Shown: positions 1 through 44,852 of the stretch, one piece after another | Layout: every line of letters begins with the position of its first letter | How positions within the stretch are numbered: position 1 is the first letter of the stretch | DNA from: Frankia sp. AgB32 | Lineage (GTDB): Bacteria; Actinomycetota; Actinomycetes; Frankiales; Frankiaceae | Assembly: GCF_023243045.1 (NCBI RefSeq) | Contig: NZ_JALKFX010000076.1 | Location: forward strand, 1-44,852 | Length of the DNA: 44,852 nt | Direction of reading: 5' to 3' | Position numbers and translations under genes: made by a program | The notes under the pieces: generated by a model | Databases searched by the model: none | Told to the model about the DNA's origin: nothing | The model's input: the letters and a program-made list of their open reading frames with translations, nothing else

Positions 1-160
1 CGACATCAACACCCACAAACCCCACACAACCGTGTGAGACCCACGAGCATCGTGTCCAAAGGAATCCCTCACAACCACAACCAGCCACACCCCCACAAAC
101 CGTGGAAGCACAACCAGTCAGGCCATGAACGGGGTCAAACATATTTGGCACTGACAATCG
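1..160 (-). other. Distal part of a probable rRNA operon leader
   Basis: This segment lies downstream of the boxA element on the minus strand, so it should be the transcribed leader between boxA and a 16S rRNA gene beyond the left edge. No 16S start and no convincing ORF is visible here. A TTGACC-like hexamer (133-138) has no good partner. Assignment rests on the promoter and boxA arrangement beside it. Confidence 0.45.
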
Positions 161-182
161 GCACGCTGTTGAGTTCTCAAGG
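161..182 (-). promoter_or_regulatory. boxA-type rRNA antitermination element
   Basis: On the minus strand this reads CTTGAGAACTCAACAGCGTGC, close to the actinobacterial rrn boxA (TTTGAGAACTCAATAGTG in mycobacteria). It lies about 50 bases downstream of the nearest minus-strand promoter, as expected for an rRNA leader where Nus factors load. The rRNA genes themselves are not in the window. Confidence 0.7.
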
Positions 183-233
183 AGCAGGCGCAACCAGCTC
201 GCTGCCGTTTTGGCTTTGCTCTGGCGCTTCTTT

Positions 234-262
234 AATTTACCGGCCGTTTCGGTCGGTGTCAA
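234..262 (-). promoter_or_regulatory. rrn promoter P1 (proximal, sigma70-like)
   Basis: Minus strand: a perfect TTGACA -35 box (257-262), a 17-base spacer, and TAAATT as -10 (234-239). The following bases (AAAG) are low in GC. It reads left toward boxA and the presumed rRNA operon. It lies on the first copy of a 95-bp-spaced direct repeat. Confidence 0.75.
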
Positions 263-328
263 ATCGCTGTTTTGTCTGCGATGTAGACCCGGTCGAGCTG
301 GCTTTTTGCTTTGTTATGGTGCTTCTTT

Positions 329-357
329 AACTTACCGGCCGTTTCGGTTGGTGTCAA
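329..357 (-). promoter_or_regulatory. rrn promoter P2 (duplicate of P1)
   Basis: Minus strand: TTGACA (352-357), 17-base spacer, TAAGTT (329-334). It lies exactly 95 bases upstream of P1 with nearly identical spacer sequence, so the pair arose by duplication. Tandem promoters are usual for rRNA operons. Confidence 0.75.
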
Positions 358-415
358 ATCGCCGTGTTGTGTGCGATATGGACCCAGTCGATGTGGCGTT
401 TTGTTGCGCGCTCGA

Positions 416-439
416 ATCAACATGGTATTTCATGTTGAT
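416..439. repeat. Perfect 9-bp inverted repeat between P3 and P2
   Basis: Arms ATCAACATG (416-424) and CATGTTGAT (431-439) flank a 6-base loop. It lies between promoter P3 and promoter P2, so it would be a hairpin in the P3 transcript or a dimer operator upstream of P2. It has no T-tract. Confidence 0.6.
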
Positions 440-455
440 TTCGTGCGATGTCGCC

Positions 456-485
456 AAGTTACAGGCTTTGGCTTGATTGTGTCAA
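456..485 (-). promoter_or_regulatory. rrn promoter P3 (distal)
   Basis: Minus strand: TTGACA (480-485), 18-base spacer, TAACTT (456-461). The sequence around it differs from P1 and P2 except for the TTTGACA core, so it is not part of the recent duplication. Confidence 0.6.
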
Positions 486-489
486 ATCG

Positions 490-1171
490 TCCCAGCCGCT
501 GGATTTCTCCGAAGGAGGCTGATGATTGCCACTTTCACACCTTATCGCACCGTCCGCGGCCCGTTTCCTCGGGGGGTCTGTGCCCCCTCGGAGGAGATTT
601 GGTCCTGCGCGACATCGAGCTCGAAAGCTCAGTGGGCGACGAAGGAGAACTATACACGAGAAGAGCCGCTGCGCACGGGCGCAGGGCGATAACTTTCCGC
701 CACCATCGATGAACGGTGGGCCACGGGCCCGGCAGGATGCGCCGTGGACCGTGTTCCGGTCTTGCCCACCCACACCGAGGTGAGCCGCTACCACCAGGTC
801 CAACGCCTCGTTGGCCGGCGCCGTTCCCGCTGCTGGAGCCCGTCCGCTGGCGAGCCCTGGTTACTGTTCTTCCCGCCCTCGCCGGCGCCAAACATCTCGA
901 TGCCCGGCAGTGCGCGGCACGGGGGCGCGGACACAGGTGCCGGCGCGGGAGGGCTGTCGACGCGACGCGGGCGCGCCCCGGTCCCTGTGCCGGACTCCGT
1001 TCCGTGCGGCACCGGTGGCGGCGCGGGCCCCCACCCCTGCTACCGCGCCAGGCAGGCCCCACGGCAGGAGCAGGAGGTGTCGACCAGGCCGGCACCACCG
1101 TGCTGGGATGGGTTCACTCCTCGGCCGGCAGCCGCGGTGAGCGACGGCCGACACGGCGGGGGGCGGACCAC
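490..1171. other. Intergenic region without a recognised gene
   Basis: About 680 bases between the rrn promoters and mftE. Open frames here give low-complexity Arg/Pro/Ala-rich translations with no recognisable domain. A TATACA hexamer at 651-656 (TATAGT on the other strand at 649-654) could be a -10 box in either direction, but no good -35 accompanies it. The rest is plain GC-rich sequence. Confidence 0.5.
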
Positions 1172-2020
1172 GTGGTGACTCTCGGCCGGGCCGCCTGGCC
1201 GGACCTCGCCGGCGCACGACCCGTCCTCGTCCTGCCACTCGGCAGCACGGAGCAGCACGGCCCGCACCTGCCTCTGGACACCGACACCCGGATCGCCGAC
1301 GCGGTCGCCCTGGGGCTCGCCGAACGACTGGCCCCCCTGCTGGTCGCGCCCGCGCTGGCGTTCGGTGCCAGTGGGGAGCACGCCGGCTTCCCCGGCACGC
1401 TGTCGCTGGGCACCGAGGTGCTCGGCCGGGCGCTCGTCGAACTCGTCCGGTCGGCCGACGACACGGCGGCCGGCGTGTTCGTGGTCAACGGACACGGCGG
1501 GAACGCGGACGCGCTGCGCGCGGCCGGCCGGGTGCTGGCGGCGGAGGGCCGACCCCTGCGGGTGTGGACGCCCACCGTGGCGCTCTCGCGGACCGCCGGC
1601 GTGCCCGGCGCCGCCGGTGACCTGCACGCCGGCCGCGCGGAGACGTCCCTGCTGCTCCACCTCGCCCCCGACCTGGTGCGGCTGGACCAGGCGCGGGCCG
1701 GGCCCATGCCGGCGCTCGCCGATCTCGTCGCCCGGGGCGTCGCCGCGCTCAGCCCGTCGGGGATCCTCGGCGACCCGACCGGCGCGTCCGCCGCCGAGGG
1801 CGCCCGCCTGCTCGACGCCTACCTGCGCGACGCCACCGAGCACCTGCGGCGCTGGGCCGGACACCTGGGCCCGTGCGCGCCGCGACCCATCGCCCAGCCA
1901 GCCGTCGTCCAGCCAGCAGAGGGCCCGCAAGCCGAGGACTCGCCGGTTGAGGATCCGCCGGTTGATCCGCGGGCGGCGGCGACCCGGCCCACTCCCCCGT
2001 CGACCGAGAGGTTCGCATGA
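1172..2020 (+). CDS. mftE: Creatininase-family peptidase MftE (mycofactocin maturation)
   Basis: Creatininase fold. In mycofactocin biosynthesis MftE removes the bulk of the MftA precursor to free the modified C-terminal Val-Tyr dipeptide. Metal-site motifs are present: GSTEQHGPHLPLDTDTR (E27, H29, D36), NGHGGN (106-111), and DLHAGRAETS (H152, E157). The stretch FGASGEHAGFPGTLSLGTE fits MftE better than creatinine amidohydrolase. The frame is open from an ATG at 716, but the 150 residues before GTG 1172 are low complexity; starting at GTG 1172 (or 1175) puts the first conserved strand about 17 residues in, as in relatives. The C-terminal 50 residues are a Pro/Glu-rich tail. The stop overlaps the SDR gene by four bases, so the two are probably translated together. 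No mftA, B, C, D or F is in the window. Family call confident; start uncertain. Confidence 0.85.
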   Translation: MVTLGRAAWPDLAGARPVLVLPLGSTEQHGPHLPLDTDTRIADAVALGLAERLAPLLVAPALAFGASGEHAGFPGTLSLGTEVLGRALVELVRSADDTAAGVFVVNGHGGNADALRAAGRVLAAEGRPLRVWTPTVALSRTAGVPGAAGDLHAGRAETSLLLHLAPDLVRLDQARAGPMPALADLVARGVAALSPSGILGDPTGASAAEGARLLDAYLRDATEHLRRWAGHLGPCAPRPIAQPAVVQPAEGPQAEDSPVEDPPVDPRAAATRPTPPSTERFA

Positions 2021-2820
2021 CGCCCGGCCCCGACACACCGGCCGAAGCCGCCCCCGTTGCCCTGGTGACCGGCGCCGCCCGCGGGCTCGGCGCGGCGGTC
2101 GCCGCCGCCCTCGACGCGGCCGGCCACCGCCTCGTCCTCGTCGACCGGGCGCTGCCCGGCACACCCGCCGCGGGGTACCCCTACTCGACCGCGCGGGAGC
2201 TCGACGCCGTCGCCGGCCGCTGCCGGGACGCGATCGCGGTGCCGGCGGACGTGGGTCGGCAGGCCGACGTGGACGCGGCCGTCGCCGCCGCCCTCGAGCG
2301 TTACGGCCGGCTCGACGTCGCCGTCGCCGCCGCCGGGATCATCGCGGGCGGCCCGCCGGTCTGGGAGACCGACGACGAAAGCTGGCAGGCCCTGCTCGGC
2401 GCCAACCTCACGGGTGTGTTCCACGTCATCCGGGCCGCGGTCCCGCACCTGCTCGCGGCGAGGGCCGGACGGTTCGTCGCCGTCTCCTCGGCCGCCGGGA
2501 CCCGTCCGCTGCCGCGACTGGCGGCCTACTCCGCGAGCAAGCACGGTGTCGTGGGTCTCGTGCGCAGCCTGGCCGCCGACCTCACCGGCACGTCGGTGAC
2601 CGCGAACGTCGTCTGCCCCGGGTCGATGGACACCACCATGCTGCTCGAGTCGGCCCGGATCTACGACCTGGCGGACGCCGGCGACTTCGCCGGCCACGCG
2701 TACCTGCGGCGACTGCTGCGGCCCGAGGAGGTCGCGGCGGCCGTCGCCTTCCTGTGTTCCCCCGCCGCCAGCGCGATGACCGGCTCGGTCCTGGCCGTCG
2801 ACGGGGGTTTCACCGGCTGA
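2017..2820 (+). CDS. SDR-family mycofactocin-linked oxidoreductase
   Basis: Short-chain dehydrogenase of 267 residues. It has the glycine-rich nucleotide motif TGAARGLG (18-25), an AAAG segment near 104-107 in place of NNAG, catalytic Ser157/158, and YSASK (Tyr171, Lys175). The insert GYPYSTARELDAVAG (53-67) after the second strand is typical of the SDR subfamily found with mycofactocin genes. These enzymes hold NAD(H) tightly and are thought to pass electrons to mycofactocin instead of free NAD. The start ATG overlaps the mftE stop (ATGA), which indicates translational coupling and supports the mycofactocin link. The substrate, probably an alcohol, cannot be read from the sequence. Confidence 0.85.
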   Translation: MTPGPDTPAEAAPVALVTGAARGLGAAVAAALDAAGHRLVLVDRALPGTPAAGYPYSTARELDAVAGRCRDAIAVPADVGRQADVDAAVAAALERYGRLDVAVAAAGIIAGGPPVWETDDESWQALLGANLTGVFHVIRAAVPHLLAARAGRFVAVSSAAGTRPLPRLAAYSASKHGVVGLVRSLAADLTGTSVTANVVCPGSMDTTMLLESARIYDLADAGDFAGHAYLRRLLRPEEVAAAVAFLCSPAASAMTGSVLAVDGGFTG

Positions 2821-2916
2821 GCTGCCCCGGCCGCGGACAGCCGCCGCCGTCCGGGGAACCACTTGTGCCGGGAGCGCTCCCCGCACGGGTGACACCCCCG
2901 CGCCGGCGGGGTCCGG

Positions 2917-3969
2917 TCAGACCGGGTCGTCGTCCGACCAGCCGTACCGGTCCGGCGCCAGGACGAAGGCCGCGGCGCCGCGCAGCGCGCCGCCGGCCGG
3001 GTCGGCGCTGGGCATGATCCGCAGCCGACGGGCGAACGCCAGTCCCGCATGGCGCCGGAACGACCCGCCGACGGCCTCCCAGAAGATCGGGCCGGACTGG
3101 GCGAACCCGCCCGCCACAACCGCGGCGTCCAGATCGAGCAGGCTCGCGCAGGACGCGAGGCCGGCGCCGACCGCCGCACCGGCCCGGACCAGCTCCGCGC
3201 GGGCCACCGCGTCGCCGGCGGCAGCGGAGCGGGCCAGCGCCTGGCCGTCGGCGATCTCACCCGGCGCCGGGTTCCAGCCGGCCGCCAGGGCGCGCCGCAC
3301 GGAGTGCGGGCCCGCGGCGATGGCCTCGACGCAGCCCTGGCCGCCGCAGGGACACGGCGGCCCGTCGGCCTCGACCACCACGTGACCGATGTGCCCCGCG
3401 TTGCCGGAACCCCCGTGCAGCAGCCGGTCGCCCAGCACCAGCCCGCCGCCGACCCCGGTCGAGACGGTGACGGCGAGCAGGTTGCGCACGCCTCGCCCGG
3501 CCCCGGACCAGTGCTCGCCGGCGGCGAGTGCGATCCCGTCGTTGTGCACCCGCACGGGCAGGTCGGCGTAGAGCTCCCCCAGCCGGGCCCGCAGCGGGAA
3601 GTCCCGCCACGCGGGGATGTTCAGCGGCGACACCTCGCCCACCGGCCAACGCATCGGCCCCGCGCAGCCGCAGCCGATCCCCGCCAGCTCCGCGCCAGTC
3701 ATCCCGGCCGCGGCCAGGGCCTGCTCGGCGCAGTCCCGCACCGCCCCGAACACCGCCTCCGCGGAGGGCTCCCCCGCCGCCACGGCATCCGCGGGGGGGG
3801 CGGGCACGGGGCGGCGCGCCGTACCCCGCAGCGTTCCGGTCACGTCGACGACGGCAGCCGCGATCTTGGTTCCGCCGATGTCGAGCGCGAGCGCGCACGC
3901 CGACGCGGACAGGCGCGGGGAGTCCGCGGAGTCCGCGGGAGCCGCTGACACCGGCGGCGGAGACGACAT
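2917..3969 (-). CDS. ROK-family sugar kinase (glucokinase-like)
   Basis: 350 residues. The N-terminal phosphate loop LDIGGTKIAAAVVD (about 29-42), the sugar-binding HNDG segment, STGVGGG, and the ROK zinc signature GHIGHV...CPCGGQGCVEAIAAG are all present. ROK kinases phosphorylate glucose or related sugars in the cytosol; there is no HTH domain, so this is a kinase and not a NagC/XylR-type repressor. Glucokinase is the most likely role and would suit the glycogen genes in the window, but N-acylhexosamine or fructose kinase is possible. The first 25 residues are Ser/Pro-rich and dispensable, so the start could be internal. An AAAGG-like site lies about 14 bases before ATG 3969. It follows etfA on the same strand but is separated from it by a strong hairpin. 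Confidence 0.85.
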   Translation of the reverse strand: MSSPPPVSAAPADSADSPRLSASACALALDIGGTKIAAAVVDVTGTLRGTARRPVPAPPADAVAAGEPSAEAVFGAVRDCAEQALAAAGMTGAELAGIGCGCAGPMRWPVGEVSPLNIPAWRDFPLRARLGELYADLPVRVHNDGIALAAGEHWSGAGRGVRNLLAVTVSTGVGGGLVLGDRLLHGGSGNAGHIGHVVVEADGPPCPCGGQGCVEAIAAGPHSVRRALAAGWNPAPGEIADGQALARSAAAGDAVARAELVRAGAAVGAGLASCASLLDLDAAVVAGGFAQSGPIFWEAVGGSFRRHAGLAFARRLRIMPSADPAGGALRGAAAFVLAPDRYGWSDDDPV

Positions 3970-4050
3970 CGCTATCTGAACACCTTTCGCTGACTAATCA
4001 GGCGCCGGCGCCGGCGCTGTCCGGCCCGCGACCGCGACCTCGAACTGACA

Positions 4051-4096
4051 ACGGCCGGGCTCCAGCCTCGTCCGGGGACGGGTGGAGTCCGGCCGT
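4051..4096 (-). terminator. Hairpin terminator after etfA
   Basis: Minus strand: ACGGCCGG-A-CTCCA pairs with TGGAG-C-CCGGCCGT around an 18-base loop, giving 13 paired bases with one mismatch. There is no U-run, as is common in high-GC actinobacteria. It should separate etfBA from the ROK gene. Confidence 0.65.
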
Positions 4097-4118
4097 GGTA
4101 CAGCCAGGCGAGCCTGCT

Positions 4119-4186
4119 CAGCCGGCCTGTCTGGTCAGCCGGCCTGTCTGGTCAGCCGGCCTGTCTGGTCAGCCGGCCTGTCTGGT
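4119..4186. repeat. Four tandem 17-bp repeats at the 3' end of etfA
   Basis: Four exact copies of CAGCCGGCCTGTCTGGT, followed by the start of a fifth (CAGCC) inside etfA. The array begins at the etfA stop codon (4186-4188) and runs into the 3' untranslated region. The unit length is not a multiple of three, so expansion into the gene would shift the frame. Confidence 0.9.
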
Positions 4187-5148
4187 CAGCCAGCCTTGTG
4201 CTTACCGATCTCCTCGGTGAGCTGCGGGACGACGTTGAACAGGTCACCGACCAGGCCGTAGTCCGCGAACTCGAAGATCGGCGCCTCGGGGTCCTTGTTG
4301 ACCGCGACGATCGTCTTGGACGTCTGCATACCGGCCCGGTGCTGGATGGCGCCGGAGATGCCGACCGCGATGTAGAGCTGCGGCGAGACGGTCTTGCCGG
4401 TCTGGCCGACCTGGTTCTGGTGCGGGTACCAGCCGGCGTCGGTCGCGGCGCGCGACGCTCCGACGGCGGCACCGAGGGTGTCGGCCAGCTTCTCCACCAG
4501 CGCGAAGTGCTCGGCGGCACCGAGTCCACGGCCGCCGGAGACGACGACCTGCGCCTCGGTGAGGTCCGGGCGACCGGACTTCGCCTCGACCACCCGGTCG
4601 ACGATCTTCGCGCCCTTGGCGGCGTCGCTGACCGCGACGTCGACGATCTGCTCGGCCGGCGTGCCCGGCGCGGCCTCGGGGGCGGTGGAGTTCGGCCGCA
4701 CGACGACGACCGGGACGCCCTTGGTGACCTTGGACGTGACGATCGTCGAACCGCCGAAGATGCCCTGGGTGGCGACGAGGTCGGCGCTCAGTGCGGTGGC
4801 GTCCCAGATGAGACCGGAGTCGATCCGGGCCGCGACCCGGGCGGCGATCTCCCGGGAGTCCGCCGTCGCGGCGACCAGGACGGCGACCGGCGACGCCGCA
4901 CCGACGAGGTTCGCGAGCACCTCGGCGGCGGGGCCGCCGCCGTACCCGGCGATGTCGTCGGACTCCGCGACGTACACCTTGGCGGCCCCGTACGTGGCCA
5001 GGTACTCCTTCGCCTTGGCGTAGGTGCCCGGCGCGCCGAGGAACACCGCCGCCGGCTCGCCGAACGCGCGGGCGAGCGTCAGCAACTCGGCGGTGACCTT
5101 CTTCGGCTCGCCGTCGGCGTGCTCGACGAGAACGAGAACTTCAGCCAT
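4186..5148 (-). CDS. etfA: Electron transfer flavoprotein alpha subunit
   Basis: EtfA, 320 residues, the family's usual length. It binds FAD between its C-terminal domain and EtfB and carries electrons from acyl-CoA and other dehydrogenases to the respiratory chain via ETF:quinone oxidoreductase. FAD motifs are intact: GGRGLG (205-210), [10 protein letters not shown] (231-240), [25 protein letters not shown] (246-270) and [19 protein letters not shown] (284-302). The N-terminal domain (1-190) is the usual pseudo-Rossmann half. It lies 12 bases downstream of etfB, so the two form one operon. Its stop codon sits at the edge of a 17-bp tandem array. Confidence 0.97.
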
Positions 5149-5160
5149 CGAACAAACCCC

Positions 5161-5946
5161 TCAGATGAGCTTCTGCGCGGCGAGGAAGCCGGCGATCTTC
5201 GTTCCGCCGTCGCCCTCGTCCTTGACGATCGTTCCGCTGGACCGGGGCGGCGCGGGCACGGCCGTCACGACCGAGGTGGCGGCGCCGGCGAGACCGACCG
5301 AGGCGGCGTCGAGGCCGGCGTCGGCGGCGGACAGGGTCGTCAGCGGCTTCTTCTTCGCCGCCATGATGCCCTTGAACGAGGGGTACCGCGGCTGGTTGAT
5401 CTTCTCGACGACGCTGACCACGGCGGGCAGGCTCGCCTCGACGAGGGCGTAGCCGTTGTCGGCCTGCCGCTCGATCGTGACCTTGCTCGCGGCCGGGTCG
5501 ACCGTCACCTTGCGGGCCTGGGTGAGCTGCGGCAGGCCGAGCCGCTCCGCCAGCAGGGCACCGATGACGCCGCCACGGGCGTCCGATGCCTCGGAGGAGG
5601 TGATGACGAGGTCCGGGGACAGCGTCGAAATCACCTTGGCGAGCGCCGCGGAGGTGGCCAGCGCGTCCGACCCGTGCAGCGAGTCGTCCGTGAGGTGCAC
5701 GGCCTTGTCGGCGCCCATCGACAGCGCCTTGCGGATCGTCTCGACCGCCTTGGCCGGCCCCATGGTGACGACGGTGACCTCACCGCCGTGGGCTTCCTTG
5801 ATCTTCAGGGCCTCTTCGACCCCGTACTCGTCCATCTCGTTCATGACGTTGTCGACGCTCTTGCGGTCGACTGTCTTGTCCGCGGCATCGAGCTTCTTTT
5901 CCGCCCAGGTATCGGGAACCTGCTTGACGGTAACGACGATGTTCAC
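5161..5946 (-). CDS. etfB: Electron transfer flavoprotein beta subunit
   Basis: EtfB, 261 residues from the GTG at 5946, which is preceded by GGAGG nine bases upstream; the open frame extends further but the family begins with the strand NIVVTVKQVPDTW, right after this start. EtfB binds the structural AMP and, with EtfA, forms the soluble electron carrier for fatty-acid and amino-acid oxidation. The recognition-loop region (about 185-205) reads ASLPAVVSVVEKINQPRYPSFKGIMAAKKKP, with the leucine of the dehydrogenase-anchoring loop. First gene of the etfBA operon. The enoyl-CoA hydratase at 9.1-9.9 kb suits the same beta-oxidation role but is not in the operon. Confidence 0.96.
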   Translation of the reverse strand: MNIVVTVKQVPDTWAEKKLDAADKTVDRKSVDNVMNEMDEYGVEEALKIKEAHGGEVTVVTMGPAKAVETIRKALSMGADKAVHLTDDSLHGSDALATSAALAKVISTLSPDLVITSSEASDARGGVIGALLAERLGLPQLTQARKVTVDPAASKVTIERQADNGYALVEASLPAVVSVVEKINQPRYPSFKGIMAAKKKPLTTLSAADAGLDAASVGLAGAATSVVTAVPAPPRSSGTIVKDEGDGGTKIAGFLAAQKLI

Positions 5947-6464
5947 GCCTAGGGGCCTCCGTAGCCAACATCGGATGTCAGTGCTCTTGACATCGTCGCA
6001 TCTGGGGCGCTTGCGCGCCCGATGATCGGTGGCGTGACGAGGGCCGCACCGAGCCCCTGACCTGGACGGTCGGACCGGACACCGACAGCAACTACACGCC
6101 GTCACCGAGGCTAGTCCGTGCACCTCGCCGGAGCCATCCCCAGTGACCGGGGTATCACCCCGCCCTCCGGGGCTCCCCCGCGGCGACCCGCGTCCCTCGA
6201 ACGGCCGGACGTGGCTGCACGTGCAGAATATCCTGCATAGGCGAGTGCAAATGAGCCGGCCGACTCGATAGCGTGTTCCTGCGGAAAAGGGAACCAATCA
6301 TCACGCTAGAACAAGAGTCCGGAGTCCCGGACGAGGCGTGCATTCCGTCCTCCTTGTGCACACCCTCTTCCCCTGTTCACGGCGCACCAACTACTTTCTG
6401 CCTTATGCGGTGAACATTGCGCAACCACCGCTACTCAGGTCGCTCATACTTCGACGGGGGAAAG
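5947..6464. promoter_or_regulatory. Divergent control region, etfB / regulator
   Basis: About 520 bases between two divergent genes; it should hold promoters for both. The clearest structure is a 12-bp perfect palindrome CTGCACGTGCAG (6215-6226), whose right half re-pairs with CTGCA at 6232-6236 across an AATATC centre (6222-6236). These nested palindromes look like an operator. No unambiguous -35/-10 pair was found and no coding region is supported. Confidence 0.5.
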
Positions 6465-7850
6465 ATGTCGAACACGCCACCGGAAGATCCTTCAGTAAGT
6501 ACGATGTTCGCCCGCCTTCTCCGCGAGGCCGGAGTCTCCGACACCCGCTTCGCCTGCCTGGTCAACGCCCGTGCGCGGCAGCAGCGCCAGGTCGAGCTGG
6601 GCCTCGCCCGCACCACGGTCGGTCACTGGCGGCGCGGCATGCGCCCACGAGATCCAATGGTCGCCGAACTCGCGGCCGCCGAGATGTCGGCCGCGCTGGG
6701 TTATCCCGTCCTTCCGGCCGACCTCGGTTGGCGCGGAGAGTCGTACCGCAATGACGACCTGGGGCTCACTGGCGCAAATGCCCCTGTTGAGACACTACGG
6801 ACACTTACTGGCCTTTCGGGACGAGACATGCGTCGACGTGACCTTTTGCAGGAGGGAACCGCTTTCATCGCAACCGCTTTCGCCGACCCGGTTCTGTCCA
6901 GCCTCACCGGCGTCGTCGACCGGATCGGCCGGACCGAGCAGCCGGCGGTCGGCGGCGGAGCCCTCGTCCGCGATGTCACCGCGACCTTCCGCACCCTCGA
7001 CGCCAAGTTCGGCAGCGCGGAGATCCGCCCGCAGGTCATCAGCTTCCTGCACGACCAGACCCGGGCGGCCCGCGACCGCCGCCCCGACCCGGACCTGTTC
7101 AGCGCCCTGGCCGAGCTCACCCAGTTCAGCGGCTGGCTCGCCCAGGACAGCAAACGCCACGCGCTCGCGCAGCGCTACTACATCCAGGCGCTCAGCCTCG
7201 CCGAGCACGCCGGAGACCACATGCTCGCCGGCCGCGTGCTGTCGGGGATGAGCGACCAGGCCGCCCAGCTCAAGCACCCCCGTCAGAGCCTGGCGCTGGC
7301 CCGCGCCGCGCTGAACCGTTCCCACCGGCACTCCACCAACACCGTGCGGGCGATGCTCTACGACAAGCACGCCTGGGCGTTGGCCCGCAACGGGGACGAG
7401 GCCGGCTGCCGGCAGGCCCTGGACCTGATGGACGACGCGATCGACAGCAGCGACGGGGAGGAGTCCCCGTCCTGGGCGGGCCACTACAACCGGGGTGACG
7501 CCGCGGAATGCCGCGGGCACTGCCTGCTGCTGCTCCAGCGCTCCCAGGAAGCCACCACGAACCTGCTGGCGGCTCGCGCCCTGCAGGGCGACGCCCGGGC
7601 CCGGACCCGCAGCTACGCCGAGGCGGACCTGGCCCTGACCTATCTGCTCGGTCCCAGCCCGGATCTGGAGGGCGCGCTGGAGGCCGGCTACCGGGCGGTC
7701 GGCGTCGCCGGGCAGATCACCTCGCAGCGCATCACCGACAAGCTGACACAGCTCGACCAGGAGCTCGGCAGCCACCACACCGTGGCCGTGCGGGAGTGGC
7801 GGGAGCGGACCCGGCCACTGCTCGCCGCCACCGCGGCCAGCCCTGTCTGA
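6465..7850 (+). CDS. NsdA-like XRE/TPR transcriptional regulator
   Basis: 461 residues from ATG 6465, which has GGGGG five to nine bases upstream; an in-frame TTG at 6417 is less likely. The N-terminal 80 residues form a divergent XRE helix-turn-helix (MFARLLREAGVSDTRFACLV, then ARTTVGHWRRGMRPRD). The rest, from about 170, is alpha-helical repeats of the TPR kind (FSGWLAQDSKRHALAQRYY, ALSLAEHAGDHMLAGRVLSG). This layout matches the NsdA group of actinobacterial regulators, which affect sporulation and secondary metabolism in Streptomyces. Its own role is unknown. The palindromes about 240 bases upstream could be an autoregulatory site. Short AT-richer patches with rare CTA/CTT codons occur around 6780-6850. 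Confidence 0.75.
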   Translation: MSNTPPEDPSVSTMFARLLREAGVSDTRFACLVNARARQQRQVELGLARTTVGHWRRGMRPRDPMVAELAAAEMSAALGYPVLPADLGWRGESYRNDDLGLTGANAPVETLRTLTGLSGRDMRRRDLLQEGTAFIATAFADPVLSSLTGVVDRIGRTEQPAVGGGALVRDVTATFRTLDAKFGSAEIRPQVISFLHDQTRAARDRRPDPDLFSALAELTQFSGWLAQDSKRHALAQRYYIQALSLAEHAGDHMLAGRVLSGMSDQAAQLKHPRQSLALARAALNRSHRHSTNTVRAMLYDKHAWALARNGDEAGCRQALDLMDDAIDSSDGEESPSWAGHYNRGDAAECRGHCLLLLQRSQEATTNLLAARALQGDARARTRSYAEADLALTYLLGPSPDLEGALEAGYRAVGVAGQITSQRITDKLTQLDQELGSHHTVAVREWRERTRPLLAATAASPV

Positions 7851-7892
7851 CCCGCCCCGACCCGGGCTGACGTCGGCCCGTCCGTGGCCCCG

Positions 7893-7938
7893 GCCGGCGG
7901 CAACGGTGCGCGCCACCGGCGCCACCGTTGCCGCCGGC
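7893..7938. terminator. 16-bp perfect inverted repeat
   Basis: Arms GCCGGCGGCAACGGTG (7893-7908) and CACCGTTGCCGCCGGC (7923-7938) with a 14-base loop, 43 bases after the regulator's stop. This would be a very stable hairpin and most likely terminates the regulator transcript. No T-run follows. Confidence 0.65.
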
Positions 7939-8003
7939 GCCACCGTGCCGCCCCGGGGTCCCCCGCCGGCCGTCCGACCCGGCCGGCCAGGCACTCTGGA
8001 ACG

Positions 8004-9074
8004 GTGACCTCCGCGCAGGATTCGGGGCAGACCGCACCGGACACCCCACCCCGGATCGGACCGGGCGACATCCCGGTCGCCCCCGTCGAACCCCGGCACC
8101 GCACGCTTCCACGGCCCGCGGCGGTCATCACGGCCGTCGCGCGGGTCGTCGCGGTCGGCCTGGCCCTCCTGGCGCTGGGCCGGCTGGTCCACCTCGACGA
8201 CGCGTTCGACTGGCCCTACTCGGCGATCAACGCGCTGACGCCGCTGCTGTACCTGCCGGCGTACGTCACCCTGGCGGTGTCCTTCGCGCGGCGGCGCAAC
8301 CTGCTGTTGATCCTGTCGGCCGCACTGATCGTCATGCACCTGTTCTGGTCACTGCCCGAGGTGCTGCCCGGCAGCGCCGAGAACGCGGCGCCCGGCTCCG
8401 CCCGGCTGCGGGTGATGTCGGCGAACCTGTACTACGACAACGCGCACGCCGACCGGCTCGGCGCGCAGATCCGCGCGGCGAACCCCGACGTCCTGGTCCT
8501 CCTCGAGCTCTCCCCGCTCACCCTGGCGCGGGTGAGCGCCTCCGGCGCGCTGGGCGCCTTCCGCTACCACGAGGTCCGCGTCCGCGACGGGGCGTTCGGC
8601 GCCGCCCTCTACTCGCGGCTGCCACTGCGGGACGCGGCCGCGCCGATCGTCGGCGGCTCGATGTCGCTGCGGGCCACCGTCGAGGTCGACGAGCAGCGGC
8701 GTTTCGTGATGTACGCGGTGCACACCATCTCCCCGACGACCGGGCCGTACACCAGCCGGTGGCGCACCCAGCTCAGCGCGCTGCGCCAGGAGGCCCGCAC
8801 GGCGACGCTGCCCGTGGTCATGGCCGGTGACTTCAACGCCACCCGCGACCACCGGCCACTGCGCCGCCTCATCGACGCCGGGGTGCGCGACGCCCATGAC
8901 GTCGTCGGCGCCGGCTGGGACCCGACCTGGAGCGCCCGCGCGGTGCTGGTGCCGCCGGTGCTGCGCCTCGACCACGTGCTCGCCTCGCCTGCCTTCGCCG
9001 TCACCGGCTTCCAGGTCGGCGGGGACTTCGGCAGCGACCACCTACCGGTGATCGCCGACCTCGCGATGCGCTGA
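8004..9074 (+). CDS. Membrane-anchored endonuclease/exonuclease/phosphatase-fold protein
   Basis: 356 residues from GTG 8004. Earlier in-frame starts would translate the 7893-7938 hairpin into Arg-rich sequence. After about 35 polar residues come three hydrophobic segments (about 39-62, 75-96, 100-119), then an EEP catalytic domain facing out or in depending on topology. Catalytic signatures are present: RVMSANLYYDN (metal Asn), VLVLLELSP (metal Glu), YAVHT, AGDFNATRD, LDHVLAS and GSDHLPVIADL. The EEP fold covers DNases, sphingomyelinases and phosphoinositide phosphatases; the three-helix anchor resembles a common actinobacterial group of unknown substrate. It ends 30 bases before the convergent enoyl-CoA hydratase, with a hairpin over its stop. 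Confidence 0.8.
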   Translation: MTSAQDSGQTAPDTPPRIGPGDIPVAPVEPRHRTLPRPAAVITAVARVVAVGLALLALGRLVHLDDAFDWPYSAINALTPLLYLPAYVTLAVSFARRRNLLLILSAALIVMHLFWSLPEVLPGSAENAAPGSARLRVMSANLYYDNAHADRLGAQIRAANPDVLVLLELSPLTLARVSASGALGAFRYHEVRVRDGAFGAALYSRLPLRDAAAPIVGGSMSLRATVEVDEQRRFVMYAVHTISPTTGPYTSRWRTQLSALRQEARTATLPVVMAGDFNATRDHRPLRRLIDAGVRDAHDVVGAGWDPTWSARAVLVPPVLRLDHVLASPAFAVTGFQVGGDFGSDHLPVIADLAMR

Positions 9075-9089
9075 GCCGGGGTCCGGCTC
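9073..9089. terminator. Short hairpin between convergent genes
   Basis: GAGCCG (9073-9078) pairs with CGGCTC (9084-9089) around a 5-base loop. It overlaps the stop codon of the EEP gene and lies before the stop of the convergent hydratase, so it could serve both. Six base pairs only. Confidence 0.4.
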
Positions 9090-9104
9090 GGGCGGGGCGT
9101 GCGC

Positions 9105-9881
9105 TCAGCGGCCGAGGAAGGTCGCCTTGCCCGGGCCGTCGGCGAGGAACGACTCCATCCCGATCCGGCGGTCCTCGCTCGCCCACAGGCCGGCGAACAG
9201 CGCGGCCTCCAGCCGCAGCGCCTCGGACAGGCCGACCTCGGCGCCGTCGTCGATCGCCTGCTTCGCCGCCGCCAGCGCCATCGCCGGCCCGGCGGCGTAG
9301 CTCCGCGCGATCTCCGTGGCCCGCTCGTAGGTCTGCTCGGCGGGGACGACGACGTCGACCAGGCCGATCCGCTCGGCCTCGTCGGCGCGGACCTGCCGGC
9401 CGCTGAAGACGAGGTCCTTCGCCCGTGACGGGCCGATCAGCCGCGGCAACCGCTGCGTGCCGCCGGCGCCCGGGATCACCCCCAGCAGGCTCTCCGGCTG
9501 GCCGACCTTCGCGTTCCGCGCGAGGACCCGGACGTCGGCGCACAGCGCCAGCTCCAGGCCGCCGCCGAGCGCGTAGCCGGTCACCGCCGCGATGACGGGC
9601 TTCGGGATGCGGGCGATCAGCTCGAACGTCGAGCTGAGGTCGCGGACCCAGGCGGTGGCCTCGGCGAAGTCCATCGGCGCCATCTCCTTGATGTCGGCGC
9701 CTGCGGCGAAGACCTTCTCGCCGCCGTAGAGCACGACCGACCGGATCGCCGGGTCGGTCGTGGCCCGCACGGCGGCCTCGCGCAGCCCCGCGGCGACCTC
9801 GGCGTTCAGCGCGTTCATCGGCGGCCGGTCCAGCCTGATGGTGCCCACGCCCCCGTCAACATCCAGCCGCACGACGCTCAT
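9105..9881 (-). CDS. Enoyl-CoA hydratase/isomerase (crotonase family)
   Basis: 258 residues. ATG 9881 has GGGAGGA six bases upstream. The oxyanion-hole segments are FAAGADIKEM and YALGGGLELALCADVRV. Both glutamates of true hydratases are kept: the Glu in GGLELA and the Glu in GQPESLLGVIPGAGGTQRLPR. It therefore should hydrate trans-2-enoyl-CoA to 3-hydroxyacyl-CoA in beta-oxidation, or act in a phenylacetate-type pathway (PaaF/EchA-like). It stands alone, convergent with the EEP gene and divergent from glgX. Chain-length preference cannot be read from sequence. Confidence 0.92.
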   Translation of the reverse strand: MSVVRLDVDGGVGTIRLDRPPMNALNAEVAAGLREAAVRATTDPAIRSVVLYGGEKVFAAGADIKEMAPMDFAEATAWVRDLSSTFELIARIPKPVIAAVTGYALGGGLELALCADVRVLARNAKVGQPESLLGVIPGAGGTQRLPRLIGPSRAKDLVFSGRQVRADEAERIGLVDVVVPAEQTYERATEIARSYAAGPAMALAAAKQAIDDGAEVGLSEALRLEAALFAGLWASEDRRIGMESFLADGPGKATFLGR

Positions 9882-10043
9882 CGCTGTCCTCCCGCCGCCT
9901 GGCCCCGCACTGGTCGGCGGGGCCTCCTGCCCGTCCGTCACGATAGGGCGGCAGGAGCTGATCTTCATCGGAGTCGACGATCCGCTGCCGGCCATGGGGC
10001 CGACGGGGCCGCGGATCGGCCGACGGCGCGTCGACGACTCGAT

Positions 10044-10049
10044 TAGCGT
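10044..10049 (+). promoter_or_regulatory. -10 box (TAGCGT) for a probably leaderless glgX
   Basis: TAGCGT fits the actinobacterial TANNNT -10 consensus and lies seven bases before GTG 10057, the spacing at which transcription starts on the start codon itself. No Shine-Dalgarno sequence precedes this GTG. The -35 region is not clear. Confidence 0.45.
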
Positions 10050-10056
10050 CAGTGGG

Positions 10057-12303
<2,247 letters not shown>

Positions 12304-12307
12304 CGGA

Positions 12308-12336
12308 CCGTGCCGACCCCACGTGCGCCGGCACGG
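12308..12336. terminator. Bidirectional hairpin between glgX and glgP
   Basis: CCGTGCCG (12308-12315) pairs perfectly with CGGCACGG (12329-12336) around a 13-base loop, in the 44-base gap between two convergent genes. It can act in both directions; no T-run. Confidence 0.6.
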
Positions 12337-12347
12337 CCCGGGACGGC

Positions 12348-14903
12348 CTACGGGTTGGCGACCAGGCCGAGCTCGGCGACGCTCGCGGTCAGCCGGTGGC
12401 GCGGCAGCACCCGCACGGTGTAGCCGAACGCGCCGGTGTGGCCGAGCGGGATGGTGCCCTCGTAGCGCAGGGCGCCCTCGCTGTCCCCCACCGCCTGCAG
12501 CGACAGCGTCGCCGGGGCGGCGATCCGGTCGGACTGGTCGACCCGACCATAGGAGGCGAGGACAGCGACGTCCTCGGGGGCGAGCCCGCCGAGCTCGACT
12601 GTCGCCCGGACCACCAGCGACTGTCCCGCCTGGGGGGTGTCGCCGAGACCGGCGGAGTCGACGTTGAGCACCCGCACGCCCGACCAGGCGGCGCGGACCC
12701 GGTTCTTCCACGCCGAGAGGTCGCGGGCGCCGGCGAGGTCGTCGGCGGCGGCGGTCCGGGCCGAGACGGCGGCCGGGACGTAGTACCGCTCGACGTACTC
12801 CTGCACCATCCGGCTGGCGAGCACCTGAGGCCCGAGGGTCGACAGGGTGTGCTTGACCATCGCCGTCCAGCGCGGCGGCGGCCCGCCGGCCGGGCGGTCG
12901 TAGAACCGCGTGGTGACGGTGTTCTCCAGCAGTTCGTACAGGGCGACCGACTCGAGGTCGTCGCGGCGGTCGGGGTCCTCGACGCCGTCGGCGGTCGGGA
13001 TCGCCCAGCCGTTCTGGCCGTCGTACATCTCGTCCCACCACCCGTCCCGGATGGACAGGTTCAGGCAGCCGTTGAGCGCCGCCTTCATCCCGGACGTGCC
13101 GCACGCCTCCAGCGGGCGCAGCGGGTTGTTCAGCCACACGTCCGAGCCGGAGTACAGGAACCGGGCCATGCCGATGTCGTAGTCGGGCAGGAACACGATC
13201 CGCGCGCGCACGGACGGGTCGTCGGCGAACTGGACGATCTGCTGGACGAGCAGCTTGCCGCCGTCGTCGGCGGGATGCGCCTTGCCGGCGATCACCATCT
13301 GGATCGGCCGCTCGGGGTGCAGCAGCAGGCGGCGCAGCCGGTCACGGTCGCGCAGCATCAGCGTGAGGCGCTTGTAGGACGGCACCCGGCGGGCGAACCC
13401 GATGGTCAGCACGTCCGCGTCGAACACCGACTCGACCCAGTCCAGCTCGCCGGGGGCGGCGCCGCGCTCCAGCCAGGACGCCCGGACCCGGCGGCGGACC
13501 TCGGCGACGAGCCGTTCCCGCAGCTGGCGCCGCATGCTCCAGACGACGTCGTCGGGCAGCGTGGAGATCTTCGCGAAGCCGGCGGCGTCGTCGGAGAGCA
13601 GGCTCGGGCCGGGTTCACGGTCGGTGAGTTCCAGCACGGCGCGCGAGACCCAGGTGGGGGCGTGCACGCCGTTGGTCACCGAACCGATCGGTACCTCGGC
13701 GGCGTCGAAGCCGGGCCACAGCCCGGAGAACATCTCCCGGCTGACGATGCCGTGCAGCTTGCTGACCCCGTTGGACCGCTGCGCGAGGCGCAGGCCCATG
13801 TGCGCCATGTTGAACACGTTCGGGTCGGGCTCGACGCCGAGTTCCAGGATCCGCTCGACGGGCACGCCCGGCCAGGAGTTGTCTCCGCCGAAGTGGCGGG
13901 CGACGATGTCGCGGGGGAAGCGGTCGATGCCGGCGGGCACCGGGGTGTGCGTGGTGAACAGGGTGCCGGCGCGGGCGGCCTCGAGCGCCTCGTCGAAGCT
14001 CAGCCCGGTCTCGACGAGCTCGCGGATGCGCTCCAGGCCGAGGAAGCCGGCGTGCCCCTCGTTGGTGTGGTAGACCTCCGGCGCCGGGTTGCCCGTCACG
14101 GCCGCGTAGGCGCGCAGCGCCCGCACCCCGCCGATGCCCAGCAGCATCTCCTGCAGCAGCCGGTGGTCGGTGCCACCGCCGTAGAGGCGGTCGGTGACGC
14201 CGCGCTCGGCCGGCTGGTTGTCCTCGACGTCCGAGTCGAGCAGCAGCAGCGGAACCCGCCCGACCTGCGCCTTCCAGATCTGCGCGTGCAGGGTGCGCCC
14301 CTCCGGCAGCCCGACCGCGACCTTCACCGGGCGACCGCCTGCGTCGGTGAGCTGGGTCAGCGGCAGACCGTGCGGGTCGATGCCGGGGTAGCGCTCCTGC
14401 TGCCAGCCGTCGCGGGAGAGCGACTGGACGAAGTAGCCCGCCCGGTACAGCAGCCCGACCCCGATGATCGGCACGCCGAGGTCGCTGGCGGTCTTGAGGT
14501 GGTCGCCGGCGAGGATGCCGAGGCCGCCGGAGTACTGCGGGAGCACCTCGGTGATGCCGAACTCCGGCGAGAAGTACGCGATCGCCGACGGCGCGCCCGC
14601 CAGGTTCGCCCGCTGGTACCACAGGTCCGCGGCGAGGTAGTCGGCGAGATCGTCGGCGACGTCGGTGAGCCGGCGCACGAACCGTCGGTCGGCGGCGAGT
14701 GCGGTGAGCCGGTCGTGGTCGACCTCGCCGAGCAGGCGGACCGGATCCCCCTTGGTGGTCCGCCAGAGCTCGGGATCGACCGACTCGAAGAGATCGAGTG
14801 TCTCCGGGTGCCACGACCAGCGGAGATTGAGAACAAGTTCCCCCAGCGGAGCGAGCTGCTCCGGGAGCTGCGCACGGACGGTGAACCGTCGTAGGGCTCT
14901 CAC
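12348..14903 (-). CDS. glgP: Alpha-glucan (glycogen/maltodextrin) phosphorylase
   Basis: 851 residues, the short actinobacterial phosphorylase type with its own N-terminal DUF3417-like segment (PLGELVLNLRWSWHPETLDLF). It releases glucose 1-phosphate from alpha-1,4-glucan using pyridoxal phosphate. Visible signatures: YFSPEFGI, QYSGGLGILAGDHLK, HTNEGHAGFL, and the PLP-lysine segment GTSGMKAALNG (Lys607). In mycobacteria and Streptomyces this type of enzyme may also make maltose 1-phosphate or act on short maltosaccharides, which would tie it to the GlgE genes in this window. GTG 14903 has no Shine-Dalgarno; a TAGGCT box nine bases upstream suggests a leaderless mRNA. Convergent with glgX. Confidence 0.93.
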   Translation of the reverse strand: MRALRRFTVRAQLPEQLAPLGELVLNLRWSWHPETLDLFESVDPELWRTTKGDPVRLLGEVDHDRLTALAADRRFVRRLTDVADDLADYLAADLWYQRANLAGAPSAIAYFSPEFGITEVLPQYSGGLGILAGDHLKTASDLGVPIIGVGLLYRAGYFVQSLSRDGWQQERYPGIDPHGLPLTQLTDAGGRPVKVAVGLPEGRTLHAQIWKAQVGRVPLLLLDSDVEDNQPAERGVTDRLYGGGTDHRLLQEMLLGIGGVRALRAYAAVTGNPAPEVYHTNEGHAGFLGLERIRELVETGLSFDEALEAARAGTLFTTHTPVPAGIDRFPRDIVARHFGGDNSWPGVPVERILELGVEPDPNVFNMAHMGLRLAQRSNGVSKLHGIVSREMFSGLWPGFDAAEVPIGSVTNGVHAPTWVSRAVLELTDREPGPSLLSDDAAGFAKISTLPDDVVWSMRRQLRERLVAEVRRRVRASWLERGAAPGELDWVESVFDADVLTIGFARRVPSYKRLTLMLRDRDRLRRLLLHPERPIQMVIAGKAHPADDGGKLLVQQIVQFADDPSVRARIVFLPDYDIGMARFLYSGSDVWLNNPLRPLEACGTSGMKAALNGCLNLSIRDGWWDEMYDGQNGWAIPTADGVEDPDRRDDLESVALYELLENTVTTRFYDRPAGGPPPRWTAMVKHTLSTLGPQVLASRMVQEYVERYYVPAAVSARTAAADDLAGARDLSAWKNRVRAAWSGVRVLNVDSAGLGDTPQAGQSLVVRATVELGGLAPEDVAVLASYGRVDQSDRIAAPATLSLQAVGDSEGALRYEGTIPLGHTGAFGYTVRVLPRHRLTASVAELGLVANP

Positions 14904-14912
14904 GAAGAGGTG

Positions 14913-14918
14913 AGCCTA
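14913..14918 (-). promoter_or_regulatory. -10 box (TAGGCT) for a probably leaderless glgP
   Basis: Minus strand TAGGCT matches TANNNT and ends nine bases before GTG 14903. No Shine-Dalgarno sequence is present, so translation probably starts at or near the 5' end of the mRNA. A -35 box is not evident. Confidence 0.4.
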
Positions 14919-15076
14919 GACAGTGTTGGTGACAACTACGCAGCCGGGTTCGACCGGCGGGTTACGTTCCCCGAACATCTCGCCGTCGGACCGGGGCGAA
15001 GGGCCCCGATCCTCCGGAAATGCCTGCTCTCCACGGTCAGATCGCAGTGCGCGGCGGGCCGGATCGCGCTGCGCGG

Positions 15077-15102
15077 CCGGTCGGATCGGGCTGTCCGACC
15101 GG
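15077..15102 (-). terminator. Hairpin terminator after acs
   Basis: CCGGTCGGA (15077-15085) and TCCGACCGG (15094-15102) form a perfect 9-bp stem with an 8-base loop, 16 bases after the acs stop on the minus strand. A second smaller hairpin (CGGGGC/GCCCCG near 14992-15008) follows before glgP. Confidence 0.65.
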
Positions 15103-15118
15103 TCGCGGGTCGGCGCTC

Positions 15119-17086
15119 CTACTCGTCGTCGTGGGCCGCCCGCACCGCCTCGGTGATGACCGCCATGACGGCCGGATCGCGCAGGGTCGTGACATCGCCG
15201 AGCTCCCGGCCCGCGGCGACGTCGCGCAGCAGCCGGCGCATGATCTTGCCGGAGCGGGTCTTCGGCAGGTCGTCCGCCCAGATGATCCGCCGCGGGCGGG
15301 CCAGCTTGCCGATCCGGCGGGCGACGTGCTCGCGCAGCTCGGCCTCGGTGGCCGCGTCGCCGGCGCGGTTGCCGGTCAGGGTCACGAAGGCGACGATCGC
15401 CTGCCCGGTCTGCTCGTCGGGCTCCGCGACGACCGCGGCCTCGGCGACGGCCTCGTGGGCGACGATCGCCGACTCGACCTCCGCGGTGGACAGCCGGTGC
15501 CCCGACACGTTGATCACGTCGTCGATCCGGCCGATGATCCAGAAGTAGCCGTCGGCGTCGAGCCGGGCCGCGTCGCCGACCACGTACGTCGTCGGCCCGA
15601 ACCGGGAGAAGTACGTCTCGACGAAGCGGTCGTCGTCCTTGTAGAGGGTGCGCAGCATCGACGGCCACGGCTTGGTGATCACCAGGATGCCGGTGCCCTC
15701 GGTGACCGGCTCGCCGTCCTCGCTGAGCAGCGCCGGGCTGATCCCCGGCAGCGGCTTCGTCGCCGAGCCCGGCCTGGTCGGCGTCACCCCGGCCAGCGGC
15801 GAGATCAGCACCGAGCCGGTCTCGGTCTGCCACCAGGTGTCCACGATCGGGCAACGGCCGCCGCCGATCACCAGGTGGTACCACAGCCAGGCCTTCGGGT
15901 TGATCGGCTCGCCGACCGTGCCGAGCACCCGCAGTGACGACAGGTCGTGGCGGCCCGGGTACTCGGCGCCCCACTTGATGCAGGACCGGATCGCGGTGGG
16001 CGCCGTGTAGAACACCGTGACCCGATATTCCTCGACGATCCGCCACCAGATGTCGTGGTCCGGGTAGTCCGGCGCGCCCTCGTACATCACGCTCGTCGCG
16101 CCGTTCGAGAGCGGACCGTACACGATGTAGGAATGGCCGGTGATCCAGCCGACGTCCGCGGAGCACCAGTACACGTCGGTGTCCGGATCGATGTCGAACA
16201 CCATCCGGTGGGTGTACGTCGCACCGAGCAGATAGCCGGCGGTGGAGTGCAGGATGCCCTTCGGCTTCGCCGTCGACCCGGAGCTGTACAGGATGAAAAG
16301 CGGATGCTCCGCGGGCAGCGGGATCGCCGGGCAGTCCGGGTCCGCGCCGGCGAGCAGCTCGTCGAACCAGACGTCACGCCCGGGAGTCATCGGCACCTCG
16401 CCGGGGTTCTCCCCCGGACCGCGCACCACGACGATGTGCTCCAGCGCCGGCAGTTCGCCGAGCTCGGCGTCGACGGCGGCCTTCACCGGGGCGCGCCGGC
16501 CCTTGCGCCGCGCGCCGTCGACGGTGATGAGCACCTTCGCGTCGGAGACCTCCATCCGCTCCCGCACCGCGGACGGCGCGAACCCGCCGAAGACCACGTT
16601 GTGCACCGCGCCGATCCGGGCGCAGGCCAGCATCGCGACCGCCACCTCGGGAATCATCGGCAGGAAGATGCCGACGACGTCGCCGGCGCGCACCCCGAGC
16701 GCACTGAGCCCGTTGGCGAGGCGCTGGGTGTCGGCGAGCAGGTCCGCGTAGGTCACGTCGCGGCGCTCGCCCTCCTCCCCACGCCAGTGGAACGCGACCC
16801 GTTCGCCGCGGCCGGCGGCGACATGGCGGTCCAGGCAGTTGGCGGACAGGTTCAGCTCGCCGTCGGCGAACCAGGTGTAGAAGGGCGCCTTCGTGTCGTC
16901 GAGGACCTGGGTGAACGGCTTGTCCCAGGTCAGCAGCTCGCGGGCGGCGTCGGCCCAGAACGCCTGCGGGTCGGCGTCGGCGGCGGCGCGGTCGGCGTCG
17001 ACCGGCCGGCGCCGGGTGAACCCGGCCGGCGGGTCGAAGCTCTCCACGGCCAGCAGGTCTTCGAGCGTCGCCGCCAGGTCCGCCAC
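15119..17086 (-). CDS. acs: Acetyl-CoA synthetase (AMP-forming)
   Basis: 655 residues from GTG 17086, which has GGGAGG a few bases upstream. It activates acetate to acetyl-CoA through acetyl-AMP. Motifs: FILYSSGSTAKPKGILHSTAGYL (P-loop), the long Acs-specific segment DVYWCSADVGWITGHSYIVYGPL, WWQTETGSVLISPLAG, the hinge region GRIDDVINVSGHRLSTAEVES, and the acetylation site KTRSGKIMRR with catalytic Lys614. Length and all core motifs are those of true acetyl-CoA synthetase. The same reading frame continues upstream with no stop into a HAD phosphatase, so the enzyme may also be made as a HAD-Acs fusion (see the overlapping entry). The good ribosome site argues that free Acs is made. Confidence 0.93.
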   Translation of the reverse strand: MADLAATLEDLLAVESFDPPAGFTRRRPVDADRAAADADPQAFWADAARELLTWDKPFTQVLDDTKAPFYTWFADGELNLSANCLDRHVAAGRGERVAFHWRGEEGERRDVTYADLLADTQRLANGLSALGVRAGDVVGIFLPMIPEVAVAMLACARIGAVHNVVFGGFAPSAVRERMEVSDAKVLITVDGARRKGRRAPVKAAVDAELGELPALEHIVVVRGPGENPGEVPMTPGRDVWFDELLAGADPDCPAIPLPAEHPLFILYSSGSTAKPKGILHSTAGYLLGATYTHRMVFDIDPDTDVYWCSADVGWITGHSYIVYGPLSNGATSVMYEGAPDYPDHDIWWRIVEEYRVTVFYTAPTAIRSCIKWGAEYPGRHDLSSLRVLGTVGEPINPKAWLWYHLVIGGGRCPIVDTWWQTETGSVLISPLAGVTPTRPGSATKPLPGISPALLSEDGEPVTEGTGILVITKPWPSMLRTLYKDDDRFVETYFSRFGPTTYVVGDAARLDADGYFWIIGRIDDVINVSGHRLSTAEVESAIVAHEAVAEAAVVAEPDEQTGQAIVAFVTLTGNRAGDAATEAELREHVARRIGKLARPRRIIWADDLPKTRSGKIMRRLLRDVAAGRELGDVTTLRDPAVMAVITEAVRAAHDDE

Positions 17087-18082
17087 GGTTCCTCCCACGT
17101 CGATGTGTCCGGGACCGATTCGGTCACCGATGATCACCGGTCTACCACGAACGCGGGCCCGCGCGCAGTCCTCAGCCGGCCGCGTCGGCGGCCGGTTCGG
17201 CCCGTCTGGCCGGTGGGTCGCGGCGCGGGCCCGGGCGAGCAGGGCCGTGACCAGTTCCTCGCCGGCGAGCGCGCCGGCCGCGGCGGTGACCGTGACGCGC
17301 GGCGCCGACCAGCCCAGCTCGTGCAGCTCGCCGTGCGCGGGCCGCACGGCGGCGTCGGCGGCCAGCAGCATCGGGATGTCCAGCACCGAGTCCCCGGCGG
17401 CGAGCAGCAGGCCCGTGCCGGCCCGGCGCCGCACCTCGTCGACGGCGCGCTGTTTGGTCAGCACCGACGGCACCAGGTACACCTTGCGCCCCTGGGCGGA
17501 GACCTCCCAGCCGGCCGCCAGCGCGTCCGCCGCGAACCCGGTGAGATCCGGGATGTCCGGCCGGGCGTGGGCGACGAGGTAGACGAACAGGTCGTCGGCG
17601 GCGCGCACGACGCGGGCCCAGCCACCGGCGGCGAACCGTTCGGCGAGGGCGCGCATCTCGGCGAGCGGGGCGCAGGCGGCGGTCACGTCGGCGGCCACCG
17701 CCGCGGCCCACGCCGGATCGGGTTCGCCGTCGACAAGCAGATGCCCGCCGTTCGCCGCGATCGCGTACCGGGGCCGGAGCCGCAGGTCGACCCGGCGGTA
17801 CTGGGCGAGCGTGCGGGTCGTCACCGGGACGACGACGGCAACGCGGTCCAGCTCGGCGAGCAGCGCCAGCTCCCGGGCCGTGGCGAACGACAGCGGCGCG
17901 CCGTCGAGGCGTTCCACCTCGACGAGCTCGCCCCCGCCCCCGTCCGCGGGCAGCCGCGCCGAGCGGGCCGAGAAGATCAGCGTCTTGTCGAGGTCGAGCG
18001 CCGCCAGCGGTCGGGCCGGGCCGCCGGTGCCGCCGCCAGCCCCGCCGCCGGCGTCGTCGGCCGGGGTCCCGGCGGCGGTCAC
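15119..18082 (-). CDS. HAD-family hydrolase, in frame with and open into acs
   Basis: HAD domain at residues 1 to about 285, from GTG 18082, which overlaps the stop of the StiP/PELOTA gene by four bases. Motif I is LDLDKTLIF (D30, D32, T34); motif IV is GDSVLDIPML. Its length and style match the HAD phosphatases of Ter-associated operons, predicted to act on a phosphorylated nucleoside-like product. The frame has no stop after the HAD domain: about 45 unconserved residues (positions 17220-17087) lead straight into Acs, so a literal reading is a 987-residue HAD-Acs protein. A TGA in the neighbouring frame at 17172-17174 would end the HAD at a natural length, so a one-base shift, real or from sequencing, could explain the fusion. 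HAD identity is firm; the fusion is uncertain. Confidence 0.65.
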   Translation of the reverse strand: MTAAGTPADDAGGGAGGGTGGPARPLAALDLDKTLIFSARSARLPADGGGGELVEVERLDGAPLSFATARELALLAELDRVAVVVPVTTRTLAQYRRVDLRLRPRYAIAANGGHLLVDGEPDPAWAAAVAADVTAACAPLAEMRALAERFAAGGWARVVRAADDLFVYLVAHARPDIPDLTGFAADALAAGWEVSAQGRKVYLVPSVLTKQRAVDEVRRRAGTGLLLAAGDSVLDIPMLLAADAAVRPAHGELHELGWSAPRVTVTAAAGALAGEELVTALLARARAATHRPDGPNRPPTRPAEDCARARVRGRPVIIGDRIGPGHIDVGGTVADLAATLEDLLAVESFDPPAGFTRRRPVDADRAAADADPQAFWADAARELLTWDKPFTQVLDDTKAPFYTWFADGELNLSANCLDRHVAAGRGERVAFHWRGEEGERRDVTYADLLADTQRLANGLSALGVRAGDVVGIFLPMIPEVAVAMLACARIGAVHNVVFGGFAPSAVRERMEVSDAKVLITVDGARRKGRRAPVKAAVDAELGELPALEHIVVVRGPGENPGEVPMTPGRDVWFDELLAGADPDCPAIPLPAEHPLFILYSSGSTAKPKGILHSTAGYLLGATYTHRMVFDIDPDTDVYWCSADVGWITGHSYIVYGPLSNGATSVMYEGAPDYPDHDIWWRIVEEYRVTVFYTAPTAIRSCIKWGAEYPGRHDLSSLRVLGTVGEPINPKAWLWYHLVIGGGRCPIVDTWWQTETGSVLISPLAGVTPTRPGSATKPLPGISPALLSEDGEPVTEGTGILVITKPWPSMLRTLYKDDDRFVETYFSRFGPTTYVVGDAARLDADGYFWIIGRIDDVINVSGHRLSTAEVESAIVAHEAVAEAAVVAEPDEQTGQAIVAFVTLTGNRAGDAATEAELREHVARRIGKLARPRRIIWADDLPKTRSGKIMRRLLRDVAAGRELGDVTTLRDPAVMAVITEAVRAAHDDE

Positions 18083-19287
18083 GAGGCCTCCGGGCGCCAG
18101 CGGGCGCCCGGGGTGTGGAACGTCGGGTTGGCGCCGAGCGGGCGCACCAGGCCGACGCAGGAGAACGGCAGGTCGGCCATCTCCTCGACGGGAACCCCGC
18201 GGTCCTCCGCGAGCGCCAGGACGTGGGCCAGTTCGTCGAGCCGGTCCGGGGCGACGAGGATCCGCCACGGCACCCGGCGCAGCAGCACCCGGGTGGTCTC
18301 ACCGACACCCGGCTTCACCATGACGACGTCCGGGATGTCGTAGGCGGCGGCGATACGTTCCACCGCCGCCCAGCCGGCCCACGTCGGCGCCCGGTCGGCC
18401 GCCCACAGTCGCGGCCAGGTCGCCGCGACCTCGTCCGCGACGGCGTCGAACTGCGCGACGACCGTCTCGATGAAGTGCCGGGACAGGTCGTGCGGGGCGA
18501 GTTCGGCGTAGAACTTGGCGCCGTGGAAGTCATCCGGGCCGATGTGCTCGGCGTTCAGCACCGTCCGGCTGACCAGGCCGCTGACCGTCGAGTTCAGGCA
18601 GGCGCTCGGGATGAGGAAGTCGTCGCGGGTGCCGTAGAGCGGCACGCAGTGGGCCGGGTCGGCGAGCACGGCGAGGGTGTCGTCCAGCCCGAGGGGGGCG
18701 ACGGCCTCGGTGAGCACCCGGGTCATCACGCCCTTGCCGGTCCAGCCGTCGACGAACTGGATCGCCGCCGGGTCGAACCGCTCGGTCAGGTAGCGCACGG
18801 CGTTCATGTCGACGCCGCGATCCTTGATCACCGAGATGGCGTGGTGCGGCGTGTCGAGCCCGTGCCGCCAGCCGTACCAGCGGCGCATGAGAATCCCGAC
18901 CGGGGTGCCGGCGCGGGCGATGGAGACCAGCACCGGCTCGGGCCTGGTGACCCGCACCAACTCGGCGACCACGCCGGTGGCCAGCGCCACCCGCCGGGCC
19001 GAACGCTCCAACGCCTGGTGGTAAAGCCGCAGGTAGGAGGCGTCGGGCTGGTACTCGACCGGAAGATCCTCGGAGTAGTGGCGGCCGGCCTGCATCGCCT
19101 CCTCGCGGTCCTCCGTGGGGCGTTCCAGAGCCACGTCACTCAGGTCGGTCAGCAGGAACGTGACGTCGGCGGGATCGTACGAACCCGCGCCGATCGTCCG
19201 CGGCGCCGTCGGACCCGGCACCGCCGCACCCACCGGCTCGGCACTACCCACCGGGACAGCACTACCCACCGGGACGGACTCGCTCAT
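18079..19287 (-). CDS. StiP-family protein with C-terminal PELOTA-like domain
   Basis: 402 residues. After a repetitive N-terminus (VPVGSAVPVGSAEPVG) the conserved part begins SYDPADVTFLLTDLSDVALERP. The central region carries SIARAGTPVGILMRRWY, HAISVIKDRGVD and FVDGWTGKG, phosphoribosyltransferase-like segments in which the last matches a PRPP-binding loop. The C-terminal 70 residues (LVAPDRLDELAHVLALAEDR, ending PFSCVGLVRPLG) correspond to the PELOTA-type RNA-binding domain of these proteins. Family members are annotated as cysteine protease StiP, but comparative genomics of Ter systems treats them as phosphoribosyltransferases making a nucleoside-like compound; the sequence seen here favours that. 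Start and stop overlap both neighbours by four bases, so it is translated within a tight operon. Confidence 0.85.
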   Translation of the reverse strand: MSESVPVGSAVPVGSAEPVGAAVPGPTAPRTIGAGSYDPADVTFLLTDLSDVALERPTEDREEAMQAGRHYSEDLPVEYQPDASYLRLYHQALERSARRVALATGVVAELVRVTRPEPVLVSIARAGTPVGILMRRWYGWRHGLDTPHHAISVIKDRGVDMNAVRYLTERFDPAAIQFVDGWTGKGVMTRVLTEAVAPLGLDDTLAVLADPAHCVPLYGTRDDFLIPSACLNSTVSGLVSRTVLNAEHIGPDDFHGAKFYAELAPHDLSRHFIETVVAQFDAVADEVAATWPRLWAADRAPTWAGWAAVERIAAAYDIPDVVMVKPGVGETTRVLLRRVPWRILVAPDRLDELAHVLALAEDRGVPVEEMADLPFSCVGLVRPLGANPTFHTPGARWRPEAS

Positions 19288-20636
19288 GGGGTGGCTCCAC
19301 TCGTGGGGGCGGCGGGGCGGGGGGCCGGTCGGTAGGAGGGGACGGTGAGCACGGTCACCGGGGCACAGCGGCGCAGGTGGGCGACGAGGCCGGTCGGATC
19401 GGCCAGCGCGGACGGCGATCCGGCGTCGGCGCCCGAGTCGACGGCCACGACGATGTCGTCGTAGCGGTCCGGACCGACGTTGTACACATGGCTGACCCGG
19501 CGGGGGTCGTCCGGCGCCGGGAAGGTCAGCGCGGCGCGGATGGCATAGCCGTCGACATCGACCGGGTGGACGGGCGAACGGGTCGTCGACTGGTAGCGCA
19601 CCTCGCCCGGACCGCCGCGGGCCAGCTCGGCCGCGATCCGCATCGGCACGTACATGAACTCCTCGGTGCCCAGCACGAGCGTGCGACCCGCCGGCCGGGT
19701 CAGCGCGGACCGGACCGTGGTGGCCAGGGAGGCGAGGAGGTCCTCGAGTCGGCGCCGGTGCTGCGCCGACCACCCGTGCCGCCCGCCGTCGGGCAGGTCG
19801 GCCGGCCAGGCGGCGGTCAGCCACCGCACGCTCCCCTCCGCGGCGGTGCCGGCCCGGTCGATGCCGGCCCGGTCGGTGCCGGCCGCGGGGGTGAACCGGG
19901 CGCGGATCGCCGCGGCCCGCTCGGCGATCTCCGGGGGGACGGTGACCGTGGCGGCGACGAGGGCGACGACGTCGATCCGCACGCCGAGTTCGGCGGCGAG
20001 GTCGTCGAACGCCGCCCGGGCCGCCGTCGGCCGGGCGTCCACCAGGGCGGCCACGACGTAGTGCCCGCGGGGGACGTGCTCGTGCAGGATGCGGATGGTG
20101 CCGAGCGCCGTGCGCCCGGTCGACAGCTCGTCGTCGACGAGCACGATCGGCTCGTCGGTCGCCAGGATCGACGGGTCCTCGGGGACGAGCCAGTGGTGCG
20201 AGGCGTGCGAGTGCGACTCGGTGAACTCCAGCACCGGCGGCACGCCGGGCAGGTCCCGACGGGTGGTGTGCAGGTAGTGGCTGCCTGGCAGGCCGTCGGC
20301 GACCGTGTGGCCCAGCGCCGTGGCCGTCTCGCAGTAGCCGATGACGAGCCCGCCGACGCCCGGATAGCCGGGCAGGTCCCGGACCAGCCCGGCCAGGGCC
20401 GCGCCCACCTCCAGCCCGGCGGCCGGCGCGACCGGCAGGTGCTTGCCGAGAACGCGGCTGACCAGCAGGTGGGCCCGGCGCGGGTTGCGCCGCAGCGCGA
20501 GCCCCACCAGCGCGTCCAGACCGCCGCCACCCACGTCGGCGGTCACGTCGACGGTGAGCCCGAGCTCCGTCCACAGCCACCCCGCGTCCGCCGGGGATCG
20601 AGCGCCGCGGCCGGCTGCCCCGGTGGCCGTGGTCAC
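19284..20636 (-). CDS. Phosphoribosyltransferase with TRSP domain
   Basis: 450 residues. The PRPP-binding loop IVLVDDELSTGRT (164-176) marks a type I phosphoribosyltransferase domain (about 25-235). The C-terminal TRSP domain contains the naming motif TTRSP (351-355), after LGTEEFMYVPMRIAAELA. These two-domain proteins belong to the biosynthetic module found with tellurite-resistance-type (Ter) stress genes and are predicted to attach a base-like group to ribose 5-phosphate. The GTG start overlaps the lyase stop, and its stop overlaps the StiP start, each by four bases. A short Ala/Gly/Asp-rich insert (about 250-270) includes a repeated DRAGIDRAG. Confidence 0.88.
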   Translation of the reverse strand: MTTATGAAGRGARSPADAGWLWTELGLTVDVTADVGGGGLDALVGLALRRNPRRAHLLVSRVLGKHLPVAPAAGLEVGAALAGLVRDLPGYPGVGGLVIGYCETATALGHTVADGLPGSHYLHTTRRDLPGVPPVLEFTESHSHASHHWLVPEDPSILATDEPIVLVDDELSTGRTALGTIRILHEHVPRGHYVVAALVDARPTAARAAFDDLAAELGVRIDVVALVAATVTVPPEIAERAAAIRARFTPAAGTDRAGIDRAGTAAEGSVRWLTAAWPADLPDGGRHGWSAQHRRRLEDLLASLATTVRSALTRPAGRTLVLGTEEFMYVPMRIAAELARGGPGEVRYQSTTRSPVHPVDVDGYAIRAALTFPAPDDPRRVSHVYNVGPDRYDDIVVAVDSGADAGSPSALADPTGLVAHLRRCAPVTVLTVPSYRPAPRPAAPTSGATP

Positions 20637-21844
20637 CGGGGCACCCGTGCGTTTTCGAGAGCGGTCCGGGTCGCGGCGAGAACCTCGACGAACGTGTCGC
20701 CCTCGCGCAGCACGCCGAACGCCCGCGCCCGGCGCAGCACCGCCTCGGCCCAGGCCCGGTGCGGGCCCAGCTCGTTCATCTTGTTGGCGTAGCTGCTCGG
20801 CCGCACCCCGCCGGCACTGCCGGCAATGATCGACTCGGCGTCCGCGTACTCCTCCTGGCTGACGACCTGCAGCGCGTGCACCGCCGGGACATGACTGGGA
20901 TGGATCACCGTCTTGCCGTTCAGCCCGTTGGCCTTGTCCAGGACGACCTCCCGGATCAGCCGGTCGAGATCGGCGGAGACCAGGGCGTTGCGCATCCGGA
21001 TGGCGGACTGCCCACCGTCCGCCAGGTCGGCCTGCGCGAACGGGCCGACCCGCAGCGAGCTGACGAACAGCCGCTCCGGCTGGGCGAAGTACTCCCAGAC
21101 AGGGCCGGTGACGATGTGCTCGCCGCCGCGGGCGCAGATGTTCACGATGTCGGCGATGCAGTCACGCACCACCGCGATGTCGTAGATCGTCAGGTCACGG
21201 TCGCGGCGCAGGCCGAACAGGCCGCACAGGTCGGTGGCCCCGAGGCGGATCGCCAGCACCTGGTCGGCGTGCTTGTCGACCAGGCGGCGCACCGCGGTCA
21301 GCGCGTCGATCCGGGTCTCCCGGTTGATCACGGGCGGGCTCTCCAGCACCGGCATCGCCCACAGCGGCCGACCGGCCGTCTCCCCGGCGCGCAGCACCGC
21401 GTCGAGGGCCGCCGCGCCGCTCTCCTCGGTGAACTTGGGCAGGACGAAGCCGGACAGGCTGGCCGTCCCCCGCGGGCCCAGCCGGGCGACGATGTCCGGA
21501 ATCTGGCCGGTGGCCCGGACCCGGACGAACAGCAGCGGTGGCCCGCCGCCGTGGTCGGGCGGTTCCTCCGCCAGCCCGCGCAGCGCGGCGATCACGTTCG
21601 ACTCGGCATCGGCGACGTCGGTGTCGGCGATCGAGTCCTCCAGGCACAGCACCATGGACGTCACCCCGGCCGCGGTCTGCCTGCGCACATCGTTCGCCAG
21701 CCGGGGCCGGGTGCCGGGCGCGTAGAGGGTGGCGCCCAGTGCGGTGGCCAGCAACCTGCGGTCGCCGGCCGGATCGATCGTCTCCGGCGGCCGGTGGAAC
21801 AGTGCTTCGGCGGCGTGTGGGTCGAGGAAGGCGAAATGGCGCAA
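20633..21844 (-). CDS. HpcH/HpaI aldolase / CitE-like lyase
   Basis: 403 residues. TTG start at 21844, with GAGGGG eight bases upstream; the first residues RHFAFLDPHAAEALFHRPP are typical. CitE-type barrel motifs: LCLEDSIADTDVADAE (acidic, near the metal site), LWAMPVLESP, RLGATDLCGLFGLRRDRDLT, and NGKTVIHPSHVPAVHALQVVSQEEYADAES. Related proteins cleave or form C-C bonds in acyl-CoA or oxo acids. Here it is the first gene of a four-gene overlapping operon with PRTase-TRSP, StiP/PELOTA and HAD, the gene set predicted to make the Ter metabolite. Its substrate is unknown. Longer than CitE (about 290), as usual for this subgroup. Confidence 0.88.
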   Translation of the reverse strand: MRHFAFLDPHAAEALFHRPPETIDPAGDRRLLATALGATLYAPGTRPRLANDVRRQTAAGVTSMVLCLEDSIADTDVADAESNVIAALRGLAEEPPDHGGGPPLLFVRVRATGQIPDIVARLGPRGTASLSGFVLPKFTEESGAAALDAVLRAGETAGRPLWAMPVLESPPVINRETRIDALTAVRRLVDKHADQVLAIRLGATDLCGLFGLRRDRDLTIYDIAVVRDCIADIVNICARGGEHIVTGPVWEYFAQPERLFVSSLRVGPFAQADLADGGQSAIRMRNALVSADLDRLIREVVLDKANGLNGKTVIHPSHVPAVHALQVVSQEEYADAESIIAGSAGGVRPSSYANKMNELGPHRAWAEAVLRRARAFGVLREGDTFVEVLAATRTALENARVPR

Positions 21845-22121
21845 GCGACGGTCCCCTCGTTCTCCAGCGGCGGCGTCGCGCGACCCGGGTCCCGGGCCCC
21901 TGCCCGGCCGGGGCCGGGAAACCGGACCTGCCGACCGAACAAGGCAAGATCGTGAAACGTCGCCTTTGGGGTGACGGTACCCGCCCGGGGGTGCCTGACG
22001 ACAGACAATGACGCGGGTCGGCCTACCGACACCCAGGCGTCACCGCGGGGCCACCGTCAGGCCGCCTACCTGCGACTTTGCCGACGCATCGGCGTCACCC
22101 CGGGAACGGGTCGAGGCGCGA
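21845..22121 (-). promoter_or_regulatory. Upstream region of the lyase-PRTase-StiP-HAD operon
   Basis: About 280 bases that must hold the promoter of the four-gene operon. A 10-bp palindrome GACCCGGGTC (21882-21891) and a small hairpin (GCCGA/TCGGC near 22080-22095) are visible. No clear -35/-10 pair was found. Confidence 0.35.
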
Positions 22122-22159
22122 CGAAGGGCCGGGACGTGGTGATCCGTCCCGGCCCTTCG
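22122..22159 (-). terminator. Strong 15-bp hairpin terminator after the GH26-like gene
   Basis: CGAAGGGCCGGGACG (22122-22136) and CGTCCCGGCCCTTCG (22145-22159) form a perfect 15-bp stem with an 8-base loop, 20 bases after the GH26 stop on the minus strand. It isolates that gene from the lyase operon. Confidence 0.75.
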
Positions 22160-22178
22160 CCGCGTGCTGCCGCCGGTG

Positions 22179-23930
22179 TTACGCCTTGCCGAAGAGCTGC
22201 TTGTACTCGGCCGCCGCCTTCGGGTTCTGGCCACCGTTCGTGATCGTCGAACAGACGTTGCCGGGCGTCGGATCGCTGAAGTAGGCGTCGTATCCCATCA
22301 CGTCGCCGGCCGCCTTGAACGTCTCGAACATCTTCTGGATGTAGAACGGGTTGTCGCCGCCGCCGTCACCGGAGCAGGAGGCGACCCCCCACTCGCCGAC
22401 GCCGACCTTCTTCCCGTGCTCCCGGGCGAACCGGATCACGTAGCACAGCCCGTTGACGTCCTCGCACTGCTTGTTCCACGTCGCCTCGTCCTTGGACGGC
22501 GGGTAGTGGTCGTACGCGTCGATGCCGACGTAGTCGACGTACTCGTCGCCGGGGTAGGCGCTCCAGGGGCTGTTGCCGCTGGGCACCGGCGAGTTGTGCG
22601 CGTTGAACGTCCAGTCGATCAGGACCTGCGGGTCGGTGGACCGGATCGCGGTGGCGATCTTCTGGAAGCAGGTCCTGAAGACCGTCGGGTCGGCATCGGT
22701 GTGCCAGTACATGAAGGTCCCGTTGAACTCCCAGCCGATCCGGACGATCGAGTCGGCCCGGCTGTGGGCCACCAGGAACGAGCCGAGCTTCTTCCACTGG
22801 TCGTCGTAGGCGCCCTTGGCGCAGTCGCTGTTGCTGCCGCCGCTCCTCGGGTAGGTCGGCTCACTGATCAGCAGCTTGCCGGCGAAGCCCTTGAACAGGT
22901 CGACCGGCCAGGTCGGCTCGACCAGCCCGCCCCAGCCGGACGTGCGGTCGGTGTAGACGTGGACGAGGTCGTTGGGACGGCCCCGCCAGCTTCCGAACTC
23001 GGTCAGCTGGGCGACCTGGTGGGACTGGAAACCGGACAGCCAGGGCAGGCCGGACTGCGGGCCGCCGGCGTCGATGTCAGCGGTGCCGCCGGCCGCCGGG
23101 GCGGGCTTGGCTGCCGGGGCGGTCGGGGTCGCCGGTGTCGCCGAGGAGTCGGTGACCGACGGGAGGGGCGCGACCGTGGTCGACGGCGACGGGCTGGTCC
23201 CACCGCGCCGGCGTGGCGTCGCGGTCGGGGTCAGCGGGGTCGTGGGCGCGGCGGTCGGGCGCAGCGACGTCGGTGTCGGGAAGGGGGTCGTGGACACCTC
23301 GGGGCTGCTGGGCGTGGGCGAGAGACTCGACGAGGTCCCGGCGCCGGTATCCGTCGTGGCGCCGCTGCCGACCGGCAGGTCGGGCAGCGGCGGCGCCGCC
23401 TTGAACTCCTGGGCGGCGGCCTCGGGCCCGGTGACGTCGAGGGAGTTGCCGACGGCCTTGCCGCCCTGGGTCGCCCGGATGTTCACCGCGCCCTTGAAGT
23501 CGGCCGGCACCCGGAAACCAAGGATGAACCGTCCGTCGCCGTCCGCCTTGATCAGCGCGCTGCCGCCCAGGTCGGTGGTCTGCGCGGCGACCGTGACGTC
23601 GTCGCTGGGAGTGAAGTTGCGCCCACCGACCAGCACGATGTCCTGGTCGAACAGCACCATCGTGATGCTGCTGTTGGTCTGCGGGGTCATCGTCGTCAAC
23701 GGCACCCCGGGCTGGGGGCTCGGCGTCTGCCCGGCGGCGTTGGCGACCGGGGTGAGCGCTCCCAGGGCGCCGAGGACAAACACGGACACGAGGCCGAGCC
23801 GGACGCTGGTACGGGCCGGGCCGCGGCGACGGCCGACCCGCGGTCGGCCCGGCCCGCCGCGAGGTCGGGACAGGGGTGAAACCGGACGGCCGACCGGAGG
23901 GGTTGGTCGGCCACGAGAGGTCGAGGCCAT
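22179..23930 (-). CDS. Secreted GH26-like glycoside hydrolase (mannanase type)
   Basis: 583 residues from ATG 23930; an in-frame GTG at 23966 is possible. An Arg/Pro-rich N-terminus leads to a hydrophobic segment VRLGLVSVFVLGALGAL and a cleavage site near VANA-AG, so it is secreted. A beta-rich domain (about 70-155, SITMVLFDQDIVLVGGRNFTP) is followed by a Ser/Thr/Pro linker (about 165-275) and the catalytic domain. GWEFNG holds the likely acid/base Glu401 and VGEWG the likely nucleophile Glu513, the order and spacing of GH26/clan GH-A. GH26 enzymes cut beta-mannan; the actinobacterial actual substrate is unknown. It has its own long structured leader and a strong terminator, so it is a separate unit inside the Ter region. 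Confidence 0.82.
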   Translation of the reverse strand: MASTSRGRPTPPVGRPVSPLSRPRGGPGRPRVGRRRGPARTSVRLGLVSVFVLGALGALTPVANAAGQTPSPQPGVPLTTMTPQTNSSITMVLFDQDIVLVGGRNFTPSDDVTVAAQTTDLGGSALIKADGDGRFILGFRVPADFKGAVNIRATQGGKAVGNSLDVTGPEAAAQEFKAAPPLPDLPVGSGATTDTGAGTSSSLSPTPSSPEVSTTPFPTPTSLRPTAAPTTPLTPTATPRRRGGTSPSPSTTVAPLPSVTDSSATPATPTAPAAKPAPAAGGTADIDAGGPQSGLPWLSGFQSHQVAQLTEFGSWRGRPNDLVHVYTDRTSGWGGLVEPTWPVDLFKGFAGKLLISEPTYPRSGGSNSDCAKGAYDDQWKKLGSFLVAHSRADSIVRIGWEFNGTFMYWHTDADPTVFRTCFQKIATAIRSTDPQVLIDWTFNAHNSPVPSGNSPWSAYPGDEYVDYVGIDAYDHYPPSKDEATWNKQCEDVNGLCYVIRFAREHGKKVGVGEWGVASCSGDGGGDNPFYIQKMFETFKAAGDVMGYDAYFSDPTPGNVCSTITNGGQNPKAAAEYKQLFGKA

Positions 23931-24403
23931 GCTCGCGCGTTGCCTTTCGACGTGGGCGTGAGACACCTGCCGCCCACAGCACCGACCGCCGGCGGGGCAG
24001 GCCGCATCACGAGCGCCCGATGAGACGTCCCCTCCGCGCGGGCCGCGGATGTGCGGCCGCTCAGCGTTCCATCAGGCTCGACGACACCGCGCCGGGTCGT
24101 CGATCGGGCGGCGCGAGGGCCGCCCGTTCGTGATGCCACCGACCCCGACCTCGCGGTCGGGACGGACCGACAGGTGCCCCGACCTGACGGCAAACACCCA
24201 TCAGGCCGGTACTGGAACTACGCGTGACGGAACCAATCGTAAACGGAGCACCCGGGGCGAGGAACAGCGCCGGGGTGAATACTTTCCGTGGTAGTGACAT
24301 TCTTGCCGATCTGATCGCATATCACCCCACAAGAGCAGCACAAGGCCAACATTCCGCCAATGGATCGTCGGGGCGGCGCTCCCCCGTACGGGCAGTGGTC
24401 ACT
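23931..24403 (-). promoter_or_regulatory. Long, structured upstream region of the GH26-like gene
   Basis: About 470 bases with no supported gene. On the minus strand it contains CCCGACC-GCGA-GGTCGGG (24144-24161), a 7-bp stem closed by a GNRA tetraloop, then GGGCGGC-N6-GCCGCCC (24106-24125), and more GC-rich pairs up to 24000. The part at 24190-24360 has lower GC and is the likely promoter zone. The hairpin series suggests a structured 5' leader; no known riboswitch class was recognised. Confidence 0.4.
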
Positions 24404-24417
24404 CCCCCGTCCGGGGG
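24404..24417 (-). terminator. Short hairpin next to the zinc-knuckle/FN3 gene stop
   Basis: CCCCC-GTCC-GGGGG, a 5-bp all-GC stem with a tetraloop, immediately after the stop codon on the minus strand. Small, but placed as a terminator would be. Confidence 0.35.
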
Positions 24418-27400
24418 TCAGCGGACGACCAGGTCCTCGTCGGCCGGATGCGCGACGGTCCAGCCGACCGGATTCATCGACGCCGGCAGCAGCCGCACTC
24501 CCCAGGGCAGCTGGGCCCCGTCCAGGGTCACGTCGATGGTCCGCGTCACCGCCTGGTCCACCGGCGCCAGCCGGGACAGTTCATGCGCCTCTACGGCGGC
24601 CCGCGGCGGCGCGGTGCCCGGCCGGGCGAACAGGATCAGCTCGCCGACCGGACCGGAGGTGCGGACCTGCACCCGCATCGTCCGCCGCCGCCACCCGGAA
24701 CGGCTCACCGAATAGCTCACCGTCGGCCGCCGCGCAGCGGACTCACCGCGCTGACCACCCTCGTGGGGACCAGCGTCGTGCGGACCAGCATCGTACGGAC
24801 CAGCATCGTGCGGACCAGTGGTCGCGGTGCGCCCCGGGCCGGTGCCGTCGGCCGTGCCCGGGCCGTCGGCACCGACGGCCAGCGGCCCCGTGACACCCGC
24901 CGGCGCACCGGCGTCCGCGGGAAAGACCCCTTCCCCGTCCCCGGGTGCCCGGTGGGGGGGCCGACCCACCCCGAACGGCATTCCCCCCGTGGGTGGACCC
25001 ACCGGGCCGCCAGCGGGCACGACGGGCCCCTCCGCGGGGTGACCGACCGGCGCGACCAGCGGGTTTGGCGGTGCGTTGTGGCGCGCCAACGGGTTCGTCG
25101 CCGGGGTGGGACCGGTCCGTCCCGCCCGGGCGAGCGTCGCACCCGGGCCGCTCTGGCCCACCCCGACCGGAACGGGCAGCGGACAGGCCCCGCTGGGCGG
25201 GTGGGCCGGGCCGCCCCGCGGAGGCGGGGCGGTGATCGAGTCCTGGCCGCCCCGCGGCCCGGCGCCCGGGCGCGCTCCCGCGGCCCCGGGCGCGGCCGCG
25301 GCGACATGCCCGATGACGGGGGCCCCGGTGCTCGGGGAGATGGCCGCGGGGACGCCGGCCGGCGGCGGGTCGGCGCGGGTGGCGGCGCGGGCCAGCACGG
25401 AGGCACCGGCCCCCGCGATCCGGGCGATCCCACCGACCCGGTACACCGGGTAGGCCGCGACGTGGTAGGCCCAGCCGTCGGCGGGTGCCGCGAGATGCCA
25501 GCCGCCCTTGATCTCCAGGCTGGCGTTCGTCACCCTCGCGCTGGCGGCGAGCGGGTCGTCCGGACCCGTGGGCGGTCGGTCCCGCCGCCAGAACACCCGG
25601 GCCTCGTTCACCCCGGGCGGCATCTGGAACGACAGGATGATCGACTCGCCGCGGTCGTCGGCCCGCAGGTCACGCACCGGCTCGATGACGACGTGCCGCA
25701 CGGCCCGGCCGACCACGGCCCTGGCCCCGTGGACCGTCACCGGGGTGTAGACGGCCTCGCCGACCGGCGCGGACTCGACCGCCTGGCCGGCGCGGCTCGC
25801 CGCCACCAGCCGGACGGGGCCGGTGATCGCGTCGAGCGCCACCTCGTCGCCCTCCACGCCGAGCCCGCCCAGCGGCAGTGGACCGGAGCCGGGCATGACC
25901 AGCGGACCGGAGCCGGGCGTCGGCAGCGGCACCGGCAGCGCGCCGCGGCCGGCGCCCGGGCCGGGCTGGGCGGACGTCGCGTAGATCCGCACCTCCCAGC
26001 CGGGCGGCGGCGTCCACCGCAGGGTGGTCCGCCCACCGGCGGTGACCGCCGCGAGATCCCGCACGGGCCGCGGCCGGGCGATCACCTCGATGTCCGCCGT
26101 GGCCCCGGGCGTGCGGGCCGGCTGCCCGGTCACGTCGTGGTACTCGACGAAGACGTGGTAGCGGTAGGAGACCCCGACGGCGACGTCGGTGTCGTGGAAC
26201 ACGCCGCCGGTCACCCGGGCGCGCCGGGGCGGCTGGGCCGCCGCGGACAGGTCGGTCCGCTCGACCGTGACGACCGAGGTCGCCCCGTCCAGGCGCCATT
26301 CCAGCCGCACGCCGCTGGCGCTGCGCTCGGCGCGCAGGTCGGCGAGGTCGCGGGTGCACACCACCGGCGCGGTGACCACCGGCTCGGACCGGCGTTCGCC
26401 GCAGACCGCGGTGATCTCATGACGCACCGGGGTCCACGCCGGGGCACCGGCGTCATACAGCTCGGTGGCCCGGGTGGTGCCCAGGCCGCGCCGGCCCAGG
26501 GTCGCGCCTCCATCCTCGACCAGGACCACCCGCTCGACCCGGTACGACACCGGTCCGCAGACCGACGGCGAGGGCCGCCAGCGCAACTGCACCGAGCCGT
26601 CGGCGCCGGCCACGGCGGTGAGCTCACCGGGCGGGGCGAGCGGCAGTGCGGCGAGGGCGGCGAGAGCCTCCCGGTTGTCCGCGGCGGTGGCGAGAACAGC
26701 GGCCAGCGCCGCTTCCTGCGCCTCCGCCGGCAGGACCCGCGCCGCCTCGACCCGGCGGCGGATGACGGCCTGCGCGGCGACGAGTTCGGCGAGGACCTCG
26801 GCCGGGCCGCGGCCGTCGGGGCCGGGCACGTCGGCCGCCTGCGCGGTGAGCCAGCGGGCGTCGTCGAGCGCGGCGTCGGCCCGGCTGGCCGCGCGGGCCT
26901 CGGCCAGGGCGCGCCAGCCGGCGTCGGCCGCGCCGCGCGCGGCCGCCACCCGGGCGCCGCGTTCCTCGGCGGCGCCGGCGACCGGCCCGCCGACGGCCGC
27001 CAGCACCGGACGCGCGGCGGCCAGGAGGTCCCCGGCGGAACGGGGATGCCCGCTCTCCAGCGCGCGTCGCACCGCCGCGAGTGCCTCTGCCGCCTCCCGC
27101 GCCTGGCGCAGGCTGTGGCCGCAGTGGCGGCACACGACCGCGGCGGCCTCGGTCATCGACCCGCAGGACGGGCAGCCGGTGTACAGGTCGGTGTCGCAGT
27201 ACCGGCACTGGCGGGCCGCGCCCGCTGCCTCCGGCCGCCCGCAGCCCGGGCAGACCACATAGTCGACGACGCCGCCGACGTTCACCGCCGCGCCGAGTTC
27301 CCGGGCGACCCCCAGCACCACGGCCTTTGCCTGCGCCGCGGTGAGGCCGCGGCCGGTGGCGAGCGCCGCGCGCACGAGGCCCTCGAAGGCGACGGCGGTG

Positions 27401-28242
27401 AGCTCGCCGTCGAGCACGACGTGTTCCTCGACGGCGGGGCGCAGCTCGTCGGCGGCGTCGGCGAGCAGGCCGACGGTGTACGCGGCCGGGTCGCCCTCGA
27501 TGAGCCGGGCCGAGACCAGCGCCAGCAGGTCGGCGGTGACCGTCTTCTCCCGGTCGTGCGGACGGCGGTTGTTGGCCGCGCCCGCCGCCGCGTAGGCGGC
27601 GCTGAGCCGTGCCGGCGAGGCGTCGGGGGCGAGACCGAGGAAGGCCCACAGCGAGGCGGTGGACACCCGGTCGCCGCCGCGCAGCGCGCGCAGCTCGCCG
27701 AGCCGTTCGGCGATCTGCCGGCGAACCTCGCTCGGCAACGGTTTCACCCCGCCACCGACGCCGTCGATGATGATCTGCTCGCGGCTGAGCCGAGCGTCGA
27801 ACTCCTCGACGGTCACCCCGGCGGCTACCGCGAGCCGGCGCAGCCCGTCGACCCGCGAGGCGGGGATGCCGCCGAAGCGCTCCCGCACCGTGGCGAGGTA
27901 GCCGTCGACCTTGGCCAGTCGCTCGGCGTCACCGCTGCGGCGGGCGGCCAGCACTCGGGCGCGGACGCGCTCCCGGGTCTGTGTCTCGCGCAGCGGCTCC
28001 TCCCACTCGACGCGGCGGCGGACCAGCTCGGTGGCCAACGTCGCGTACTTGGCGGAGTTGCGCTCGCGTTGCAGGAAGGCCAACACCCGAACCAGATGCG
28101 CGCCGACCTCCGAGTCGGTATGACCGACCGTCGGGTCGAGACCGGCGATCAGAAAGGGGTCGGCCGTGTCCACGGAGGAGCCCGCCCGCAACGGCGCCAG
28201 CACGCGCTGGCGGTACCCGCTGCCATCGAACGCCGCGCTCAA
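24418..28242 (-). CDS. Giant zinc-knuckle/FN3 protein with J-domain-like segment
   Basis: 1274 residues from TTG 28242 (GGTGG five bases upstream). Helical N-terminus (1-190); a J-domain-like segment (198-255: LWAFLGLAPDASPARLSAAY, then RRPHD, then a helix ending DPAAY); four CxxC knuckles (C331/334, 346/349, 357/360, 371/374); an Ala-rich helical stretch (375-535); four FN3-like beta domains (about 538-625, 632-720, 726-800, 860-950); a long Pro/Gly-rich region with GPHDA repeats; and a C-terminal beta domain. DnaJ also pairs a J domain with four CxxC repeats, and the next gene upstream is an Hsp70, so a chaperone partner role is likely; that is inference, and no named family was recognised. 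No signal peptide or membrane segment is seen. Confidence 0.75.
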   Translation of the reverse strand: MSAAFDGSGYRQRVLAPLRAGSSVDTADPFLIAGLDPTVGHTDSEVGAHLVRVLAFLQRERNSAKYATLATELVRRRVEWEEPLRETQTRERVRARVLAARRSGDAERLAKVDGYLATVRERFGGIPASRVDGLRRLAVAAGVTVEEFDARLSREQIIIDGVGGGVKPLPSEVRRQIAERLGELRALRGGDRVSTASLWAFLGLAPDASPARLSAAYAAAGAANNRRPHDREKTVTADLLALVSARLIEGDPAAYTVGLLADAADELRPAVEEHVVLDGELTAVAFEGLVRAALATGRGLTAAQAKAVVLGVARELGAAVNVGGVVDYVVCPGCGRPEAAGAARQCRYCDTDLYTGCPSCGSMTEAAAVVCRHCGHSLRQAREAAEALAAVRRALESGHPRSAGDLLAAARPVLAAVGGPVAGAAEERGARVAAARGAADAGWRALAEARAASRADAALDDARWLTAQAADVPGPDGRGPAEVLAELVAAQAVIRRRVEAARVLPAEAQEAALAAVLATAADNREALAALAALPLAPPGELTAVAGADGSVQLRWRPSPSVCGPVSYRVERVVLVEDGGATLGRRGLGTTRATELYDAGAPAWTPVRHEITAVCGERRSEPVVTAPVVCTRDLADLRAERSASGVRLEWRLDGATSVVTVERTDLSAAAQPPRRARVTGGVFHDTDVAVGVSYRYHVFVEYHDVTGQPARTPGATADIEVIARPRPVRDLAAVTAGGRTTLRWTPPPGWEVRIYATSAQPGPGAGRGALPVPLPTPGSGPLVMPGSGPLPLGGLGVEGDEVALDAITGPVRLVAASRAGQAVESAPVGEAVYTPVTVHGARAVVGRAVRHVVIEPVRDLRADDRGESIILSFQMPPGVNEARVFWRRDRPPTGPDDPLAASARVTNASLEIKGGWHLAAPADGWAYHVAAYPVYRVGGIARIAGAGASVLARAATRADPPPAGVPAAISPSTGAPVIGHVAAAAPGAAGARPGAGPRGGQDSITAPPPRGGPAHPPSGACPLPVPVGVGQSGPGATLARAGRTGPTPATNPLARHNAPPNPLVAPVGHPAEGPVVPAGGPVGPPTGGMPFGVGRPPHRAPGDGEGVFPADAGAPAGVTGPLAVGADGPGTADGTGPGRTATTGPHDAGPYDAGPHDAGPHEGGQRGESAARRPTVSYSVSRSGWRRRTMRVQVRTSGPVGELILFARPGTAPPRAAVEAHELSRLAPVDQAVTRTIDVTLDGAQLPWGVRLLPASMNPVGWTVAHPADEDLVVR
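24763..24822. repeat. Four 15-bp tandem repeats coding GPHDA units
   Basis: Four units close to GTGCGGACCAGCATC in frame within the zinc-knuckle/FN3 gene, coding the run G-P-H/Y-D-A/E. Differences among units are mostly single bases. In-frame length (15) lets copy number vary without breaking the gene. Confidence 0.8.
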
Positions 28243-28612
28243 CGATCCACCTTCGTCCCACCTGCCCGTCGGGCCGAACGGCGATCCGACAGGTCCACGG
28301 ACACCGAATGCGGGAGGCGGGGCGGCAGGTCAACCGCCCCCCACCCGCAGGCCCACACCTGAGAGTACGGAGCGACGCCCTGCCACGGGCCCGGACGTCG
28401 CGGACACCCGGTCCGGCCGCGGTGGGGGCCGGCCCGGCATCGCCGTTCCCGCCCGTTCCCGGTCATGTTTGGGTGTCTGCGGTGAACCATATCGACTTCC
28501 GGGCCGATACCCGAAAGCGCCCACGAAGATGGATGATTGCTTTTTAATAACTTACGAAGTTACTAATTCTTAAATGTAGTTCGGAAAAGCGCAGGTCGCA
28601 GAGAGGCGGTGG
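28243..28612. other. Intergenic region with an AT-rich island
   Basis: About 370 bases between the Hsp70 stop and the zinc-knuckle/FN3 start. Most is GC-rich, but about 28535-28580 is mostly A/T. It contains a 6-bp hairpin TAACTT-ACG-AAGTTA (28548-28562) preceded by TTTTT on the plus strand. On the minus strand this may end the Hsp70 transcript or supply the promoter of the downstream gene. No gene is supported here. Confidence 0.55.
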
Positions 28613-30283
28613 TCAGTCCCGCTGCTTGAGGAGGTTGACCTTCGCCGACTCCGCGGCCCGCATCTCCTCCGAGCCGACGCCCGCGTGCACCTGAAGTACC
28701 AGCGCGGAGGCGGCACCCTCGTGCGATGCGGTAACCCGGATGGTCTGGTCCGCGGCCATCGAGAAGGTCACCTCGACGGGCGTGCCGCGCTGGTGACCCG
28801 GCGGAATTCCGGTGATGGCGCCGGCGACGATCACCTTGTTGTCGTCGATTTCCGTCGACTCGGTCGTGGTGCCCTGCTCGAACACCCGGATGTCCACCTC
28901 GGCCTGGTCGTCGGTGACGGTGTAGAAGGTGCGGGTCACCGAGATCGGCAGCGCGTCGTTCTGATGCGCGAGGAAGGCCGCGACCGGCACTCCACGGTCC
29001 TCGGCGAAGATGCCAAACCCGCGGGATGTGACATTGGTCACTTTTGTTCGGACAAGATCGACCACCGAGGCCGTGGCGAGTCCCGCCTCGCCGGCGCTCG
29101 CCGCCGCCGCCTTCTCCACGTCCGCCGCGTCGGCCGCCGCGAGCTCCTGATCTGGCCGCAGTGCCCCGCTGGCGACGAGGTCGGAGTGCACGGCGCGCTC
29201 CAGCTCCTTCTTCTGCCCGAAGACCGCGGCGCCCTTGGCCACCGCGAGATCCGGATCGGCCAGCCGCGAGGTCAGCCCGAACGACTCCTGCAACCGCCGA
29301 GCCACCGCCGGCGTCTTGCTCATGCCGCCGACGAGCAGACACAGGTCGATCTTCTCGACCCCCTTCTCCCGGGCCCGTTCCAGCACGGAACCGGTCAGAT
29401 CCAGGGTGCGCCGCAGCAGCGGGCCGGTGATCTCCTCGAAGGTCGCCCTGGTCACCGGCACGCTGACCCGGTGGCCCCTGTGCACGACGAGGACGTCGAC
29501 GCTGTCCCGGCCCGACAGCGCGAGCTTGGCGTCCTCGGCCGCCGTCAGCAGCTCCTGCTCGTCGTAGACGTCGTCGAGCGGGTCGCCCGCCTCCGGCTCC
29601 GCCTCGGTGAACTTCTGCGCCAGGTAGCGGACCAGCTCGTTGTCCCAGTCCGCCCCGCCGAGCTCGTGGTCGCCGTCCGTCGCGACCACGGTGATCGCAC
29701 TCTCGCTGAGCCGGATGACCGTCGTGTCGAACGTGCCGCCGCCGAGGTCGTAGACCAGCACGGTCGACTCCTCGGCGCCGTCCTGGCCGAACCCGTACGC
29801 GAACGCGGCAGCCGTCGGCTCGTTGATGATGTCGACGACGTTGAGGCCGGCCAGGTCACCGGCGAGCTTCGTCGCCTTGCGCTCCTCGTCGCCGAAGTAG
29901 GCCGGGACCGTGATGACCACGTCGGTCACCGGCGTGCCGGTGGCCCGCTCCGCGTCCGCCGCGAGCGCCTTGAGGACCAGGCTCGACACCGACGCGGCGC
30001 TGTACTCGACGTCATGCGCGACGAAGCGCCAGTCCGACGTCCCCATGTGCCGCTTGACCAGCCTGGCGACATCGTCGGGGCGGATGCGTGCCTGCCGCTT
30101 CGCCTGGGTCCCCACCACGAACGACGTGGCGCCCGCGGCGCCCTCGTCGAACAGGACCACCGACGGCGTCGTCGGCTGGGACTCGATGTTGCGGATCACG
30201 TCCGGTCGGCCGTACTCGTCGACCTGGGCGATGCAGGAGTAGGTCGTGCCCAGGTCGATCCCGAACACCTTGGTACCCGCCAC
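28613..30283 (-). CDS. Divergent Hsp70 (DnaK-like) lacking the lid
   Basis: 556 residues from GTG 30283 (GGAGAG nine bases upstream). The ATPase domain is complete: GIDLGTTYSC (8-17), INEPTAAAFAYG (153-164), VYDLGGGTFD (177-186), LVGGMSKTPAV (317-327). An Ala/Asp/Glu-rich segment (about 360-412) replaces the short linker of DnaK. A beta-sandwich-like substrate domain follows (about 413-535), including VIVAGAITGIPPGHQRGTPVEVTFSMAADQ, and the protein ends at 556, so the helical lid (about 100 residues in DnaK) is missing. It is therefore not the housekeeping DnaK. A GrpE-like gene precedes it and a zinc/J-like gene follows, both on the same strand, which suggests a dedicated chaperone set. No HAIR or CIRCE heat-shock operator was seen upstream. 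Confidence 0.92.
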   Translation of the reverse strand: MAGTKVFGIDLGTTYSCIAQVDEYGRPDVIRNIESQPTTPSVVLFDEGAAGATSFVVGTQAKRQARIRPDDVARLVKRHMGTSDWRFVAHDVEYSAASVSSLVLKALAADAERATGTPVTDVVITVPAYFGDEERKATKLAGDLAGLNVVDIINEPTAAAFAYGFGQDGAEESTVLVYDLGGGTFDTTVIRLSESAITVVATDGDHELGGADWDNELVRYLAQKFTEAEPEAGDPLDDVYDEQELLTAAEDAKLALSGRDSVDVLVVHRGHRVSVPVTRATFEEITGPLLRRTLDLTGSVLERAREKGVEKIDLCLLVGGMSKTPAVARRLQESFGLTSRLADPDLAVAKGAAVFGQKKELERAVHSDLVASGALRPDQELAAADAADVEKAAAASAGEAGLATASVVDLVRTKVTNVTSRGFGIFAEDRGVPVAAFLAHQNDALPISVTRTFYTVTDDQAEVDIRVFEQGTTTESTEIDDNKVIVAGAITGIPPGHQRGTPVEVTFSMAADQTIRVTASHEGAASALVLQVHAGVGSEEMRAAESAKVNLLKQRD

Positions 30284-30437
30284 CGTCTGAACTCTCCTCT
30301 TCGCACAATGTTGTCGCGCCTCGCCGCTCTTGCGCGGACGGGCCGTCTCTCACCCACGGCGGCGCTGCGACCACCCGGACGATCCGCAGCGCGGAGCCGG
30401 CCAGCCACTCGGCGCACGCCGGCCCACGGCCGCCCAC

Positions 30438-32825
30438 TCAGCGGGCGCGGTAGACCTCGGTCTCGGCCGGCCGGACGACAGTCGTCTCGCCCCGGACGAA
30501 GCCGGGACGCACGGTACGGGCAATCGTCCCGTCCCGGCTCTGGTCGTCCGTGGGTACCCGCCGCACGCCCAGATGCCGTGCGGGGTCGAAGGTCCCACCC
30601 GGCACCGCCGTGTACGGCCGCACGTCCACGGCGAAGTCCAGGACCTGGAGCAGCTGCTTGCGCAGGATGCCGGCGACGCTCTGTGGATCGTCGGCCCCCA
30701 GGCTACCCATCTGGTCGTGCAGTCTGATCAGCCCGCGCAGGAGCGGGGCCATCGCCTCGGTGAGCTCCCCGGAACGCAGCCGGCTGTTCTCGGCGTGCAA
30801 CCGGTCGACCAGATCGGAATCGAGGCGCCGCAGGCGGGCCAGTTCGTCGACCCGGCCGGCGAGCCGCTCCAGCGCGACCGCCTGCACGGCCCCGACCGAG
30901 TCGGCAAGCCTGTCGGCGGCCGCCGCGATCCCGTCGGGGGAAGGCTTCCTCACCCCGTCGTCCACCCCCGGTCCACCGCCACCAGCCACCTGGGCTCCCT
31001 CGGGCTCCGCCGGGCCGTCGAACTCCGGTGCGCCATCGATCTCCACAACCACGTCGGGTTCCAGAGCACTGTCGACCTCCGGAGCACTGTCGACCTCCGG
31101 AGCACTGTCGACCTCCGGACCACCGTCGAACCCCGGACCACTGTCGACCTTCGGGCCGCCGGCGAACTCCAGGAAGCTGGCGAGGTCGAAGCCGTCCCCG
31201 GCCCGATCACCGCTGTCCGCCCTCACTGCGGGGTCGATCGGCGGGAGGGCCTCCCCACCCGGCCGATATACCGCCGGCGCGGGGCCACGATCGTCCGCGT
31301 CGGGTGTCTCCGAACGGGTGCCCGCGGCCGCCGGGTAGCCGGCGGCGCCGTGCCCCGGACCGGTCGGTGACTCGCCACCGGACCCGAAAGGATCGCCGCG
31401 GCCGTCCTGGACGCGCTCGCCGTCGATGCCAAAGGCGGCCGGCTCCACCGACAGCGGAGGGTCCGGGTACTCCCGGGAGCGTCGGTCCGCCGGCCCCAGC
31501 GAATGGTGCCGGTCGTCGCCGGTGCGCCACGGGTCCGCCACGGCGACGCCCTCGGCGCCATGCGGGTCGGCATCGCGCAGGCCGGCATCGCGCAGGCCGG
31601 CGGGGCGAGCGGGATCGACGTAGGCGCGGGCGGTCGCCGGCTCGCCGCCGAGCTCGCCGTAGCCGCCGGACTCCCCGTGAGTGGCTGGCTCGCCGTAGGT
31701 GGCTGACTCGCCGTGGTCGCCGTGGCCGGCAGGTGCGGCGCCCGCCGACCAGCCGGTCGGGTCGTAGCCGCCGACCACCCTCGCCGGGAGCCGGGGCTCG
31801 CCGCCAGGTCGGTCGGCGCGCTCCGCGCGCGGCCCGGTCCCGCCAGTGCCGGGTTCGTCCCGCCGGTGCTCGTCCGCGCTGGCGCGATAGCCGCCGGAGA
31901 CGTCTTCCAGAGCGTCGGACAGCGGATCGCGACCCGCCCGCGGGGGGCGTGCGTCGCCCGGCACGGACGACGGATCGTCACCGGACTGGGCCGAGCCGGA
32001 CGGTGGCACGCCGAAACCGCGCACTCCGAACGGTGCGGCCACGTCCCAGCCTGGTGTGGGGCCGGCGCGACCCGCGTCAGGATGGCCGCCCGTGCCGTGC
32101 CGGCCCGGATCCCTGTACCCGGGCTCCGGCAGGCCGGCCGCCGGGTACTCGGATCCGTAGGACTCGGACGCCGCCCCACGCGGCCCCGGCTGGTCCGGCC
32201 CGGACTGGTCGGGCGCCGAGTAGCCGGGCCATGCGCGTCGGACGTGACCACCGGAGGGGTCGACGTAGCCGGGTACGGCGGCACGGGTCGCCGGATCCCG
32301 GCCGTAGGACGGCCCGTTGCCCGCGGGCCCGGCGCCGCGCCAGCCGAGCGGGTCGGACCCGGTGGCGTCCCGCCGGGCCGGGTCGTCCGCCGGCCGGTAC
32401 CGCTCGCGCCGCGGCGCGTCCCGGCCGTGCGCGTCCAGACCCCGCACGTCGAGACCCCGCACGTCCAGTCCGGGAGCCGCGGGTTCCGGCGTCCCCGACC
32501 CCCGCGGTTCGGGCTCCACGACGTCCGCCTCCGCCTCGTCCGGGGCAGCAAGGTCCGATGCGGGACGGTCCGACCTGGACCCAGCCGGTTCCAGGACCTC
32601 CGGTTCCAGGACCTCGGGTTCCAGGACGTCGGGTTCCAGGACGTCGGGTTCCAGGACGTCGGGTTCCAGCATGTCCGGATCGCGGGCGCCTGAACGCGGT
32701 GCCCGCGGATCGTCGGGCGCGCCGCCCGGTCCGTGGCCGGCGGGCGGCCCGCCGCGCGCGGGCCCCGCGGGAAACCAGCGCGTCCGCTCGGTGCGGGGCG
32801 CGGGATCGCGGCGTGGCTGGAACAT
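30438..32825 (-). CDS. GrpE-like exchange factor with giant disordered N-terminus
   Basis: 795 residues from ATG 32825, with GAGGAGG about 11 bases upstream; an in-frame ATG at 32873 lacks a ribosome site. Residues 1 to about 600 are low complexity and acidic, with blocks of LEPDV, VDSAPE and YGEPATHGES repeats. The C-terminal 180 residues look like GrpE: a long helix (VDELARLRRLDSDLVDRLHAENSRLR), a four-helix part (MAPLLRGLIRLHDQMGSLG) and a beta end (GTIARTVRPGFVRGETTVVRPAETEVY), which resembles the GrpE beta-wing segment. It probably releases ADP from the Hsp70 encoded next, 154 bases downstream. Typical GrpE is about 200-250 residues, so the N-terminus is exceptional. Its role is unknown. 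Confidence 0.82.
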   Translation of the reverse strand: MFQPRRDPAPRTERTRWFPAGPARGGPPAGHGPGGAPDDPRAPRSGARDPDMLEPDVLEPDVLEPDVLEPEVLEPEVLEPAGSRSDRPASDLAAPDEAEADVVEPEPRGSGTPEPAAPGLDVRGLDVRGLDAHGRDAPRRERYRPADDPARRDATGSDPLGWRGAGPAGNGPSYGRDPATRAAVPGYVDPSGGHVRRAWPGYSAPDQSGPDQPGPRGAASESYGSEYPAAGLPEPGYRDPGRHGTGGHPDAGRAGPTPGWDVAAPFGVRGFGVPPSGSAQSGDDPSSVPGDARPPRAGRDPLSDALEDVSGGYRASADEHRRDEPGTGGTGPRAERADRPGGEPRLPARVVGGYDPTGWSAGAAPAGHGDHGESATYGEPATHGESGGYGELGGEPATARAYVDPARPAGLRDAGLRDADPHGAEGVAVADPWRTGDDRHHSLGPADRRSREYPDPPLSVEPAAFGIDGERVQDGRGDPFGSGGESPTGPGHGAAGYPAAAGTRSETPDADDRGPAPAVYRPGGEALPPIDPAVRADSGDRAGDGFDLASFLEFAGGPKVDSGPGFDGGPEVDSAPEVDSAPEVDSALEPDVVVEIDGAPEFDGPAEPEGAQVAGGGGPGVDDGVRKPSPDGIAAAADRLADSVGAVQAVALERLAGRVDELARLRRLDSDLVDRLHAENSRLRSGELTEAMAPLLRGLIRLHDQMGSLGADDPQSVAGILRKQLLQVLDFAVDVRPYTAVPGGTFDPARHLGVRRVPTDDQSRDGTIARTVRPGFVRGETTVVRPAETEVYRAR
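31065..31154. repeat. Five 18-bp tandem repeats in the GrpE-like gene
   Basis: Units of AGCACTGTCGACCTCCGG; the first three are identical (31065-31118) and two diverged copies follow. They code the hexapeptide PEVDSA on the minus strand. In frame, recently expanded. Confidence 0.85.
32587..32676. repeat. Six 15-bp tandem repeats in the GrpE-like gene
   Basis: Six units of GGTTCCAGGACGTCG (some with CTCC/CTCG ends) coding LEPDV or LEPEV on the minus strand near the protein's N-terminus. Near-identical, so recent or gene-converted. Confidence 0.85.
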
Positions 32826-32892
32826 CGGGTATCGATCCTCCTCGCCGCCGGATGGCGGGACCGGGGGGGTCATCGCGAGGTGCCGGCGTGTC

Positions 32893-33567
32893 TCACTTAC
32901 GGCCGGCGGTCCAGTTCAGCCCCCATCCGTAAGCCTGGTCGAGCTCACGGTGACCGCTTACGTACCGGACCTCCCGGCTCACGCTGAAGTCGCCACCAGT
33001 ATTGGTCAGCAGGGCGATCGCGCACATCCTGGCCCCACCGGCCTTCTCGTCGAGACGTACCTCGATGGGGGCTCCCTGCGCGGGGGTCAGGGTGACCACC
33101 GCGTCGGCCTGGTCGAAGGAGGCGACGCCCTCGTAGATGAAGGCGAACACGAGCACCCGGCGGATCTGCGCGACCTGGGCGAGGTTGACGTACAGGTTCT
33201 CCCCGCCGGCGGTGGCGCCGGTGCGGTCGTCGGCGTCGAGGTGGATGTAGGGCGGCCCGTCGAAGGATCCGAACGCGTCACCCAGGGCCTGCACGACCCC
33301 CGCCCGACCGTCGGAAAGCTCGAACAGGGCGGCCAGGTCCAGGTCGGTCCCGCCGCCGGCCGCGCCGAGCACCCGCTTGAGGAAGCCGCCCTTCTGCGGG
33401 GCGCCGCCGCCCGGGTTCTGGTTCCAGTTCAGGTTGACGTGCAGCCGCCCGCCGCCGCCCTGCTTGCTCAGCGACACGGTCGGCGTGGCCTTGGTCAGGG
33501 TCACCTTGCTCAGGGAGACCGAGCCCGGGCTGGCCGGCCCGGGACGCTTGTTGTAGTCGATGCCCAT
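32893..33567 (-). CDS. TerD-family protein (first copy, with N-terminal extension)
   Basis: 224 residues, ATG 33567 with GGGAG six bases upstream. TerD-domain proteins bind calcium and belong to tellurite/stress response systems. Visible: two SLSK strands (VSLSKVTLTKATPTVSLSKQ), NLNWNQNP, the calcium-site region TDLDLAALFELSDG, HLDADDRTG and GGENLYVNL, then FAFIYEGVASFDQADAVV and the conserved end DQAYGWGLNW. This group differs from classic TerD (second copy at 35305) in its NWNQ start and long C-terminus. It is followed at 67 bases by the GrpE-like gene on the same strand, which links Ter proteins to the chaperone set. Confidence 0.9.
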   Translation of the reverse strand: MGIDYNKRPGPASPGSVSLSKVTLTKATPTVSLSKQGGGGRLHVNLNWNQNPGGGAPQKGGFLKRVLGAAGGGTDLDLAALFELSDGRAGVVQALGDAFGSFDGPPYIHLDADDRTGATAGGENLYVNLAQVAQIRRVLVFAFIYEGVASFDQADAVVTLTPAQGAPIEVRLDEKAGGARMCAIALLTNTGGDFSVSREVRYVSGHRELDQAYGWGLNWTAGRK

Positions 33568-33794
33568 GGTCCGCTCCCTCGCGGTCGCCAGCTGCCTGTG
33601 CGGTTTCGGCCGGAAGGGCCGTGGTTGAACAATGACGCTGCGGAGCCCGGGGGTGGGAGCCGACCCGGCAGGCGGATCGGCTCCGGCACGTCCGGTTACT
33701 GATAGTCCTCTGACAATGTCACATCGGCGTCGGACCGATTTCGCTTCGGGTCGCGTCCCCGGCGGGTCCCGCCGCCGCGATGGGCGCCCACGGC
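33568..33794 (-). promoter_or_regulatory. Gap between TerC-like gene and terD copy 1
   Basis: About 230 bases. CGGCGGG-T-CCCGCCG (33760-33774) is a compact hairpin after the TerC-like stop and may terminate it. A perfect small palindrome TGACA-A-TGTCA (33711-33721) lies about 145 bases before terD; it may be a regulator site. A TGACAT/TAACCG pair 17 bases apart on the minus strand is a weak promoter candidate. Confidence 0.35.
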
Positions 33795-34958
33795 CTACAG
33801 CGGTGCGCCGACCGGCTGCCGGTCCGCGTCGTCGCCGTCACCGGCGGTCGTCGGCCCCTCGTCGGCGGCCAGGCGCCGACGGTGCAGGATGGACGAGATC
33901 AGCGCCAGCCCGATGAAGGCCACCCCGACGAGGCCGGTGACGATCTCCGGGACCTCCGTCTCGATCGAGATCGCGAGGATGATCGCCAGCGCTCCGATCG
34001 CGTAGTGCGCGCCGTGCTCCAGGTAGATGTACTCGGACAGGGTGCCCCGGCGGACGAGGTACACCGTCAGGGACCGGATGTACATCGCGCCGATGCCCAG
34101 ACCGGCGGCGATGATGAAGATGTTCTGCGAGATGGCGAAGGCTCCGACCACACCGTCGAACGAGAACGACGCGTCGATGACCTCCAGGTACAGGAACAGG
34201 AACGCGGCGGCCTTGCCGGTGGCGAGCACGAGCTTCGGCGTACCCGACGCGGCGCCGGTCCGGGCGGCCGGCGCGGCGGCGGGTTCCTCGGCCTCGGCCT
34301 CGTCGTCCTCGGCCTCCTCACCGACCCCGCGGGACTCGAAGAACTCACCGAGGCCCCGCACCCCCAGGTAGGTGGCGAGTCCGGCGACGCCGGACGTCAG
34401 CACCTGCTGCGTGTGGTCGCCGGAGAACGCCTCGCCGACGACGAGCAGCGAGACGAGCGCGATCACGATCGGGATGACGTCGAGCTGGCCGGCGCGGCGC
34501 AGCGGTTCCTCCAGCTTCTTGATCCACTGGACGTCCCGCTCGGGGTCGAACAGGAAGTCCAGGAACAGCATGAACAGGAAGATCCCGCCGAACGCAGCGA
34601 TCGCCGGATGGGCGGCGTTGAGCTTCTCCCCGTACTCGTCGCCGTGGTTGAGCGCCAGGTCGAAGACGTCGGCCGGGCTCAGGTGCGCGGTGAGCGCCAC
34701 GATCACGATGGGGAAGAGCAGCCGCATGCCGAACACGGCGATGAGCACGCCGACGGTCAGGAAGATCTTCTGCCAGAACGCGCTCATGCGACGCAGAATC
34801 GTCGCGTTGATGACCGCGTTGTCGAACGAGAGGCTGATCTCAAGTACCGCGAGAATCGCCACGAGCGCCGCGTCCCGGGGGCCGCCGATCACTCCCGCGG
34901 CGGCCACCCCCAGCACGGTGATCGCCAGAGACCACCCGAAGATCCGCAGGGCGTGCAC
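33795..34958 (-). CDS. TerC-type integral membrane protein (DUF475)
   Basis: 387 residues from GTG 34958, with GGAAGG nine bases upstream. About nine hydrophobic segments. The paired signatures EISLSFDNAVINATIL (N-terminal half) and EVIDASFSFDGVVGAFA (C-terminal half) are those of the TerC/DUF475 group, membrane proteins linked to metal homeostasis and to TerD function. A central cytosolic loop (about 228-258) carries a run of Glu/Asp (GEEAEDDEAEAEEPAAAP) not needed for the fold. The C-terminus is polar. It lies between the two terD genes. The transported ion, if any, is unknown. Confidence 0.9.
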   Translation of the reverse strand: MHALRIFGWSLAITVLGVAAAGVIGGPRDAALVAILAVLEISLSFDNAVINATILRRMSAFWQKIFLTVGVLIAVFGMRLLFPIVIVALTAHLSPADVFDLALNHGDEYGEKLNAAHPAIAAFGGIFLFMLFLDFLFDPERDVQWIKKLEEPLRRAGQLDVIPIVIALVSLLVVGEAFSGDHTQQVLTSGVAGLATYLGVRGLGEFFESRGVGEEAEDDEAEAEEPAAAPAARTGAASGTPKLVLATGKAAAFLFLYLEVIDASFSFDGVVGAFAISQNIFIIAAGLGIGAMYIRSLTVYLVRRGTLSEYIYLEHGAHYAIGALAIILAISIETEVPEIVTGLVGVAFIGLALISSILHRRRLAADEGPTTAGDGDDADRQPVGAPL

Positions 34959-35258
34959 GCCTATCAACACCTTCCAGGACCAATCGCCAGACCCCGGTCG
35001 CGCCGCGTGGCAGATCCGCGGTCCCTCGGATCCATCCCCGTCGCCTGAACTCGCCGGCGACCGCGTCGGCCCGGGCCAGGCGGCCCCAGACGGCGGTCGA
35101 CGGCATCGTAGCTGCAAGTTCGGCGGGCGCTACCTGACAAACGGGTTACAGCGGGCCTAGCACCCGCTACCCGTGCACGACGCCCCACAGCTACCGGTGG
35201 ACCGAACGGCACGGCACGGCACCGGTGGTCCCGCACCGATGACGCCTGCGCCGGCTGA

Positions 35259-35287
35259 GCCGCCCCGTGTCAGACGACCGGGGCGGC
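35259..35287 (-). terminator. Hairpin terminator after terD copy 2
   Basis: GCCGCCCC (35259-35266) and GGGGCGGC (35280-35287) form a perfect 8-bp stem with a 13-base loop, starting 18 bases after the terD stop on the minus strand. The remaining gap (34959-35258) before the TerC-like gene must hold that gene's promoter; none is obvious. Confidence 0.6.
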
Positions 35288-35304
35288 CCGTCGACGGCCC
35301 CGCG

Positions 35305-35880
35305 TCAGACGTTGACGCCGAAGTCCCGCGCGATCCCGGCGAGACCGGAGGCGTAGCCCTGACCGACGGCCCGGAACTTCCAGTCGGCGCCGTGCCGGTA
35401 GACCTCGCCGAACACCATGGCCGTCTCGGTGGAGGCGTCCTCGGTGAGGTCGTAGCGGGCGATCTCGGTACCGCCGGCGCCGTTGACGATGCGGATGAAG
35501 GCGTTGCGGACCTGGCCGAAGTTCTGCTGGCGCGTCTCCGCGTCGTAGATCGAGACCGGGAACACGATCTTGTCGATCTCCGCCGGCAGGGAGGTCAGGG
35601 CCACCGTGATGGCCTCGTCGTCGCCCTCGCCCTCACCGGTGAGGTTGTCGCCCTGGTGCTGGATCGAACCGTCGGGGCTCTTGAGGTTGTTGAAGAAGAT
35701 GAAGAACCCGTCCGAGACCACCTTCCCGTCGGCCCGGCACGCGATGGCGCTGGCGTCGAGGTCGAAGTCCGCGCCGGTCGTGCTGCGCGCGTCCCAGCCG
35801 AGACCGACGAGGATGCTGGTCAGGCCAGGGGCCTCCTTCGACAGCGAGACGTTGCCGCCCTTGCTGAGACTGACTCCCAC
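35305..35880 (-). CDS. terD: TerD-family calcium-binding stress protein (classic type)
   Basis: 191 residues, the standard TerD length. GTG 35880 has GGAGG five bases upstream; starts further up have no ribosome site. The protein opens [19 protein letters not shown] and carries [37 protein letters not shown], the acidic calcium site [12 protein letters not shown], and AIRIVN-type strand ([19 protein letters not shown]) through to the end [10 protein letters not shown]. Highly typical of Streptomyces-type TerD/TerE, which affect stress tolerance and calcium handling. It is the first gene of the minus-strand Ter/chaperone series. A direct-repeat array starts 27 bases before its start codon and may control it. 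Confidence 0.95.
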
Positions 35881-35906
35881 GATGTCCTCCTGCTCCGTGT
35901 TGACCG

Positions 35907-35961
35907 CTGTTCGGGTGTGGCGCTGTTCGCTGGTGGCACTGTTCGCTGGTGGCGCTGTTCG
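35907..35961. repeat. 16-bp direct repeats upstream of terD
   Basis: Three units close to CTGTTCGCTGGTGGCA (35907-35922, 35923-35938, 35939-35954) and the start of a fourth. They end 27 bases upstream of the terD start codon, in the leader or promoter. The unit is noncoding as far as can be seen. Confidence 0.75.
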
Positions 35962-36770
35962 TCGTGTCGCCGGGTGCTTCCCTGCGTCGCTGCGCTGATA
36001 CTGATGGGGTCGAACTGGTACGGGTGCCGCTTCGGTGCTGGGTGTCGGTGGTGCCTCGCGGACGTCGGCGGTGTGCCCGGGGCCGGCGCCGAGCCGCCCG
36101 GCGCACGCGCCGCGGGTCCGTGGCACGCCCTGACTCCCTGACGCCGCCCTTACCCCCGCCGCCCGGCGCTCCGCCGGCCGGGCGCCGGCAGCGTACTGCC
36201 GGGCACGATCGTCGACGCGCCTCCACCCGCGGAGGCCACGCACCGGAGTACGTCTGCTCTGCGGGACGAACGGCTCGCCCGGGAGGTTCCCACCCGCCGT
36301 CGGGTGCCGGCACGGGTATACCCGCCCGGCGCGGCCGGCGCCGTCACGAATCCGACATCGGCCGGGCGGTCCACCGACCCGACCGACCCGGGAGCCGCGT
36401 CACACCGCTGTAACGCGCCCGGAACCCGCTCGGGCCGGCTTTCGGCCCGACACCCACCGGAATCACACCGACAGGAGGTGCTCCGAGCAGTCACCGGATG
36501 GCCCGCTGTCACCGGGCCCGATGGCCCACCGTCACCTGACGGACCGCGAAACCACCCGCCCGACAGCACAACGGACACGGTTCGGACGTTCATGGGTCCC
36601 GCAACTGGGGAACATCGGGTTCAGCGCGAACCATCCGGACGGGGCAGACAGACCCACCTCGACACCAACAATCACCCACGAGATGGTCGCAGGCCGTTCA
36701 CGCAGAGGTGTCGTTATTCGCCACGTACAGGGCGGACCATTGGGGCGTGGTTCGTCTGGATAAGGTCGCC
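35962..36770. other. Long divergent intergenic region, terD / glgE
   Basis: About 810 bases between divergent genes. No open frame gives a recognisable protein. Structures seen: a 7-bp hairpin CCGGCAG-CGTA-CTGCCGG (36185-36202), an inverted repeat GGTTC-N5-GAACC (near 36618-36632), and imperfect GTCACC repeats at 36488-36545. GC falls somewhat from 36560 toward glgE, where its promoter should be. No clear consensus promoter. Confidence 0.45.
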
Positions 36771-38761
36771 ATGATGATCGGACGTTCAGTAGGCCGGGTT
36801 GTCATCTCCGACGTGACCCCGGTCGTGTCGTGTGGGCAGTGGCCCGCACGCGCGGTCGTGGGCGAGACTTTCACCGTCAGCGCGACCGTCTTTCGAGAAG
36901 GTCACGATCTGCTCGGCGCGAACGCCGTGCTGTCCGGTCCGGACGGCCAGGGCGCGCCGTTCATCCGCATGCACGCCGTGGGCGAGGGCACGGACCGCTA
37001 CGAGGCGGAGATCACCACAGGCGAGGAAGGCCTGTGGGGGTACCGCGTCGAGGCATGGTCCGATCCCGTCGCCACCTGGCGGCACGGCATCGAGCTCAAG
37101 GTCGGGGCGGGGCAGACCGTCGACGAGCTCGCCGTCGACCTCGAGGACGGCGCGCGGCTGCTGCTGCGGGCGCTGCCGGGCGTGCCGGAGGGACGCCGGG
37201 CCGAGATCGCCCGGGCGGTCGCCGCGTTGCGCGACGACACCCTCGAGGATCCGCACGACCGGATCGCCGCGGCGGTCGACCCGCGCCTGGCCAGCCTGCT
37301 CGACGCGTTCCCGCTGCGAGAGCTGATCACCCGATCGCCGCTCTACCGCGTGTGGGTGGACCGGCCCAGGGCGCTGTATGGCAGCTGGTACGAGATGTTC
37401 CCCCGTTCGGAGGGGGCGACGCTCGACCCGCCCCGTTCGGGGACGTTCCTGACCGCCGCCGAGCGCCTGCCGGCGATCGCGGAGATGGGCTTCGACGTCG
37501 TCTACCTGCCCCCGATCCACCCGGTCGGCGAGGTCAACCGCAAGGGCCCGAACAACACCCTCGTGCCCGGCCCGGACGACCCGGGCTCGCCGTGGGCGAT
37601 CGGCAGTGAGCACGGCGGCCACGACGCGGTGCATCCGGACCTCGGGACGATCGAGGACTTCGACCTGTTCGTCGCCCGCGCGCGCTCGCTCGGCATGGAG
37701 ATCGCGCTCGACCTCGCCCTGCAGTGCGCGCCGGACCACCCGTGGGCGAAGGCGCATCCGGAGTGGTTCGTCGTGCGCAGTGACGGCTCGATCGCCTACG
37801 CCGAGAACCCGCCGAAGAAGTACCAGGACATCTATCCGCTGAACTTCGACGCCGATCCGACCGGGCTGTACCAGGAGATCCTGCGGGTCGTCCGGCACTG
37901 GACCGCGCACGGAGTGCGCATCTTCCGCGTCGACAATCCGCACACAAAGCCGGTCGAGTTCTGGGAATGGCTCATCGGTCAGGTGAAGGCGGCCGAGCCG
38001 GATGTGCTGTTCCTCGCCGAGGCTTTCACCCGGCCGCCGATGATGCACACCCTGGCGAAAATCGGCTTCACCCAGTCGTACACGTATTTCACCTGGCGGA
38101 CCGAGAAGTGGGAACTTGAGGCGTACGTCCGCGAACTCGTCGAAGCCGGTCACTACATGCGGCCGAACTTCTTCGTGAACACACCGGACATCCTGCACGG
38201 CTACCTCCAGGACGGCGGGCCGGCAGCCTTCCGGATCCGCGCGGTTCTCGCGGCGACGCTGTCCCCGACCTGGGGCGTGTACGCCGGTTACGAGCTGTAC
38301 GAGAACGTGGCGGTCAAGCCGGGCAGCGAGGAGTACCTCGACTCGGAGAAGTACCAGTACCGGCCGCGGGACTGGGCGGCGGCCGAGCAGGCGGGCCGAT
38401 CGCTCGCGCCCTACCTGACCCGGCTCAACCAGATCCGCCGGGCCCATCCGGCGCTGCACTGGCTGCGCAACCTGCATGTGCACCACGCCGACAGCGACCA
38501 GATCATGGTCTACTCGAAGCGACTCGCGGACACCGGGACCGGCCCCGCCGACACCGTGCTCGTCGTGGTCAACCTGGACCCCCGCAACGCGTACTGGACC
38601 ACGGTGCGGCTGGACATGCCCGCGCTGGGGCTGGACTGGCACGACACGGTCGAGGTCACCGACGAGATCACCGGGTCCACCTACCAGTGGGGCCGGGACA
38701 ACTACGTGCGGCTGGACCCGTCGGTCGAGCCCGCGCACGTTCTCACCCTGCGGACCCGGTC

Positions 38762-38765
<4 letters not shown>
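36771..38765 (+). CDS. glgE: Alpha-1,4-glucan:maltose-1-phosphate maltosyltransferase
   Basis: GH13_3 enzyme, 664 residues from ATG 36771 (AAGG five bases upstream). Upstream in-frame GTGs (36708, 36747) are possible, but the first brings in a rare TTA codon. GlgE adds maltosyl units from maltose 1-phosphate to the growing alpha-1,4-glucan. The N-terminal domain opens [24 protein letters not shown], as in mycobacterial GlgE. The barrel carries [35 protein letters not shown] with nucleophile D388, and [12 protein letters not shown] with acid/base E417. It overlaps treS by four bases (GTGA). First gene of the glgE-treS-mak-glgB cluster. Confidence 0.96.
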
Positions 38766-40612
<1,847 letters not shown>

Positions 40613-40744
40613 ACACTTCCGTGCGGGCGACCGCCACGGGCGCAGGGCGATCGGTACGCACCCGGTGCACCGATGATCACAGCCGGCTTACTCGGCGTTA
40701 GGTTGACATCATGACAGTCGTGCACAGGCACCAGGAGGCCGAGG

Positions 40745-42136
40745 ATGGGTGACCACCACGCCGAACTGGCGGGCCTGCTGAACGACTGGCTGCCCCGGCA
40801 GCGCTGGTTCGCCGGCCGGGGACGCGGCACCGGGCGGGTGCACATCCGCCGCGACGTCACGCTCTTCGCGCCGCTGCGGCTGCTGGTCGTGGACGTCGAC
40901 TACGACCGGGGCCCCCGCGACCACTACCAGGTGCCGCTGGTGATCCGGTCCGACGCGCCCTTCGGCCACGAGGGCTTCCTGCTCGGCGAGTGCGCCGGCG
41001 GGCTGGTGTACGACGGCCTGCAGGACCCCGACGGCGCCGCCGCGCTGCTGCGGTTCCTCGGCCGCGCGACCCATCGCGACGATCTTGTCGCGGAGCTGCG
41101 CGCGCCGGCGGCCGAGGGTGCTCCGGCGCTCGAGAACCTGCCGTCCCATCCCGTCGGCGCCGAGCAGTCCAACACGTCGATCATCTACGGCGACGCCTAC
41201 ATCCTGAAGGTCTTCCGCCGGCTCTGGGCGGGCGTCAACCCCGACCTGGAGGTCACCCGGGCCCTGGCCGACGCCGGCAGCCAGCACGTGGCCGCCCCTG
41301 TCGCCTGGTACTCCGGCGACGTCGAGGGTCGCCAGACCACCTTCGGCTTCCTCCAGGAGTACCTGCGCAGCGGCACCGAGGGCTGGCGTCTCGCCCTCGC
41401 CAGCGTGCGCGACCTGTACGCCGAGGCCGACCTGCACGCCGACGAGGTCGGCGGCGCCTTCGCCGCCGAGTCGGAGCGGCTCGGCGCCGCGACCGCCGAG
41501 GTCCACGCGGACCTCGCCCGGGCGCTGCCGACCCGCCCGCCGACCACCGACGACCTGCGCGCCCTGGTCGCCTACCTGCACGGCCGGTTCGACGCCGCGG
41601 TCGAGGCCGCCGCCAGCCTGCGACCGTTCGAGGCCGCGGCGCGAGGGACCTACGACGAGCTCACCGGCGCGGCGCCCGAGGTCATCCATCCGCGGCCGTT
41701 CCAGCGGCTGCACGGCGATCTGCATCTCGGCCAGGTGCTGCGGGTCGACTCGGGCTGGGTGCTGTTCGACTTCGAGGGCGAGCCGGCGCGTCCCGTCGCG
41801 GACCGGGTGGGGCTGGAGTCGGTGCTGCGCGACGTCGCCGGGATGCTGCGGTCGTTCGACTACGCGGCCCGCTCGATGCTGCTGGAACGCGGCGACGAGC
41901 CGGCGCTGAAGCACCGCGCGCAGGAGTGGGCGGACCGCAACCGGGAGGCGTTCTGCCGCGGCTACGGCCAGGCCGCCGGCCGCGACCCGCGGGAGGACTC
42001 GGCGATGCTGCGCGCCTTCGAACTCGACAAGGCCGTCTACGAGGTGCTGTACGAGACGCGGCACCGGCCGTCCTGGGCGGTGATCCCGCTCGCCGCGCTG
42101 GAGCGGCTCACCGCCGCCGCGCCCCTCAGCACGTGA
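40745..42136 (+). CDS. mak: Maltokinase (Pep2 type)
   Basis: 463 residues, ATG 40745 with GGAGG six bases upstream. It phosphorylates maltose with ATP to maltose 1-phosphate, the GlgE donor. Features: WLPRQRWFAGRGR near the N-terminus, VGAEQSNTSIIYGDAYILKVFRRL (nucleotide-binding lobe with Lys), the aminoglycoside-kinase-like catalytic RLHGDLHLGQVL, and metal-binding VLFDFEGEPARPVADR. The family often exists fused to TreS; here it is a separate gene 132 bases after treS. Its own gap suggests either a weak internal promoter or simple operon spacing. Confidence 0.94.
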   Translation: MGDHHAELAGLLNDWLPRQRWFAGRGRGTGRVHIRRDVTLFAPLRLLVVDVDYDRGPRDHYQVPLVIRSDAPFGHEGFLLGECAGGLVYDGLQDPDGAAALLRFLGRATHRDDLVAELRAPAAEGAPALENLPSHPVGAEQSNTSIIYGDAYILKVFRRLWAGVNPDLEVTRALADAGSQHVAAPVAWYSGDVEGRQTTFGFLQEYLRSGTEGWRLALASVRDLYAEADLHADEVGGAFAAESERLGAATAEVHADLARALPTRPPTTDDLRALVAYLHGRFDAAVEAAASLRPFEAAARGTYDELTGAAPEVIHPRPFQRLHGDLHLGQVLRVDSGWVLFDFEGEPARPVADRVGLESVLRDVAGMLRSFDYAARSMLLERGDEPALKHRAQEWADRNREAFCRGYGQAAGRDPREDSAMLRAFELDKAVYEVLYETRHRPSWAVIPLAALERLTAAAPLST

Positions 42137-42266
42137 CAGTCCCCTACCGCGCCCAGGCCGAGAACACCGACCCCGAGACCACCGACCCACGACTTCCAGC
42201 GAGCACGAATCCCAGTGAGCGGACGCGCGACGCGGACCGCGGGCGGAGAGAGGCAGGGGTGTCCCA

Positions 42267-44708
42267 GTGAACAACGGCGACGTCAACCACGACAGCGACC
42301 GGACGGGACGCCGGCGCGCCGAACGGGCCGGCGGTCGGCCGGAGCCCGCCTCCCAGGACTTCCTGCGGGGGGCGAACGCGGCGAGCGGCGACCCGCAGGG
42401 CCGGGTGGCCCTCGCGGACCGCACGCCCGGCGGCCGGTTGGCCGGCTTCGGCGATCCGGCGCCGGAAACCCAGGTCGCGAAGCCCGCCGCCCCCGGCGGC
42501 CCGGTCTGCGCCGCGCCCGACACCGGGCTGCCCGCCGCGGAGCTCGGCCGGCTCGTCGGCGGCACGCACCACGACCCGCACACCCTGCTCGGCGCACACC
42601 CACGCGGCGAGTGGACGGTCGTGCGGGTGCTGCGCCCCGACGCCCGCGAGGTGAACCTGCTCGTCGGCGACGAGCGTCACCCGGCCACCCGGCTGCACAG
42701 CGGCGGGGTGTTCGCCGCGGCGCTGCCCGGCCACCTGCCCGACTACCGGGTCGAGGTCATCTACCCGCACAGCTCGGTCATCGTCGACGACCCCTACCGG
42801 TACCTGCCGACGCTCGGCGAGGTCGACCGGCATCTGATCAGCGAGGGCCGGCACGAGCAGCTCTGGAAGGTGCTCGGCGCACACGTGCGCAACCTGACGA
42901 CCCCGGGCGGCCGGGCGGTCACCGGGGTGAGTTTCGCCGTGTGGGCGCCGTCCGCGCGAGGGGTACGCCTCGTCGGCGACTTCGACTTCTGGGACGGCCG
43001 GGCGTTCCCGATGCGCTCGCTGGGCGGCTGCGGGGTGTGGGAGCTGTTCGTCCCCGGCGCCGGCGCCGGGCTGCGCTACAAGTACGAGATCCTCGGCTTC
43101 GACGGGGTCTGGCGGCAGAAGGCCGACCCGATGGCCTTCCGCACCGAGATCCCCCCGGCCACCGCGAGCGTCGTCACCCAGTCGGACTACGCCTGGAACG
43201 ACACCGACTGGATGGAACGGCGCGCCCGCACCGCGTGGCACACCGAGCCGATCAGCGTCTACGAGCTGCACCTGGGCTCCTGGCGGCGCGGGCTGTCCTA
43301 CCTCGAACTCGCCGAGCAGCTCACCGAGTACGTGCAGGCGAACGGCTTCACCCACGTCGAGATGCTGCCCGTGGCCGAGCACCCCTACGGCCCCTCCTGG
43401 GGCTACCAGGTGTCCGCCTACTACGCCCCGTCCGCCCGGTTCGGCAGCCCGGACGAGTTCCGCCACCTCGTCGACGCGCTGCACCGCGCCGGCATCGGCG
43501 TGATCATCGACTGGGTGCCGGCGCACTTCCCGCGCGACGGCTGGGCGCTCGGTCGCTTCGACGGCACCCCGCTCTACGAGCACCCCGACCCCCGCCGCGG
43601 CGAGCAGCCGGACTGGGGTACCTACGTGTTCGACTTCGGCCGCCCCGAGGTCCGCAACTTCCTCGTCGCGAACGCCCTGTACTGGTTCGACGAGTACCAC
43701 ATCGACGGACTGCGGGTCGACGCCGTCGCGTCGATGCTCTACCTGGACTACTCCCGGCCCGACGGCGCCTGGCTGCCGAACAGGCACGGCGGCCGGGAGA
43801 ACCTGGAGGCGGTGGCGTTCCTTCAGGAGGCCAACGCGACCGTGTACCGCCACCACGCCGGCGCCATGATGATCGCCGAGGAGTCGACGGCGTGGCCGGG
43901 CGTCACCCGCCCCACCCATCTCGGCGGCCTCGGCTTCGGGTTCAAGTGGAACATGGGCTGGATGCACGACACGCTCCAGTACAATTCCCACCAGCCCGTG
44001 CACCGCAGCTACCACCACAACGAGATCACGTTCTCGATGGTGTACGCCTACGCGGAGAACTACGTCCTGCCGTTCAGCCACGACGAGGTCGTCCACGGCA
44101 AGGGCTCGATGCTGCGCCGCATGCCGGGCAACCGGTGGGAGCAGCTGTCGAACCTGCGGGCCCTGTACGCCTACATGTGGGCGCATCCCGGAAAGAAGCT
44201 GCTGTTCATGGGCTGCGAGTTCGCCCAGGACAACGAGTGGAGCGAGGCGACGTCGCTGGACTGGCCGCTGCTCGACGAGCCGGGCCACCACGGGATCTCT
44301 CTGCTGATCCGCGACCTCAACGCGCTGTACCGGTCGTCACCGGCGCTCTACCGGCGTGACTACGACAAGACGGGCTTCTCCTGGATCGACGGCAACGACA
44401 GCACCAACAACGTGCTGTCGTTCCTGCGCTGGTCCGGCGACGAGGGCGAGCCGGGCACCGAGGTGTTCGCCTGCGTCACCAACTTCGCCGGCACGACCTT
44501 CCACAACTACCGCATCGGCCTGCCCTTCGCCGGCCGCTGGCGGGAGGTTCTCAACACCGACGGCAGCCGCTACGGCGGCGCCAACGTCGGCAACCTGGGC
44601 GCCATCGCGGCCATCGACCAGCCCTGCCACGGCCTGCCGGCGTCGGCCAGCGTCACCCTGCCGCAGCTGGGCGCCGTATGGTTCCGCTACGACCCTGAGG
44701 ATGCCTGA
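42267..44708 (+). CDS. glgB: 1,4-alpha-glucan branching enzyme
   Basis: 813 residues from GTG 42267 (GGGG about eight bases upstream). GlgB cuts alpha-1,4 chains and rejoins them as alpha-1,6 branches on the GlgE product. A 90-residue Arg/Ala/Gly/Pro-rich extension precedes the first conserved domain ([15 protein letters not shown], about 98-112). A second CBM48 domain (about 210-320, [20 protein letters not shown]) leads to the barrel, with [17 protein letters not shown] (nucleophile D485), [15 protein letters not shown] (acid/base E538), [13 protein letters not shown] and the all-beta C-terminal domain. Last gene of the cluster, followed by a hairpin. Confidence 0.96.
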
Positions 44709-44739
44709 ATCCCTGCGGGACCTCTGAGACCTGAGCACG

Positions 44740-44764
44740 CCTGAGGCCCTGCGGCGGCCTCAGG
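44740..44764 (+). terminator. Hairpin terminator after glgB
   Basis: CCTGAGGCC (44740-44748) and GGCCTCAGG (44756-44764) form a perfect 9-bp stem with a 7-base loop, 31 bases after the glgB stop. It should end the glgE-treS-mak-glgB transcript. Confidence 0.7.
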
Positions 44765-44852
44765 CCCGCGCGCGGGGCCGCCGCCGCCCCGCGCCCCCCC
44801 GCGCGGGGGCCCGCAGCACCCCCCCCCGGGCCGCGCGCGGCCGGGCCGGCCC
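44765..44852. other. Nearly pure G/C low-complexity end of the window
   Basis: About 88 bases that are almost entirely G and C, with runs of 7 to 10 C. No gene or clear hairpin function is assigned. Such runs are prone to sequencing and assembly error, so length and bases here are doubtful. Confidence 0.5.

Follow-up and report, generated by a model that had tools for sequence, protein, structure and literature searches.

J domains normally switch on Hsp70 chaperones, and their HPD motif is held to be nearly indispensable; in DnaK, Arg167, the contact of HPD, is critical. For E. coli, passages in three papers place the His of HPD against Leu391 of the linker and its Asp against Arg167 (PMC8215388, PMC7289447, PMC13012618), and passages in two of them report a suppression in which DnaJ D35N works with DnaK R167H or R167A (PMC7289447, PMC13012618).

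Three described systems come close to the locus analysed here, which lies in a stretch of 44,852 nucleotides of Frankia DNA that we call the window. The first, an Hsp70/GrpE theme, belongs to the GTPase-centric conflict systems of the GAP1-N2 type; in it, according to passages of PMC7159879, FNIII repeats typically occur in fusion with a DnaJ domain or with TPR repeats. Our locus shares with what is described there a set of Hsp70 and GrpE genes linked to a protein of the FNIII/DnaJ type, but it differs in two respects: Pfam finds no GAP1 or DO-GTPase gene among the window ORFs that were scanned, and its J module is without HPD, in a protein whose FN3 is not confirmed by search. The second is the group of type IV or pseudo J proteins, such as Pam16 and DnaJB13, which in the relevant passages of PMC13254874 have a J fold with HPD non-conservatively replaced. 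The likeness lies in these two traits; the window protein, in contrast, is bacterial, has perhaps two modules per chain, and is linked to an Hsp70 that lacks the matching residue. The third is HscC with DjlB and DjlC, a divergent Hsp70 with divergent J partners, as parts of PMC8215388 and PMC13254874 present it. There the HPE of DjlB and DjlC keeps an acidic residue where the window has Arg in a gap-free register, and HscC is believed to work without GrpE, while the unit in the window includes a GrpE-like gene.

The features of the locus are the following:

24418..28242, minus strand: gene of the J-like protein with a double zinc ribbon and a putative FN3 (1274 amino acids from the listed TTG start)
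27937..28167, minus strand: possible second J-like module M1, residues 26-102 (structure matches Z 6.1-6.3; sequence profile negative)
27463..27660, minus strand: J-like module M2, residues 195-260 (family profile, AF2 models, structure matches)
27562..27570, minus strand: N225-R226-R227, the HPD place in the gap-free alignment (disputed in the low-confidence tail of the hhalign alignment)
27553..27567, minus strand: loop R226-D230 (RRPHD) of M2 (models and family alignments)
27118..27252, minus strand: double zinc ribbon, residues 331-375 (Pfam DZR, E 7.8e-05, under the curated cut-off)
28613..30283, minus strand: adjacent Hsp70 of 556 amino acids, ATPase domain and SBD-beta (Pfam and alignment with DnaK)
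29831..29833, minus strand: Asp151 of the adjacent Hsp70, opposite DnaK Arg167, the contact of the Asp of HPD (alignment)
30441..30953, minus strand: GrpE-like C-terminal region of the 811-residue ORF 30438-32873 (family profile against the PDB; GrpE 3a6m, E 2.6e-06)

An earlier note on this DNA had pointed to a degenerate J domain in what it called a zinc/FN3 protein. The residues it quoted are present on the minus strand, inside the 1274-residue ORF 24418-28242(-), and the plus-strand frame that was tried has stops; relatives of the protein have a TTG or GTG start at the same place. Pfam sees the weak DZR match at residues 331-375 together with related zinc-ribbon models. FN3 is not confirmed: Pfam finds none in the protein, and a profile of residues 575-960 against the PDB gives nothing significant (best match E 0.19). 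Antisense to the gene, a frame of 1304 amino acids is open at window positions 24448-28362 (+); it is expected in G+C-rich DNA and is probably not a gene.

The N-terminal part of the protein is found in 34 of the 35 genomes of the family (E up to 1e-5), with at least two matches in 29 of the 35: an orthologue, of 64-97% identity except in G013 (39%), and a paralogue, of 33-39%. The nearest named relative, Frankia sp. AgKG'84/4 (L033), has an N-terminal part that is 97% identical. Beyond its family the protein is rare: profile A1, at E up to 0.001, matches 38 of 393 genomes of the class, and four of the 38 belong to other families, one of these being marginal; in family f4, 12 of 201 genomes match (E up to 1e-6); and a sample of the phylum yields 3 of 396, one being the genome under study and one marginal. 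The labels orthologue, paralogue and f4 used below were given by identity and search output, without a tree, and all counts are of loci, several of which may share a genome, and not of independent events. Alignments A1, A2 and A3 hold 30, 31 and 28 of 35 rows, close relatives being omitted and, from A1, also the incomplete L092; A6 and A7 hold 13 and 11 hand-picked rows; and L047 is without M1 owing to a split frame. In the window's own genome the paralogue is interrupted close to a run of G in contig C227 (L092, about position 6185) and resumes at the end of contig C251 (the end of L192), through either an assembly break or a rearrangement.

The explanation that we prefer, and consider rather probable, is that M2 is a pseudo-J domain, with a J fold and probable J ancestry but without HPD, in a dedicated partner of the adjacent Hsp70. 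The gene lies in a unit of GrpE-like, Hsp70 and J-like genes, in which the HPD-Arg167-Leu391 relay would be unused. The binding of M2 to this Hsp70 we infer from gene order alone.

Is M2 a J domain at all? For the single window sequence, the J likeness claimed by the earlier note is not significant: M2 scores 2.9 bits in a J HMM built from the J domains of relatives, several reversed controls score higher, and the best family members reach E about 0.001 in the same HMM. Pfam (E up to 1) and NCBIfam find no J family in the window protein, nor any J match in the paralogue (L090), f4 (L188) and L237 proteins tested, and M2 is not among the five matches of PF00226 over its own genome (E up to 10; four over the cut-off, one below).

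As a property of the family, on the other hand, the likeness stands up to comparison with shuffles and with models. An HMM-HMM comparison, one of the checks that the earlier note had proposed, was run with hhalign, setting a profile of the 31 relatives in alignment A2 against 36 non-redundant J domains; it gives a probability of 91.8 and a score of 35.4. None of 300 column shuffles of A2 reaches that score (the highest is 16.45), and the reversed alignment scores 9.2. The confident part of the match is 27 columns long, runs from helix I to helix II, and stops before the HPD region. When segments of 80 columns are slid over the N-terminal region, the score is high only for starts 146-199, that is, for segments overlapping residues 198-223. 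By group, the probability against J domains is 91 for 20 orthologues, 89 for 24 paralogues, and 1.8 for 12 f4 sequences. The best 25 rows are all J-domain ORFs when an M2 HMM is run over 1808 ORFs from J loci together with the reversed sequences, and the best 14 rows are J-protein chains when the family profile is run against all PDB sequences, at modest E-values (best 0.018).

Modelling, the other check proposed, gave two models with four-helix J topology. For residues 1-325, AF2 run on 16 sequences yields one good model of five (mean pLDDT 83.5, 74.1, 66.9, 62.8 and 62.6), and in this best model M2 is covered by blocks of 87-96. Its helices span residues 198-202, 210-225, 231-248 and 252-278, with residues 226-230 as a loop. 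The model of M2 alone has a pLDDT of 79.3 and the same helix starts, helix II extending to 226 and helix IV to 275. In VIA, 20 of the 21 rows with Z of at least 5 for residues 1-325 are J-domain entries by title; of these, 17 span M2 and three span residues 26-102, or M1, with Z 6.1-6.3. With M2 alone the best ten rows are all J-domain entries: 8fe5 comes first at Z 9.0, 4wb7 superposes 80 residues at 1.9 A (Z 8.7), and the DnaK-bound DnaJ, 5nro_B, superposes 60 at 1.9 A (Z 7.4). These values, 9.0 at most, should be read bearing in mind that a middling Z comes easily to short helical modules. Foldseek E-values are weak: EfAvs5, which is no J protein, leads the rows for residues 1-325 at 0.84, ahead of the best J entry at 2.0; for M2 alone the best row is a J domain, at 0.091.

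The predicted fold of M2, in the AF2 models and in the VIA matches, is thus the four-helix J fold. A common helical hairpin that merely resembles J helices I-II would agree with a confident match limited to 27 columns, with a single sequence that is not significant, and with the weak Foldseek values. Against it stand the shuffle control, at 0/300, and the J entries that top both VIA lists, the Foldseek list for M2 alone and two sequence-profile searches, with helices III and IV in place. We regard such a hairpin as very improbable. The reading of M2 as having no known relation was ruled out, family profile and fold being in agreement. Both support the earlier note in calling the module non-canonical. 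By the standards applied to type IV or pseudo-J proteins, M2 is recognisable by family profile and fold, its single sequence not being significant, and its HPD is non-conservatively replaced.

A second J-like module, M1, may be present in the same chain, judging by the model. By sequence, hhalign gives M1 a probability of 0.44 (55 sequences), and the profile search of the PDB lists no J chain for it. A J likeness of M1 at the sequence level was set aside as unsupported; the case for the module is the model alone.

We now turn to the HPD place. The earlier note was right that HPD is replaced: it is absent at the M2 loop whichever register is taken, the window reading NRRPHD, and no orthologue-clade, paralogue or f4 sequence has it there. 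What stands in its place is a matter of register. In a multiple alignment with canonical J domains, window M2 needs no gap between helix I and the DP that precedes helix IV. This gap-free alignment puts HPD opposite Asn225-Arg226-Arg227; PHD is displaced from there by three residues and borders on helix III. When hhalign is forced to full length, a three-column gap appears and Asp230, together with the RPD of the paralogues, comes to lie opposite HPD, with a confidence there near zero. That PHD occupies the HPD place, as the earlier note proposed, is therefore doubtful: the forced alignment would have it so, at low confidence, but the gap-free one would not, and the register chosen in that note was probably off by three. 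Nor is a reordering of HPD to PHD our first choice, given the shift of three residues, the position of PHD just before helix III in both models, and the RPD found there in 24 of 24 paralogues.

One could nevertheless suppose that PHD does the work of HPD, in permuted order or shifted place, and that the J domain is in other respects active. Asp230 is nearly invariant, PHD is kept in 18 of the 20 orthologue-clade sequences (L086 has AHD and L088 RHN), RPD stands in 24 of 24 paralogues, and the forced alignment places Asp230 and this RPD against HPD, albeit with low confidence. This supposition requires three extra residues before the motif and an equally shorter loop after it. In both models PHD stands immediately before helix III, the partner Hsp70 is without Arg167, and f4 has no Asp at that place. 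We find it quite improbable.

In the gap-free register, the HPD place reads xRR in 18/20 orthologue-clade sequences, R[AEQ]R in 24/24 paralogues, and R[EQ][LM] in 12/12 f4 sequences. The loop as a whole is well kept. All 16 sequences in A5 have the same residues 226-235, RRPHDREKTV, and differ in helix II; in the wider set this stretch is found in 17 of 20 orthologue-clade sequences, the deviants being L094 (HRPHD), L086 (RRAHD) and L088 (ASRHN), and f4 is different. The earlier descriptions of an Ala-rich helix II and of a DPAAY motif were correct, the latter being located at the start of helix IV. For DnaJ, we use the residue numbering and most helix limits that we take to be the usual ones, except for helix III. 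This helix spans residues 41-58 in a passage of PMC13012618; in M2 it starts at 231 in the model, and residues 3-65 of 5nro_B align to M2 195-254. On the model, the loop of M2 seems to fall short of that of DnaJ by two to three residues. A passage of the same paper reports that loss of Pro34 in DnaJ lengthens helix II there (PMC13012618), and this is what the helix II of M2, running into the HPD place, fits.

The other side of the contact lies in the adjacent Hsp70. This protein retains the ATPase signatures GIDLGTT, NEPTAA and DLGGGTFD; it is without the alpha lid, and the part from ATPase domain to SBD-beta is 47 residues longer than in DnaK. Its VLLL linker is replaced, with VTNVTSRGFG where DnaK has VLLLDVTPLSLG, and VLLLD is found in none of 56 Hsp70s from the orthologue clade, the paralogues and f4. 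At the Arg167 place, Asp is found in 20/20 Hsp70s of the orthologue clade, the window included, and in 23/24 partners of the paralogues, the 24th (L075) being masked; the twelve f4 Hsp70s have Gly in 11 cases and Ala in one. With HPD lost in the J-like module, and Arg167 and VLLL lost in the Hsp70, both sides of the HPD-Arg167-Leu391 relay are changed. The canonical ATPase response is consequently not to be expected, since the adjacent Hsp70 has lost both the equivalent of Arg167 and the VLLL linker.

By itself, Arg167 is often lost in divergent relatives, as can be seen in the window's own genome, where no PF00012 match outside DnaK with a readable site has Arg at this place: the window and paralogue Hsp70s have Asp, L196 has Gly, L197 and L234 have Asp, and L199, which looks MreB-like, has Tyr. 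L198 and L236 have no clear alignment there. The Hsp70-like gene of L234, at 7115-9577 (-), has no J-like match within 18 kb.

Could the two changes compensate each other? In an inverted salt bridge, M2 Arg227, or Lys65 of M1 (Lys or Arg of HP[KR] in its relatives), would meet Asp151 of the Hsp70, and the pair, with two tandem J-like modules, would be active but orthogonal, insulated from DnaK/DnaJ. The M1 loop reads RDHP[RK]Y in 24/24 paralogues, RDHPKY in 11/12 f4 sequences, and RNSAKY in the window. In the gap-free register, the D35 place holds Arg in 19/20 orthologue-clade sequences and in 24/24 paralogues, where the readable Hsp70s have Asp; in f4 it holds Leu (7) or Met (5), facing Gly or Ala in 12/12 cases; and one-sided loss can be suppressed in E. 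coli, as the D35N pairings with R167H or R167A in passages of PMC7289447 and PMC13012618 indicate. These counts represent few events, however, because the clades share ancestry. Moreover, the control L234, in the same genome, has Asp with no J-like match in 18 kb, L088 pairs Ser with Asp, the register is uncertain in that the forced HMM alignment sets Asp230 at the D35 place, and VLLL, the partner of the His of HPD, is lost too. We hold this natural charge swap to be improbable.

The Hsp70 and J-like genes are linked. Among 40 loci examined, 37 have a J-like match (19 orthologue, 15 paralogue and 3 f4 loci), and in all 37 an Hsp70 is encoded upstream, on the strand of the J-like gene. A GrpE-like gene precedes the Hsp70 in 18 of the 19 orthologue loci, the 19th ending at that point, and in none of the 15 paralogue loci; of the three f4 loci, only one has a GrpE-like match, a weak one in an opposite-strand frame. 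It is still conceivable that the modules are a J-derived scaffold that holds the protein together or dimerises, in the manner of Pam16 with Pam18, with no contact with Hsp70. In favour of this, HPD is lost, J similarity is nearly gone in f4 and yet the gene pair is retained, and there is the precedent of Pam16, in the passages of PMC13254874 that treat it. Against this, the M2 loop is better conserved than helix II, as RRPHDREKTV shows in 16/16 and 17/20 sequences, and linkage to Hsp70 is found in 37/37 loci. A scaffold seems to us somewhat unlikely.

On the preferred explanation, that of a pseudo-J domain in a dedicated partner, M2 would dock at the face formed by the ATPase domain and linker of the Hsp70, through the conserved RRPHDREK loop. 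Docked M2 would tether or gate the Hsp70, without firing ATP hydrolysis via the HPD-Arg167-Leu391 relay, and the zinc ribbons and beta-rich tail of the J-like protein may bind the client. The unit of GrpE-like, Hsp70 and J-like genes would be a relative of the chaperone theme in GAP1-N2 GTPase conflict systems. A bridge to that theme is provided by L237 992-12000, the third cluster of relative G029, which encodes, in order, GrpE (Pfam E 1.6e-05, just below the curated cut-off), Hsp70, a protein of 964 amino acids that shares M1 (E 1.5e-06), DO-GTPase2, GAP1-N2/M/C and DO-GTPase2. This cluster is the Hsp70/GrpE theme as passages of PMC7159879 present it, and since a cluster that shares M1 belongs to it, the window unit is kin to the published theme.

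The kind of system is thus already known, from those passages of PMC7159879; what is apparently new is that the two partners in the HPD-Arg167 contact have changed together. No case of bacterial HPD-less J proteins, or of a joint D35-Arg167 change, was found in titles and abstract openings of the open-licence PMC literature, a scope that does not prove absence. With both HPD and Arg167 changed and the genes kept together, nature has set up an experiment on uncoupling, or re-coupling, a J domain and its Hsp70. It bears on a question that a 2026 review, in the passage concerned, calls enigmatic: whether HPD deviations are accidental or selected (PMC13254874).

PADLOC gives no match for the GrpE-like, Hsp70 and J-like proteins. 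The neighbours of the chaperone trio, sharing its strand, are StiP/PELOTA and C-C_Bond_Lyase genes downstream (18079-21844) and a DUF475/TerC gene upstream (33798-35129), genes that we take to be those of Ter stress clusters. ORF 32893-33567 (-), which adjoins the GrpE-like gene, contains VSLSK and GENLYVNLAQ, presumably a motif of TerA/TerD-like proteins, judging by eye; neither Pfam (E up to 0.01) nor NCBIfam (E up to 1) matches it, and its PDB matches are unrelated (best E 0.52). Farther out, glycogen and maltose genes are found on both sides: at window positions 36708-44708 (+), GlgE and GlgB accompanied by an alpha-amylase gene and a maltokinase-cap gene, and, at 9730-14903, a CBM_48/alpha-amylase gene and a phosphorylase with DUF3417.
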